This document shows positions 1 to 64,000 of a stretch of 64,000 nt of DNA, piece after piece. This DNA comes from Kiritimatiellia bacterium (GTDB lineage: Bacteria > Verrucomicrobiota > Kiritimatiellia > CAIVKH01). Within the stretch, counting starts at the first letter, position 1. Each line of letters opens with the position of its first letter. Location of the stretch: the NCBI GenBank assembly GCA_027493775.1, contig JAOSKE010000001.1:434001-498000 (forward strand), read 5' to 3'. The translations under genes were made by a program, and so were the position numbers. The notes beneath the pieces are model-generated. The model saw only the letters and a program-made list of their open reading frames with translations, was not told the DNA's origin and did not search any database.

Positions 1-123
1 TCGCGTAGCTGAGAAATAGCGCCGTGAAAATTAAGATGGCTGTTCGCACTTCGGAATCCTCCCTGACTGCGGAAATTTTTGCCGCAGCACTGAGCGAGTG
101 GCGAGCATTAAATGAAATCCTGG

Positions 124-1194
124 CTACACTGTGTAGGCGCTGTCTCGCATAATCGTCTCGTGCGTTCCATCGGCATAGACGAGAGCAAGCTGGCGTAGGC
201 CTATCGGGCAGCCACGCGCATAAACAATGTCGTGGTGGACGACGTGTGCGGGATCGCTGAATGCGTCCGGGCCAGTGACGCCGCCGAGGTGTTCGCTGCG
301 GCCGTAGGCCCAGTGGAATCCGGCCTTTTCATCCTCCAATACACTGCCGAGCACTGCTGCGGACTCGTTGCAACCGAGGCCGAGTTCGGCAATGTTGCGT
401 CGGGCCGGGTCCACGTCAAAATGCGCACGCAGGCGTTCCGCATACGCCCCGCCCGCGACTTCACGTATTTTATTTTCGCGGACGGTCAAGACCGCCTGTT
501 CGCCTTCCCATGAAACAGGGATTTCGCCCGCCGTGCGACTCGGCGTGTCTGCCTGTTCGCCTTCGTAGGGGACGATGAACGCTTCGCCGCTGGGGAGATT
601 GATCAGGCGGAACCCTGTTTTTTCGCGCGTGCAAATTCCGTCGTCCGCGTGAGCGTGGCGATGGCGAAGGTCGAAGCGAACGCGATGGCCGGTGTCAAAC
701 TCCACTTCCGCAGACTCCGCGCGTTCGAGGCGTTCGGCAAGAAGTTGCGCCTTCTGTGCAACCTCGCGGTAATCTGCCGCAAGCGCGGTTTGTTCCATCC
801 GCCGCAACACCCCCGGCATACTGGCCACGCGCAAGTCGTTGCGCGTTTTCACAAACGCGGAGAGCGGCGCGGTTGCGGAGTGTTTGGTCATTGCCACGAC
901 GAGCGTGGCTTGCGCGATAGCGTCGGCGATGCGCGTGTCTTTGCCGTTTTGCGTTCCGATCTCCGGCAGGTCTGCGTTATTTCCGGCGCTTGCGGGAAAC
1001 GTGAGTAAGGGGGCGGGGGACGCGCCCAGTGCTGCGAAGGCCATGCGCCATTCCTCCGCCATCGCGCGGCGCTCGCTCCAGTCGGCATTGTCGGGAACTC
1101 CGGCGCGGGGCACATCCACCAATACGAGGACGTGTTCATGTTGCGCGGGGCCAAAAACGTCCCGCAGTAATTTGTGCAGATTGAATGTGTTCAT
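124..1194 (-). CDS. M29-like (aminopeptidase T-type) metallopeptidase family protein
   Basis: ORF 124..1272; internal start MNTFNLHKLLRD preferred. C-terminal NIAELGLGCNESA...EKAGFHWAYGRSEHLGG...HHDIVY resembles M29 aminopeptidase signatures. Confidence 0.6.
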   Translation of the reverse strand: MNTFNLHKLLRDVFGPAQHEHVLVLVDVPRAGVPDNADWSERRAMAEEWRMAFAALGASPAPLLTFPASAGNNADLPEIGTQNGKDTRIADAIAQATLVVAMTKHSATAPLSAFVKTRNDLRVASMPGVLRRMEQTALAADYREVAQKAQLLAERLERAESAEVEFDTGHRVRFDLRHRHAHADDGICTREKTGFRLINLPSGEAFIVPYEGEQADTPSRTAGEIPVSWEGEQAVLTVRENKIREVAGGAYAERLRAHFDVDPARRNIAELGLGCNESAAVLGSVLEDEKAGFHWAYGRSEHLGGVTGPDAFSDPAHVVHHDIVYARGCPIGLRQLALVYADGTHETIMRDSAYTV

Positions 1195-1302
1195 TGCGGT
1201 TGCATTGGAACCGTGTGCGCCTTGCGCGTCAACTGCGCAATCATGGATTTGAGCGAAGAACGGTTGACGCACAGAGTCAATCCGCTACCTTCCTGCGTTT
1301 CC

Positions 1303-1377
1303 GGGCGGTTAGCTCAGCGGTAGAGCATCTCGTTTACACCGAGGGGGCCGGGGGTTCAAATCCCTCACCGCCCACCA
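1303..1377 (+). tRNA. tRNA-Val (anticodon TAC), CCA encoded
   Basis: GGGCGGTTAGCTCAGCGGTAGAGC...TTTACAC loop...GGGTTCAAATCCC...CCGCCCACCA folds as a cloverleaf; acceptor GGGCGGT/ACCGCCC. Confidence 0.95.
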
Positions 1378-1392
1378 TTCCTGAAGCTCATT

Positions 1393-2190
1393 ATGTGGTT
1401 TCAAAATTATCCCGGTTTGGAAGTCGCGCTGCTTCCTTTTGAAGACAATGTCTTTTACGTCCTGCTGCGCAACGGCGAGGCGTTGGTGGTGGATCCGCCG
1501 TCGGCTTCTTCGGTTGCTGATCTTTTGCGGGAACGGAAGGCGAAGCTTTGCGCAATTCTGATTACGCATGGGGATGGCGATCACATCGAGGGCGTGGGGG
1601 AGCTTGTGAGGGATTCCGGGGCTGTCGTGTACGGGCCGGAAGAGATGAGGGTGGACTTTAATTTTCAAGCGATGCGCGATAACCAGGTGTTGCCCTGGCA
1701 GGGATTGAGCATTCGGGCGTTAGATACGAAGGGGCATCGGCCAACGCATCTGGCGTTTTACCTTTCCGAGCCGGCGCCGGGACTTTTGTTTTCCGGCGAC
1801 GCTCTCTTCGCTGCGGGGTGTGGTCGAATTTTTTCAAATCCACCGGAGTGGATGTTTGCTTCTCTCCAAAAACTTGCGGCGCTCCCGCCGGAAACGCATC
1901 TCTACTGCGGGCATGATTATCTAGAGGGCAACCTGCTCTTCGGACTGAGCGTCGAGCCGGATCATGCAGCGATGAAACATCGGCTGGATGACGTTCGCGC
2001 CCGGCATCGTGCGGGCCAGGCGACGCTGCCTTCGACGCTGGCGCTGGAGAAGGAGACCAATCCTTTTCTGCGGGTGTCGAATGTGGCGGCGTTCGCGGCG
2101 CTGCGTCGGAAAAAGGACGGCTTCGGGTCGTTTATATCCGTACATTCGCATATACGGATGAATGAGACGGGCGGGGCAAAGCGGAAATAG
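1393..2190 (+). CDS. MBL-fold metallo-hydrolase, glyoxalase II-like
   Basis: THGDGDHIEG metal-binding motif, FSGDALF, YCGHDYLEGNL typical of hydroxyacylglutathione hydrolase family. Confidence 0.8.
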   Translation: MWFQNYPGLEVALLPFEDNVFYVLLRNGEALVVDPPSASSVADLLRERKAKLCAILITHGDGDHIEGVGELVRDSGAVVYGPEEMRVDFNFQAMRDNQVLPWQGLSIRALDTKGHRPTHLAFYLSEPAPGLLFSGDALFAAGCGRIFSNPPEWMFASLQKLAALPPETHLYCGHDYLEGNLLFGLSVEPDHAAMKHRLDDVRARHRAGQATLPSTLALEKETNPFLRVSNVAAFAALRRKKDGFGSFISVHSHIRMNETGGAKRK

Positions 2191-2257
2191 TTTTTCTCCA
2201 TGTTGGCTTGATGCGCGTGTGTGGCGCGGGGTAAGATATGCCGTAGGAGGACAGGAT

Positions 2258-2746
2258 ATGGGCAAGCTCTATACTGTGCGTGAAATTATGGTGCGGCGCT
2301 TGGTGACCCTGCGCCCGAACCAGCCGATCCGGGATGCGATTGACATCCTGCTTCGCAGCCGTATTTCCGGTGCGCCCGTGGTGGACGCGGACGGAAAGCT
2401 CATCGGAATGCTCTCGGAGAAGGACTGTCTCAAGGTCTTCGTCAACGATGCATTCCACAATACGGATCCCGACCACGTGGAGGATTACATGTCGCGGACG
2501 CTGACGACGATTGATCCGGATGCGGACTTGTTTGCGGCGGCTTCGATGTTTCTCAAAAATAGTTTCCGCCGTCTGCCGGTGGTGGAAAACGGAAAGCTCG
2601 TCGGATTGATTACGCGCCGCGATGTTTTGGATGCGACGCGACGCCTGGCGGACCGTCCGGCGGTAGAGAAACCGTGGAGCGATTCGAAATACATTACGGA
2701 CGAGGTGAAGGCGGCGCTGGCGGGGAGGCCGAAGGGCCCGCGCTGA
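2258..2746 (+). CDS. Tandem CBS domain protein
   Basis: Two CBS repeats (MVRRLVTLRPNQPIRDAIDILL...; MSRTLTTIDPDADLFAAASMFL...GLITRRDVL); RBS-like GGAGG upstream of ATG. Confidence 0.85.
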   Translation: MGKLYTVREIMVRRLVTLRPNQPIRDAIDILLRSRISGAPVVDADGKLIGMLSEKDCLKVFVNDAFHNTDPDHVEDYMSRTLTTIDPDADLFAAASMFLKNSFRRLPVVENGKLVGLITRRDVLDATRRLADRPAVEKPWSDSKYITDEVKAALAGRPKGPR

Positions 2747-2775
2747 ACGGTTTGTTGCGCTCGAACTGTGGAAAG

Positions 2776-2885
2776 TTCCAAGGCTTGGAAGTCAGTGGCA
2801 GTTGGACTTCCAAGGCTTGGAACTTTTTTCTGCTGAATTTCCAACCCTTGGAAGTTATTTTGACTCGCACTTCCAATCCTTGGAA
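2776..2885. repeat. Array of four 15-bp palindromes TTCCAA-N3-TTGGAA
   Basis: Copies at 2776-2790, 2808-2822, 2839-2853, 2871-2885; centre-to-centre spacing 32/31/32 bp; intergenic. Confidence 0.95.
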
Positions 2886-2916
2886 GTTTTGCGCGGCTTA
2901 ACATTGGAGTCTGATT

Positions 2917-3926
2917 TTGGAAATTGGTTCTGGAACAATTGTGTTGGTTACAGGGGCTACGGGGTTCACCGGGTCGCTGTTGACGCGAAAGCTGCTGGCG
3001 AAGGGGGCGTCGGTGCGGGCGATCACGCGACGGGATGTGCCGGAGGCGCTGCGGGGGTTGCCGATTCAGTGGTTTCGTGGGCAGGTGTATGATCCAGAGG
3101 TGGTGGCGGCGGCGTGTTCGGGGGCGCATTTCATTTTTCACGTCGCAGCGGCGTATCGCGAGGCGGGGATTAAGGATGAGGTGTATGAGCTGGTCCACGT
3201 GACGAGCACGAAGCTGCTGGCCGAGGCGGCGGCGCGCCAGCCGGAGTTTCAGCGTTTCGTACACGTTTCGACGGTGGGGGTGCATGGACACATCGAGAGG
3301 CCGCCAGCGGATGAAACGTACCGATTTGCGCCGGGTGATTTGTATCAAAACACCAAAGCGGAGGCGGAGCGGTGGATGCACAAAAATGCGCCGGAGCTGG
3401 GCATCTCGTACACGGTGATTCGCCCGGCGGCGATCATGGGGCCGGATGATAAACGCTTGCTGAAGGTTTTCCGAATGGCGACGAAGCCGGTTTTTCCGAT
3501 TCTGGGGTTCGGAAGGTGTTTGTATCACTTGATTCATGTTGAGGATTTGACGGATGCGATGTTGGTGGCGGCGACGAAGCCGGCGGCGGACGGGGAGGCG
3601 TTTATCATCGGGAATACGGAGCCGATCCGACTGGTGGATATGGGGCGGTTGATTGCGTGGACGCTGGGATATCGGTTCCGTCCGATCCGGATTCCGGTGT
3701 GGCCGTTTTTTGTTGTCGGCGATTTGTGCGAGTTGGTTTGCAAGCCGTTCGGCTGGGAGCCGCCGATTCACCGGAGGCGGGTCGCGTTTTTACAAAGGAT
3801 CGGGCGTTCAACACGAAGAAGATGCAGCAGCGTTTAGGATTCACGCCAACGTATGACAACCGGCGCGGAATTGAGGAGACGGCGCGTGGGTATGTGGCGC
3901 GCGGGTGGTTGAGGGCGAAGAAGTGA
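2917..3926 (+). CDS. NAD-dependent epimerase/dehydratase family protein (apparent frameshift ~3787)
   Basis: TGATGFTGSLLTRKLL Rossmann motif, YQNTKAEAE; continuation in another frame (TKDRAFNTKKMQQRLGFTPTYDNRRGIEETARGYVARGWLRAKK) after T-run. Confidence 0.8.
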
Positions 3927-3968
3927 TGGGGTTGGACTTGAGGCGGGTTGTGGGTATGCTTGGCGGTT

Positions 3969-4701
3969 ATGGAACGCGAATCGGTTGAGATTCAGAAGGA
4001 GCTTTTCTCGGAGAAGAAGTCCGCCTTGGCGAAGTACCGCGATTTGGTGGTCGGTCGGTCGGGCTTTTGGGCATTGCTCAAATACGAGTTAATTACTGCG
4101 TTCAGCTATTGCCCGGGCGCATTCGGGCTTTTCATTCGCAGCAAGCTCCTATCCCTCGCTCTTCGGCGCGTGCGGACGCGGGGTGGTGTTCGGCACGGGA
4201 GTGTCGCTGCGGCATCCGCACAAAATTCGGCTCGGGGACAATGTCGTGGTGGACGATCACTGCGTCCTCGATGCGAAGGGGCAATCGAACGAGGGGATTA
4301 CCGTTGGGAGCGGGGTCTTTATCGGGCGGAACAGCATTTTGAGCTGTAAGAACGGCGATATTATTTTGGGCGACGGCGCAAATATCGGATTCAACTGCGA
4401 GGTCTTTTCCGGCGCGAAGGTGGAGATCGGTGCGCGTGTGATGCTGGCGGCTTATACGTATGTGATTGGCGGCGGCCATGCCTACGACCGGATTGACGTG
4501 TCGCCGCTGGAACAGGCACGGACTGCAGTGGGCGTGACGATCGGCGAAGGTGCGTGGTTGGGCGCGGGGGTGAAGGTGTTGGATGGCACGTCGGTCGGCG
4601 CTCGCTCTATCGTGGGTGCGGGCGCGGTGGTGACGCGGGATATTCCGGCGAATTCGATTGCGGCGGGGATTCCAGCCGAGGTGATAAGGAGTCGCTCTTA
4701 A
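3969..4701 (+). CDS. Hexapeptide-repeat (left-handed beta helix) acyltransferase (apparent frameshift ~4148)
   Basis: ORFs 3948..4349 and 4183..4701 join as IRSKLYPSLFGACGRGVVFGTGVSLRHPHKIRLGDN...; hexapeptide repeats follow. Confidence 0.75.
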
Positions 4702-5834
4702 TGGACGATCAGGGACGGCACACGATTTTGCATTTGTGCGAGCACTTCGGTGGCAAGAAGGCGACGTTTCACGGGGTGGCGCGGCTGTTTCAGTGGTGGA
4801 TGCCGAATTTTGACGCGGCGCGCTTCCGCGTGTTGTTGTGCAGCCGTCGCGGATGGGACAAGGCGACGGACGAGATGCAGGCGTCGGGGATCACGCCGCT
4901 CACGCTTGGTTATGGGAAGTTGGACCCGCGCAATTTATTCGCGTTGATTCGTCTGGTTCGCAAGGAGCGGATTGATTTGATTCACGCGCACGGCTACGGC
5001 GCGTGTACGTGGGGGCGGATCGCCGGATGGCTGATGCGAATTCCCGTGATTGTTCACGAGCACTGCAATTATCACACCGTTCCGCTTCCGCAGCGCCCCG
5101 CGGAATGGCTGCTCGCGCCGCTGACCGCGCATACGTTTGCGACATCGGAGTCGGTTCGTCAGTTTTGCATCCACAAGCGTTACCTGAAGCCCGAAGGCGT
5201 GGAGACGTTGTACAACGGAATCCTTGTGACGGAATCGCCTGCGGTGGATTCCGAATGGATCGCGCAGTTGCGTCGTGAGAACGGTGTACCCGAGGGCGCG
5301 TTGTTGATGGGCGTGGTTGGTCGGATTGAGGGACACAAAGGATTGATTGACGCGATGCGCGCGCTTCAACTTGTTTTGAAGACAAATCCCAACGCGCGTT
5401 TGTGGATCGTCGGCGACGGCGCGTATGAAAATGAAGTGCGCGCCTTTATTTCCGAAAACAAGTTGGACGAGGTGGTGCGGATGCTGGGCTTCCGTCGCGA
5501 CGTGCGAAAGGTGATTCAGGCGTTCGACCTTCAGGTTTTTCCAAGCCACGAGGAGGCGACGCCGAACACGCTGTTTGAGGCGATGGTGGCGGGGCTTCCG
5601 GCGGTGGCGACGACGGCGGACGGGCAGGGCGAGGTTTTGGAACACGAGAAGACCGCGCTGCTGTGTGAGCCAGGCGATATTGAGCGGCTGGCGGCGAATA
5701 TGAAGCGGATGCTGGATGATTCGGAGCTGCGAAAGCGGCTGGCGCACAATCTGCACGGATTGGTAAAAAAATTCGATGGTCACGCGACCATTCGCCGGAT
5801 GGAAGACGTGTATGTGCAGTTGCTGAAGAAGTAG
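4701..5834 (+). CDS. Glycosyltransferase family 4 (GT-B)
   Basis: GVVGRIEGHKGLIDAMRAL, VFPSHEEATPNTLFEAMVAGLPAVATTADGQGEVL signatures; TAATG overlap with previous gene. Confidence 0.88.
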   Translation: MDDQGRHTILHLCEHFGGKKATFHGVARLFQWWMPNFDAARFRVLLCSRRGWDKATDEMQASGITPLTLGYGKLDPRNLFALIRLVRKERIDLIHAHGYGACTWGRIAGWLMRIPVIVHEHCNYHTVPLPQRPAEWLLAPLTAHTFATSESVRQFCIHKRYLKPEGVETLYNGILVTESPAVDSEWIAQLRRENGVPEGALLMGVVGRIEGHKGLIDAMRALQLVLKTNPNARLWIVGDGAYENEVRAFISENKLDEVVRMLGFRRDVRKVIQAFDLQVFPSHEEATPNTLFEAMVAGLPAVATTADGQGEVLEHEKTALLCEPGDIERLAANMKRMLDDSELRKRLAHNLHGLVKKFDGHATIRRMEDVYVQLLKK

Positions 5835-5898
5835 TGCGGCAATGCCTTGATTGGAGCGCCCTGCTTGGGATAGGCTCGCGAGTCTTTTTGAGAACCCC

Positions 5899-6862
5899 AT
5901 GAGAATACTATCTGGAATACAACCTTCGGGCCGACTGCACCTCGGCAATTATTTTGGAATGATGAAACCCGCAATCGCGCTGCAAGAGCAGGGCGAGGCG
6001 TTTTATTTCATCGCGAACTATCACGCGCTGACCACGGTATCGGGACCCGGACGCGCTGCGTCGCTCCACGCTGGATGTTGCGTTGGATTTTCTGGCGTGC
6101 GGGCTGGACCCGACGCGGACGGTGTTTTATCGCCAAAGCGATGTGCCGGAGGTGACGGAGCTGACGTGGCTGTTGTCGGTGGTGACACCGATGGGACTGT
6201 TGGAGCGGAGTCACTCTTTTAAAGATAAGACCTCGCGCGGCATTGCGGCATCACATGGCCTGTTTTCCTACCCGGTTTTGATGGCGGCGGATATTTTGAT
6301 CGTGCAGTCGGACATTGTCCCCGTGGGCCGCGACCAGAAGCAGCACCTGGAGATCACGCGCGACATCGCGATCAAGTTCAACAACCAGTACGGCGAGACC
6401 TTCCGTATCCCCAAGGAGCAAATTCTGGAGGAAGTTGCGGTGGTGCCGGGGTTGGACGGGCAGAAGATGTCCAAGTCCTACAACAACGCGATTGAAATTT
6501 TTGGCGACCCGAAGGAGACGAAGGCGCGGATGATGCGAATCGTCACGGACAGCAAGGGCGTCGCCGATCCGAAAGACCCAGAGCAGTGCAACGTGTTTGC
6601 GCTCTATAAACTTTTTGCGACGCCGGAAGAACGCGACGCAATGGCGGCGCGTTATCGCGAGGGCGGAATGGGCTACGGTGAGGCGAAGAAGGCGCTGCAC
6701 GCCAAGTTTGAGGCCCACTTCGGTCCGCTTCGCGCCAAGCGCGAGGAGTTGGCGAGCAATCCCGATTACGTGGAAGACATTTTGCTGCGCGGCGCGGAAC
6801 GCGCACGCGCGGAGGCGTCCATCACACTCGAACGCGCGCGCAAAGCGGTCGGGCTGGAGTAG
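5899..6862 (+). CDS. trpS: Tryptophanyl-tRNA synthetase (apparent frameshift ~6045)
   Basis: [20 protein letters not shown] (HIGH-like) then, in another frame, [23 protein letters not shown]...[13 protein letters not shown] (KMSKS). Confidence 0.92.
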
Positions 6863-6866
6863 GGCA

Positions 6867-7598
6867 ATGACGCCCCACGAGGAATACAAGGTTCGGCTGG
6901 AGGTCTTTGAAGGGCCGTTGGACCTGCTGCTCTATCTCATCAAGCGCGATGAGTTGGACATCTACAACATTCCGATTGAGCGGGTGACGCAGCAGTATAT
7001 GCAGTATCTGGAAGCGATGCAGATGCTGGACTTGAACATTGCGGGGGAATTTCTCGTGATGGCGGCGACGCTGATGATGATTAAGAGTCGGATGCTGTTG
7101 CCGGTGGAAGAGCGTCCCGAGCTGGAGCCGGAAGAGGAGGATCCGCGCTGGGATTTGGTTCGGCAGTTGGTCGAATACAAAAAGTTCAAGGATGCGGCGC
7201 TACACTTGGAGGAATTGGCGTTGCGCCGCGAGGATGTTTTCACGCGCGAGGGCGAGCACGTACATTTGGGCGTGGAGCCGGATGTCGCGCTGCAGGATGT
7301 CGGCATTTTTGACCTGATCTCGGCGTTCAACGAAGCGTTGAAGAAGGCGCCGAAGGAGAGTGTTGCGGAGCTTTTTGCGGATCGCTACACGGTGGCGGAA
7401 AAGATTGACGAACTGACCCGTGCGTTGCGCGAGCGCGGCAAGGTGCGGTTGAGCGAAATGTTGCGGGGAATGCACCATCGCTACGAGATGGTTTGCGCGT
7501 TTCTCGCGGTGTTGGAATTGATCCGTTTGAAACAAGTCCATGCGCGGCAGGATGCCGTGTTTGGGGATATTGAGTTATTATCGGCTGAGGCCGCGTAG
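6867..7598 (+). CDS. scpA: Segregation and condensation protein A
   Basis: YKVRLEVFEGPLDLLLYLIKRDELDIYNIPI...EFLVMAATLMMIKSRMLLP. Confidence 0.93.
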   Translation: MTPHEEYKVRLEVFEGPLDLLLYLIKRDELDIYNIPIERVTQQYMQYLEAMQMLDLNIAGEFLVMAATLMMIKSRMLLPVEERPELEPEEEDPRWDLVRQLVEYKKFKDAALHLEELALRREDVFTREGEHVHLGVEPDVALQDVGIFDLISAFNEALKKAPKESVAELFADRYTVAEKIDELTRALRERGKVRLSEMLRGMHHRYEMVCAFLAVLELIRLKQVHARQDAVFGDIELLSAEAA

Positions 7599-7613
7599 GC
7601 TGGAGGAGAACCT

Positions 7614-8482
7614 GTGTCGGAAACCGAAGTACTGCCGGAGTTGAAACAGATTATTGGCGCATTGCTGTTTGCCGCGAAGGGGACGGTGTCGGCTGCCGAT
7701 ATCCGCCGTTGCCTGAAACAGGTTGCGGAGGATCGCGGGGGGTGTATCGCGATTTTGCGGAGCTGACGGAGAAGGATGTCCTCGCCGCGCTGGATGCGTT
7801 CCGGCGGGAACTGGATAGCGCACGGCTCGGGGTCAATGTTGCGGATGTGGCAAACGGATTCCGGATGGAAAACGATGCGGCGTGTGGTCCCTGGTTGCGC
7901 GAATTTTTACACAAGGGCCGCGCGAATCGTCTGAGTCGTCCCGCGCTCGAGACGCTTGCGGTCATTGCCTATCGTCAGCCGTGTTCGCGCGCGGAGATTG
8001 AGGCGGTGCGCGGTGTTGCGGTGGATCAGATTCTGCGGAACCTGATTGATTTGCAACTGATCAAGATTGTCGGGCGGAGCGAGTTGCCGGGGCGTCCGTG
8101 GCTCTTTGGCACGACGCAGAAGTTTTTGGAATATTTCGGGCTGAACAATGTGAAGGAATTGCCGGGCGTGGAAGAATTGCGCCGAATCGAGGAAGAGCAG
8201 GCCGCTCAAAAGAAAGAAGCAGCCAAAGCTGAAAAAGAAGCTCTTGCTGAAGCGACGGAAATGACGGAAGGCGAATCTTCTGCTGAAGAGACCGTCTCTT
8301 CGGAAGAAGCCGATGAGTCCGATCCGACTGATCAGCCAGATGAATCTGATGAGTCTGAAAAATCAGACGAATCCGAATCCGACGACGAATACGAAGACGA
8401 CGACGAATACGAATACGAAGATGACGATGACGAGGACGAAGATGGCGACGAAGATGAGTCAGACGACGAAAAAGAAGACTAG
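7614..8482 (+). CDS. scpB: Segregation and condensation protein B with long acidic C-terminal tail (apparent frameshift ~7737)
   Basis: RPALETLAVIAYRQPCSRAEIEAVRGV...GRPWLFGTTQKFLEYFGL; GTG start at 7614 in a different frame; tail rich in D/E/S. Confidence 0.88.
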
Positions 8483-9008
8483 CAGCGCGAGCGAAAAGCG
8501 CCTTGCCACGCTGCGTCGCCAGATTGACGCGTTGGACTCGAGGCTGGTTTTGCTCATTAATCAGCGGAGCCTTTTGGCAGAAGCGATCGGCCGGCTGAAG
8601 GCGGAGAGCGGCAGTGCGTTGTACGTTCCCGAACGCGAACAGCAGGTGTTGGCGCGTCTGCAAAAGCGGAATCGTGGCCCTGTTTCGCAGAAATCGCTTG
8701 TGGCAATTTACCGCGAAATTATTTCAGCAGCGCTTGCATTGGAGGGCGGGCTGAAGATCGGTTTGTTGGATGCTGGGGATGGCGTGGTTCGCGCTGTGGC
8801 GCGCGATCATTTCGGCGCGAGCGCAAAATATATTGCGGGGAAATCTCCGGCGCAGGCGGTTCGGGCGTTGACACAGGGGCGGTGGAACGCGCTCTGTATT
8901 TCGGAAAAAGACAGGTTGGCGGCGAGCGCTGCGTTGCAGTCGGGCCGATTGCGCGTGAGCGGGGCGCCGCAGCGCGGGTGTGTGATTTGGGTCAGAGGCG
9001 AGCCGTGA
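8454..9008 (+). CDS. Chorismate mutase-domain protein
   Basis: LATLRRQIDALDSRLVLLINQRSLLAEAIGRLKAESG...VPEREQQVLARL, AroQ-type; start (8442 or 8454) overlaps the scpB tail in another frame. Confidence 0.75.
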   Translation: MSQTTKKKTSSASEKRLATLRRQIDALDSRLVLLINQRSLLAEAIGRLKAESGSALYVPEREQQVLARLQKRNRGPVSQKSLVAIYREIISAALALEGGLKIGLLDAGDGVVRAVARDHFGASAKYIAGKSPAQAVRALTQGRWNALCISEKDRLAASAALQSGRLRVSGAPQRGCVIWVRGEP

Positions 9009-10121
9009 GCGCGGTGACCACATCGGCAAAAGGTTGGATCAATGCGCTGTCGCTGTATCAACCGGGGCGTCCGGTGGAGGAAGTGGCGCGTGAGCTGGGG
9101 CTGGGCGATCCGGAGACGATTGTAAAGCTGGCGTCGAACGAAAATTCGCTCGGCCCGTCGCCGCGCGCGGTGGAGGCAATGAAAAAGGCCGCCTCGCAGA
9201 TGCACATTTATCCGGATGGCGATTCGTTTTATCTGCGGTCGGCCATCGCGAAGAAGCTGGGTGTTTCGCGCAATGAAGTTTTTATGGGCCACGGGAGCAA
9301 TGAAATCATTGCGCTGTTGGGTCATGTGTATCTTGAGTCGGGCACGAGCGCGGTGATGTCGGAACAGGCGTTTGTGGTCTATAAGCTGGTTTGTGCGTTG
9401 TATCAAGCGGAGGCGATTGAAGTCCCGACGCGCGATTTCACGCACGATCTCGACGCGATGCGCGCGGCGATTCGACCGGATACGCGGCTGGTGTTTGTCG
9501 CAAATCCGAATAATCCCACGGGGACGGTGGTCTCGAACGACGCGCTGTATGGTTTTCTGGATTCGTTGCCGGATTATGTGGTGGCGGTTCTTGACGAGGC
9601 GTATGTCGAACTGCTTTCGCCGGAAAGGCAGCCGGATACGCTCCGATTCGTCCGCGAGCGGAAGAATGTTTTTGTGCTGCGCACGTTTTCAAAGTCGTAT
9701 GGACTTGCAGGTTTGCGCGTCGGTTATGCGGTTGCGTCGCCGGAGGGCGTTGCGTTGTTGAACCGCGTACGCCAGCCGTTTAACATCAATGCGATGGCGC
9801 AGGCTGCGGCGCTTGCAGCGCTGGAAGACGACGGGCATCTGGCGCAAACGCGGGCGATGGTGGAGGAAGGGTTGAACCAATTGTCGCAGGGAGCTCGCTG
9901 ATTTGGGGATTGCCTATGTGCCGTCTTTGGCGAACTTTCTCCTTGTGAGGGTGGGGAAGGGGCGCGAATACTTTGAGGCTTTATTGCGGGAGCGGGTTAT
10001 TGTCCGTCCGGTTGACGGCTACGGGTTGCCGGACTATATCCGGGTGACGGTAGGAACGCGCGAGGAGAACCGACGGTTTTTGGACGCGTTGGCTAAAATT
10101 TTTCAAAGAGGAATGGCATGA
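9005..10121 (+). CDS. hisC: Histidinol-phosphate aminotransferase (apparent frameshift ~9890)
   Basis: [41 protein letters not shown]-terminus continues as [19 protein letters not shown]... in another frame. Confidence 0.9.
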
Positions 10122-11152
10122 TCATCGTACTTAAATCCGACGCCACGGCAGAACAGATTGAACATATCGAGAAAAACATTCGTGAATGGGGTCTGCGCCC
10201 GCACGTCAGCAAGGGCGCCGAGCGCAGCGTGATCGGCGTGATCGGCGAGGAGTCGCTGCTGGCGAACAAGCCGTTCGACCTTTTCCCCGGAGTTGAGTCT
10301 GTTATGCGGATACAAAAGCCCTACAAGTTGGTGAGCCGCGAGTTTCAATCGAAGCCGACGAAAATCAAAATTCCGTGGGGAAAACCCGGCGTTGATCCTG
10401 TTGAGATCGGCGGCAAGCGCGTTGTGGTGGTCGCGGGGCCGTGTTCGGTTGAGAAGCCGGAGATTATGCTGGAGACCGCGCGTTACGTCGTGGCGGCCGG
10501 TGGGCGGATGATCCGTGCGGGGGCGTTCAAGCCGCGCACTTCGCCGTATGCGTTTCAGGGGTTGGGCGTCGAGGGATTGAAGATTTTGGCGCAGGTTCGC
10601 GAGGAAACGGGGATACCGTTTATTACTGAGGTGATGGATACGCGCGATGTGGAGATGGTTGCGGAAGTGACGGACGTGCTTCAGATCGGCGCGCGGAATA
10701 TGCAGAACTATTCGCTGCTGAAGGCCGTGGGCCGCACCAAAACGCCGGTTTTGTTGAAGCGCGGCATCGCGGGGACGATTGAAGAGCTGCTGATGAGCGC
10801 CGAGTACATCATGAGCCAAGGGAACGAGAAGGTGATTCTCTGCGAGCGCGGTATTCGTACGTACGAACGCGCGACGCGAAACACGTTGGATTTGAATGCC
10901 GTGCCCGTCCTGCACAAGCTCACGCACTTGCCGATTGCTGTGGACCCGAGCCATGGCACCGGCGCAGCAGATTTGGTGCTGCCGATGGCGCTGGCGGGGA
11001 TTGCGTGCGGGGGCGATATGCTGCTTGTCGAGACCCATCCGACTCCGCAGAAGGCGGTTTCTGATGGTGCGCAGACGATTGATGAGGCGCAGTTCAAGGC
11101 GATGATGGAGGGTGTTCGTGGGATCGCCGCCGTTCTCGGGAGAGCGGTGTAG
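10118..11152 (+). CDS. aroF: 3-deoxy-7-phosphoheptulonate synthase (DAHP synthase, AroF/AroA-beta type)
   Basis: [46 protein letters not shown]-like N-terminus. Confidence 0.93.
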
Positions 11153-11159
11153 GGAAATC

Positions 11160-12044
11160 ATGCGACGCGTAGCCGTCATCGGATTGGGCTTGATGGGCGG
11201 CTCCATCGGTCTGGCGATAAAGTCCCGGAAGTTGCCGTGGGAAGTGGTGGGCTATACCCGCACTCCCGCGCGTGGGCGACAAGCGTTGCGGCGGGGCGCG
11301 GTGGATCGGTTGTGTACATCGGTGGCCGAGGCGGTTGATGGTGCGGACTTGGTGGTTTATTGTGCGCCGATTCGGACGATTCCCACGTTGGTGCGTGAGA
11401 GTTTGCAGAGCTTGAAGGCGGGTCAGGTGCTGACCGATGTCGGGAGCGCACGCGCGTTTTTGCAGTCCGAAATTCCGCCGCTTTTGAGAAAATCCGGCGC
11501 GGTATTTGTCGGCAGCCATCCGATCGCTGGCTCCGAGCAGCAGGGAATTGATGCCGCGCGCGCCGATTTGTATGAACGGGCGATGGTGATCCTGACTCCA
11601 GGCGCGGACGCCCCCGCGAAAACCGTGTCGCTTGTGCGTAAATTTTGGCGAGAACTGGGCGGGCGGGTCGTTTTGATGGACAGCCGCGAGCACGATCACA
11701 TACTGGCAAAGACGAGTCACATGCCGCATCTGATCGCGAGTTTGCTTGCGGCGACGGTGGGGCGGACGCCGCGCCGCGCGGAGTTGGCCGCTTTTTGCGG
11801 CGCGGGCTTCGCGGACACGTCGCGTGTCGCGGAGGGTTCGCCTGAAGTGTGGCTTGATATTGTGAGCACGAATCGCTCAAATTTGGAAAACGAGCTTCGG
11901 GCATATCGCGGAGAGCTGGACAAGCTGTTGAGCCGGCTTGCGGAATGTGATTTTAATGGCGTGTTACGCGTGTTGGAAGCCGGCCGCGCGGCACGGCGGG
12001 AATTGATAACGGGCCGAACCGGGAAAAGGTCAAAAACGATATGA
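11160..12044 (+). CDS. tyrA: Prephenate dehydrogenase
   Basis: VIGLGLMGGSIGLAIK, DVGSAR, GSHPIAGSEQQG. Confidence 0.92.
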   Translation: MRRVAVIGLGLMGGSIGLAIKSRKLPWEVVGYTRTPARGRQALRRGAVDRLCTSVAEAVDGADLVVYCAPIRTIPTLVRESLQSLKAGQVLTDVGSARAFLQSEIPPLLRKSGAVFVGSHPIAGSEQQGIDAARADLYERAMVILTPGADAPAKTVSLVRKFWRELGGRVVLMDSREHDHILAKTSHMPHLIASLLAATVGRTPRRAELAAFCGAGFADTSRVAEGSPEVWLDIVSTNRSNLENELRAYRGELDKLLSRLAECDFNGVLRVLEAGRAARRELITGRTGKRSKTI

Positions 12045-13367
12045 GTCAAATAGCGCAATCTGTGATTGTAGGTCCGACCCCCTTCGCTTTCGGGCGAAAT
12101 TGAGGTCTCCGGCGACAAGAGTATTTCGCATCGCGTCGCCATGATGGCGGCGCTTGCATCTGGCACGTCAACCATCCGGAATTTCCTTCAGAGTGAGGAT
12201 TGCGTGAACACTTTGCGCGCCATGGAGGCGATCGGCGCGCGGACATTTTACGATGAGGACGGGTTGTTGCATGTGCAAGGGACGGGCGGAAAATTTCTCG
12301 AACCGGCTGGCGCGCTGAATGTCGGAAACTCGGGGACGACCATCCGTTTGCTGGCGGGTATTCTTGCCGGGCAGCCGGGTGTTTTTGAAATGACCGGCGA
12401 CGATTCGCTTTGCAGCAGGCCCATGTCCCGAATCAAGGACCCTCTGGAAAAAATGGGCGCAAAGGTGGAGTTGACCGGAGAGCGGGGAACTGCGCCGATC
12501 AAGATTACCGGCGGAAATTTGAAGGGTATTGATTATTTGCTCCCCGTCGCGTCTGCACAGGTGAAGTCGTGCGCGTTGCTGGCGGGTCTTTTTGCGGAGG
12601 GAACGACCACGATCACGGAGCCGGTTCCGATGCGCGATCACACGGAGCGTTTGTTCCGGATGCTGGATTTGCCGCTCACGGTCAATGGCAATCAGATTTC
12701 GTTGAAGGGCTTCGGTCCCAAAGGCCCGTCGTTGAAGGCCCGGCCATTCATTGTCCCCGGCGATATTTCGTCCGCCGCGTTTTGGCTCGTTGCCGCAGCG
12801 GCGAAGAAAAAGTCGGCGGTGACGATCAAGAACATCGGCTTGAATCCGCGCCGCACGGCCCTGTTGGACGTACTCAAGCGCGCGGGCGCAGATGTTGAAG
12901 TGTTGCTGGACGAATCCTCGGTTGATGGCGAGCCGGTTGGAGAGGTGAAGATTTCGGGCGGGAAACTCAAGGCGGTTGAGGTCAAGGGCGCAGAGATTCC
13001 AAATCTGATTGACGAGCTGCCCCTGGTTGCCGTTCTGGGCGCACTGGCGCACGGTGTGACGGAGATTAAGAACGCGGGCGAGCTTCGCGTGAAAGAGTCG
13101 GACCGCATTGCAACGATGGCGGCGAATTTGCGTTTGATGGGTGTGGAGGTGGAGGAGTTGCCGGACGGCATGGCCATCAAAGGCCCGGCTGTTTTGAAGC
13201 CGAGCAGCGCGTTACGCAGCTACGGCGATCATCGCATTGCGATGGCGATGACGGTGCTGGCGAGCTATGCGAGCGAGCCGTCCGTGATTAACAACGTCGC
13301 GTGTGTCGCCACTTCGTATCCGGGTTTCTGGAGCGACTTTAAATTGTTGGGAGGGAATGTTGAGTAA
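12041..13367 (+). CDS. aroA: 3-phosphoshikimate 1-carboxyvinyltransferase (apparent frameshift ~12080)
   Basis: Start ATG overlaps tyrA stop; GPTPSLSGEIEVSGDKSISHR restored by removing one C from the C5 run; LNVGNSGTTIRLLAG, RVKESDRI, DHRIAMA. Confidence 0.93.
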
Positions 13368-14046
13368 TACGCTGATCACTGTTGCTATTGACGGTCCGTC
13401 CGCTTCGGGCAAATCCACGGTTGCCCGCAAAGCCGCGCGTGCGCTGAATTTCAATTACGTTGATTCCGGGGCGGTGTATCGGGGCTTGACCTGGAAGTGT
13501 TTGCGCGAAGGCGTGGACACGGAGGATGCCGCTGCAGTGACGGAATTGGTGGATCGCACTCGGTTTGAGTGGTTCGTAGAGGCGGGTGCGGTGCGTTTTA
13601 CCTTGGACGGCGAGGATCCCGGCGCACAGGTGCGATCCGTGCCAGTGCAGGAACATGTCAGCGACGTTGCGGCGGTTCCGGAAGTTCGCACGCGGGTGGT
13701 CCGTTTTTTGAGGGATACGACTCGCTTCGGGAATTTGGTGATGGAAGGCCGCGACATCGGGACGGTGGTGTTTCCTGATACGCCGTATAAGTTTTATCTT
13801 GATGCCGACCCTGAAGAACGCGCACGTCGCCGTCATCAGGAAATGTTGAAATCCGCCGCTTCGGACACGACGGTGGACAAGGTGTTTGCGTCGCTTCAGC
13901 GCCGCGACCGCAAGGACTCAACCCGCAAGACCGCTCCACTTCAAATTGCGCTTGGTGCGCAGGTGATTGATTCGACCACGATGGTCGCGGAAGAAGTCGC
14001 CAACCTTGTGGTCAAACAAGTGCGGGGCGGATTGACGGAACAATGA
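13357..14046 (+). CDS. cmk: Cytidylate kinase
   Basis: VAIDGPSASGKSTVARKAA, YVDSGAVYRGLT, EGRDIGTVVFPD. Confidence 0.94.
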   Translation: MLSNTLITVAIDGPSASGKSTVARKAARALNFNYVDSGAVYRGLTWKCLREGVDTEDAAAVTELVDRTRFEWFVEAGAVRFTLDGEDPGAQVRSVPVQEHVSDVAAVPEVRTRVVRFLRDTTRFGNLVMEGRDIGTVVFPDTPYKFYLDADPEERARRRHQEMLKSAASDTTVDKVFASLQRRDRKDSTRKTAPLQIALGAQVIDSTTMVAEEVANLVVKQVRGGLTEQ

Positions 14047-14702
14047 ATGCGCCGGAGTACAGCCCGCGACTGTACACGTTCTGTCGGCGCACGCTTCGAC
14101 TGTTCCTGAAGCTGTACAACCGGATCGAGGCGCAGAACATCGAGAATGTTCCGAAGTCAGGCGGGACGCTGCTTGTTGCCAATCACGCGAGCTTTCTTGA
14201 TCCACCAGCGCTGGGATGCGAGATTGTTTTTCGCCCCGTGCGCTACATGGCGCGAGACAGTTTATTTGCGAACCGCTGGTTCGGCGCGTTGTTGCGGGGG
14301 ATTGCGGCAGTTCCCATTTCGCGAGAGAAGGGCGACATCAGCGCACTGAAAAAAGCGCTGGGCGTGTTGAAGTCCGGCGATTGCCTTGGGTTTTTCCCTG
14401 AGGGCACTCGCACGACGAACGGGCAGATGAAAGAACTGAAGGCTGGCGTCGGTTTTCTGGCGGCGAAGGCCGGTGTTCCCATTGTGCCTGCCTATATTGA
14501 CGGATCGTTTGCGGCGTTTTCGCGGCATCACAAATGGATTCGTCCGCGCAAAATTCGCGTCATTTACGGTCCTGCCATTCAACCTTCCGAGATCGCGAGA
14601 TTCCTCGGCGATACCGATGCCTATGAGCGGATCGGCGCGTTCATCAGCGAGCGAATCCGGCAATTGGCCCCGAAACGGCCTCTTTTGCCGGAACGCAACT
14701 GA
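14043..14702 (+). CDS. plsC: 1-acyl-sn-glycerol-3-phosphate acyltransferase
   Basis: NHASFLDP, FPEGTRTTNG motifs. Confidence 0.88.
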   Translation: MNAPEYSPRLYTFCRRTLRLFLKLYNRIEAQNIENVPKSGGTLLVANHASFLDPPALGCEIVFRPVRYMARDSLFANRWFGALLRGIAAVPISREKGDISALKKALGVLKSGDCLGFFPEGTRTTNGQMKELKAGVGFLAAKAGVPIVPAYIDGSFAAFSRHHKWIRPRKIRVIYGPAIQPSEIARFLGDTDAYERIGAFISERIRQLAPKRPLLPERN

Positions 14703-14750
14703 TTACACCTGAACGAGTAACAAAATATTTGCTCCACCGACAGGCAGGAC

Positions 14751-14779
14751 TTGACCCGCCCCTCTCCGGCGAATAGCAT
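14751..14779 (+). promoter_or_regulatory. Candidate sigma70-type promoter upstream of ispD-like gene
   Basis: TTGACC - 17 bp - TAGCAT. Confidence 0.4.
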
Positions 14780-14825
14780 GGCACTATCGTTTGATGGGCA
14801 AGCATTTATGGCGGGATAAAAAAAC

Positions 14826-15545
14826 ATGGCCAAGAAAACTGCGAAGAGGTCGCAAATAGTTTCTTCAACAGTCTGGGGCGTGATTCTTGCGAGCGGGCAG
14901 CCGAGTGATTTCGCTGCAGACATTGAACCTGCCTTTCTCACCGTTGGAAGCAAACCGGTTCTTGCTTATAGTTTAAGCGCTTTCGAGCGCTGTCCTGATG
15001 TGGATGGCTTGGTGTTGGTGTCTTCAAAGGAGCGGTTGGAGAGCCTGCGCGCCATGGTTCACTTATTCGGTTGTAATAAAGTTAAGGCGATTGTGTCCGC
15101 TCCGCCTGCGCGAACTGCCGCAGTGCAAGTTGGCGTGGATGTTGCGATTGAAAATGCCGCTGGGCATATTGTCGTGCATGATGGCACGCGCCCCGGCGTG
15201 TCGACGGAATTAATCTCTGAAACCATTCGCGTCGCCCGCAAGAGTGGCGCGTCGGCGGTGGCGAATCCGATCATGGACCCGGTGAGTGAAACGGCCAAAG
15301 GCGCGAAGATCACCAAACTTGTCTCCGGTGATTTGTGGACGACCGCCACGCCGCAGGCGTTCAAGACGGATGTGCTTCACAAAGCGCTGGTCAATGCGGT
15401 GAAGAAAAAATTAAAACTTCCGGATGAGGCGGCGGCGGCCACGGCGATCAAGCAGGTTGTGCATCTGGTGCCGGCCCGGCGTCCGCTTATTCGCATCGCG
15501 TCGCCTGCGCACCTCAGTCTTGCAGAATTCCTGCTGCGCTCTTGA
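14826..15545 (+). CDS. IspD-like cytidylyltransferase (divergent)
   Basis: GVILASG...AFLTVGSKPVLAYSLSAFE, VHDGTRPGVS, VSGDLWTTATPQAF; nucleotide-binding glycine-rich loop is degenerate. Confidence 0.65.
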   Translation: MAKKTAKRSQIVSSTVWGVILASGQPSDFAADIEPAFLTVGSKPVLAYSLSAFERCPDVDGLVLVSSKERLESLRAMVHLFGCNKVKAIVSAPPARTAAVQVGVDVAIENAAGHIVVHDGTRPGVSTELISETIRVARKSGASAVANPIMDPVSETAKGAKITKLVSGDLWTTATPQAFKTDVLHKALVNAVKKKLKLPDEAAAATAIKQVVHLVPARRPLIRIASPAHLSLAEFLLRS

Positions 15546-16041
15546 CCGGCTGGATCGTGCTGTCGGAGCGCGCGGAGTCAATCAACCACGCTCCGTCCGA
15601 TTTTTTCCAACGAACCAAAAACTCATCTACGACGCGGTCTTCCGCCTCGCCGCGCTTGAGAATGGCCTCCGCTGCGATGCGCGATTCCATCACGTAGCGG
15701 TTGGTGCGCGGCATAAAATCTATTCCGCTGATATTGATCTTCAGCGTATCCGTCGCCATGTGGATGCGGGAGAAGAGCGCGGGCAGTTCTCGGACAGAAG
15801 GAGTGAACGGATAATGGCCGCCGAGCTGGAGGGTCGCGTTGCTGGTGAAGTAATGGGGAAGATCAACGGCGCGGGTTGCGCTGCGAATGACACCCTGACC
15901 CTCCTGTTTTTCGCAATCGCGCGCGATGGACTTCACTTGTTGGCGAATCGCGCGCTCGGCGTCGTTGCTGTACGTGAGATAAGAGAGTAGTGCAATGAGC
16001 AGGACGGCGATTCCCGCAAAAAGCGAATGCATTTTTTTCAT
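15514..16041 (-). CDS. Membrane-anchored protein, SnoaL/NTF2-like fold guess; unknown function
   Basis: N-terminal hydrophobic helix; start ATG overlaps lepB stop (ATGA). Confidence 0.5.
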   Translation of the reverse strand: MKKMHSLFAGIAVLLIALLSYLTYSNDAERAIRQQVKSIARDCEKQEGQGVIRSATRAVDLPHYFTSNATLQLGGHYPFTPSVRELPALFSRIHMATDTLKINISGIDFMPRTNRYVMESRIAAEAILKRGEAEDRVVDEFLVRWKKSDGAWLIDSARSDSTIQPVKSAAGILQD

Positions 16042-16544
16042 GGCCAAAGTTCTCCTGCGAAATTGTGACGTTGTACGATCCCTGCAGCGTGCTCCTGCAT
16101 CGGCATACTCCGGTTGTCGCCTGCGACGAAATATTCGTCAACTCCGAGTGTTGTGGCGGGCATATTCCAATTGCTGTCGGCGCTTCGGTATGGCTCGACG
16201 AGCTGTTTTCCATCAAGGAAGAGCAGGCCCTCGGTGAAAGCGATGGTTTCTCCCGGCAGCGCGAGGACGCGCTTGAGATAAAAAACGCGCCCGCCCGCGC
16301 GTCGGATCACTACCACGTCGCCCCGCCCGGGATGGCGCTGGGCATCGAACCACCATCGGGTGCCGATGAGCAGTGCGCCGTCGGCGAGGGTGGGTTCCAT
16401 ACTGTGCCCGCGTACGACCACAGGGCGAAGCCAGAGTCCGAATAGGAGGAGCGTGAGCAGCGCGAGGAGCACGACCCGGTTCAAGGTTTTGCGGGGTGAT
16501 TTTCCAAAAATGCAGCGCAGGGCGCCCGAAACGAGTGCGTTCAC
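16038..16544 (-). CDS. lepB: Signal peptidase I
   Basis: VRGHSMEPTL (catalytic Ser), RGDVVVIRR, YLKRVLALPGETI (catalytic Lys), YFVAGDNRS. GTG start assumed. Confidence 0.88.
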   Translation of the reverse strand: MNALVSGALRCIFGKSPRKTLNRVVLLALLTLLLFGLWLRPVVVRGHSMEPTLADGALLIGTRWWFDAQRHPGRGDVVVIRRAGGRVFYLKRVLALPGETIAFTEGLLFLDGKQLVEPYRSADSNWNMPATTLGVDEYFVAGDNRSMPMQEHAAGIVQRHNFAGELWP

Positions 16545-16615
16545 AAAAGAGCTATACCCCCTTGCGCCCCGTGTTGCAATCCGCCGGGCATCGTGTTTCA
16601 CTTCCTGGTATTTCC

Positions 16616-16924
16616 ATGAACGCGAAGCAAACGACCAGGGGACACGCCGTTCGGTGTGCGCGAGTCCATTTGGATGGTCGCGTGCAAGGGGTGGGGTTTC
16701 GTCAGACAACATGCCTTGTTGCGCGAGGCTACCGGATTGTGGGATATGTGAAGAACTTGCAGGACGGCTCCGTGGAGCTGATGGCGCAGGGCGAACAGAT
16801 TGAGGTGTTGAATTTCCTTGATGCGCTGCGCGCTCAGGCGATCTTCCGTTTTGTGAGGCAGGAAGATTTGAATTGGCTGGAGACGACGCAGGAGTTTGAC
16901 AGGTTTGAAATCCGCTACGGATGA
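16616..16924 (+). CDS. Acylphosphatase
   Basis: VHLDGRVQGVGFRQTT, GYVKNLQDGSVELMAQGE. Confidence 0.9.
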   Translation: MNAKQTTRGHAVRCARVHLDGRVQGVGFRQTTCLVARGYRIVGYVKNLQDGSVELMAQGEQIEVLNFLDALRAQAIFRFVRQEDLNWLETTQEFDRFEIRYG

Positions 16925-16928
16925 ATAG

Positions 16929-17652
16929 ATGAAGTACGCGATCATAGGTGATATACACGCAAATCTGGAAGCATTGGATCGGGTTCTGGAGGATGCGGAG
17001 GCGCAAAAGGTTACGCACTATGCCTGCGTGGGAGACATTGTCGGATACAACGCGAACCCCATCGAATGCCTGGAAAAGGTCCGCGCACTGAAATGTATTT
17101 GCGTCCGCGGCAATCACGATCATTACTGTTCGCACTCCGAGAGCCTGAACGGATTTCATCCGCTGGCCGCCGATGTGGTCGCATGGACGCGCAAGCAGTT
17201 GAATGAAGATCAACAGACGTGGCTCCGCAATTTGCGCTACGTGAGTCCGGTGGAGACCTTCACCATCGTTCACAGCACGCTGGATATGCCGGAGCAGTGG
17301 GGCTACGTGTTCGACCGCCTGGAGGCGGAGGCGAACTTCAACTATCAGACCACGGCGCTTTGTTTTTATGGCCACACCCACGTACCGCTCGCGTTTGAGC
17401 GGACAGACACCATTCGCTTCGGGCTTTACACGAAGATCAGGGTGGGATTGGGGAAAAAGTATTTTATTAATGTCGGGAGTGTCGGCCAGCCGCGTGACGG
17501 CGATCCGCGCGCAGCGTATGTCATCTATGACATGCTTAACAACGTCATTGAGCTGCGCCGTGTGGCTTACGATATCGAAAAAACGCAGAAAAAAAATATT
17601 GGACGCCGGTTTGCCGGGGCGCATTGCGGCCCGTCTGGCAGTTGGCCGATAA
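16929..17652 (+). CDS. Metallophosphoesterase (apparent frameshift ~17590)
   Basis: IGDIHANLEAL, VGDIVGYNANP, RGNHDHY, YGHTHVPLAF; proper C-terminus KKILDAGLPGRIAARLAVGR in alternate frame after A8 run. Confidence 0.85.
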
Positions 17653-17663
17653 AGGGAATACGG

Positions 17664-18494
17664 ATGCGCGCTATCTTTTTGACGGGTTTGGGAAGTCTTG
17701 TGTTTGTCGGCAGTGTTTTTGCGCAGATTGATTTCTCCGCAAAATTGCTCAACAACGAAGCCTTGCTGTGCGAACCAATTCCGATCGCTGTGACGATTCA
17801 AAACAACCGAATTGACGCACTATCTGCCGGAAGCGAGCAGGGATACAGCGTGGCGTTCGAGCTAACGGATCAATCCGGTCTGTTGGTTCGTCCGATTGCG
17901 GACGCTGTAGTACAGATGCCCGCCACCATTGGCGGCCAGAGCACCGTGGTTTTCACGAACGACCTGCAGAGTATTTTCCCCGTCGGCAAATATGCCGCTT
18001 TGGCGGTGCGTGCGCGGCTGACGGTCGGGAGTCGCAGTTTTGTAACTGACAAGATGTATGTGGACATCTTGCCCGGCGCTGAAATCGTGCGTCTGCAGGC
18101 GCCGACACCGGACGGCGAAATTCATACCTATTCCCTGCGTTCAATCAGTCGCGAGAAGCGCGACCGTCTGTTTCTGCGCGTGGCAAATGAAGACGAATCG
18201 CTTTGCTACGCGGCAATCGAATTGGGGCGTTTCATGCGCATCGGAAAGCCGACGCTGGAGGTGGACGGGTTGGGCAGGATTCACGTGCTGCATCTCAGCG
18301 GGCCGAATCGTTTTATTCACAGCGTTTTCGAGGCGAACGGCGCCCCGGTTTCCCACGATTTGGTTGAAGGCGACTTGAGCGTGGTACGTTTGGTTGAAGA
18401 CGGGCAGGGGAGTTTTCGTGTAGCGGGAGGCGGCCTTGTTTCCCCGCCGCGCGACCCCATTCCTGAGGCCCTTCCCGTCCGTCGCGGCCTGTAG
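17664..18494 (+). CDS. Secreted protein of unknown function
   Basis: Signal peptide MRAIFLTGLGSLVFVGSVFAQ; reads as fused to the upstream ORF only through a homopolymer frameshift. Confidence 0.65.
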   Translation: MRAIFLTGLGSLVFVGSVFAQIDFSAKLLNNEALLCEPIPIAVTIQNNRIDALSAGSEQGYSVAFELTDQSGLLVRPIADAVVQMPATIGGQSTVVFTNDLQSIFPVGKYAALAVRARLTVGSRSFVTDKMYVDILPGAEIVRLQAPTPDGEIHTYSLRSISREKRDRLFLRVANEDESLCYAAIELGRFMRIGKPTLEVDGLGRIHVLHLSGPNRFIHSVFEANGAPVSHDLVEGDLSVVRLVEDGQGSFRVAGGGLVSPPRDPIPEALPVRRGL

Positions 18495-18604
18495 TTTTTG
18501 TCAAGGAAATGGCAAAAACGCCTCTCCGTGTCTAAAAAAACTCTTTCTGGCTCACCGGATTGACACCGGAAACCCTTGCTGCTATTGATTGCGGCTCCAA
18601 CTAC

Positions 18605-18691
18605 GCACCCGTGGTGGAATTGGCAGACACGTAAGATTCAGGTTCTTATGCCTTTACCGGCGTGGGGGTTCAAGTCCCTCCGGGTGCACCA
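18605..18691 (+). tRNA. tRNA-Leu (anticodon CAG), CCA encoded
   Basis: GCACCCGTGGTGGAATTGGCAGACACG TAAGA-TTCAGGT-TCTTA, long variable arm, GGGTTCAAGTCCC, CGGGTGCACCA. Confidence 0.95.
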
Positions 18692-18714
18692 GCCTTCGCT
18701 CCTGCGGAGCTACG

Positions 18715-18774
18715 GCTGGGCGGGCCAGCCTTCGGGTTCCACAATTACCGCTGGGCGGGCCAGCCTTCGGGTTC
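18715..18774. repeat. Two 25-bp direct repeats GCTGGGCGGGCCAGCCTTCGGGTTC just 3' of tRNA-Leu
   Basis: 18715-18739 and 18750-18774, identical; part (CCAGCCTTCG) also at the tRNA 3' end. Confidence 0.9.
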
Positions 18775-18806
18775 GCAATCGGGGTTTGGCGCGTGCGCTG
18801 TTTTGA

Positions 18807-19860
18807 TTAGGTTATCTCGTCTTTGTCGTTGCTAAGTTCGAGCAAGGTCATTGAGGTTTTGCGGACGCCAATTTCGTTTTCGATCAGTAGATTGACGAGT
18901 TCTTCGCCATTCATCAGACCGATCGGCGACGCGTTTGATCGCTGTGCTTCTTCTTTTGCGCCCTTGCTGAAGTCGCTCGTTGTAATAATGAGGCCTTGCT
19001 CGTGCGTTCCCAGACTTCCACGTACCTGTTGAACAACGGGGCGTTGAACATTGTTTTCCCAGCGCTTGGCTTGAACTGCAATCCTTGTACGAATCGTATC
19101 GCCGACATTTAGTGTGCCGCGCACATCTATTCCGCCGTCGTTCCCGGGAGTCGTGAGATCCAGGTCCTCAAACCCTATTGCCGCAAGGAGGCGATAGATA
19201 ACCTGTTCAAAGACGTGGGGGGCGAGCTCCTTTAGCCAGGTCAGCATTTGTTTTCGAATCTCTTTATTCGCTCGTTCAATTTGGACTGCGAACTCCTTTT
19301 GGGGGAAACGCATCAGTCCGACCATTCCTCTCCCGAGCAGCCTAAATCGTTGCGGCTGTCCACGGCGCTCTCTCCGCTTGTACTCGGTTAAAATTTGCGA
19401 GTACATCGTGGCTTCGGGCGTTTTACCCTTGGTGTTTAGCAGGCCATTTGAAACCGCAAGCCCTGTGATCTCCCGATAGTGCTTTGGACCGGCAACGTTC
19501 CGAAGAATTAGTTCCGCAGCGTCGGTGAACGACATTGGCTTCTCTAAGGGGCGATTAATTCCATAAATAGGCGGGACTTCTGAACGCAGGGTTGGAGCGG
19601 ATTGTTCATGCATTGCGTCGAGATAGCCGGAATGATTCGGAACGATATACACCCGGCTTAACCCGCTGAAACGCAGACGCTGTTCCCTTCGTTTTTATAT
19701 CCATTGCGATGCGGGCATTGATCGTCGCTTCCGGCGTCTTGCCTTTTGTCTGCCAGAGTTTCTTTGCGAGAATGTGTCGTGTAATTTCGTTTACGTGAAG
19801 AGGAGTCTTTGCCTCGTTGAGTACGAAAAGCGCAGCCTCAATCGCTGTCATAAACATCAT
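18807..19860 (-). CDS. HARE-HTH x2 + Mrr-type restriction endonuclease (possibly two overlapping ORFs or a frameshift ~19640)
   Basis: Two HARE-HTH units (LHVNEITRHIL...TKGKTPEATINARI; KHYREITGLAV...TKGKTPEATMYSQI) then Mrr core GFEDLDLTTPGNDGGIDVRG...IAVQAKRW. Confidence 0.8.
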
Positions 19861-19881
19861 TCCTCTTTTTCAGATCGTCCA

Positions 19882-21463
19882 TTATCGCCCGCTTGATCCA
19901 CGGCGAATAGTGATGTTCGTGTTTCGCCATTCTTCGCGTGGCTCCGCCAACAAAGAAAGTTGGACGCCCTGAAGCGCCTCGCAAGAAAGTATTTGTTTGA
20001 TCTTTCCCGGCTGAGTTTCAGTTGCACTTCCCTGCGCCATTCAGTTGTTTTAATAATGATGAAAGATCTGGATTTAATAGCCCCTTTTGAATCCGCTTTG
20101 CGTCCTCCTCGTTCCACGAGGGGATAAACGCATGCATGGCTTGATTGCCTTGCCAAACCTTCCCTGAGAAATCGCCAAGTAAGATGGGTCTGAATTGTTT
20201 TTTCCCGTAGGCCTCCCAAATGGTTTTGTATGGAGCAAATGAATAGGGGCCAACGCCGAGTAAAGCCCACCAAATGCCTTTGGAAATTGCGGCTCGAATG
20301 AGTGTGCCTTTTCGGGCCTCCAATAAGGTGCGATTTCGATTCAAATAGTCTCTGAGTTCAGCAAACTCTTCAATTTTAGACCAAGAGAGTGGCCGCCCGG
20401 TTCTGGGATCGTAAGGGAGAAGGATCCACCGATGCGGTATGAGACTGTCGTCATGCCAGATCTCCTTTGTAACGAGCGGATAGAGATACTCACTTGGCAA
20501 GTAGCTGGGTTTTTCATCGAAAATAAATACGCTATTTGCACCGCAGGTATTGACCCCTTGGCGCGGCTTCTGTGCTGGATTCAGCTTGCTGCCGATTGGT
20601 GACTTAAAATGGAGGCTATCGCCGGGATCGATAACACGCCATTGATCATCCTGTCTATTGAGTGGTACGGCGGAATGCTCAAGCCATGCACCTGAAACTT
20701 CTCGAAAATAGCGGACGGGAAAGCCTTGCCGAATATCCATTTGAATGCGTGCGCCGCAGTAAGAAGCGCTGATATTCTCAAAAACTTTTGACGTGCTGAA
20801 CTCATAGACCTCGGAGACGTGGAAAGGCCTGTGATGGGCGGTGTAATTCCGAAATCCGATGTGCGCATCGCCGCCGAAAAACAATGAAGAAGGCAGATAG
20901 AAAGAACCAACCCCCTTCTTGCGCAGAAGTCGCCCCAATACCACCTTGAGCACGAGCGCGGCGATGTCCGTCCGTGATGAACCGAGGAGAACGCGCCTTT
21001 TATCAGGGACCAGTCCCTCGGCTACGAAGAATGGTTTTAGCTCCTCTTTGTAGGGTGTAGGTAGATCTGCAAAGTTAGCCCAAGGGGGATTGCCGACAAG
21101 AATATCATACGTGTTGAGGTGAGGTTCCGTGATGATATCTTGTACAATCAGGTTTGATTCCGGAAGTTCCAAGTCAAAGTCGTCCGATGCTTTGGCTCGA
21201 AACGACTCTAGGGCCGTCGGTTGAATCTCGATGAGTGTGAGCCTGGATAGCATTTCTCTTGTGACCGTGATGCCTCTAGCTCGTGCTAGTCGAAACAGAG
21301 AAAGTGCAAAGGCTCCTTCGCCTGCGGTTGGGTCACAAATGCTAGCCCCTGCGAGCCAGGCGTCGAACGCACCCCAACGCAAAAGAAGCCATTCAGCCCA
21401 AGCGATGGGTGTGAATACTTGGCCAATGTTAACGGCGCGTGAATGTGAAGTGCGTGTACCCAT
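19882..21463 (-). CDS. N6-adenine DNA methyltransferase of a restriction-modification system (apparent frameshift ~20030)
   Basis: CDPTAGEGAFALSLF (motif I), DILVGNPPWANF (motif IV NPPW); C-terminus TETQPGKIKQILSCEALQGVQLSLLAEPREEW... in alternate frame. Confidence 0.85.
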
Positions 21464-22099
21464 TCTTTCTAAACTCTTTTAGTGCTGCGATGCGATTCAT
21501 CGCGTCGCGACTGACCCGTTGGTAATGTTGAATCGCGAGATCAACAAACATGTCGTAAAATTCATTAATATCGCGGTCCCAGACAATTTCGCCCCAAACC
21601 TGATTTACCGTGTAGTTGAGTCGGATTTGGCCTGTACCTAAATTTTCGATTCGATAAGCATTCTGTGGTAGCATTATGAGTGGTGCTACACGAATATACT
21701 CAATGTCGCGCCTGTTGGTCTTCTCGGAAGAGCGATTGTGTCCGAATTCAGCGATCAAAAACGTGCCTTTGTCATTTGCCAGAAATTTTAATAAATTCCC
21801 GACGGCACAGATGCCCCCGTCAGAATACTTTTTGGAATCAAGGTCTTTGGTCTTAACGTCTATACCAACAAAATTGTCTTTTCGCTGAAATGCAAAGTCA
21901 AAAATTGTACGCTTGCCGGGCCGTGTGATCGCGGTATATCCGGTGTTTTACAAATATTTTGCCAGTTATTTGTAATTTTCTCTTCGATCATAGCTCCAAA
22001 TGCGCGTGAATCTTCGCGCGCCGAGATGCCTGAGCGGAGTTCTTCGAAAAGTTCACCAAGCTTGCGTTCCAATTTTTTCGACACGGCTTTTACATTCAT
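21429..22099 (-). CDS. Putative type II restriction endonuclease, PD-(D/E)xK-like (apparent frameshift ~21943)
   Basis: Joined translation ...NICKTPGYTAITRPGKRTIFDFAFQRKDNFVGIDVKTKDLDSKKYSDGGICAVGNLLKFLANDKGTFLIAEFGHNRSS...; D-x(n)-DVK signature; overlaps methylase. Confidence 0.7.
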
Positions 22100-22245
22100 T
22101 GCTTCACCCAGGGAATAAATTCGCCCTAGTCTGACTGCTTCCAACTCGTTGAGGGAGTGAAAAATGCTTTTTGAGACCCCTGGGATTTTCGGCTCGAAAC
22201 TATGGTGTGCTATGGCCACTATGCGGGGCGTTATTTATTCTGCTT

Positions 22246-23148
22246 ATGTATCGTGTGTTGAAAATCCTGACTTGGTTCCTCGCTGCGCTTCCGCTCTCGG
22301 TTGCGCGTGGGGTGGGGCGGGGGCTGGGGACGTTGGGATATCTTTTGATCCGCCGTCATCGTGTGACGAACTTGGCGGAGATGGCGCGTTGTTTTCCCAA
22401 TGAAAGTCGAGCGACGCTGAAGCGGCGGTTGCGTCGCGTGTATCAGGGGATGGCTGTTAATTACATCGAAGTCTTTCGTTGGATCGGCGGCGCCGATGCC
22501 GAGCTCGATGCACAGATACGGACGCAAGGATTGGAGCATCTCGAAGAAGCCCAGGCGCGCGGAAAAGGCGTACTGATTCTGACCGCGCACATTGGCAATT
22601 GGGATATGCTTGGACTCTGGGGCGCTCGGCGGATGAAGTTAACGATTATTTCCAAGGACTTGCGCGGGACGGGTGTGAATCGTTTTTGGATGGAGACGCG
22701 CGCACGTTGCGGACTTCAAATTGTACCCGCGCACAATTCCTATCGCGCGTGCATTTCTGTCCTGCGTAAAAAAGAGATTCTCGGATTCATCCTCGATCAA
22801 AATATGACACGGATGGAGGGAATCTTTGTGGACTTCTTCGGCAAGCCCGCTTGCACTACCGCCGGACTCGCCTTTATGGCGGCGCATTCACAGGCGCCGA
22901 TCATTCCCGCGTTTATGATCCGCGAGCCGGATGGATCGCACCGAATTGAGATTCATCCGGCAATTGAACCTCCGCCCAATCGCGACGCGGAAACCCTGTG
23001 CGCGGCGACTCAACACTATACGAGCGTGATTGAAGGTGTTATACGACAGGTTCCAGACCAGTGGATTTGGATGCACCGGCGCTGGCGCACCCAGCCGTTG
23101 CCGGTTGAACAAAATACGAACGTCGAGGTCAAAAAGCAGAAATTATGA
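22246..23148 (+). CDS. LpxL/HtrB-type lipid A acyltransferase family
   Basis: LTAHIGNWD (HX4D), LGFILDQNM, VDFFGKPACTTAGLA, WIWMHRRW. Confidence 0.85.
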   Translation: MYRVLKILTWFLAALPLSVARGVGRGLGTLGYLLIRRHRVTNLAEMARCFPNESRATLKRRLRRVYQGMAVNYIEVFRWIGGADAELDAQIRTQGLEHLEEAQARGKGVLILTAHIGNWDMLGLWGARRMKLTIISKDLRGTGVNRFWMETRARCGLQIVPAHNSYRACISVLRKKEILGFILDQNMTRMEGIFVDFFGKPACTTAGLAFMAAHSQAPIIPAFMIREPDGSHRIEIHPAIEPPPNRDAETLCAATQHYTSVIEGVIRQVPDQWIWMHRRWRTQPLPVEQNTNVEVKKQKL

Positions 23149-23489
23149 GCACAAATTCAACAACTGCAGGACAGGGGTTGCCGGCGAACACATCGCTTCC
23201 ACTGGTCGGCACCTTGCTGACGGTCGCAGCTGGCCTGAGCTTTTTCTTCGTGTGTATGATTCTCCCATTGGTTGGCAAGGCGGGTGTGCAAACCGTTCAC
23301 GCGAGCCAGAATTTTCGCGCGTTCCTCGTCGCACTGATTGTGAGTCTCGCATTTTCTGTTGCGGCAACAGTGGCGAAGATGAAACGCAGCCGATTGGATG
23401 GCAGTCCCAAGCCCTATCTGACGATGGGGTTGTTTGTCATCAATATGGGGCTGCTGATTTCACTTTTTGCGGGCCTGTTGAAAATTTGA
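23145..23489 (+). CDS. Small membrane protein, unknown
   Basis: Three predicted hydrophobic segments; ATGA overlap with upstream gene. Confidence 0.6.
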   Translation: MSTNSTTAGQGLPANTSLPLVGTLLTVAAGLSFFFVCMILPLVGKAGVQTVHASQNFRAFLVALIVSLAFSVAATVAKMKRSRLDGSPKPYLTMGLFVINMGLLISLFAGLLKI

Positions 23490-23540
23490 GGGGCCGCGCA
23501 GTTTTTGCCGGTGGCGCCGTATTGGGTCGCGGATTTTCTT

Positions 23541-23568
23541 TTGCATTCTCGCTCTGCTTTGTTATACC
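23541..23568 (+). promoter_or_regulatory. Candidate promoter upstream of OmpA-family gene
   Basis: TTGCAT - 16 bp - TATACC. Confidence 0.35.
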
Positions 23569-23615
23569 CGGCCACAGATTTCATCCGATGAACGGATTTG
23601 GGAGGTATTGAAGTC

Positions 23616-24941
23616 ATGAAGCTCTTTCGATGGTTTTTAGCGGCAGCGATGGTTGCCACCCTTGCATCTGGAACCGCTTCCGCAGAGGAGCGCGACTTGT
23701 TCGATGAAGCGCCGTGGTATGTCGGCGGTGGTCTTGGATATATGCACTTCGAGGGCGATGAACAGGTCGAGCGCGGCGTGTTCCTCGGTGGCCGCCTCGG
23801 CTACGACTTCAACAAGTATTTCGGTATCGAATTCGGCTTGGATTTCGCGCCGGAGCTGAAAGACCGCACGTTCAAGAATCCCGAACGTGATCGCATTCAC
23901 GACGATATTTGGGGACTGCGCGCAACCGTGGATGGCCTGCTGCACCTTCGCAACGCGCGGAATCTGCACTGGGATCCGTACCTTTCCCTCGGCGTTGGTG
24001 GAATGTACTACGAGAAGAAACTTGAGAAGAGCAATCCTGAGCCGATGGTCAACGCGGGCGCGGGACTGTTCTATCACTTCAACGATACCTGGTCCATGCG
24101 CTTCGATTGGCGCTCCGCTGTTGTTGGCGCGGACACAGAATTCGACCAGTACTTCTTTGTCGGCTTAAACTATCGCCTCGGCGCTGCCGTCAAACCAGTC
24201 TATAGCGTCTCCGGTGGCGACATTGACAGCGATGGCGATGGCCTGTTGGATTCCGAAGAAGCCGCCATCGGCACGGATCCGTTCAACCCTGACACGGACG
24301 GCGATGGACTCTCTGACGGCGAAGAGGTGCGCATCTATAAAACGGATCCACTGAATCCCGACAGCGATTACGACGGCTTGAAAGACGGCGCGGAAGTTAA
24401 CATCTACAAAACAGATCCGCTCAACCCTGACACCGACGGTGGCGGCGTCACCGATGGCCATGAGGTGATTGAGGATGGAACCGATCCGTTGAACGCGGCG
24501 GATGACCTTCAGCTCTTCACGCTGCAAATCGAATTCGATTACGACAAGGCAAACCTCCGCTCGCAGTACCACAATGACCTCGATGTCATTATCAAGGTTC
24601 TTCAGCGTGATCCCGGCGCGACGGCCCGTATTGAAGGCCATGCGGACAAACGTCCGAAATCACAGGCGGCATATAACCAGCGCCTTTCTGAGCGCCGCGC
24701 GCGCGCGGTCTTGGACTACATCGCCAATGCTGGCGGCATTGATCGCTCCCGCTTGACGGCCATCGGCTATGGATTCAGCCGTCCGCTTGTTCCGAACGAT
24801 TCTGAAGTCAACATGCAGAAGAACCGTCGCACGGAAATCTACATCCGCCCCAGCGGCAAGGCGGAAGTGCATACCACGAGCGGCAAGTTGTTGAATCCGG
24901 AAACGGCGCAGCCTGCCTCACTCGATGATGGCGCAAACTGA
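23616..24941 (+). CDS. OmpA-family outer-membrane protein: beta-barrel + thrombospondin type 3 repeats + OmpA peptidoglycan-binding domain
   Basis: Signal peptide; [34 protein letters not shown] repeats; [13 protein letters not shown]...IEGHADKR...[14 protein letters not shown]. Confidence 0.92.
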
Positions 24942-24964
24942 AATAAGAAAGCGAGTTTGTGAAG

Positions 24965-24994
24965 AAGCGCACGGGACTTCCCGTGCGCTTTTTT
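24965..24994 (+). terminator. Rho-independent terminator after OmpA-family gene (may act bidirectionally)
   Basis: AAGCGCACGGGA-CT-TCCCGTGCGCTT followed by T-run; lies between converging genes. Confidence 0.88.
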
Positions 24995-24996
24995 CG

Positions 24997-25664
24997 TTAC
25001 GGCGGGGAGACGACAAAAATTCGCGCGCCGCACCGGTGCCCAGCGTGCAGGAGTTGCCCCGGTTGTGCGAAGTTACCACCACTGCATCCGCGCTTTCCTC
25101 ACGGGACTCCACCGTCACAAGCGTGTCGGGTGTGAGTCCGTGTTTTTCTGCGAACTGCAAAAACTTTGCGTCGGTGTCAACGACCCGCGCGATTCGATAT
25201 ATCCGGCCCGTCCGACAGGATGCGAGCGACTGGGATGATTGCACGGCGATCTTGCCGTTTGCGCACGGAATGGGAGCGCCGTGCGGATCAACGCGCGGGT
25301 GACCGAGAAGGGCGTCAATCCGATCAAGGACTTTGTCGGAAATGGAGTGTTCGAGTTGTTCCGCCTCGTCGTGAACCTCAGACCAGTTGAGTCCTAGTGT
25401 CTGGCAAAGGAAAAGCTCAACGAGACGGTGCCTTCGCAAAACATGCAACGCCAGCTTCTCGCCGTGCGGTGTCAGCCGTGCGCCCGCGCGAGGCTCGTAG
25501 CGCACGAGGCCGGAATCTTCCAAGGCCTTAATCATGGTGGTTACCGTGCCGGGCACGACACCCATCACCTCTGCAAGTCGTCCCATCGGAACAAGGGTTT
25601 CCGGGTCGTTTTCCTGCTCACAATAAAGACGCTTGATATAATCTTCGACAGTGCTGCTGGGCAT
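24997..25664 (-). CDS. DtxR/MntR-family metal-dependent regulator with FeoA-like C-terminus (apparent frameshift ~25017)
   Basis: TVEDYIKRLYCEQEN...VTTMIKALEDSGLVRYEPRAGARLTPHGEKLALHVLRRHRLVELFL...; alternate frame gives AREFFVVSPP* stop just before the terminator. Confidence 0.88.
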
Positions 25665-25678
25665 TGGAGCGCCTCCCT

Positions 25679-27952
25679 TCAGGCTGGAATCGAGTCCTCT
25701 TTGAATCGCATTACGAGCAGCCGCAGGCTGTTCACAAGGACGATTACCGTGCTGCCCTCGTGACCGATCACGCCAATTGTAAGCGGAAGCCACCCAGCGA
25801 ACGCGCCAGCGACCAATACGACGACGGAGCCGAGAGAAATGACCAGGTTTTGATAAATCACACGCCGTACGTGACGACTGACTTCGTAGGCGAGTGAAAA
25901 ACGATCCAGACGGTCTTTCGTTAGAATGATATCGGCCTCTTCCAGCGCTGCATCTGCGCCACGCATCCCCATTGCCACGCCGACGTATGCCGCCGCAAGA
26001 CTTGGCGCGTCGTTCACGCCGTCCCCAATCATTGCGGGGCGTTCGCCCGCTGCAGTCCAAGCCCGAATCTTATTCACTTTATCTTCCGGTTTTAATCCGG
26101 CCTCGACCTCAGCCACGCCTAGAGAGTGGGCGATGGCATTTGCCGCTTCCGGGCGGTCGCCGGTCAACATGGTGATTGCAAGCCCTTGATCCCGCAGGTG
26201 GGCGAGGAGTGGGCGGCTGGCTTCGCGAATTTCGTCCTGCAAAAGAAAACGTCCACGCAGGGGGCCAGCGGCGAAAAGAACTTCGGTTGTTCCAATCGGG
26301 GGTTCAGCAATTCCGTGCGCCCACTCTGACGACGCAAAAACGCTGCGTCGGCCGAGGACGGCTTCATGTCCGCCGATTTGTCCCGATAATCCGTTGCCTG
26401 TTTCAGATCGAAACTTTTCCACTTCCGGCATCGCAAGTTTCCGCACAGCGGCCTGTCGGGCGAGCGCTTGTGAAACCGGATGATTCGAGTGGGTGGCTAG
26501 CGCAGCGGCGGCGGCAAGCAAATCGAGATCACGCACGCCGGACTGCGGCTCAATTGCGATGACGCGCAAATTTCCCGTCGTGAGGGTTCCTGTTTTATCC
26601 AACGCCACGCGGCGAATCTTTGCCAGATTCTCCAGCGCGATTCCGCCGCGAAAGAGAATTCCTCGCCGTGCGCTCGCGGCAATTCCCGCCAATACGGCGG
26701 ATGGAATCGAAAGCACCAGCGCGCAGGGCGACGAAACCACAAGCAGCGTCATTGTTCGGTAAAACGCTGTTTTGCCGTCGTAGGCGAAGAACTTCCACCA
26801 TACGAAGAACATGGCAATACACATGACCAAGACAAAATAGGTGTATTTGCTGCCGAAACGATCCGTGAACCGTTGCGCGGGCGCTTTGGATTCCCGAGCG
26901 TTTTGAATCAGATTGATGACCTTCGACAGAGAGCTTTCCGCCGCCGGTTTGAGCACGCGAACATCAAGGCGTCCCCAGAGATTCATGGTCCCCGCGAGTG
27001 CGCGCTCTCCGGGTGTTTTATCCACCGGAATGGATTCTCCGGTCAGATTCGATTCATCGGCCGCCGATGTGCCGTTGATGACCTGGGCATCCACAGGAAA
27101 CATTTCGCCGGGGCGGACGGCGAGAATCTGGCCGGGCTGCAAATCTTCGACTGGGATTCTCTGTTCACTGCCGTCCTCCGCGAGAACCGTAGCTGTTGTA
27201 GGCGCGTCTTTGAACAACCCGCTGATGGCGTGCTCTGTCCGGTGTTCGGCGATTTCCTCCATCGTGTGACTAAAGGAAAAAAGGAAGAGAAGCGCCGCGC
27301 CTTCCCACCAGTGTCCGATCAGCGCCGCGCCGATCGCTACGGCGATCATCAGAAAGTGGACATCCAATACGCCCCGCCGCATCCGTTCCCACGTTTCGGG
27401 AAAGATGAACCATGCTCCGCTAATGTAGGCCGCGAGATAAAATCCGACGGCTATCGCGTGGGCGCTCGCAAAACGTTCGATGAGAAAGCCAGCTAGGCCG
27501 AGAGCGCCGCAGAGCAGCGCGGAGACGAGCGGCCACTTCCAGTGCGTGTCGTGTGGTTTGTGTTCCTTTGAAACCGGTGCCTTGGTGAGGGTCCACTGAA
27601 ACTGTTTCCATTTCCATGACTGTGGCGCGACCGTCGCGGACTCTCTTTCAATGAGGAGACCCGATCCGGGCAGCGTCACAAGCCGCACACCTTCCGGTAA
27701 CGCGTGTGAGCGACTCTGGGCGCACGTCGCGCAGCTCAATTGCCACGGCGGCTCCGCGCAGGCGGGGAGGTCCTCCGGTTTGTACTGGCCCGCGAGCTGC
27801 TCCAGGTCGGATTGCGCGGATTCGGTATTGCTCCCTGGTGCGCTTGCGAAGGAGATTCGTTTGGTGTTTGCATCAAAAAATACCGCTCTAAGCTCTTCGG
27901 TTTTTGCGAGAATCTTCGCCAACCGATGCACAATACATTTTGGCTCACTCAT
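25679..27952 (-). CDS. P1B-type metal-transporting ATPase with SPC motif (P1B-4-like)
   Basis: DKTGTLT, TGDRPEAANAIA, GDGVNDAPSLA; transmembrane SPCALVLS and HEGSTVIVLVN. Confidence 0.9.
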   Translation of the reverse strand: MSEPKCIVHRLAKILAKTEELRAVFFDANTKRISFASAPGSNTESAQSDLEQLAGQYKPEDLPACAEPPWQLSCATCAQSRSHALPEGVRLVTLPGSGLLIERESATVAPQSWKWKQFQWTLTKAPVSKEHKPHDTHWKWPLVSALLCGALGLAGFLIERFASAHAIAVGFYLAAYISGAWFIFPETWERMRRGVLDVHFLMIAVAIGAALIGHWWEGAALLFLFSFSHTMEEIAEHRTEHAISGLFKDAPTTATVLAEDGSEQRIPVEDLQPGQILAVRPGEMFPVDAQVINGTSAADESNLTGESIPVDKTPGERALAGTMNLWGRLDVRVLKPAAESSLSKVINLIQNARESKAPAQRFTDRFGSKYTYFVLVMCIAMFFVWWKFFAYDGKTAFYRTMTLLVVSSPCALVLSIPSAVLAGIAASARRGILFRGGIALENLAKIRRVALDKTGTLTTGNLRVIAIEPQSGVRDLDLLAAAAALATHSNHPVSQALARQAAVRKLAMPEVEKFRSETGNGLSGQIGGHEAVLGRRSVFASSEWAHGIAEPPIGTTEVLFAAGPLRGRFLLQDEIREASRPLLAHLRDQGLAITMLTGDRPEAANAIAHSLGVAEVEAGLKPEDKVNKIRAWTAAGERPAMIGDGVNDAPSLAAAYVGVAMGMRGADAALEEADIILTKDRLDRFSLAYEVSRHVRRVIYQNLVISLGSVVVLVAGAFAGWLPLTIGVIGHEGSTVIVLVNSLRLLVMRFKEDSIPA

Positions 27953-27995
27953 ATAATTCTTCGACCTCTCAACCCATCGCGCGTTTCGTCAAGTC

Positions 27996-28019
27996 TTCAC
28001 AAATTAGTTCATTTGTGAA
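27996..28019. promoter_or_regulatory. Candidate metalloregulator operator: perfect inverted repeat TTCACAAAT-N6-ATTTGTGAA
   Basis: In the divergent intergenic region between the P-type ATPase and the ABC transporter operon. Confidence 0.5.
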
Positions 28020-28048
28020 TCCCGATTCACCCACACACTTCCAACTTA

Positions 28049-28077
28049 TTGACAGCGCAGTATATTACGGATACTTT
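28049..28077 (+). promoter_or_regulatory. Candidate sigma70 promoter for the Mn/Zn ABC operon
   Basis: TTGACA - 17 bp - TACTTT; TTTGA-CTAA-TCAAA dyad overlaps the -10 (28075-28088). Confidence 0.55.
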
Positions 28078-28104
28078 GACTAATCAAAAAGAAAGTTTTG
28101 GGAG

Positions 28105-29076
28105 ATGAAAATCAGGCAAATCGCCTTTTTTGCCATGCTGTGCCTCATGGGGCCGGGAACCGTTTTCAGGGCAGTGGCGGAGGATGAGCGACCGATTCGT
28201 GTCGTTGCAACGGTCGGGATGGTTGCCGATGTCGTCAGGGCCGTCGGCGCGGAGCGGGTGGAAATAAATCAACTGATCGGCAGCGGCATTGATCCGCATC
28301 TCTACAAACCGACGCGCGGCGATGTTGTCCAGTTGCTGGGCGCGGAAATTATTTTTTATTCCGGCCTCAAACTCGAAGGCAAAATGGGCGACACGTTTTC
28401 ACGAATCGCGCGAAGCGGTCGCGCCGTATATGCCGTCACCGATGATCTTGTAGCTGAGTATGCGCTGAAAGATTTGATCAATGCGCACCACGCAGACCCG
28501 CATGTCTGGATGGATGTTCAGGGTTGGATGACGACAACTCGTGCGATTGCGGATGCGCTTGCCAATTTCGATCCGCCTCATGCAGAAGAATATCGCCAAC
28601 GCGCGGCGGCCTATCACAGTGAACTGGAGGCGTTGGACTCCTACGCACGCGAGACTATTGCAACGATTCCGCCCGAACACCGAATTTTGGTCACTGCGCA
28701 CGATGCATTTCAATATTTCGGCCGGTCATACGGAATTGAGGTGCTCGGCATTCAAGGGATTTCAACGGAGTCCGAAGCGGGATTGGAACACATCAATCGT
28801 TTGGTTGATCTGATCGTCGAGCGACAGGTTCCCGCAATCTTTGTCGAAAGCAGCGTGTCGGAACGCAACGTCCGCGCATTGGTCGAGGGCGCGCGTGCGC
28901 GGGGACGCACCGTTGCAATCGGCGGAACGCTGTTTTCGGATTCGATGGGGCGGCCGGGGACGTATGAGGGGACCTATATCGGAATGATTGATCACAATGC
29001 GACACTGATTGCTCGCGCATTGGGCGGAACCGCGCCAGCGCGTGGTTTTCAAGGGAAATTGGAGGCGTTGCCATGA
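28105..29076 (+). CDS. TroA/ZnuA-family metal ABC transporter substrate-binding protein
   Basis: VVATVGMVADVVRAVGAERVEINQLIGSGIDPHLYKPT; HHADPHVWMD; VTAHDAFQYFGRSYG. Confidence 0.92.
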   Translation: MKIRQIAFFAMLCLMGPGTVFRAVAEDERPIRVVATVGMVADVVRAVGAERVEINQLIGSGIDPHLYKPTRGDVVQLLGAEIIFYSGLKLEGKMGDTFSRIARSGRAVYAVTDDLVAEYALKDLINAHHADPHVWMDVQGWMTTTRAIADALANFDPPHAEEYRQRAAAYHSELEALDSYARETIATIPPEHRILVTAHDAFQYFGRSYGIEVLGIQGISTESEAGLEHINRLVDLIVERQVPAIFVESSVSERNVRALVEGARARGRTVAIGGTLFSDSMGRPGTYEGTYIGMIDHNATLIARALGGTAPARGFQGKLEALP

Positions 29077-29885
29077 TGTTACCGTGGAAAATGAGTGCGC
29101 AGGAACCCGGCCCGGAGCACTCGCCGCACGCCCCCGTTTCTATCCACGATGTCACCGTCGCCTATCATCAGAAACCGGTGCTGTGGGACGTGGACCTGGA
29201 TTTGCCGGAGAGTAAATTAGTCGGTGTCATTGGTCCGAACGGCGCGGGGAAAAGCACATTAATTAAAGCCATTCTAGAACTCGTTCCACGAGCATCGGGA
29301 GAGGTTAAATTTTATGGCGGCTCGCTGCGACGCCACCGCGCATTGGTCGGTTATGTCCCGCAACGCGAGAGTGTGGATTGGGATTTTCCGGTCAGCGCCC
29401 TCGATGTGGTGACGATGGGTCTGTACCGGCGCATCGGCTGGTTTCGCCACATCCGCCACCGGCATTTGCGCGAGGCGATGAATGCGTTGGCCCGCGTCGG
29501 GATGGACAGTTATGCGCGACGTCAGATCAGCCAGTTGTCCGGCGGTCAGCAACAGCGCATATTTCTTGCGCGCGCCTTGGCGCAGGATGCGCGGATTTAT
29601 TTCATGGACGAGCCTTTTGCTGGCGTGGACGTGACGACGGAGCAGATCATTATCAACCTGCTCCGCGAGCTGCGCGATGCGGGGTGTACGGTGGTTGTTG
29701 TGCATCACGATTTGCAGACCGTGCCGGAATACTTCGATCACGTCATCATGTTGAACACCCGTGTCGTTGCCGCTGGGCCAACTTCCGATGTGTTCACCCG
29801 CGAGAATCTTTTGAAAACCTACGGCGGTCGCTTGACCCTCCTCGAAGAAGCCGCGCAAGCAGTTGCAATGACTGCGAAACACTGA
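29073..29885 (+). CDS. Metal ABC transporter ATP-binding protein
   Basis: GPNGAGKSTLIKAIL (Walker A), LSGGQQQRIFLARALAQDARIYFMDEPFAGVD. Confidence 0.95.
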   Translation: MMLPWKMSAQEPGPEHSPHAPVSIHDVTVAYHQKPVLWDVDLDLPESKLVGVIGPNGAGKSTLIKAILELVPRASGEVKFYGGSLRRHRALVGYVPQRESVDWDFPVSALDVVTMGLYRRIGWFRHIRHRHLREAMNALARVGMDSYARRQISQLSGGQQQRIFLARALAQDARIYFMDEPFAGVDVTTEQIIINLLRELRDAGCTVVVVHHDLQTVPEYFDHVIMLNTRVVAAGPTSDVFTRENLLKTYGGRLTLLEEAAQAVAMTAKH

Positions 29886-29888
29886 CCC

Positions 29889-31325
29889 GTGAAACATCGC
29901 TTCCATTTCAACTTTTTCTGGCTGGCCGCGCTGGCGCTCTTGCTTGTCGTTTCTCTCCCGGTCTTCGCTCAATCGTCGAATGCCGCCAGCGTCGGTTCCG
30001 CGCTTCGCCGGATATTTTCAGCGCACGACTACAATACCCGTGTGGTAATGAGCGGCACGGGGTTGCTTGGAATCGCATGTGGCGTGGTTGGCGCGTTCAT
30101 GGTTTTGCGGAAAAAGGCCTTGTTTGGCGATGCGGTTAGCCACGCGACGCTGCCCGGCATCGCGCTGGCATTTCTATTGGCGGTCGCAATGGGCGGAACG
30201 GGGAAAAATATGCCGATCCTGCTCCTCGGCGCGGGGTTGGCGGGTCTGCTTGGAATGACGGTCATTCTCGTCATCCGCAATTCCACGCGACTGCCGGAGG
30301 ATGCAATTCTTGGAATTGTGTTGAGCGTGTTTTTTGGGGCAGGCATCGCGTTGCTGGGCGTGGCGCAACGGGTCAATACGGCTTCTGCGGCCGGACTTGA
30401 GACGTTTATTTATGGGAAGACCGCGTCCATGCTCGGTGAGGACGGTCGGCGAATTGCCTGGTGTGCCACTGCGCTGCTTGGCATTTGCGCTCTCTTGTTC
30501 AAAGAATTTCGCGCGCTCTGTTTCGACGCCGAATTTGCGCGCACCCAAGGCTGGCCGGTTCGGTCGCTCGATGCGCTGATGATGGGGATGGTCGTGGTGA
30601 CGACTGTGATCGGTCTGCAGGCGGTCGGCTTGATTCTGGTCATTGCACTGTTGATTATTCCGCCATCCGCCGCGCGCTTTTGGACGGAAGATTTGAGAGC
30701 GTTGGTTTTGCTTGCTGCGGCGATCGGCGCGTTGTCCGGCGTTCTGGGTTCCGGCGTGAGCGCGACTTTTCCCGATCTCCCCGCAGGCGGCGTTATTGTT
30801 TTGGTTGCAGCGGCGATTTTTTTGCTGAGTTTTATCTTTGGACGTTCGCGTGGACTGATGGTTCGCGCTGCGGCCCGCGTGCGGCTGGAGCGTCGAGTGA
30901 ACCGGCAAAACGCGCTTCGGGCGATGTACGAAGTTTCCGAGCAGCAGCCGGAGCATCAGCCGATTCCAGAGAGCGCCTTGCGCGCCGTGCGCTATTGGCC
31001 GGGCGTTCAATTGCGCCGGGCGCTGCGTCGGCTCGCTCGCGAAGACCTAGCGCGAGAGGTCCTCGATGGATGGGTTCTGACCGCCGATGGCCGCGAAGAG
31101 GCGAGGAAGATGGTTCGAAATCATCGTCTCTGGGAACTGTATTTGATTCATCATGCCGATGTCGCGCCCTCCCATGTCGATCGCGATGCGGATGTGATTG
31201 AGCACGTCCTCGGCCAGAAGATGGTCGCCGATCTGGAAGCGCTGCTTGCGGAATCTTCGCCAAAGCCGCCGGTTCCAGTGAGCCCGCATCCCATTGCCGC
31301 CGCCACGCGGGGAGGGGCGTCATGA
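29889..31325 (+). CDS. Metal ABC transporter permease (ABC-3) fused to a DtxR-like winged-helix/dimerisation domain
   Basis: GLLGIACGVVGAFMVLRKKALFGDAVSHATLPGIA permease; C-terminus LRRALRRLAREDLAREVLDGWVLTADGREEARKMVRNHRLWELYLIHHADVAPSHVDRDADVIEHVL. Confidence 0.9.
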   Translation: MKHRFHFNFFWLAALALLLVVSLPVFAQSSNAASVGSALRRIFSAHDYNTRVVMSGTGLLGIACGVVGAFMVLRKKALFGDAVSHATLPGIALAFLLAVAMGGTGKNMPILLLGAGLAGLLGMTVILVIRNSTRLPEDAILGIVLSVFFGAGIALLGVAQRVNTASAAGLETFIYGKTASMLGEDGRRIAWCATALLGICALLFKEFRALCFDAEFARTQGWPVRSLDALMMGMVVVTTVIGLQAVGLILVIALLIIPPSAARFWTEDLRALVLLAAAIGALSGVLGSGVSATFPDLPAGGVIVLVAAAIFLLSFIFGRSRGLMVRAAARVRLERRVNRQNALRAMYEVSEQQPEHQPIPESALRAVRYWPGVQLRRALRRLAREDLAREVLDGWVLTADGREEARKMVRNHRLWELYLIHHADVAPSHVDRDADVIEHVLGQKMVADLEALLAESSPKPPVPVSPHPIAAATRGGAS

Positions 31326-32591
31326 GTTGGACCAGTGTGGATACCTGGATGGTCGCAACTGGAATTTTATCGGCGCTCTCGTGCGCGCTGTTGGGCAACT
31401 TTTTGTTTGTTCGCAGGCTTTCATTGATGGGCGACGCAATCAGCCATGCAGTGCTGCCGGGCCTTGCCGCCGCTTTTTCTCATCACAGGCAGTCGTGACA
31501 GCGGGCCGATGTTGCTGGGCGCGGTGATTGCGGGGGTATTGACTGCTGGACTTACACAAGGTCTTTCCCATGCGGGAAAAATTGAAGAAAGCACGTCAAT
31601 GGGCGTGGTCTTCACAACCCTTTTTGCCATTGGCCTGTTGCTGATTGTCCGCGCAGCGGACCGCGTGGATCTCGATCCTTCCTGCGTGTTGTATGGAGCG
31701 CTTGAACTGACTCCGCTCGATACCATGGCCGTGTCGGGCCTGCATCTGCCCCGCGCGTTTGTTGTCAACGCCGCGGTGCTGGGCGTCAACGGGCTTATTG
31801 TCTGGTTGCTGTTCAAGGAACTCACCATTGGCGCGTTCGACCCAATGCTCGCAACCACGCAGGGCTTCCGTCCGCGTTTGCTCCACCAGTTGCTGATGGC
31901 CCTTGTGGCGCTGACTGCGGTTGCCTGCTTCGAGACGGTGGGCAGCATCCTGGTCGTTGCGATGCTGATTGTGCCCGCAGCCACCGCCCGGTTGATGACG
32001 AACCGACTGCCCACGATGATCTGGCTCAGCCTGGGTGTGGCGGTGATCGGCACATTTCTGGGCCATATCGGTGCGCTGACCATTCCGCCCCTTTTCGGCT
32101 TCGCCGATACGACCACATCGGGGATGATGGCCGTCGCCGGCGGATTTCTTTTTTTCATAGCGCTCCTGTTTTCGCCGCAACAGGGCCTGCTGATTCGGGC
32201 ATACCGCCAGAATGCCCTGCGTCTGAGAATTCGGACTGAAGACGCGCTGGCCACGCTGTACCGTCGAGAGGAAGAGGACTACCCCGCGTTGGAGCTTCCG
32301 CCGACACGCCAGTTGAGGCATTTGCGCCGACGCGGGTTGGCTGTCGAAGAGCGGGGGCGCTGGCAGTTGAGTGAGCGGGGAAAGGCCGAAGCGGAGGCTG
32401 TTGTCCGGTCTCATCGTCTGTGGGAGAGCTACCTCGTGGATCACGCAAATATGCCGTTGGACCACGCCCATCAATCTTCGGAACGACTGGAGCACGTCAC
32501 TACGCCCAGCCTGCGGGAGGGATTGGACGAGGTTCTGGCTAAACCGGAGCGTGACCCGCACGGACACTCGATTCCACGGGGTGAAGGATAA
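31322..32591 (+). CDS. Second metal ABC-3 permease, also with DtxR-like C-terminal domain (apparent frameshift ~31476)
   Basis: MSWTSVDTWMVATGILSALSCALLGNFLFVRRLSLMGDAISHAVLPGLAAAF joined to LITGSRDSGPMLLGAVIAG...; C-terminus RQLRHLRRRGLAVEERGRWQLSERGKAEAEAVVRSHRLWESYLVDHANMPLDHAHQSSERLEHV. Confidence 0.88.
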
Positions 32592-32616
32592 ATTCGTCGG
32601 GAAGGCGTTTTCGCAG

Positions 32617-32645
32617 TTGAAACCCGCGCGTAATACGAGTATGAC
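32617..32645 (+). promoter_or_regulatory. Candidate promoter for small basic protein gene
   Basis: TTGAAA - 17 bp - TATGAC. Confidence 0.4.
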
Positions 32646-32683
32646 CGACGCTCTTTGTATGACGAGGAAGTGAGGAAGCAGTC

Positions 32684-32890
32684 ATGGCGGTTAAATTTAT
32701 TCGCAATAAGAACGATCGGCGTCCGCGCAAGAACGCAGCGGACAAGCGGCGTCGTGTTAAAAGCCAGAGAAAACGTGCGATTGCGTTAGGTGTTCCGGCC
32801 GAGTTGGTCGAGAAGATGAACACCAAGGAAGTCCGCACGTTGATTCTTCGCCCGAAGGCGACGGCCGCGCAGTACGCGAAATCGGCCTAA
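32684..32890 (+). CDS. Small highly basic protein (68 aa), unknown; ribosome/nucleic-acid associated by composition
   Basis: MAVKFIRNKNDRRPRKNAADKRRRVKSQRKRAIALGVPAELVEKMN; purine-rich upstream region. Confidence 0.55.
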   Translation: MAVKFIRNKNDRRPRKNAADKRRRVKSQRKRAIALGVPAELVEKMNTKEVRTLILRPKATAAQYAKSA

Positions 32891-32905
32891 GCCCGTCGCT
32901 GTATC

Positions 32906-33805
32906 ATGGCGGTTCGCTTGCGATACCGCGTCGAGTACGCGTTGCTGCGCGGGAGCGCCGCGTTCTTCAATGCTCTTCCGTATCCGGTCGCTTTAGCTGT
33001 TGGCGCGTGTTTTGCACGACTGATTTCCTTGGTGGCGCGCTCGCGGGTACGGGAGGCGCGCCGCCGAATTGCAGAAGTATTCCCCGATAAATCTGCGCGA
33101 GCAGTTCGCCGGATCGCCCGCATCTCCCTGCGCAACGTCGTCTTTAGCGTTGTGGAGTCGCTCCGATTCCCACGGATGACAAGAGAGTGGGTGGAGCGTC
33201 ATCTCGACGTCGGCAACTTCCCCGAAATGGTCGAGGCCCATCTCACAGAGGGACAAGGCGCGGTCTTTGCGATCCCGCACATGGGCAACTGGGAAATGTC
33301 CGGTCTCGCTGCGGGGCAGCGGGGCCATCCGATGTTTATGTTGGTCGGCCGCCAACGCAATCCTTTGGCGGATGACTTTATGAACAGAACCCGCGCGGCC
33401 ACGGGAGTCACGGTCGTATCGCGCGATAAAAATGTAGCGCGAAATATTCTTCACTATCTCCGCCAGGGAAAGACGTTTGGGATTTTACCCGATGTCCGTA
33501 TGCCGGGCGACGGAGTCCAAGTGCGGTTCTTAGGTCGTGATGTTGAACTGCCCGGTGGCATCGCACTCTTTGCTCGCCGTGCCAACGTGCCGATCTGTAT
33601 CGGTTATGTCCGACGGATTGGCTGGACGCGCCATCAGTGGCATTTCATTCCACCCGTTTGGTCGGATCCCACTCTGGACAAGCGAGAAGACGAAAAACGT
33701 ATTCTGCAACTCGCTGCGGATGTCTATACCGAGGCGATTCGCGAGCATCCGGAGCAATACTTTTGGTACAACAAACGCTGGGTGCTCGAACCGCGCAAAA
33801 AGTGA
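32906..33805 (+). CDS. Second LpxL/HtrB-type acyltransferase
   Basis: IPHMGNWEMSGL (HX4E), GRQRNPLADDFMNRTR, YFWYNKRW. Confidence 0.85.
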   Translation: MAVRLRYRVEYALLRGSAAFFNALPYPVALAVGACFARLISLVARSRVREARRRIAEVFPDKSARAVRRIARISLRNVVFSVVESLRFPRMTREWVERHLDVGNFPEMVEAHLTEGQGAVFAIPHMGNWEMSGLAAGQRGHPMFMLVGRQRNPLADDFMNRTRAATGVTVVSRDKNVARNILHYLRQGKTFGILPDVRMPGDGVQVRFLGRDVELPGGIALFARRANVPICIGYVRRIGWTRHQWHFIPPVWSDPTLDKREDEKRILQLAADVYTEAIREHPEQYFWYNKRWVLEPRKK

Positions 33806-33806
33806 C

Positions 33807-34650
33807 TCAGCGCGAGAGTTTCCTTTTTGCCCGGAGCGCGACAACTCGATCATACGCCGCATCCGGCAATATCGCTCTAAAGAAAGGGGCGACATACGCG
33901 TGGAGCGTTACGCGATAGCGCCGCCACGGATTTCGGGACTCCAAAGCTGCGCACACTTTCTTTGCGACGGCCTCAGGCCCGAGCGCAAAGGGCCCTGTCG
34001 CATCACGCGGCTTCGTCATATCGGGCATCGCAATGCGTGTCTTTTGAAGCGTGGCGAGGCCAGTGCGTGCGGAGGTGTTTCGGAACTCACTTCCGGATCG
34101 GGCCGGGCTCCACGAGAATCACTCCAATCCCCGTTCCGCGAAGCTCGATCCGCTGCGCGTCGGCGAGCGCCTCCAGAGCGTGTTTCGAGGCGCAATACGC
34201 GCCCATCAACGGGGTGGATACTTTACCGAGGACAGAGCTGATATGGACAATGCGCCCTGCGCCAGCCTTGAGCATCGCGGGCAGAACCAGATTGGTTAAC
34301 TCCTGAAGCCCGAACACGTTCACCTCGAATTGATGGCGAAGCGCGTCGCGCGAAATGTCCTCCATCGCTCCCGGCTGACCGAAGCCCGCGTTGTTGACCA
34401 GAGCGCCGAGTGTTCCGCCGGTGGCTTCAAATAGGGATGCGACCGCCGCCTCGATTCCTGCCGAATCGGTCATGTCAATTTCGACCGGCATGAAGCCTTC
34501 GGACGATAGCGATTCGATATCCGCCGCCTTCCGAGCCCCCGCAAAAACTCGCCATCCGCGCTCCTTCAGCAGTCGCGCCGTCGCCCGCCCGATCCCTGTG
34601 GAGCAGCCGGTGACAAAAACAGAACGATGTTCAACGCGAGGCAAATTCAT
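33807..34650 (-). CDS. Short-chain dehydrogenase/reductase (apparent frameshift ~34085)
   Basis: VFVTGCSTGIGRATARLL, LVNNAGFGQPG, SSVLGKVSTPLMGAYCASKHALEAL; C-terminus in another frame (MPDMTKPRDATGPFALGPEAVAKK...). Confidence 0.85.
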
Positions 34651-34958
34651 TCACAGATAGTCGAGACGCGCAGCTAGGTTGTCAACCTGCATGCGGATAC
34701 ACAGGACACATAGGGCATGGCGAGGATAAGCTCTCTGTAGTTGCGGGCGTTGACCGCGGCGAGCGGGCGTATCCGCCCATTTGTGACAGCAGTTCCACCT
34801 ACTGTTCGTATGACAGTTCATTTGGGCCGTGTAGCCATTCGTGCATAGGTTGATCTGCAGCGCTTGCAGACACACTTTGCTGACCTAGCGACGGCGACAC
34901 CACAAAAACCACCGAAAGTGAGGACTGAACCCATCTTTTCGCGAATTCGCTGTAGTGG

Positions 34959-35400
34959 GTAGGGCGTGACCGCCCTCCAGAGGCGGGCAAGGCCGAGCGC
35001 GCCGAATGTGAATGAAGAGAATTTTAACCACGGAAATGCGCGGAATTACGCGGAAAGCAAATTGTTATCTGGTTCTCGCTTTCGCCGTGTTTGGTAGGGC
35101 GTGACCGCCGGGCGCGCCGCAGTAGCTCTAGGGTCAACAACCGAAGGTCGAAAATAACCCGACATGGAACGTCGCGGTAAATCGTGAACATTCCGGCCGG
35201 CTCGGCGATCCGGCCCTACCCCAAACAGCAAACTGTTGGGTTGTTCTCGATTTCGCTGTGGTTGGCAGAGCAAAGCCGAGCGCGCCGAATGTGAGCGAAA
35301 CGATTTTTATCCGTAGAAACACGCGGAAAGGCGCGAAAAAGGATGGGGATAGCGCAAAACATTTAAGGCCGTGCCCCACCGTGGTAAGGCGCGTGGCAAG
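34959..35400. repeat. Degenerate non-coding repeat block
   Basis: GTAGGGCGTGACCGCC at 34959-34974 and 35094-35109; GCCGAGCGCGCCGAATGTGA at 34992-35011 and 35275-35294, with further diverged similarity around them. Confidence 0.75.
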
Positions 35401-35472
35401 CAAGCTCAGGTGATCTTAACTTAGCGCCATTCAGGGCTGACCCCATTCCCATGAGTAGCGCTTGTGATAGTC

Positions 35473-36598
35473 TATAGTGGTTCTCTAAAGTTCTGACTTG
35501 ATTGAACAGGTGCGAATGTTGTCAGGCGCTCTGTTGATGGCCCAGCAAAGAGCCTTGTCAATACGGGCAATGAGCGCATCGGCGTCTTTGGCCACGAAGT
35601 CGGTAAACCACTCCGCTTTGATCAAAAGCCACAGCCGCTCAATCGGGTTGAGGTCCGGTGAATACGGGGGCAGATACAACGGCTCGAAGCGACCCCACTG
35701 AAGCCGGGCCGCCTTGTGCCATGAGGCGTTGTCCAGTATGAGAAGTTGGCGCGGACGCGAAGGAGGCGGCAGCCGGTTAGCCTCATCCAGGAACGCCTGA
35801 AAGGTATCGGTGTCCGAATGCGAGAATTCACAGAGGAACGCTTCGCCCGTTCTCGGACATACCATCCCGGTCACGTTCATTCGCAGATGGTCGCCGTTTT
35901 TGGTGACCCGGCCCGTTTTGCCCACCTTGATCCAACGGCGGCGAGGACGAGGATCGCCCTCAATCCCCGTTTCGTCGCCAAACCAAAGCTCTACATCGGG
36001 GTTCTTCATAAGCGCTTGAAGTTCAAGGCAGAATGACTTTCGGGACTCTTCGTCCTGCCGATCCGGCCACGGTTGCGGCACCTTCAGCCGAAAGCCTTGA
36101 TCGTGCAAAAAGCGCATAACCGTTGAATAGGCAACGGGCAGCTTGAGTTCATCCCGCAAATAGCCATGCAGCTTGACCCCGGTCCAGTGGTGTTGATCTG
36201 CCAGTCCGGGTTGCTCAACTAGGTTCACAATCTGCGATACGCGGCCCTGGGGAATCTTGCGCGGCCGACCCGACCGAGCATGTTCAATCAGCCCGTCAAT
36301 GCCGGCTTGATTCCATGCGTGTACCCAGCGAGTGAGGGTGCGCTCGCTTACCGCAAAAAGCTTGGCGACTTGGGAGAAGTCCATCTCCAGCATCAGCGCA
36401 TTTATAGCGTACAGGCGGTCCCGGCTACGCATGGTTGGGGCGGTCGTTATTGCCAGCCGCAGCTCCTCGGGCTTGCAGTTTTCGGGATTTGGCAATGTCT
36501 TCGAGACCGGCATTTCCCAGCTTCATACAGCATCTCCCAAAAATTAAAAGTTTTTTATCACCCTTTTTCAGGACAAAACTTTTGAGAAAGGCTCTATA
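35473..36598 (-). mobile_element. IS630-family insertion sequence with intact transposase
   Basis: Transposase ORF plus imperfect terminal inverted repeats (TATAG..TTCTCTAAAGTTCTGAC / reverse-complement right end TATAG..TTCTCAAAAGTTTTGTC). Confidence 0.8.
35485..36513 (-). CDS. IS630-family transposase (HTH + DDE_3)
   Basis: LWFGDETGIEGD, LLILDNASWHKA, LPPYSPDLNPIERLW. Confidence 0.95.
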   Translation of the reverse strand: MPVSKTLPNPENCKPEELRLAITTAPTMRSRDRLYAINALMLEMDFSQVAKLFAVSERTLTRWVHAWNQAGIDGLIEHARSGRPRKIPQGRVSQIVNLVEQPGLADQHHWTGVKLHGYLRDELKLPVAYSTVMRFLHDQGFRLKVPQPWPDRQDEESRKSFCLELQALMKNPDVELWFGDETGIEGDPRPRRRWIKVGKTGRVTKNGDHLRMNVTGMVCPRTGEAFLCEFSHSDTDTFQAFLDEANRLPPPSRPRQLLILDNASWHKAARLQWGRFEPLYLPPYSPDLNPIERLWLLIKAEWFTDFVAKDADALIARIDKALCWAINRAPDNIRTCSIKSEL

Positions 36599-36721
36599 CC
36601 AATGTAGTTCATGGCGGTTATCTCCGGGCAACATGACGGGCCACTATGGCCGCGCCTTCAATTGCTTGATGGGCATTTTAATCACGCTTCGGCGTGAATG
36701 CCGCATCTACGGAGCTCTAAC

Positions 36722-37181
36722 CGCCTTTCATGTTATCTGACCACATCTTTTCGTGAGATCACCGCTTGGTTCCGACGCATTGCGCCCACCGACCCCGTCC
36801 GTTTCGACTTCGCGCTCACCCGACTCCCCATTCACGACGGCCTGACCACCCCCGAAATCCACGCAACACTATTGCGAGCCGAGTAAGCCACTGGACGTTT
36901 TCTCGGGAGATTCGCTGCAAATAGTTGTGTGCGTCAAGTTCTGCAAAAAGGTTTTTGGTATTTCCGGTTTATTGGTCATCGGGTCACGTTTGAAGTGGGG
37001 GCAGTGCAACCGCAGAGACAGCTTGCAGAACGGAACTTCAGAATTGATAATCCGAACAACTTAATTGGAGATAAATCATGGTCGCGTTGGCGTCAGCGAA
37101 ATGCTCACGCGTGCTGAGAGCCGGGTATCTGTCAATGCTGAGTACCGACCCCTTTTGATACGCCTTTCATGTTATCTGACC
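36722..37181. repeat. Pair of 21-bp direct repeats CGCCTTTCATGTTATCTGACC
   Basis: 36722-36742 and 37161-37181, identical. Confidence 0.9.
36745..36886 (+). pseudogene. C-terminal remnant of a TIGR02757-like (DUF2400) gene
   Basis: REITAWFRRIAPTDPVRFDFALTRLPIHDGL... without the rest of the gene; next to IS630 and repeats. Confidence 0.4.
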
Positions 37182-37275
37182 CCTTTTGACTAGGTTTCAC
37201 CGGACAGAGTCATGGCGACCGATCTCGCTTTCTTGAAGTTCACTCGCCATCATCTGCCCTCTGAGGTGACCATGT

Positions 37276-40200
37276 TCATTGCAGTTGCAGCCCTTCCTTG
37301 ACGCCCTTCAGAATCGCGTTCGCCTTCTGGGCTGTCTCTGCCGAGGGCATGGTCTTGCCGTCACCCATCTCAATCCGTATCTGGAAGCGGATCGGCGTGT
37401 TGTTCTTCGTTTTCACCTCCAGCAGCTTGGGCATGATGTCACCCAAGTCCTGAACCTGCGATGGTTCGAGATCGGCCACGGCGACAAGCACGCCTGTCGG
37501 TGGCGGAGTCGGCGGAGGTAGTGTTGTCTTTCCCGCAACCCTGAACTTGGCAAACTGGGCGGACGGAAAGTCGCACGGCCACGCCTGCGATCCGGCATCC
37601 AGAGCTAGGAAGCGCGCCTGAAGCGCGTCGCTGATCACGTCGCGCACCGTTTTCCACGGAAGGGTCTTGCCTGCCTTGACCGACAGGGCCGTGGCAACGG
37701 ATAGACCAGAAGCCACGCTTGCCTTCCATGCATCCTTCAGGTTCTCGGGCAGAATCTCTGCGGCGGCGATGGGCGCAGGCGGAACGCACAGCGTGCCGCT
37801 GGCATTCAGCACGCCTGTGGGGATCGGCTCGCCGAGAATGCTGGCGGGCCCCGAGAGCAACCAGATAGTGCCCTCTGCTACGGCAGTGCCGATGGCCGTC
37901 TCCACGACCGTCTGCTCGGCTTTTGGAATCTGCATGGGCTCCTGGTAGCCGCCCCGGTCAACCTGGACGACCGTCTGGCCGCCGAAGTAGTCGAACACCG
38001 CTTTGACGGCAATCTTGTCAGCAGGCCACAGCCCCGGCAGTTTATTGGGCGCGAGTAGCGCCGGTGCGATATCCGTGAGAACGGCCGTTTCCGGCAGAAC
38101 GAGTTCCATCGCCGGATCGTTGAGCGCGTTCTCGTCCGGGCGGGACATCCACCACGACCGCGACGTTCCGTCCGGCCGCGTCAGACGGAGTACAAACGTG
38201 CCTTGTTCGCACCCGTCCACGAGCGTGTCCAGGATGGCGCTGGCCTTCAGCATCTTCGGCAGATGGGGAAGCTGCGCGAAGGCTCCCGACAGGTCTTTCA
38301 CTCGACGAGCGTTCTCACCCTGTCGCCAGAGGTTGTACGGGCCGTCCGGGAGCAGGGCCTCGGCGGTGATGGCCGTATCCTGGATACGCGACCGGTTGTC
38401 GGCTTTGATCGTGTTGAAGTGCGGCTCTTCCGTCACCGTGATCTTGAATGCTTGGGCCTCGTCCTTCTCGGAGACGGTGACCACGATGGAGTACGCTTGC
38501 TTGACGGCCTCCGGTATGCGCCCCTTCGCCTTGTCGATGTTGATCTGCATCGTCTGGGCGCGGGCCGGATCGACGTTCCCGTCTTTCTGCTGCTTCTTGA
38601 CCTCTTCGCGCACAACCTCCCACGCCAGGTAGTCACGCACACGGGCCATCGCGAGTTCCAGTCCATCCTTTGATGGAGCCAACAGCAGAACGGCGTTTCG
38701 ATAGACGCGCGGCCGATCCGATCCGGTGGTCTCGTCTAGGAACCGCTTGGCCTCTGCGCTGGGCTTGCCTGATTCCGAGGCGGCACTGGGTCCGAGCACC
38801 GCGTAGTGGAACGCGCCATCGTCCTCAATGTCCTTGGGTCGGGTCGGCAGTGTGTGGACGCGGACGCCCGCCGCCGATGCGTTGGCGGTCAGCGCCTTGG
38901 TCCTGCCGATGTCGTCGAGCAGGCGCGCACGCACCGTGTCGTCGGGGATATTCCTCGCCGCGACCGCGTGCATCTGCGTCAGGTTCGGCCGGTTGCCCAG
39001 GCGCCACGTCCCCGGAAGCTGGCCTTCCGAGACGGCCGTGTAGAGGTCGTCGAGCCAGTAACTCGACTGCGACCATCGGGCTAACCCTTTCTCCAACTCA
39101 ATCTTGTCGGGGCGAACGGAGCCCAGGAGTACCGTCAGATCCCGCGTCCGGGCATTCTGGCCGACCGGCTGGGAATGCAGAAAGGTCGCCACGACCGCCT
39201 GCTCCACTTCGCGGTTTTTCAGCCCGACCGACTCGATCTGAATCCTTCGCGCCTGCGAGAACTCGTTGTCCAGGATACCGGTCCACGCCTGCTTCTTGCC
39301 TTCCCACTCCTCGGTATCGGCCACCGCCACCATCTCCCGCAGGGATTCGGAGAGACCGTCCTTGCCCGGCGCGGTCAGGAATACCGCAGGCCCCACCAGC
39401 GGGCTGGTGTCCCACTTCTCCGCCTCGCGCAACGCCAAGGCGAAAGTCCGCAAGACACCGCGTGTCCGCTGAAAACGCGCGAGCTGCGTCCACTTCGAGT
39501 AGAGCACCTCCGTCAGATCGGGATGGAACGGGAAGCTCTTGAGGAACCGTTCCTCGGCTTCCGCGCCCTGTTTCGCCGTCTGCTCGTCCACGGCTGCGAT
39601 ACCCTTCAGCGCCGCCACGACATGCTGACGGAACGCCTCGCGGTCGCCTGAGCGACTCGGGCGTGAAGAACCGGCGGCGGAGCACCTCGGCGACATCCTC
39701 CTTCACAACCGGTTCAACGACTTCCTCGCGTTGGCGTTGGAATACATCCTGGAGCGCAGCATCCACGCCCCGACCGAACGTGTCGGTCATCTTCGGATCG
39801 CTGGCCAGGAGAGAGACAACGACACAACATCTGTCGCTCTTAGTTGCTGCCTGCGACAGGTACTGAAAGAAGTTCCGCAGTCTGTCCAGCCACTTCTTGT
39901 CGTGCGCGACCTTTTCGCGGGCAAACATCAGCACTTCATCAAGCAGGATCAGCACGCCAAGCCCATCCTTGATCGGCATCGCCAACAGTTCCGACAGGAG
40001 GTTCTCGGCAGGAGCCGTTTCGCGTTCCTCCGTCTTGCCGTCCGCGTGCAGCAGCTTGAGGCCCGCGTCGCCCGCCAACTGGTAGGCCAGCACGCTCCAC
40101 GGCTGCTTGAGTGTCCGGATCTTGCCGTTCGGCGAACGCACTTCCATGCCCTTCTCGACGTCGAGCTTGTCGAAGCACAAGCCCGCAATGCGGCATTGGG

Positions 40201-40579
40201 GCGGATTCTGGCCGATTTCCTGCACGAACTCCGCAACGGCGGGCAGGTTGGGCAGATTGTCCGGGTCGTTGACCAGATGCCGGAGCGTGATCAGCGTGTG
40301 CGTCTTGCCGCCGCCGTAGGTCAGCGCAAGCTGACGGACGGCCTTGTCGTTCTTGCCCGCTAGCCGCAGCACTACTTCCTGCACCAGATGGCGCAGGTTG
40401 TACGTGGGGAAGGTCAGAGCGAAGAAGTGCTCCGGATCCTCGTAAATCGGCCGCTTGCGGCGCTGCATCATGACCTCATAGAGGTCGGCAGCGAACATGT
40501 GCATCGGCAACTCGCCGGAACGAAGATCGTCCCGGATCTTCACCACTTCGTGCCAGGGCTTCCACGGTGTCTTCATCAT
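37276..40579 (-). CDS. DUF499 (COG1483) AAA+ ATPase of the defence operon (apparent frameshift ~39652)
   Basis: LTYGGGKTHTLITL (Walker A), GVLILLDEVLMFA (Walker B); ORFs 39098..40579 and 37276..39696 join near FFTPES..SGDREAFRQHVVAALKG; ATGA overlap with SIR2 gene. Confidence 0.85.
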
Positions 40580-41682
40580 TGTTCTCCAGTCGGCTGACTT
40601 GCCTGAATCGGCTTGACTTCTTCAAAAGGGTCTTCCTCGTCGGGGAACACCTCTGTAAGCGTTTTGATTGAGAGTTCTGTGTCAAAGAACGGCTTTGCCT
40701 TTGCCGTCCTGAAGATCACTTGATCAGTGTCGTTCGATGTCTTCAGTCTCGATGTGATTTCGTCACGATGGCCGTCGGTGTCATTCCACATTCCAACGGC
40801 CAGGATCCTCTTGCCCGGATCGGAAGCCAATGCCTGTCCAAGGATGCCGTTGATGTGCTCGTCTGCAAAGCTGTACCCGACAGTGACGATGAGCCGCGCG
40901 GATGTAATCGTCCACCGCCTAAGCTCGTAGGCGAAGAACAGGAAGGGATCGACATACTGCAGCTTGTACGTCGTGCCGAAGATGATCTGGATATGCTTTG
41001 GCTCAATCGGTGCGTCCTGATATACGAGGTGATTGTTGTCGTCGCGTGTCCAGTCGATGGAACCATGTAGCTTATACAGGTAGACGTTGGGTGCCTCGGA
41101 ATCGGCTGACTCGTCGAACACTCGCCAGTCCCAACGCTCGCCATCGCCGAACCCGCGTTCAACCCGAAGATCCTGGCACCCCTTTTCAACGCACAGATCG
41201 TAGTTCAGCGTGAAGACCCTCATCGGGTGCTGGTACTCCTGCTGGAACCGTGCAAGCCCACCGAAGTAAGCCGCAGAGCGGTCGTATTTCAGCTGTACCC
41301 AACTGTCACGAAGCTCCTTCACGATCTTCTGTCGCAGTTCGCTTACCTTGGCGAGATTGCTGCCCGCGACTTCTGGCAGCTTCGGAGCCCACGAACCGAT
41401 GAATGGGAAAAGCGGGTGCTCGTCGCCTCGCAGCAGGTCGTCAAGCGTGCCAACCAGATCCTCGATGTTGAACTTCGTATGGTCATACATACCGCGCAAG
41501 TTGTGACCATACATGATCGCGCTCTTCAGGTAGTTGTAGAGCTTGCTGTACCCCTTCCAGTCGGAATGATCACGGAGGAGCCCCTCAAGTTTCTCGATCA
41601 TCTGGGCGGATGCCGGTATGCCAGCCTCCACGCTGGCACCCGCGCCCAGCAGAAACACGACTTCGTCCTTCTTCAATATCAT
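40576..41682 (-). CDS. SIR2-like NAD+-binding effector
   Basis: FLLGAGASVEAGIPAS, VFTLNYDLCVEKGC, VYLYKLHGSIDW, LIVTVGYSFADEHINGIL. Confidence 0.9.
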   Translation of the reverse strand: MILKKDEVVFLLGAGASVEAGIPASAQMIEKLEGLLRDHSDWKGYSKLYNYLKSAIMYGHNLRGMYDHTKFNIEDLVGTLDDLLRGDEHPLFPFIGSWAPKLPEVAGSNLAKVSELRQKIVKELRDSWVQLKYDRSAAYFGGLARFQQEYQHPMRVFTLNYDLCVEKGCQDLRVERGFGDGERWDWRVFDESADSEAPNVYLYKLHGSIDWTRDDNNHLVYQDAPIEPKHIQIIFGTTYKLQYVDPFLFFAYELRRWTITSARLIVTVGYSFADEHINGILGQALASDPGKRILAVGMWNDTDGHRDEITSRLKTSNDTDQVIFRTAKAKPFFDTELSIKTLTEVFPDEEDPFEEVKPIQASQPTGEQ

Positions 41683-41692
41683 CGTGACACTC

Positions 41693-43636
41693 CTATAAGA
41701 ACCAAGGCGGCAGCCCGTCGAACCTCAGATCAGGAAAACCGTACTCGTCAAACCGGCCAACGTAGTCGGCGATCAGCTTTGCATAGTAGACGGATACCGG
41801 CATGGACTTCGAGTTGAACCCCCGCCAATTTGCCCCGGACAGATTCAGTGCATCCTGGAGATAGTCGGTCAGAACAGCGTCGTCTATGCCCGTGTGTGGA
41901 TAGGTGAGTTCCACATGCATGGGACCGCCAATGCGGCTTCGTATTGTGGGGTTGTGATACTGGAGACCCTCGAACCAGACGAGCCGCTCCCGCTGCGACA
42001 GAGAGATGTAGGTGCTCTCGTATGGGACCTTGCTGTTGTTCCACGTTGCGAATCCAAAAAAGCGATTGCGGTCGTTGAACTTCAATGCCACGAGATCATG
42101 TTGGTGGTTGTCCTCGTCCCCATACTGATCAAGCGCCGCATGGATGGCCTTCATCTCGGCTCGACGAAGCCTGAACGCCGTGTGAATGACAAAACGGTCG
42201 TACTGATCCCTATAGTCGTTCAGAACCTGTTTGATGCTTTCAGTCAGCCCGTTCAGGTATGAGCCCTCATCTCGCTCATCAATCAATGTGCGGATGCTGT
42301 CATAGATCCCGGTTGAATCGGTCAGAACGGAGTATGCGTAGTAGCGGTTGATGGCACCGTTCGACGACCTGCGGTGGCACTGGCCGACGCCGATGATCAG
42401 GCACTTCTGATGTTGCGGTTGAACCATCCACGGCACCCCGCCCAGCTTGGAGAACACGCCAAGAGCTATGTTTGCAATCGACCACTTCATAGACTCCCGG
42501 TCCCGCAACTTCCGTAAGCTTACGAGCTGAGTAGGAAAGCCATGCGAGAGGAAGCAGTGCTTCAATTGATAGTAGGCTTGCTTACCAGCGGGGTCGGGGT
42601 CGAGGCGTGACCAAGGGAACAGAATCAGCGGCAGCGTTGTCCGCGATCCGATCTGGCCCTTCATCCTGGCGATTCCATCATCCAGGGAGGCCTTGTCAAA
42701 CCCGTCAAGGGGAACTCCTATCACATGCTCCGTTCCCAAGGAGAACTGAAACATATCGTTCATTCCCTTGAACGTGCCGTATGTATCCCCACGCAGGGCC
42801 CTGTAAAGGTCATGCGAAAGCGGCTTGTCCGCAGGCCGGTACATGAAGCATATCAAGGAGTCGTTGTTCAGTGGGCGAAGCGGCCCGCGCGATTTGACGC
42901 CCATGAACTGGGACGAAGCCGTGGTGTTGCCCGCAAAAACGTATGTTTTTGTCCTGAGACGTTCTGCGGGAAGCCTTGCCATTCGTAGGTCTACGTCGAT
43001 CCGTGTCCCATCTGGTAAGGTGATCGGAAAGAGTTGAGCTTGGTAGGTTTTCAGGAATCGCTCAATCATGCCGTATTGATCGGCGTAGTAGTCCTTGTTC
43101 TCGCCGAAGGACTGATCGAGGCTGAGGCTCCTCTGTTGAACGCGACGGTCAAATGCGACTCCCGGCGCAACTCGAAAATGGTGCCCAACGAGAAAGCCCA
43201 ACAGCTTCTCGCTTCTCAGGTAATACGGCTGCAACTCAACGGTAGATTGACCCAGTGCATCCTGGTCCAGCACAAAGGCTATGCGGTCGCCAAAATGGGA
43301 ATTGCACAGGTACGAATCCGGGGGAAGGGCCTCCGCCGACTTTGCGTTGAGCAGGTTGGCGATATACCAGAGGGTGAGATACCAGTTGGTCGTGGAGTCA
43401 CACGCAAACGCATCGAAGCCGTCCCTCTTCGCCAAGGAGACATCGAAAGGCACAAACTCATCCTCGGATGCGATGGAGGGCGGGAGCCTATATTGTTTGA
43501 CTTCAGGCGGCAGCGGTTTTTGGTCACCACGTTCGGCGGCGCGACGGTACACCGTCATGTTGAACGCCTGCGGGGTGATCGGCATGAGATTGAGCGCGAT
43601 GAACTCCCGGCTATTTGGTGATCGCGAGCTAGGCAT
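41693..43636 (-). CDS. Prokaryotic Argonaute (long type, predicted catalytically inactive)
   Basis: MID/PIWI signatures: YYQLKHCFLSHGFPTQLVSLRKL, ANIALGVFSKLGGVPWMV, LIIGVGQCHRR, YDRFVIHTAFRLRRAEMKAI, ANWRGFNSKSMPVSVYYAKLIADYVG; GGAGG 8 nt upstream of ATG at 43636. Confidence 0.9.
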   Translation of the reverse strand: MPSSRSPNSREFIALNLMPITPQAFNMTVYRRAAERGDQKPLPPEVKQYRLPPSIASEDEFVPFDVSLAKRDGFDAFACDSTTNWYLTLWYIANLLNAKSAEALPPDSYLCNSHFGDRIAFVLDQDALGQSTVELQPYYLRSEKLLGFLVGHHFRVAPGVAFDRRVQQRSLSLDQSFGENKDYYADQYGMIERFLKTYQAQLFPITLPDGTRIDVDLRMARLPAERLRTKTYVFAGNTTASSQFMGVKSRGPLRPLNNDSLICFMYRPADKPLSHDLYRALRGDTYGTFKGMNDMFQFSLGTEHVIGVPLDGFDKASLDDGIARMKGQIGSRTTLPLILFPWSRLDPDPAGKQAYYQLKHCFLSHGFPTQLVSLRKLRDRESMKWSIANIALGVFSKLGGVPWMVQPQHQKCLIIGVGQCHRRSSNGAINRYYAYSVLTDSTGIYDSIRTLIDERDEGSYLNGLTESIKQVLNDYRDQYDRFVIHTAFRLRRAEMKAIHAALDQYGDEDNHQHDLVALKFNDRNRFFGFATWNNSKVPYESTYISLSQRERLVWFEGLQYHNPTIRSRIGGPMHVELTYPHTGIDDAVLTDYLQDALNLSGANWRGFNSKSMPVSVYYAKLIADYVGRFDEYGFPDLRFDGLPPWFL

Positions 43637-43675
43637 CGAAAAGCCTCCCATACTGATCTGCTATCGCCGCGCCGC

Positions 43676-45196
43676 TCATGGTTTACCTTTCGGGCTTGGC
43701 AGAAGAGCAGTTATGCCTCTATCCAACAGCAGATTCGGCAGGGATCGGGATTCGCCCAACAGCTCCGTCGTGCTAGTCTTGCGCTTCATCCTGATCGTGA
43801 TCTCCTGCCCATCGAACATGAGTTCTCCGGTCAGCCCCTTTGCCCGGATCGTGCAGTGATCCGCGTTTGCCGGGTAGGTCACGGAAATGAGGTCCGGATC
43901 GTCAATGTCCTCAATCGCGTCAATGATGTCTTCGATAGGCATGCTGTCAGAAAGCTGAAAGACGATCCGGTCAAACAGATCATCGAACACTTCGGCGAAT
44001 GCCTCTGTATCCAGGACATCCGGGTCTCGGATATCAGTCACCTCCGTCGCGATTTCGTATTGGCTCGGATCGTCGTTGTCGATGTCCAGCGTAATGTTTA
44101 CCGTGAACTGCGGGGTCATTATGGTCACGGCCCCATCATCCTCGCTCAACTCGAGGTAGCGACGACGGTAGCTGAAGTGCGTCTTGATGGCGTGATGGAT
44201 GGCTTCCGATGCCTCCCGCAGGTCGTCAGCCCCGACCTGCTGAACAAACCCGCGGGTCGCACTGCACACGTTGTCCGGTACGCGGTGGTGGCGCTTGAAT
44301 CCCTTCAGCATCTTCACCGACCCATTGACAAATCCGAAAAACGACGCGCGCGCCAGATTGACGACCGTCGACTTCGACTTCGCTTTCCGGCGAGCCAGTA
44401 CGTCACCAAGGTCGGCCAGGATGAACTCACGCGACATGTCGCCCCACACACGAGGGTTCTGAGTAGCGGTGCCGGTGACTGTGTGCCGAAGGGTCCGAGG
44501 GACCTCCGCGCTCAGGTAGTCACGCAAAGATGAAGCGGTCAGGAATCGCTTCCTTTCGAGTGCTTTGGGCTCCTCTCCACGGTACGCCTGGATGACATGG
44601 TGGCTCCATATTCCGTGTTTGAGCGGATTGCTGGGATACGACTTCTCGTCCAACCGACAGGAGGCAAACGCCATGTGGTACTCAGATTCGCTGCAAAAGG
44701 CGGCGAACTCGTCATCCATCATCTCTTCCGTCAACAGTCCTCGCATGCTGTCGTCGATCTTAAACCCACTGTGACAGCAGTCGAGCAGGATAACGGCCTT
44801 CCGGGCCTTGGATGATCGGACCATCTCGAAGATCGTCTGAAGCCGGATGCTGGTAGCAGGCAAGTCCGACAGGACCGTGTCATGGCAAGTAATGAAGTTG
44901 TGTCCGTTCTCGGCAAACCCATGGCCCGCGTAGAACAGCATCAGTTCGTCCTCGGGGCGAAGACGGCGGCAGAGAGTGCGGACGGCGGATTCGATCCGCG
45001 TCTTCGTCGCTGATGCACTGAGCATCACCTCGGTATTGGCGGCGGGGAAGCCCACCTCCTGTATGGACGCAGCGAGTTCGGTGGCAGCGTTCTCAGCATA
45101 GATGACCTTCGAAATACGCTTGTCATGGTATGCCTCGACAGCCACCAGAAGCGCGTACTTTTCGCCCGATAAGGGCACAACCGACTTCGTCTTCAT
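43676..45196 (-). CDS. Caspase-like (peptidase C14/metacaspase) protein with novel C-terminal region
   Basis: LMLFYAGHGFAENGHNF (catalytic His) and AVILLDCCHSGFKID (catalytic Cys); ATGA overlap with methylase. Confidence 0.9.
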   Translation of the reverse strand: MKTKSVVPLSGEKYALLVAVEAYHDKRISKVIYAENAATELAASIQEVGFPAANTEVMLSASATKTRIESAVRTLCRRLRPEDELMLFYAGHGFAENGHNFITCHDTVLSDLPATSIRLQTIFEMVRSSKARKAVILLDCCHSGFKIDDSMRGLLTEEMMDDEFAAFCSESEYHMAFASCRLDEKSYPSNPLKHGIWSHHVIQAYRGEEPKALERKRFLTASSLRDYLSAEVPRTLRHTVTGTATQNPRVWGDMSREFILADLGDVLARRKAKSKSTVVNLARASFFGFVNGSVKMLKGFKRHHRVPDNVCSATRGFVQQVGADDLREASEAIHHAIKTHFSYRRRYLELSEDDGAVTIMTPQFTVNITLDIDNDDPSQYEIATEVTDIRDPDVLDTEAFAEVFDDLFDRIVFQLSDSMPIEDIIDAIEDIDDPDLISVTYPANADHCTIRAKGLTGELMFDGQEITIRMKRKTSTTELLGESRSLPNLLLDRGITALLPSPKGKP

Positions 45197-48100
45197 AGTT
45201 CTTTGCCCCCCTCCAATTCCTCTTTCGAGAATAGGCCGGGGCCTTCATCCCGCATCGCGCCGCGTGCGCCGACGTGATTGCTGATGGACTCCAAAAGCGA
45301 CCGCTCCTCGCTCCCGTGCGGCGACAGCTCGATGAGAGACTGGAGCAGCCGCTTGAATAGCTCCTGCCGCCGTAAACCGTTGCCATCCAGGTAGCCGTCC
45401 ACCTTGGACAGATCGCCCGCCTTCCAAAGATGCATCAGGCAATGCACGCGGTCGATCAGAGGCACAGGCTTGCCGCCAGGGGCCTCATAGCCCAGCGACT
45501 TGCCCTTGCGTTGCGCCCAGGTCCTGAGCTTCACCTTGCTCCCGGAATCCTTTTCCTCGGCGTCAGACTCTGCGTCAGCGTCAGACTCTTCCTTGTCCTC
45601 GTCGTCCTTCGACTTGCCCTTCGTGAAACTGATCAGGTCCCACGTCTGGGCCAGTTCTCGGTCCGAGATGCCGCACGAGATGGCGTACAGGATGCACGCG
45701 CCCGCCGGAGCCTCGTCCATGCCGAAATCGTGCCGGTGGAGAAGATAGTACGCCGTCGGTTCATCCAACCGGTCGGCGGCGGCGGAATCGGCGTCGCCAT
45801 CCTTGTCGCCGGACAGTACACGACCGACCACGAAGTCCACCACAATGCGGCGGACATGCGTGAGAAACTCGCTGACCGTCATCGGACCGGGCTCGTTGGC
45901 CTTTTTTTACCACCGGGTGCTTGCTGTATGCCTCCATCGCCGGGCCAGTGGCAGCCCAGACAAAGTCTGGCCCGCGTATGCCTGCATCCCAGTACTCACG
46001 CAAGCGCTCTCGGATGTTCCGCCGCATGTCGTCAATCACCTGATTGTCCCATCCAGGACGGGCAGTTGGTGGGCGTTTCTTGCAAACAAGCCACACGGAA
46101 GATGCCAACGCAGCAGCGGATAAACCTCTTGTTCGATTCGGCATCTCCGTTTGTATCGGCCAACTCCCCTCCACCACAAAACCGGCGCGAATGATCGCCG
46201 AGACCAACGTCTCCCAAGCATCAGGATATTTGTGCGCGAAAACCACTACCATACGCCCATCAGGATTCAGAGCCTGGCAGCAGGTTTGAAACGTTCGAGC
46301 CATGCCATCCTCATAAGCGGCCTTAGATTTCGCCCGATCGCCATCATGACGACTGGCATCGTCAATCAGCTCGCCATCGCCCTTGCCGTGATCCCATTTG
46401 GGCGATAGCGTATCGGCAAAAATTCTGTCTATTTGCGGCGTTAAACCGTGTAGTGATCGCTTCAGCCAGAGATAGAAGAAATCCATAAGATCCGAATAGG
46501 GAATGGCATCGTAGTAGGGGGATCGGTGACAATGGCATCGAGACCTTGTGAACTCGCGAGCGTCGAAGATTGGTTGATAACGTTGGCCGGCGGAGCGTTT
46601 TGGAAAGCCAGTAGGCCGTGCTCTACATACTCGGCGACCCATTCGAGGTTGGCGATATAGTTTCCCGTGGTGAAGGAAAAAGGATTCCCCTCACAGAAAT
46701 CCCATGTAATGGGAAGCGCGAAACGCGTGAAAGTTCCCTGAAGCTTTGTGTAGCCGTTATCCCACCGGCACACATTCGACTGCCTGTCTGCTATACGATC
46801 TACCCCGATTGATAAAAATGCCACCACGGCTTCGCGCCACTCTGCGGGATAGTTGACAAGAGTTGCAATGGTGATGCAACCGTCCCGGTTGCCATTTATC
46901 GCAAGCGGGACGCTTGCGCCACTCTTATCTTGCCAGGCCGCCCTCGTCCACTTGACAAACGTCCCCAGCGCCAGCAGTTGGCGCGGCGTGAAGAGCTTTT
47001 TCCATTGGTCGAAGCCATAAAGCGGAACACGAAAGCCCAGTGCCTCTGCGCTTGGAAGTGGCTCCTCCAGGATTCCGAAGGGTATCTGGGCGAAAACCGT
47101 GGACAGGACTTCCTGTGCCGCATCGGCTTGGTGAAATTCGTGATCCGTCGGCAGACGGTATTCCTTACCGCTCTGGCCGTCCACGACGACGGAAGTCATC
47201 AGTGAAGTAAGGCGACCAGCCTTACCCTCGACCCGAATATCCTCCATTGTCATTATGGTGCCGCAACAGGGACATTTCGCCCCAGATCGGGACATAGTAC
47301 CTGCGGCAATGCGTTTATCGTGCTCGCGTTTCTGCGCCGCATTACCGCCCTTGGCGGGTACATTTGACTCGATTGCGAATACAACGCTCGTCCTCTCGCT
47401 GTTCGGCTCCATAGCCAAGAGAATGCGCTTCCTGTCCTTCTTGCAGAGCCACCGCGTTTTGAGGAGGGGGATCGTTGCCCGGCAATTTTTGCACTTGACG
47501 GACCTCGCCCACAGGTGCGCCACGGTGGGCTTAGCCACCCAGCGCGGGTTCCTCTTGTCAGCGAGGTATTCCTTGCTGAACTTCTTGTTCAGCGTATCGA
47601 TGTCCGGCGTGCCGTCATCCTTGAGCGGCACGAGCTGCATCGGCCGCTTCTCGTATGCCTTGGCGGAAGCAGTGTCCTTGGCGGTCAGTTTCAGAGGCTC
47701 GAAGTCGGCATAGGTCGGATAGAACGCCGCCAGTTCGCGCCGAGCCCGATTGAGAACCCACTGACCCCAGGCACGGACATGCCACGCCAGATCGGCCTTG
47801 GGGGCGCGGCCGGAGTCCTCTTTCACCATCGAGGGAAACATCCCCTCCTCAGCAGCAACCTGCTTTTTCGTTTTCTTGGTGCGACCGACCAAATGAGGAT
47901 GCGCCTTGTAGAAGGCGTTCATAAACTCCTCGTCGTGGAGAATAAAATCTGGCAACGGGTGTGTTTTGCCCGCCAGCTTTTGCGGATATTCCAACGTGCA
48001 TTTCAGGATGAACCACGCCACCGGGTTGATGTCCACGGCGGTCGCCTCACACCCGAGGCGCATGGCCTCAAGCGGAATCGCGCCGCCGCCTGCAAACGGA

Positions 48101-48504
48101 TCGAGTACTTTCGGTGCCCGACCACCGTATGCTTTCCTGATCTCCTGGCGGAACCATTCCAGATCGGCCTTGTTCTCCGTCTCCCGCCCCCAGTGCAAAA
48201 TGCCGCCCTCGGTCTCTTCCTTCTCCCGCTCGACGACGCTGCCGTCCGGCATCTTCTTGCGCTCGATATTCTTGACGACCTTACCGCCAATTTTTTCACA
48301 CAACTCTTGACGTTTCTCCGGCGTGCCGGGGTCGGGCAGCAGTGTAGCGATGAGTGCCGCTCGGCATGCCGCCAACGGTCGCCGCGCCGGCCAGATGTGC
48401 AGGGTCGAGATATGCCCATGCCGCACGTTCTTCTCGTGGACCGAGTCCAGCGAAGCCTGCTTCAGCGGGAAGGCGTGTTCGATAAGTCTGGGGAAATCGG
48501 TCAT
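45193..48504 (-). CDS. DUF1156 (COG1743) Zn-ribbon adenine-specific DNA methylase (apparent frameshifts ~46519 and ~45906)
   Basis: IEHAFPLKQASLDSVHEKNVRHGHISTLHIWPARRPLAACRAALIATLLPDPG N-terminus; DPFAGGGAIPLEAMRLGCEATAVDINPVA; DPPYYDAIPYSDLMDFFYLW restored by one C; CKNC/CPCC clusters. Confidence 0.92.
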
Positions 48505-49337
48505 TGGCCCTTCTTCTTTCGCAATGCTCTCAGGAGCAGATCACCAACAACGCCCATGACCTGCGTCGCATGACGAGCTTCTTCTGCTGTGACCGTCGGT
48601 AGCCAGGGGCGACCGTGGCCGGTTCCTTGTTTGTTTCGTAACGTATTGACGGCGCACGCGGCTTCATAGAGCGCTCGCTGAAGTCGATGCTGAGGAGGTT
48701 CGCCATTCGCCGCAGCGTCGGCAGGCGTTTTTAGATCGAGTGCTACGAATGCCTGGCCCAGGGCTGCGGAAAAGTTGTGCGGCGGATTGGCGTTGTTCCA
48801 GCATTCCCGAAGCACATACGCCGCAATCGCCTCCAGAATATCCTTCCCTGTGCCGACGACCAACGCAGCATCCTCGGCTCCCTTTTGCGCGCGTCGCACG
48901 TATCCCGCCAAAGCTTCCGTGAGTTCTGTGCCTTCGAGAGCATCCAGGACCGCAGGCCGGAGCTCACCATCTGACGTCAGGATGAAGCCTTCCGACGCCA
49001 TCACCTCGCGGAGGTTGGCAATCGCGTCCTGGCCCACATGATTGGGAGAATCCGCCCGAAATCCTCCATGAGTGCGGACCATCGCAAGCAGTTGTCCGAC
49101 AAAACCTCGGCCATTCTCATGGGAATGCTCGATAGCCCAACCCAGCACCGCGCGAACCCGCTTCAGTTTGCCTACGGTCTGACCTTGTGAGTTGGGGTCG
49201 CCCGGAGTGAGCTTCCATTGCGTGATACAGAACAGGATGTCAGAGTGACTCGGATCGCGTCGATCTGTTTGGGCATCATCAACGAGGCGTGCCACGGCGA
49301 ACGCTATCGCATCATTGAGCGGTGGGCGGTGTGTCAT
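48501..49337 (-). CDS. Abortive-infection (Abi_C-like) protein
   Basis: AVNTLRNKQGTGHGRPWLPTVTAEEARHATQVMGVVGDLLL matches the Abi_C RNKxGxGHG signature; ATGA overlaps on both sides. Confidence 0.75.
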   Translation of the reverse strand: MTHRPPLNDAIAFAVARLVDDAQTDRRDPSHSDILFCITQWKLTPGDPNSQGQTVGKLKRVRAVLGWAIEHSHENGRGFVGQLLAMVRTHGGFRADSPNHVGQDAIANLREVMASEGFILTSDGELRPAVLDALEGTELTEALAGYVRRAQKGAEDAALVVGTGKDILEAIAAYVLRECWNNANPPHNFSAALGQAFVALDLKTPADAAANGEPPQHRLQRALYEAACAVNTLRNKQGTGHGRPWLPTVTAEEARHATQVMGVVGDLLLRALRKKKGQ

Positions 49338-51278
49338 ACGTTCACCCCCGTCGCGGCCAAGAACTGCTGTCCGATCACCGCCGCCGGACATTGCGGGCCG
49401 AGTTCGTGAATGAATTGGGATGCCATCGTCTTGGCCGTCGTGCCCACGGTGCGTGTCGTGCGGGCACGCATCCTAAACGCCACAGCGGCGGGCAGGCCGG
49501 TCACTGATGAGAGGACAAGCGTGTGCCGGGTGCGGGTTATGGCCACATAGAACAGCCGCCTCTGCTCCTCCATCGCCCGCTGCTGCTCTTGCTGCGTGGC
49601 GTCGGTGTCGATGCTGGGGATCAAGCCCTGGAGGCAGGCGCATACGACAACTAGGTCGGCGGTCAGCCCCTTGGACTTGTGAAGGCTCATGACGCGGATG
49701 TAGTCCACGTCGGTGGGCATTTCAGGCTGGGACACGTGCCGCCGCATCGTGTCGCCGAGCTTCCGGGGACCAAAGTCGTCTTCCTCAAGAGTTGCCGCGA
49801 TCTCGATAAACGGAGCGGCCCACGGTTCACCTGCCGGGAACACGGCATCTACCAGAGGCTGCCCGGTCACGCCGTTAAGTTTGACGATCTGGACTTGGAG
49901 CGCCTGGAAACGGGTGACGATGTGCACGGTGTACGGGAGCGCCAGGGCCCCACCGGCCAGCTTCTCCAACGCCTGCCACGGACTGTCGCCACTGCTCTCA
50001 CAGTGCGTCCGCAAGCGTGCCCACCCAGCATCGGCCAGGGAGTTATTGCCGAAGCCGCACCAGCAGCGCAGCGCCACGCGATCCTCCGGGTTGGCCAAGA
50101 GGATCAGCAATGCCATTGCCTGCTGCGCCCGCGACTCGTTGATGTTCTTGGGATCGCCGTCCAGCAGCTCCTCGCTGAAGAAGCTGTGCGCCGGCACGCC
50201 TAGGCCGTTGAGCTGGTCACGCACCAGGTAGCCGAATTCACGACGAGGCGCGAGCACCAGTACGTTGCTAGGCTCGACCGCCCCTGCATCCACGCGAGCC
50301 TTGATGAAGGCAGCGATTCCAGCCGCTTCGTCCTGCATGTTCGGCCACTGCACGGAGTGAATCTCGCCCACGGGGTTGCCGGGCATGGGTTGAAGCTGTC
50401 GGTTGCTGCGGGATGCATTGTGCGAAATCAGCGCGTTGGCCATCGCCACGACGTCGTGCGGGCATCGACGGCACTGGTCGAGGCCCGCCTCCTCGGTGTT
50501 CGGATGTGTGCCGGGAAACTCGACGATGCCCTCGGGGTGAGCGTGCTTGAACGAGTAGATGGACTGGTCCTCGTCACCCACGACCACGAGGTTGCCGTTG
50601 GCCAGAAGATCGACGAGGTGCTGCTCGGCGCGATTGAGGTCTTGGTATTCATCCACCAGCAAGTGGTCGAACATGGTGCGGTACGGCGACTGTGGATTAT
50701 TGCGCAGGTACTTGATGCCCTCGGGGATCAACTCGCCAATCAGAATGGCCTCGTGGAATCGCAGCCACGCCAACAGTGCTGCCTGGTACGCCTGATCCGC
50801 AGCATCGTGCGGCCATCCGGGCTGATGGTGCTGAAGGCGAAGCCCAGGCGGCCGAGAAGGCCAGGAGTTTCTTGCCGCAGACACGAATGCCTCCAAGCCC
50901 GCCCTTGCAGAGGTCCTGAAGGAGGAACCGCTCCTCGAATCGCAGCAGCGGCCGAGGCACGCGACCTGTTACCTCCAAGACGTCCTGAGCCGACAGCATC
51001 GAGAAGCAGAACCCGTGGACGGTCTGGGTGAGAATGTCCTCCGCGCCACTGACCCCAAGCCGTGAAATGGCACGCGTGATATCTTCCGCCGCCGTTCGCG
51101 TAAAGGTGCAGGCGAGGATGCGCTCCGGGATGGCCTGGCCCACTTCAAGCAAGCGAGTCAGGCGGCGCATCAGCGCAAACGTCTTCCCCGTGCCAGGTCC
51201 AGCGACAACGCAGAGCGGTGAGTTGGGCGTTGCCGCGATCTGAAGTGCTTGACCTTGAAGTCCGTCGTTCCAGGGCAT
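49334..51278 (-). CDS. UvrD/PcrA-like superfamily 1 helicase (apparent frameshift ~50845)
   Basis: VVAGPGTGKTFALMRRLTRLL, LACTFTRTAAEDI, HLLVDEYQDLNRAEQHLVDLL, VVGDEDQSIYSFKHA, RRLFYVAITRTRHTLVLS. Confidence 0.9.
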
Positions 51279-54200
51279 TATGCGTCCCCCTGTGCATCAA
51301 GAATCTGCCTTGCGCTGACCAGAACGCTTCCCTTGGCCTTAGCCAGCAGTGCTCCGAAGGGATCCTGGACGCGGGCAAGCCGTGGGTTGGACGTGGCGCA
51401 GTTGTAGACGGCATAGAGCCAGTAGTCCTGCCGTATGTTGCATGCCTTGGCCCACTCGTTGGCGGACACCTCGATGTCGCCGGTCGTAGCGCGGCCCTTG
51501 ACCTCGATGGATCGTTTCTCGTTGCCGGGGCGAATGGAAAGCAGATCGAAACCTGGATTGTCCGGCAGCCCGGCAAGGCGGGCGAGATCGGGCGTGTGGA
51601 CGTCCAGGACCTTAGCTCCGGCGGCTTCCTCGAACGCCTGCGCTAATTGCATGGCGACCATCTCGACGTTCGTGTTGTGCTGCTCGATATCCGCCGGATC
51701 GGAAGACGGCACCACGAGCGCGTGGGCTACGAAGGTGACCTCGTCGGGCGCAATCAGATCGGGTTCCCGGTGCAGAACGGCCAGGGCGTTTTGACGGCGG
51801 GTGGCCAGTTCGCGCTGCTGGCGTTTGACCTCTTCCAGCGCCTCCATCGCCTTGCGGTTGCCGCTGCGGGCCTTGTCGGAGTGCTTGGCGCGGGCTACGG
51901 CTAGTTCGGTCTCCTGGTAGTCGAATCCCCGGCGGATGAATCCTTCGCGCTCTGGGATGCTGTCGGCGAGGGCCTTCTTGCGGTCGAGGGCCAATTCACG
52001 GGCGATTCGCTCAGCCAGATAGGCGCGGGCGAGTTCTTTCTGTTCGGAAGCGACCACGGCCAGCCGCTGGGCCGACGCGGGAAGCCCTTGGCCACCCTTC
52101 AGAAGTAGGAGATGTTCGACCGGGCACATGCATATCTCGGAACCCTCTTGCTGGCGGATCCCGACGAGGCGGCAGTCGAGTATTTCTTCCTGAGCGAGAT
52201 CGGGCAGTTCGGAGTCAGCCCGGCGAACCACGGAGAGAAGCGCCATGTGGAAGAGGTAGGGCTTCGTGGCCGAAGGATCGATGAAGACCGCGCCCCGCTT
52301 GCCGATGTCGGCCAGCCGTTCGGTTGCCAGGGCACGGAACCGCTCGAACACCGGTTCGCCGGGATGGAGCCAGATGACATCCTTGCGGTCCGATGGGCGC
52401 GCCACCGAGAAATTCTCCCTGCATTTCTCCGGGTACAGTTCGAGGACGGGGAAGAGCGGGTCCATTGCGCCGAAACGGAGGGGCCGGAGAGAAAACACGC
52501 CTTCCATGTCGCCCTCGATCTCGATGTCCATAAGCGGGGCGGCTTGCTGGATGTACTGGCGGGTGTAGCCGGGGAGCAGGCGGAAGTAGACTTCCTGTTC
52601 TATGTTGGCGCGAAGGCGCGGGAGGTCTTTCGCCACGTCACCGCCGGTTCCGTAGAGAGACTTCTCGCGCTTGGCCAGGGCTTCGATCTGTTCCTTGGTC
52701 AGGCGTCCGTCGAGTTGCCGGGCCACGGCATCGGCGTCCTCGGTGACGGCCAGTTCCATGTATCGCTTGATGGAGACGCCTTCAGAAGATGCGGCCGATG
52801 CAGTCGAAGACCTTGTCGGACTGGAGTTCCTTCCGAATCTTCTCTAGCTTGTCGAGCAGCACCTTGAGAACCTTGCCTTCGCGGGTCGAGGGGGCGACTA
52901 GGTTCGTGATGACAACCGGGTCGTGCTTCTGGCCGTAGCGGTGGATGCGGCCCATGCGTTGTTCAAGACGCGCGGGGTTCCACGGCACGTCATAGTTGAT
53001 CATGATCCAGCAGAACTGGAGGTTGATGCCTTCGCCCGCGGCGTCCGTACAGATCAGGAACCGTGCGCCGCCCTGGTCGAGGGGCTTGCGGAACCGGTCC
53101 ACCTCTTCCTCGCGCTGGAGATACTGCATGCCGCCGTGAATCTGCGCGATCTGGCCGGTGTAGCCCATGCCGCTAAGCCGCCGCACGAGAAACTCCAGCG
53201 TATCCCGGTGCTCAGTGAACACGATGAACTTCTCGCCACTGAACCGAGAGTCGGTCAGAATCTCACGGAGCTTGTCGAACTTCGACTCGTGGCCGCCGTC
53301 GTGAACCTTGCGGGCAAGATCGAGTAGTTCCTTGACCTGCTCCTTCTCGGCCAATAGATCGGTGAGGGACGCCGCGACGACGCCCTGGAGAAGACGCTCT
53401 TCGGCGGCCTCGTGGGCTTCGCCGTGTTCTTCGTCGCCCTCGTCGTCCGCGCCCGTGGTGTCGAGCAGATCGTCCTCGTGCAACCTGGCCTGGAGGGTCA
53501 GCATCTGTTCGGTCGTGATCTTGCCGTCCTGAATGTCGTCGATCAGGGTGTTCAGCTTCTCCATGCGGCGCTCGAACGACCGGAGGAGCGCGTAGGTCGA
53601 GCTGGCCAGACGGCGCTGGAAGACGCTCATGGCAAGGCGCGCGGCTTCCCGGTTCAGCAGCTTGGCCTTGTTGTAGACGAAGCGCAGGTAGTCGGTGGTC
53701 TCGTCGTAGAGCTTCTGCTCGCTCACATTGCCCTGGGTGAGTTCGTACCCGAGCGTGTCGGACATGCGCTTCGGGTAGAGCGGCCGACCGTCCAGATAGA
53801 CCATCTCCTCCTTGGTGCGTCGGATGAAGTGCGCCTGCCGTTGTTCGGGAGGGTACTCGTCGAACGCATCCGGTGTCGCAAGCATCTCGGGTTCGAGAAG
53901 CCGCCAGATGGCATAATACGGATAGTCCTTGCCCATGTGCGGGGTGGCGGTCAGGAGAAGAAGATGATGGGCGCTCCAGCCCAGCCGCCAGTGGCCGTTC
54001 TGGGATTGTACGCCCGCGATGGCCTCGGCGAGAGAGTATCGGTCGGTCTTTCGGATGCGCAAATCGTTGCCCCGGTCTGCGGCCAGCTTGTGCGCCTCGT
54101 CGAAGATAACGAGGTCGTATGGCGCCACAGTCGTCTCCCGAAGACGGGCGAACATGCGAGGGCTGGCCAGCGTATCCACGCTAATGATCACGCGGTCTCC

Positions 54201-54848
54201 GGCATCCCCCTGGAATGGGTTGTCCGCACGCGCATCCGCCCCCGTGATGATCCGAAATGGAAGGTTGAACAGCGTCAGCAGCTCGCGACGCCAGTTGCCC
54301 ACCAGACCGGCAGGGGCGACGATCAGAATCCGGCGCAGCAGCCTCCGGGAGAGCATCTCCCGGATGTAGAGGCCGGACATGATGGTTTTGCCCGCGCCCG
54401 CGTCATCGGCCAGCAGGAAGCGCAGCCGGGGCTGCTTGAGCATGTGGTCGTAGACGGCGATGCGCTGGTGCGGAAGGGGGTCGATGCTGGATATCTCGGT
54501 GGCGAAGGTCGGGTTCATCAGGTGGCCGAGGGTCAGACGTTCGCCTTCGGCCAGAACTTTCACGATGTCCGGCTGAGCAGTGAAGTCCAGGATCGCGGGC
54601 GGAATTCGTTGCGGCTTGCTGTAGGTGGCTGACTCCTCGGCCATGCGCATCTCGAGCTGCTGGAGCTGGCTCCAGTAGAGCCGGGACGGCTTGGTCTGCT
54701 TGTTCTCCCACCGGTTAACGGTGGCGAACGAGACGCCCAAGCTGTCTGCCAGCGACTGCTGGGTCAGACCGATATCCCCGCGGAAGCGCTTGATGCGCTC
54801 GGCGTAGTCATCGCCCGGCTTCGGCCCTATCACATAGCGTTCTGTCAT
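51278..54848 (-). CDS. SNF2-family helicase with N-terminal XRE HTH and C-terminal DUF3883-like domain (apparent frameshift ~52787)
   Basis: IGLTQQSLADSLGVSFATVNRWENKQTKPS HTH; LADDAGAGKTIMSGLYIREML, FDEAHKL, LLLTATPHMGKDY; GRI-SEGVSIKRYMELAV restored by one base; PGFDLLSIRPGNEKRSIEVKGRATTGDIEVSANEWAKA. Confidence 0.88.
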
Positions 54849-54894
54849 GTTCGCGTACGGTCTCCACAATAGTTATCAACGAAAATACTGCCCC

Positions 54895-54923
54895 ACCATA
54901 ACAAATGCTATGTTCTATGTCAA
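54895..54923 (-). promoter_or_regulatory. Sigma70-type promoter of the defence operon, overlapping dyad
   Basis: On minus strand TTGACA - 17 bp - TATGGT; dyad CATA-N8-TATG at 54897-54912 overlaps -10/spacer. Confidence 0.6.
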
Positions 54924-55234
54924 GAGGCCACGCGATGACTCCACATCGAAACAGATTCCGAGCTCGTGAGGTCGTTACCTGCCGAGATCACCACCGGATC
55001 CGCGCCTTCGCGGGAAAGAGAACAGTTGGTGTCAAGTCTAGCCATTCGGTTCTGTCGAAAAACCCCTAATGCAAAAACTTGCCTTGAAAAGGGGGTCAAA
55101 AACACAAGGGGCAGGCAGAGATCGTGGCTTGTGGGGCATTTGGCGAGGTCGTTTTTCGGAAGGATTTTCCAAATATTTTTGAGCAGGGGTTTTTCAGCAG
55201 AACCAATTATCAAGGGCTGACCCTCGCCTTGGAT

Positions 55235-56020
55235 TGTCTCACTGCTGTCCAAAACGCGCGAAAGTCTGACGAAAGAGGGGCCCTATTCCCTGAAAAAAGC
55301 ATCGTTGGGTCGTTTGCGCAAAACCGATCCCCCCTTTTATGAAGGACATGGGTTCTGCTGTCCAAGATCGAGTTCCCAGAACTCGGCTTGAACGAAAGGG
55401 GGCGGAAGCGGCGGTGTTTCATAGGGACGCTCAATCCAAACCCACAAGTCCCGGTAGGTGAAAAGGTTCAGCCGCAGCAGCGCCACGAGGTTGGAGAGGT
55501 GCCAGCCGCATTTGGATTTGAACTGCAGGTACTTGATCAGGAGTATGGCGATCAATGCTGTCCAAATCTGGATATACACCGCGTTGGCGGAGGTGCCGAC
55601 GAAGGTCTTGATGCGGAGATTCTGCTTGAGGTCCCTGAAGAACAGTTCGATCTGCCAGCGGGCTTTGTAGATCTGGGCGATGGTGGATGCGGCCAGATGC
55701 AGATTGTTGGTGAGAATCACCAGTTCCTCCTGTTTGTCTTCCCGCCAGACCGTGATCCGGCGGTACCGCCTTTTGACCCGCCGCCCAGCCTGAAAGACGT
55801 GAAACTCTCCGATCTCATCGGCGCGGACGGGTGAGTCGGCAGGTACCCCGCGCACGTGGTGCGAAAAGTCATTCCGGCTAAAAAGGGAAAGCCGTTGGCT
55901 GAACAGTCTGGCCTTGTGTGCGCTCATCTTGCGGGGTCTCCTGGTCAGGCTTGTTGGATATTTTCACCTTCAGCCTACCTCCAGACCCCGTTTCTAAAAA
56001 CTTGTTTTGGACACTACTGC
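55235..56020 (-). mobile_element. Truncated IS4-family element, copy 1
   Basis: GTCCAAAAC / GTTTTGGAC termini; ORF 55337..55927 encodes only the C-terminal part of an IS4-type transposase (TIAQIYKARWQIELFFRDLKQNLRIKTFVGTS). Confidence 0.75.
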
Positions 56021-56206
56021 TCTACTGTCTGACCCCAACTACTCCCCAACTACTCCACATCGCGCACGATCAACACATGAGGCGTTTAGACTTCGTCGTT
56101 ATCCGTAGCACGCATTCGTCGCCGAATGAATAGATTGGTGCGGCTGGTTCATTCTGGTATCGTGACGGTGTGTCGGATGCGCCATGAACACTTTGCATGG
56201 AGGATC

Positions 56207-59200
56207 ATGACTACGATACCTAAACGCACGTTCAGAGCACACTGCTGTCGCCTCTCGACAATCCTATGTGCTGGTCTTTTCTCCGCCGCCCTCGGCTACT
56301 CCGTGGCTCAAACCATTTTTGATGACGCGCCGACCGTATCGACCCTCGACGACCTGGCCCAGCGCTATCTCTCCCATCGCGACAGCACGTACGCCGTGGT
56401 TGTGCCCGACTGGTATCTCTGGCCCGATCAAGTGGAAGCCATTGAGAGTCAGTACGGCCTTGCCGCATTTCAAAATGAACCGGGATGGTATTGGGCTTTC
56501 TCCGATGTCCTGTACTTCGACGCTGACAGCGACATCGCCAAGTATGTCCAACACAACGACGAATTGGTCATCTACGAAGACATGATCAATAGTGAATTGG
56601 CGGTTGTGAAACTGGCGGGCGAAAGCGCCGAAGAAGTGGTCGTGTATAAATCTCCCGAGTGGCCGGAGGTTCCCAAGGGTGAGAGCTACGCGAAATACTT
56701 GGGGCGAGAATTGTCGAAGCGTCGCGTCGTGTGGCGCGTGACGATGAAAGACAAGGCTATTGCCGAGCAAGAAGTTCTGACACAGGAAGAAGAGACCGAA
56801 GGCGGCGGAATTATGATGATGATTTCCGGCGGTTCCTGCGACGAAATCGTCTTCACGGCAGTTGAGCTTTCCACGAATATAGACGCCGTGGACATGGGGC
56901 TTTGTTTCCCCGCTGGTATCACCAACGCGGATATTTTCTGGGCTACGAACATCATGCCCGAAGGTTTCCCGTGGCAATTTGCGGCGACCAACTTGCCGGT
57001 CACCACCAACAGCGTGGTGTGGTCCTGGACAAACCTTGTGGAATCCAACGTGTTCTTTGCTGCCGCCGATTCCTGCGCGGATACCGATGACGACGGGCTG
57101 CCCGATGGGCGCGAGGTATTCGTCTACGGCACAGACAGGACTTTGTGGGACACCGATGGGGACAGTTACTCCGACGGTGAAGAATTGCAATGGGGCACCG
57201 ATCCGCTCGACATCCAAAGCATGCCACGACTCGGACGCGGCGTAGTGATCAATGAGATCGTATATAACCCACCCGGTTCCGACACGGGCAACGAATGGAT
57301 TGAGTTGTTTAACACCAATCGGGTTGACGTTGACCTCACAGATTTTCGGATACAAGTCGCCTCAAACGCTTTTCAGGATGTATTTTCGTTTCCGACGGGA
57401 ACGGTTGTCAACTCGGGCGATTTCCTGTTGGTCGGCGGCAGTGCTGTGACAAACGCAAACCATGTTGTCGAACTGAACATGATTAACAGGTTTAGTTTTG
57501 GCCCGACGGCAGGCGTGCGGCTCGTCTCGCCTGACTCGACCAGCAACGCGGTCGTTGATGCCTGTTTGTATGCGCCGACCAACACGTTCGGTCTGCCGAC
57601 TGCCGGTTTCGGGACCGATGGTTTTGCGCCCTACGCGGCCGAAGGATATAGCATTCTTCGTTTCAAGACGGGGTATGACTCCGATCATGCGAGCGACTGG
57701 ACGTTCACCAATACCCCAACGCCCACGGCCTCGGGAGAATTGCCGGACATAGATGGTGATGGCATCAGTAATTCCATTGAAATTGCGGGCTACGCAACGG
57801 CCTATGGAATTATCCACACAGACTTCAACACGGTAGATTCCGACTTCGACGGCTTGAGCGACGGAGTGGAGCGAACGAATAGCCCGCCGACAAATGGAAT
57901 GCAATATGACACCGACGGGGACGCGTTCCCTTGGACAACCAACGGAACATACAGGGGCAATGACGGCGATGAGATTGCCAGCGGGACCGATCCAACCAAT
58001 AGCGATACTGACGGTGATGGTCTCAATGATGGCTGGGAGTTGGCAATGGGCTACAATCCGACAAATACCGCCAACGGAACTGCGGATGCGGACGCAGATT
58101 TTGACGGCGACGGAGTCTCAAATGTGGCGGAAATGAATCAGAACAGCAATCCGATGAACGCCGCAAGTGCATCACTGATGCCCTATACGTTCAGGTTGGA
58201 GAGATTTCCGCGAGCATCGTGGAACCAAGAAGATGATATCGGCCTGCACTCACAGGCCGTCTTTCTGTTCGACAACATTCTGTATACCACGCTCGTGTGC
58301 GTTGTCGTTGCTGATGGCGGACACACAAATGAGGAATATTCGGTTGCATGGAGCGGTTCTGTCATTGACCACGACGAGGCACATGCCAGAACAAGCCTCG
58401 TATGGGCAACAATCGCGCCGGGTCAGGCAAGAATGTTGGTCAACGACAATGGGACGACATGGCCAAACGAAAACCCGAGCGAGTACGGCATAGATATGAT
58501 GGTAAGTCCGATCATGTTTCGGCTAATCGACGCTCAGGCGACGATTCAGCCTCACGGCACTTCATGGATATCGGGAACCCCGGCAATGCCCGCGCTGACG
58601 GCGGAGTGTTCGTTCTTCTACGGTCCCACATTCTCGGCATTCACGAACGAGTTTCTTTTCCAGAGCACGTATCCCCGACGAGGAACGGCTGATGATGTGC
58701 GCATTCCGTCATCGGGAACGATAAAGAGTCCGGCGGGCAGTGATGTTGACCTTGAACCGCTCTTTAGCAATCGCGTCTTCGGAGGGGAGGCGAGCGTAAC
58801 ATGGCAGATTCCGCCCGCCCCGGCGTTTACGCTGCCTTTCAGGATACTGGGACAGAATCCTAGTGATGCCGATGTTGAGACGTTCATCACCGCAAATCAG
58901 GGCGTTCATTGGTACGCGAAAGCGGTCGCGAGGGAAGAAGGCGGTAGGCAAGGAACAAAGAAGTACAACCAATTCAACGAGCTTCTTTCACCCAAAAATG
59001 AGCCCAATAAGACGGCTGGCATCAATGAAGGATGGGGCATCTTCCAGATGGATGTTGCAAGCGGAATACCTATAACCACAGATATGGTCTGGAATTGGAA
59101 GACAAATGTTCTCGCGGGAATTGCGCATCTGGATCGAATGCGGATAATCGAAGTGTCCTTCGAAAACGGCGTGCAGCGAACGTACCCGAGTCAATGGGAG

Positions 59201-59449
59201 TCGCCTCCGGCCAGTTTTGAGCCTTCTGGAACCACTACACCAATTACGTCTGTTGAGGCTGGAACACTTGCCATCTATAATCGAGCACCGCACTTTCAGA
59301 GCCTGACCAACGCGGCTGGTCGTTTGGAAAACATGAAGTCTTGCTGGGAGTTCGTTCCCGCCGCCCCTTCTGGTTCGCGATGGGTGTATCATCAAAACGT
59401 GCGAGGATATGTTGAAAGGATTATCACGCGTCATGAAACTGGCAACTAA
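56207..59449 (+). CDS. Large secreted protein: Tsp3 Ca-binding repeats, lamin-tail domain, second Tsp3 block, lytic-transglycosylase-like C-terminus
   Basis: Signal peptide; DTDDDGLPDGREV; VINEIVYNPPGSDTGNEWIELFNTNRVDVDLTDFRI; DTDGDGLNDGWELAMGYNP; EGWGIFQMDVASG...WNWKTNVLAGIAHLDRM. Confidence 0.75.
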   Translation: MTTIPKRTFRAHCCRLSTILCAGLFSAALGYSVAQTIFDDAPTVSTLDDLAQRYLSHRDSTYAVVVPDWYLWPDQVEAIESQYGLAAFQNEPGWYWAFSDVLYFDADSDIAKYVQHNDELVIYEDMINSELAVVKLAGESAEEVVVYKSPEWPEVPKGESYAKYLGRELSKRRVVWRVTMKDKAIAEQEVLTQEEETEGGGIMMMISGGSCDEIVFTAVELSTNIDAVDMGLCFPAGITNADIFWATNIMPEGFPWQFAATNLPVTTNSVVWSWTNLVESNVFFAAADSCADTDDDGLPDGREVFVYGTDRTLWDTDGDSYSDGEELQWGTDPLDIQSMPRLGRGVVINEIVYNPPGSDTGNEWIELFNTNRVDVDLTDFRIQVASNAFQDVFSFPTGTVVNSGDFLLVGGSAVTNANHVVELNMINRFSFGPTAGVRLVSPDSTSNAVVDACLYAPTNTFGLPTAGFGTDGFAPYAAEGYSILRFKTGYDSDHASDWTFTNTPTPTASGELPDIDGDGISNSIEIAGYATAYGIIHTDFNTVDSDFDGLSDGVERTNSPPTNGMQYDTDGDAFPWTTNGTYRGNDGDEIASGTDPTNSDTDGDGLNDGWELAMGYNPTNTANGTADADADFDGDGVSNVAEMNQNSNPMNAASASLMPYTFRLERFPRASWNQEDDIGLHSQAVFLFDNILYTTLVCVVVADGGHTNEEYSVAWSGSVIDHDEAHARTSLVWATIAPGQARMLVNDNGTTWPNENPSEYGIDMMVSPIMFRLIDAQATIQPHGTSWISGTPAMPALTAECSFFYGPTFSAFTNEFLFQSTYPRRGTADDVRIPSSGTIKSPAGSDVDLEPLFSNRVFGGEASVTWQIPPAPAFTLPFRILGQNPSDADVETFITANQGVHWYAKAVAREEGGRQGTKKYNQFNELLSPKNEPNKTAGINEGWGIFQMDVASGIPITTDMVWNWKTNVLAGIAHLDRMRIIEVSFENGVQRTYPSQWESPPASFEPSGTTTPITSVEAGTLAIYNRAPHFQSLTNAAGRLENMKSCWEFVPAAPSGSRWVYHQNVRGYVERIITRHETGN

Positions 59450-59957
59450 ATCCGTATTGATGATGGGTGTGATCCTGATCGTTGCGTATAGTCGGGCACA
59501 GGTTGTAACCAACCCGCTGCAACATGCACTGACGTTGGATTTCGAGGAATCAACCAATCACGGCTCATACGCCTATCGCCTTACCGCAGACATCAGCGGC
59601 GATGGAGAGCCAGATCAACTGATAAGCTTTGAAACGTGGGATGTTCGCTATGGCCGAGTGTGGAGCGCCTACCGAAAAACCACCAATGGATACGTTGACC
59701 TCAAGACGGGCGTACAGTTCAGCGAGAACCGTTTCATACTTGATACGAACTCGTGGCCAAGAATTGTGTTTGCACAACCAGAAGGTGGGGGCGAGTTGTT
59801 GCTTGGACAAATCGTGCTAACGAACGGTACGTTTCAAGAATCAGTCTTGGGTGTCACAACAAACGACGTTCCGCCGTCGGATGCGACGTTAAGTAATTTG
59901 TTCGAGCAGGTGTTGAACAACCCCGACACCAACCTTGTCGACAAGATATCCTTGTAA
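59433..59957 (+). CDS. Secreted protein of unknown function
   Basis: Signal peptide; no recognised domain; start overlaps end of upstream CDS. Confidence 0.55.
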   Translation: MKLATKSVLMMGVILIVAYSRAQVVTNPLQHALTLDFEESTNHGSYAYRLTADISGDGEPDQLISFETWDVRYGRVWSAYRKTTNGYVDLKTGVQFSENRFILDTNSWPRIVFAQPEGGGELLLGQIVLTNGTFQESVLGVTTNDVPPSDATLSNLFEQVLNNPDTNLVDKISL

Positions 59958-59987
59958 TGTGGTAACGCCCTGTCGAAATCACGTCAC

Positions 59988-60491
59988 ATGCTATTCGCGG
60001 CCGCAGTCGTTGTCGGACTATCGGCACGTGTATCAGAAGGACAAACAATCTGGCATCCATCGACAAAATCAACTTGGCAGGCAACATACGACGCGATCGA
60101 AACCAACGCTTATCCTTTGACCGGACTCCCAAACCTCCTATGCGTCCGATACCGATCGTCAACAAACTTGGGTGAAGTGATAGATTTAGCGAATGACTGC
60201 ACAGGTGGTTCACCGATTGTCCTTTGGTCTGGCAGTGGAAACGCCAAGGGCCAGACGCCCGTCCTGTCCAGCCTTGAGGCTTATCCCAGTGGAACAGGGG
60301 CAGTGGTCACTATCGTATGGCGGCACCCTGGGGCTGGCGCTGAAATGACGAGAGTTGGGATGTTCTACTCACAGTCCACCATCATCGTCACGTCCATATC
60401 GGATATCGTCTTCGACAATGAATTGACGGTGACCAATGTGGGAACATACTCGTTCGGTCAATCGGTCACGAATGCGGCATCTTGTCCTTAA
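59988..60491 (+). CDS. Secreted protein of unknown function
   Basis: MLFAAAVVVGLSARVSEGQ signal-like N-terminus. Confidence 0.5.
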   Translation: MLFAAAVVVGLSARVSEGQTIWHPSTKSTWQATYDAIETNAYPLTGLPNLLCVRYRSSTNLGEVIDLANDCTGGSPIVLWSGSGNAKGQTPVLSSLEAYPSGTGAVVTIVWRHPGAGAEMTRVGMFYSQSTIIVTSISDIVFDNELTVTNVGTYSFGQSVTNAASCP

Positions 60492-60568
60492 GGGGCAATA
60501 GTGACCCCTCACGCTCACTGTCACGAACGGCGCACTCGGCACAAGAACCTTCTAGTGCGGGAGGGAAG

Positions 60569-61075
60569 ATGAAGAGATTCAGCCTAACGTGCGTGGCGAT
60601 CCTTGGAGTCTATTTGATATATGGCAATACCCCCTGCCGGGGTGATGGTGCGCCTGCGAATCAGATTGCGCGCGCCGTGCTCGATCTTCAAGCGACGGAC
60701 GCCACGATTCGCACAAATGCTTCGCGCGCCCTCATTCTCTTGGGGGATACTTGTGTGCCCGATCTCCGTACAGCTTTACAGGATGGCCGACTTCGTGATG
60801 AACCAGCATTTGCGGAGGCCCTTCAAGTGCTAAAGGATATTGATACTGAAGCCGCCGCTCGCGTACTCGTCGAGGTAGTTGACCGAAACATGACAGGCGT
60901 CCCAAATGTCCTCATGAAGAGCGAGGATCGTGTGAGAGCCGCCTACCCGGCATACGCGGCATTGACGGATATGGGGCACCCGCCAACAACTGTAGTGCGT
61001 GATGCAATTCACGATTCCAGCGGTGTAAAGAAGGACCTGCTCATGCGTGCGCTGCATCTGTTCGAGAGCCGGTGA
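60569..61075 (+). CDS. Secreted HEAT-like repeat protein, unknown
   Basis: Signal peptide; helical repeats (ATIRTNASRALILLGDTCVPDLRTAL...). Confidence 0.5.
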   Translation: MKRFSLTCVAILGVYLIYGNTPCRGDGAPANQIARAVLDLQATDATIRTNASRALILLGDTCVPDLRTALQDGRLRDEPAFAEALQVLKDIDTEAAARVLVEVVDRNMTGVPNVLMKSEDRVRAAYPAYAALTDMGHPPTTVVRDAIHDSSGVKKDLLMRALHLFESR

Positions 61076-61095
61076 CGCAACAGTATATTGGAGGC

Positions 61096-61875
61096 ACTGC
61101 TGTCCAAAACGCGCGAAAGTCTGTCGAAAGATGGGCCTTATTCCCTGAAAAAAGCATCGTTGGGTCGTTTGCGCAAAACCGATCCCCCCCTTTATGAAGA
61201 ACATGGGTTCTGCTGTCCAAGATCGAGTTCCCGGAACTCGGCTTGAACGAAGGGGGCGGAAGCGGCGGTGTTTCATAGGGACGCTCAATCCAAACCCACA
61301 AGTCCCGGTAGGTGAAAAGGTTCAGCCGCAGCAGCGCCACGAGGTTGGAGAGGTGCCAGCCGCATTTGGATTTGAACTGCAGGTACTTGATCAGGAGTAT
61401 GGCGATCAATGCTGTCCAAATCTGGATATACACCGCGTTGGCGGAGGTGCCGACGAAGGTCTTGATGCGGAGATTCTGCTTGAGGTCCTTGAAGAACAGT
61501 TCGATCTGCCAGCGGGCTTTGTAGATCTGGGCGATGGTGGATGCGGCCAGATGCAGATTGTTGGTGAGAATCACCAGTTCCTCCTGTTTGTCTTCCCGCC
61601 AGACCGTGATCCGGCGGTACCGCCTTTTGATCCGCCGCCCAGCCTGAAAGACGTGAAACTCTCCGATCTCATCGGCGCGCACGGGTGAGTCGGCAGGCAC
61701 CTCGCGCACGTGGTGCGAAAAGTCATTCCGGCTGAAAAGGGAAAGCCGTTGGCTGAACAGACTGGCCTTGTGTGCGCTCATCTTGCGGGGTCTCCTGGTC
61801 AGGCTTGTTGGATATTTTCACCTTCAGCTTACCTCCAGACCCCGTTTCTAAAAACTTGTTTTGGACACTACTGCT
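61096..61875 (-). mobile_element. Truncated IS4-family element, copy 2 (same orientation as copy 1)
   Basis: Near-identical to 55235..56020, same ends; ORF 61041..61781 runs over the left end. Confidence 0.75.
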
Positions 61876-61985
61876 GACCCTTTTTGTGGCTCCTCTTCTT
61901 TTCACCTTTTCACCTTGAATTCGCGGTGCGCGGAACGCGCCTGATTTGGTGGACAGTGCGAAGATCTCTCATTTAGAGTAAGGGC

Positions 61986-62804
61986 ATGAAATGGGCTCGC
62001 GCTTTTCTTTTGCTGCTCTGTCTGCCGCTGCTCCCGGCGTGTTCGACGGTGGACCCAGTGACGGGTAAATCGGTGAACAATATGTACCTCATCCAGGATG
62101 ATATTCAGATAGGGCGCGAGGTGATGGCGGATGCCGTCGTGACGATGCGCAAGGATGGGGTCGCGATTAATCGTGATGCGGCGCAGGTCGCAAAGCTCCG
62201 TACGATGGTTCAGCGAATCACTTCGGTTTCGCATCTTCCCGATCTGCCTTACGAGGTGACGCTGTTTGAAACCAATATCGTCAATGCTTTTGCTGCACCG
62301 GGTGGGCAGGTGGGGGTGTTCACGGGTCTTTATCATCCCGAAATGGGTTTGGTTAAAGATGATGACGAACTAGCGGCGGTGATTGGGCACGAAATTGCAC
62401 ACGTCACATGTCGCCACACAACGGAGTCGCTCACAAAGCAGATGCCGCTTCAATGGGTGATGCTCGGCGCATCCATTTATGCGGAGGCGAAGGGGAAGGA
62501 AAATTTAGCGTTGGGGCTGGGGGTGGGCTTCCTCGCGTATCAGGGTCTTTTGCTCCCCAAGTTTTCACGCGCGGATGAGGCGGAGGCGGATGCGGTCGGA
62601 TTGATGTATATGGCGAAGGCCGGCTACGATCCCAACGCAGCGATTCGCATTTGGGAACGCGCGGCGTCGCGGGGAAATGACTCGCGATTGACGGCCATGT
62701 TTTCTTCGCATCCGACGGATGCCAACCGCGCGAAGGCCCTCAAAAAAATGTTGCCGCAGGCGATGGAAGAATACGAGCGCGCACGTCTGCGTTATTCAAA
62801 CTGA
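61986..62804 (+). CDS. M48-family metalloprotease lipoprotein
   Basis: Lipobox LLPACS; AAVIGHEIAHV (HExxH); ADEAEADAVGLMYMAKAGYDP. Confidence 0.92.
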   Translation: MKWARAFLLLLCLPLLPACSTVDPVTGKSVNNMYLIQDDIQIGREVMADAVVTMRKDGVAINRDAAQVAKLRTMVQRITSVSHLPDLPYEVTLFETNIVNAFAAPGGQVGVFTGLYHPEMGLVKDDDELAAVIGHEIAHVTCRHTTESLTKQMPLQWVMLGASIYAEAKGKENLALGLGVGFLAYQGLLLPKFSRADEAEADAVGLMYMAKAGYDPNAAIRIWERAASRGNDSRLTAMFSSHPTDANRAKALKKMLPQAMEEYERARLRYSN

Positions 62805-63466
62805 CGCCGAAACTCCTCCAGCGCCGTGCGTAGCGTTGTGACTTCCTCGCGCAAGGTCGCGACCTCGGTTTCCAACGCTTCGATGCGCTGCTGGTCGTTG
62901 CTGACTTGCGCGCGGATCGGTTCGGCTGGGGTCTCCACTTCCATCGAAGGGGCAGCGCCGAGCAAATGGGCGTAGCGTTGTTCTTTCTGGCCCGGCTGAC
63001 GGGGAAGAAGAACAACAAGCGACCCGGCCGGACGCGTGGCAAGGCCGCCGAGAACGCTGAGTGTCGTCGCGACATCACCCATTGGAGTGAAGCGCTCGCA
63101 GCGAGCGCGTAGTTCTGCGGCGGTTTGCGAGCCGCGCAACATTAACTCGCACATCACCGCCGTGTCGCGTTCGTCGAGTCCGATGGTTTCGGGCAGCATG
63201 TGCTTATATTTGGGCACGCGACTTCCTGCTGTGGTGACCATTGCGGCAAGGCGGCGATCACGCAGGCGGTCGAGCGTGCGCACGACGGTGGCTTCGTCGT
63301 AGGCGACGACAGGGAAGCGATTGTTTTTCTGGTTGCACGCCGCGACAAGCGCGTTGAGCGTCAGTGGATAGTAGTCGGGCGTGGTGAGTTGTTTCTCAAT
63401 CAGTGCGCCAGCGACGCGAAGTTCTTCCGAATCGAGGGGGACAAAGGCGTTGTTTTCATCGTTCAT
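62792..63466 (-). CDS. YceH/DUF480 family protein
   Basis: LDSEELRVAGALIEKQLTTPDYYPLTLNALVAACNQKNNR. Confidence 0.92.
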   Translation of the reverse strand: MNDENNAFVPLDSEELRVAGALIEKQLTTPDYYPLTLNALVAACNQKNNRFPVVAYDEATVVRTLDRLRDRRLAAMVTTAGSRVPKYKHMLPETIGLDERDTAVMCELMLRGSQTAAELRARCERFTPMGDVATTLSVLGGLATRPAGSLVVLLPRQPGQKEQRYAHLLGAAPSMEVETPAEPIRAQVSNDQQRIEALETEVATLREEVTTLRTALEEFRRQFE

Positions 63467-64000
63467 CGAAAAAGTTCCAAGGGTTGGAAAAGGGATTGGA
63501 TCGGACTTCCAAGGGTTGGAAATTTTGGCCCGAGGCAGCTATTCGGGTCCATGTTTTTTTGAAATCCTCCAGCACGGCGCGGTGCGTCAGATCGAACCAA
63601 ATCGGGGTTAGGGAGACGTAGCCGTTCTCAAGCGCTTTGATATCGCTGTCGTCGCTTTCGTCGAGCATGAGCATCTCGCCATCCATCCAGTAATACACGT
63701 TTCCGCGCGGATCCGTACGACGGTGGAAGACCTCAGTAAAGCGGGAACGGCCCATGTGGGTGACGCGGTAGCCTTTAATTTGCTCGAAGGGCAGGTTCGG
63801 GACGTTGACGTTCAGCAGGGTTTCCGGCGGAAGCCCGTTTTTTGCGAGTTTGGGCACGAGGTCGCGCGCGATACGCGCCGGGGTGTCCCAGATGGGGTCG
63901 GTAAACGTTGCGAGCGAAATCGCCATACTGGGGATCCCAAGAATCGTGCCCTCGGTTGCGGCGGAGACGGTGCCGGAATAAATGACGCTGATACCCGCGT
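63456..64000 (-). CDS. surE: 5'/3'-nucleotidase SurE (5' end outside window)
   Basis: SVIYSGTVSAATEGTILGIPSMAISL; LLNVNVPNLPFEQIKGYRVTHMG. Confidence 0.9.
   Translation of the reverse strand, partial: AGISVIYSGTVSAATEGTILGIPSMAISLATFTDPIWDTPARIARDLVPKLAKNGLPPETLLNVNVPNLPFEQIKGYRVTHMGRSRFTEVFHRRTDPRGNVYYWMDGEMLMLDESDDSDIKALENGYVSLTPIWFDLTHRAVLEDFKKTWTRIAASGQNFQPLEVRSNPFSNPWNFFDER
63475..63521. repeat. Two copies of palindrome TTCCAAGGGTTGGAA, 32 bp apart
   Basis: 63475-63489 and 63507-63521; same family as 2776-2885. Confidence 0.95.

Follow-up and report, generated by a model that had tools for sequence, protein, structure and literature searches.

Eight neighbouring, co-oriented defence genes occupy the minus strand from position 54848 to position 37276 of the window, i.e., the whole 64,000-nucleotide stretch of DNA from a Kiritimatiellia bacterium (contig JAOSKE010000001.1) that was analysed. 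The genes were read from the sequence and assigned by Pfam and PADLOC searches, and all eight products named in an earlier, sequence-only reading were present, in the order given there. The first gene, HmaA (51278..54848), encodes an XRE HTH domain, an SNF2 helicase and a C-terminal NOV_C/DUF3883 nuclease-like domain (PADLOC HmaA, E=8.6e-133; Pfam Helicase_C, SNF2, HTH_3 and NOV_C), with the Walker A, DEAH and GFD..EVK motifs all present. There follow genes for a UvrD-family helicase (49334..51278; Pfam UvrD-helicase and UvrD_C), an Abi_C-domain protein (48501..49337; PF14355, E=9e-11), and HmaB (45193..48504), a DUF1156 N6-adenine methyltransferase (PF06634; PADLOC HmaB, E=5e-78) with DPFAGGGA as its motif I. 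Then come a caspase-like protease (43676..45196), a long-B Argonaute (pAgo, 41693..43651; PADLOC pAgo_II, E=2.6e-197) and its partner, a SIR2-domain NADase (40576..41682; PADLOC Aga_SIR2, E=1.5e-123). The last gene encodes HmaC (37276..40579), a DUF499 AAA+ ATPase (PADLOC HmaC, E=2e-43; PF04465) with the Walker A motif GGGKT. Insertion sequences edge the island: an IS630-type transposase gene (35485..36513, minus strand; PF13358, E=2e-31) lies just past the 3′ end of the operon, and an IS4-type transposase remnant (55337..55927, minus strand; PF01609), of which there is a second copy at about 61.1–61.8 kb, lies upstream. An Rfam search of 34–62 kb found no RNA family.

The eight genes form one co-oriented, largely translationally coupled operon, which joins a methylase–ATPase–helicase module to abortive-type effectors, as had been proposed. 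The HmaA/UvrD junction reads TAATG, and ATGA is found at four others (UvrD/Abi_C, Abi_C/HmaB, HmaB/caspase and SIR2/HmaC). This gives five coupled junctions and two spaced ones: 10 nt separate pAgo from SIR2, and 24 or 39 nt separate the caspase from pAgo, depending on which ATG is chosen for pAgo. The overlaps and both spacers had been described before; only the count of coupled junctions was one too many. A 16-codon mini-ORF (43629..43679, minus strand), which starts with ATGA at the caspase stop and whose end falls on the second candidate ATG of pAgo, is a possible coupling device between these two genes. Before the first gene lies a σ70-like site (54895..54923, minus strand; TTGACA-17-TATGGT with an extended TG, 10 of 12 matches). 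The site is there as claimed, but it is a weak candidate, suggestive only of a promoter, because chance alone predicts 5.8 such sites in the 19.7 kb scanned and 3 were found.

Indels in these genes had also been claimed, and they are real. Five frameshifts affect four of the eight genes: one in HmaA (near 52.76–52.79 kb), one in UvrD (within 50697–50896), two in HmaB (within 46462–46642 and 45761–45882), and one in HmaC (within 39098–39696). Together with the transposase genes on both sides, they could mark the operon as a decaying, non-functional remnant. This is very unlikely: the assembly also splits trpS, a single-copy, essential gene inside the window, and rpoB between frames, with breaks about as dense as in the operon (rpoC is whole); wherever an operon gene is broken, the two flanking fragments still match a single conserved protein family and its motifs; and the Abi_C, caspase, pAgo and SIR2 genes are intact. 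Because of the breaks in trpS and rpoB, errors of assembly are the most likely source of the frameshifts.

Judged by its profile matches and motifs, the frame of the operon, HmaA–HmaB–HmaC, is a known one: the Hma system of PADLOC (PMC8565338), which is the same as the Type-1 DUF499-centred BREX-related (BR) system (PMC12839542). Shared features are an SNF2 helicase with a C-terminal nuclease-like domain (PD-(D/E)XK-like, here in a gene split by one frameshift), a DUF1156 N6-methylase and a DUF499 ATPase, and the gene order and orientation are identical, i.e., A–B–C on one strand in one operon. PglZ, which Type-3 BR systems have in their core locus along with iSTAND, had no match among the operon proteins in the Pfam and PADLOC profile searches. 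Unlike Hma/Type-1 BR, however, this operon has five added genes interposed in two gaps: UvrD and Abi_C between HmaA and HmaB (slot A–B), and the caspase, pAgo and SIR2 between HmaB and HmaC (slot B–C). The BR survey described nuclease back-up effectors in or near the core loci, and the words caspase, Argonaute and SIR2 are absent from that 2026 survey (PMC12839542). A published description of a system with caspase, pAgo and SIR2 in such a module was not found, in agreement with the sequence-only reading.

The content of the two slots varies from one Hma locus to another. In a survey of 39 Hma loci (in which the genes of relatives are the longest non-overlapping ORFs, and all trees are quick trees), the HmaA–HmaB gap exceeded 300 bp in 30 of 35 measurable loci and the HmaB–HmaC gap in 24 of 30. 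The cargo in these gaps includes Septu PtuB, HEC-01, DUF1016 (PDC-S02), PsyrT, PifA, HEC-02, DarT and the DarG macrodomain, together with OLD-type and Schlafen-type genes. The closest relative of the window's HmaC is in locus L123 (89% protein identity, 83% DNA identity; sister in the tree, support 99). In a blastn comparison, the match between the window and L123 ends at 45253 (81%) and resumes at 40568 (83%), leaving a segment (40569..45252, minus strand) without DNA similarity to L123 and with homology on both sides. The homology breaks off at gene ends, and in L123 an OLD-type ATPase gene, a small gene and a DUF1016 gene replace caspase–pAgo–SIR2. A UvrD gene in slot A–B, as in the window, is found in L127. 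Because near-identical chassis hold quite different cargo, the inner genes are, on these comparisons, exchangeable cargo.

The pAgo–SIR2 pair recurs in an HmaB–HmaC gap only once, without the caspase, in L016 (Sumerlaeota), where an Abi_C gene (68% DNA identity to that of the window) also lies upstream of HmaB. In the quick trees, HmaC and HmaB of L016 cluster with other loci (support 99) and its pAgo with that of L013 (support 96), so the pair is likely to have entered the two gaps separately, by two insertions. One insertion inherited by both loci was rejected, as the nearest supported kin differ in the HmaC, HmaB and pAgo trees. The pair may have moved between chassis. The caspase–pAgo–SIR2 set was found in none of about 85 other pAgo loci (the genome scan being confined to the best 80 of 91) and in none of the 39 Hma loci; among the loci examined, the trio is unique to this genome. 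By the criterion for refutation set in the sequence-only reading itself, these results count against its interpretation of the operon as one integrated system of eight components, with a methylase, helicase and ATPase part that senses DNA and a caspase, pAgo and SIR2 part that executes suicide. The single operon, the overlapping junctions and the shared orientation would suit such a system, but its eight-gene set recurs in neither group of loci, near-identical chassis carry other cargo, the outer three genes are known Hma, and in nearly every pAgo locus scanned, pAgo–SIR2 has no Hma gene beside it. That interpretation is, therefore, scarcely tenable.

By alignment and profile match, the pAgo and SIR2 of the window are a BPAS pair with an inactive long-B Argonaute. 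The catalytic tetrad has been lost, with GVGQCH (421–426) replacing the first catalytic Asp motif, and the closest solved relatives are EcAgo (23wq), AfAgo and RsAgo. The SIR2_2 effector lies directly downstream, and its NAD-site residues Asn160 and His206 (N160, H206) are invariant in six relatives. The same arrangement, an inactive long-B pAgo directly followed by a SIR2_2 protein (bAgaS) with the NAD-site Asn and His, was described for BPAS, of which GbBPAS depletes NAD+ upon detecting invader DNA (PMC10620215). Whereas the BPAS described there are simple stand-alone operons of 2–3 genes, the pair in the window is nested in a modification–restriction operon, with a caspase upstream. Viral contigs scanned with the pAgo alignment, and likewise with the caspase, yielded no relatives.

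The caspase-like protease has a His/Cys dyad (His92/Cys141) in a caspase fold (PF00656, E=2e-12), and its closest solved relatives in a fold search are MALT1 and caspases, the N-terminal half being modelled with moderate confidence only. It resembles the bacterial caspase-domain defence proteins (PADLOC ‘caspase’) in its C14 fold and dyad, but differs from them in that the gene sits within an Hma operon and in its C-terminal domain (residues ~281–499), which belongs to an uncharacterised family of ~230 aa without a confident structural match (in the fold search, no match below E=0.001). Elsewhere, relatives of this domain are stand-alone proteins.

In 28 of 57 testable loci, the BPAS pair belongs to one operon with restriction or BREX genes (the genome scan being confined to the best 80 of 91 pAgo loci), and the host operons comprise types I, II, III and ISP restriction, BREX and Hma. 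The queries of this test were partly drawn from the tested loci; once these query loci were excluded, 17 of 46 pairs had a restriction or BREX partner, and such genes made up 37 of 182 operon genes compared with 16 of 382 other genes (odds ratio 5.8, p=4e-9). A methylase motif search in the pAgo operons missed true HsdM proteins, which have deviant motifs, so protein comparison was used. In the tree (a quick tree), the trait is scattered, with 18 changes, of which at least 11 are forced. Often the pair lies in the gap between hsdS and hsdR, the site of prrC, and in four type I loci (L036, L037, L055 and L057), as in the window and in L016, an effector gene lies between the modification and restriction genes; the order in L036 is hsdM–hsdS–pAgo–SIR2–hsdR. 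This placement is analogous to the PrrC anticodon nuclease of the EcoprrI type I locus, a latent suicide effector lodged in a restriction operon (PMC2610378), although effector, sensor and chassis differ and silencing by the restriction enzyme has been demonstrated for PrrC alone. BPAS also occurs alone, on plasmids and chromosomes, in about half of the testable loci; a restriction partner is therefore not required.

Defence genes cluster anyway, and therefore a shared operon need not mean shared control. Independent cassettes may simply have landed in the Hma operon as a good landing site, sharing a promoter and not a function; this is an appreciable, if lesser, probability. Cargo that varies between chassis, the solitary pairs on plasmids and chromosomes, and the BPAS that needed no restriction partner in E. 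coli (PMC10620215) would all fit such passive nesting. It accounts less well for insertions that are placed at the ends of genes and preserve both orientation and start/stop overlaps, for the proportion of BPAS pairs with a restriction or BREX partner, several of them between modification and restriction genes, or for a link that arose many times.

The reading that we favour, and consider probable though well short of certain, is that Hma is a modification–restriction chassis with two cargo slots, which carry co-expressed abortive back-up cassettes. HmaB would mark self DNA, and the first line of defence would be HmaA and HmaC, which would scan for DNA without the mark and restrict it. The cargo genes would be co-expressed back-up layers, each triggered independently: the RNA-guided Argonaute would recognise invader DNA that escapes restriction and release SIR2, which would then drain NAD+ and abort the infection, and the caspase would be a separate protease effector, sensing probably through its C-terminal domain. 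Lodged between the modification and restriction genes, a cassette would not be parted from the primary system and would be kept in balance with it, in the manner of prrC in type I loci. It is also conceivable, though rather doubtful, that restriction-type complexes (Hma, types I, III and ISP, BREX) directly restrain Argonaute–SIR2, and here also the caspase, so that the guard fires when a phage disables restriction; if so, inactive Argonautes would be a general counter-anti-restriction layer.

Under the favoured chassis-and-cargo reading, an apparent one-off becomes a testable rule: Hma/BR operons would have two defined slots in which effectors are swapped cleanly, and one kind of cargo, Argonaute–SIR2, would have settled time and again in at least six kinds of restriction and BREX operon. 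A link to restriction would help to explain when Argonaute–SIR2 fires and how it is kept from killing cells that are healthy. The Hma slots may also be a practical hunting ground for abortive effectors not yet described, of which the caspase, with an uncharacterised C-terminal domain, is an example.

The operon occupies 37276-54848 on the minus strand as a single run of eight encoded products, which profile searches name, in order, as an XRE-SNF2 helicase with a NOV_C/DUF3883 tail, a UvrD helicase, an Abi_C protein, a DUF1156 methylase, a caspase-domain protein, an Argonaute, a SIR2 protein and a DUF499 ATPase; the genes, order and strand proposed in the sequence-only reading are borne out, with small corrections. 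PADLOC calls the helicase HmaA, the methylase HmaB and the ATPase HmaC, and matches the Argonaute and the SIR2 protein to its pAgo_II and Aga_SIR2 class II models. The start/stop overlaps that had been described are real at five of the seven junctions (ATGA at four, TAATG at one), one fewer than had been counted, and short spacers separate caspase from pAgo and pAgo from SIR2. A promoter-like site, a fair match, does precede HmaA as claimed, but such sites are no commoner in the region than expected by chance.

Reading frames are broken in HmaA, UvrD, HmaB (twice) and HmaC. The trpS gene (tryptophanyl-tRNA synthetase, 5851-6860) lies in two halves in different frames, and rpoB, elsewhere in the same genome, is also frame-split; rpoC is whole. 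Because trpS and rpoB are broken likewise, and at a similar density (two breaks in about 8.7 kb of control genes, five in 17.6 kb of operon), the frameshifts are most simply read as assembly indels, and the operon is probably intact in the organism. This indel problem bears on every gene reading in this genome. Two short IS4-type elements, nearly identical and in direct orientation (55240-55930 and 61095-61781), bracket a segment at 56-61 kb, which encodes a secreted-looking protein of 1107 aa.

The HmaA-HmaB-HmaC core is an already known system: it received its name in 2021, as an operon of helicase, methylase and ATPase genes that occurs across 26 phyla, frequently close to Septu (PMC8565338). 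A 2026 survey treats Hma systems under the name of DUF499-centred BREX-related systems and describes nuclease back-up effectors within the core loci or next to them; the words caspase, Argonaute and SIR2 do not occur in its text (PMC12839542). Among 39 loci with HmaB relatives, counting measurable loci alone, the gap exceeds 300 bp between HmaA and HmaB (A-B) in 30 of 35 and between HmaB and HmaC (B-C) in 24 of 30. The genes in these gaps are mostly co-oriented and vary between loci: OLD-type ATPase pairs (HEC-01), DUF1016 nucleases (PDC-S02), Schlafen-type (AlbA_2-like) proteins, Septu PtuB, PsyrT, PifA, HEC-02 and others. Judged from these sequences, both gaps are cargo slots. One further Hma operon (L172, 1943-14538) has very large cargo genes, of 1316 and 1028 aa, and several of its junctions overlap slightly.

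The nearest chassis, L123, has an HmaC 89% identical to that of the window, its sister in the tree (support 99). Nucleotide similarity between the two stops at 45253, 60 bp before the end of HmaB, and restarts at 40568, 12 bp within HmaC; between these points the window has caspase-pAgo-SIR2, whereas L123 has three unrelated genes. Partial duplicates of the HmaB 5' end, directly upstream of extra cargo in L123 (6395-6826) and in L016, a locus of a Sumerlaeota bacterium (3099-3413), hint at a possible trace of cassette entry into the A-B slot.

His92 and Cys141 of the caspase align to MALT1 and other caspases. A domain at residues 281-499 is modelled with confidence, and a fold search found no solved structural counterpart of the C-terminal domain (residues 273-506; 43676-44380), which matches an uncharacterised protein of ~230 aa that many genomes of the phylum encode separately, often in single copy. 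A full-length relative in one genome of the same class (L165) is without the catalytic Cys and lies outside Hma operons; a more distant one is on an Agrobacterium plasmid (L169). In none of the other loci surveyed does a caspase occupy an Hma slot and, with the unrelated B-C genes of L123, this leaves the claim of one composite eight-gene system unsupported.

The Argonaute is of the long-B type (closest solved relatives EcAgo, AfAgo and RsAgo), with GVGQCH in the region of the first catalytic Asp, and SIR2 retains Asn160 and His206. The pair has the BPAS arrangement, i.e., an inactive long-B Argonaute with SIR2; in E. coli, BPAS depletes NAD+ when an invading plasmid is present (PMC10620215). 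In a genome-wide scan, SIR2 lies directly downstream of pAgo in nearly all of the best 80 of 91 pAgo loci, and one of these 80, L016, has the pair between HmaB and HmaC. The order in L016 is: HmaA end, two uncharacterised genes, HmaB 5' fragment, Abi_C, DarT, DarG macrodomain/HmaB fusion, pAgo, SIR2, HmaC. The window and L016 fall into separate supported groups in both the HmaC and HmaB trees, and the pAgo tree places L016 with L013, whose pair sits in another helicase-methylase operon. Since their kin differ in all three trees, the simplest reading is that pAgo-SIR2 entered the same slot on two separate occasions. The DarT toxin gene of L016 and the DarG-type macrodomain fused to the HmaB N-terminus (4243-9942), inside the Hma operon, are a predicted toxin-antitoxin pair built into the methylase.

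In a neighbourhood survey, BPAS pairs lie within, or immediately next to, many kinds of restriction operon, for example: type I, as hsdM-hsdS-pAgo-SIR2-...-hsdR (L022, L036, L037, L055); type III Mod-Res (L064, L067, L068, L074); Eco57I-like type II (L041, L043, L052); type ISP (L073); BREX PglX-PglZ-BrxL (L077, 1907-13000), where pAgo-SIR2 begins within 11 nt after the run; a PLD/SNF2 helicase with an Eco57I-like methylase (L013); and an SNF2 helicase with a methylase (L047). A restriction or BREX gene shares the run with BPAS in 28 of 57 eligible loci, 6 of the 28 having such genes on both sides. With the query-supplying loci left out, 17 of 46 loci share a run with a restriction-like gene, and such genes account for 37 of 182 operon genes versus 16 of 382 other genes of the same loci (odds ratio 5.8, p=4e-9). 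Restriction linkage changes 18 times on the tree, at least 11 of these changes being forced by well-supported branches. An earlier survey had recorded HsdS, a methyltransferase and type III endonucleases among pAgo-operon proteins generally (PMC6299218); a search for published accounts that treat BPAS as nested cargo found none.

Gene content, order, overlaps, cargo exchange and the recurrence of BPAS with restriction systems are direct observations. Going by their families, HmaB would mark self and HmaA and HmaC would restrict; the Argonaute would recognise invader DNA via RNA guides and then release the SIR2 NADase; the caspase would cleave its targets; and Abi_C and UvrD would supply further layers of defence. 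The closest working analogue is PrrC, the gene for which lies between hsdS and hsdR. A type I restriction locus carries this suicide nuclease gene as an insert; the enzyme of that locus silences PrrC, and inhibition of the enzyme by a phage releases it (PMC2610378). The broader idea that a restriction chassis carries abortive cassettes which can be exchanged is well supported as genome architecture; as function, it is plausible.
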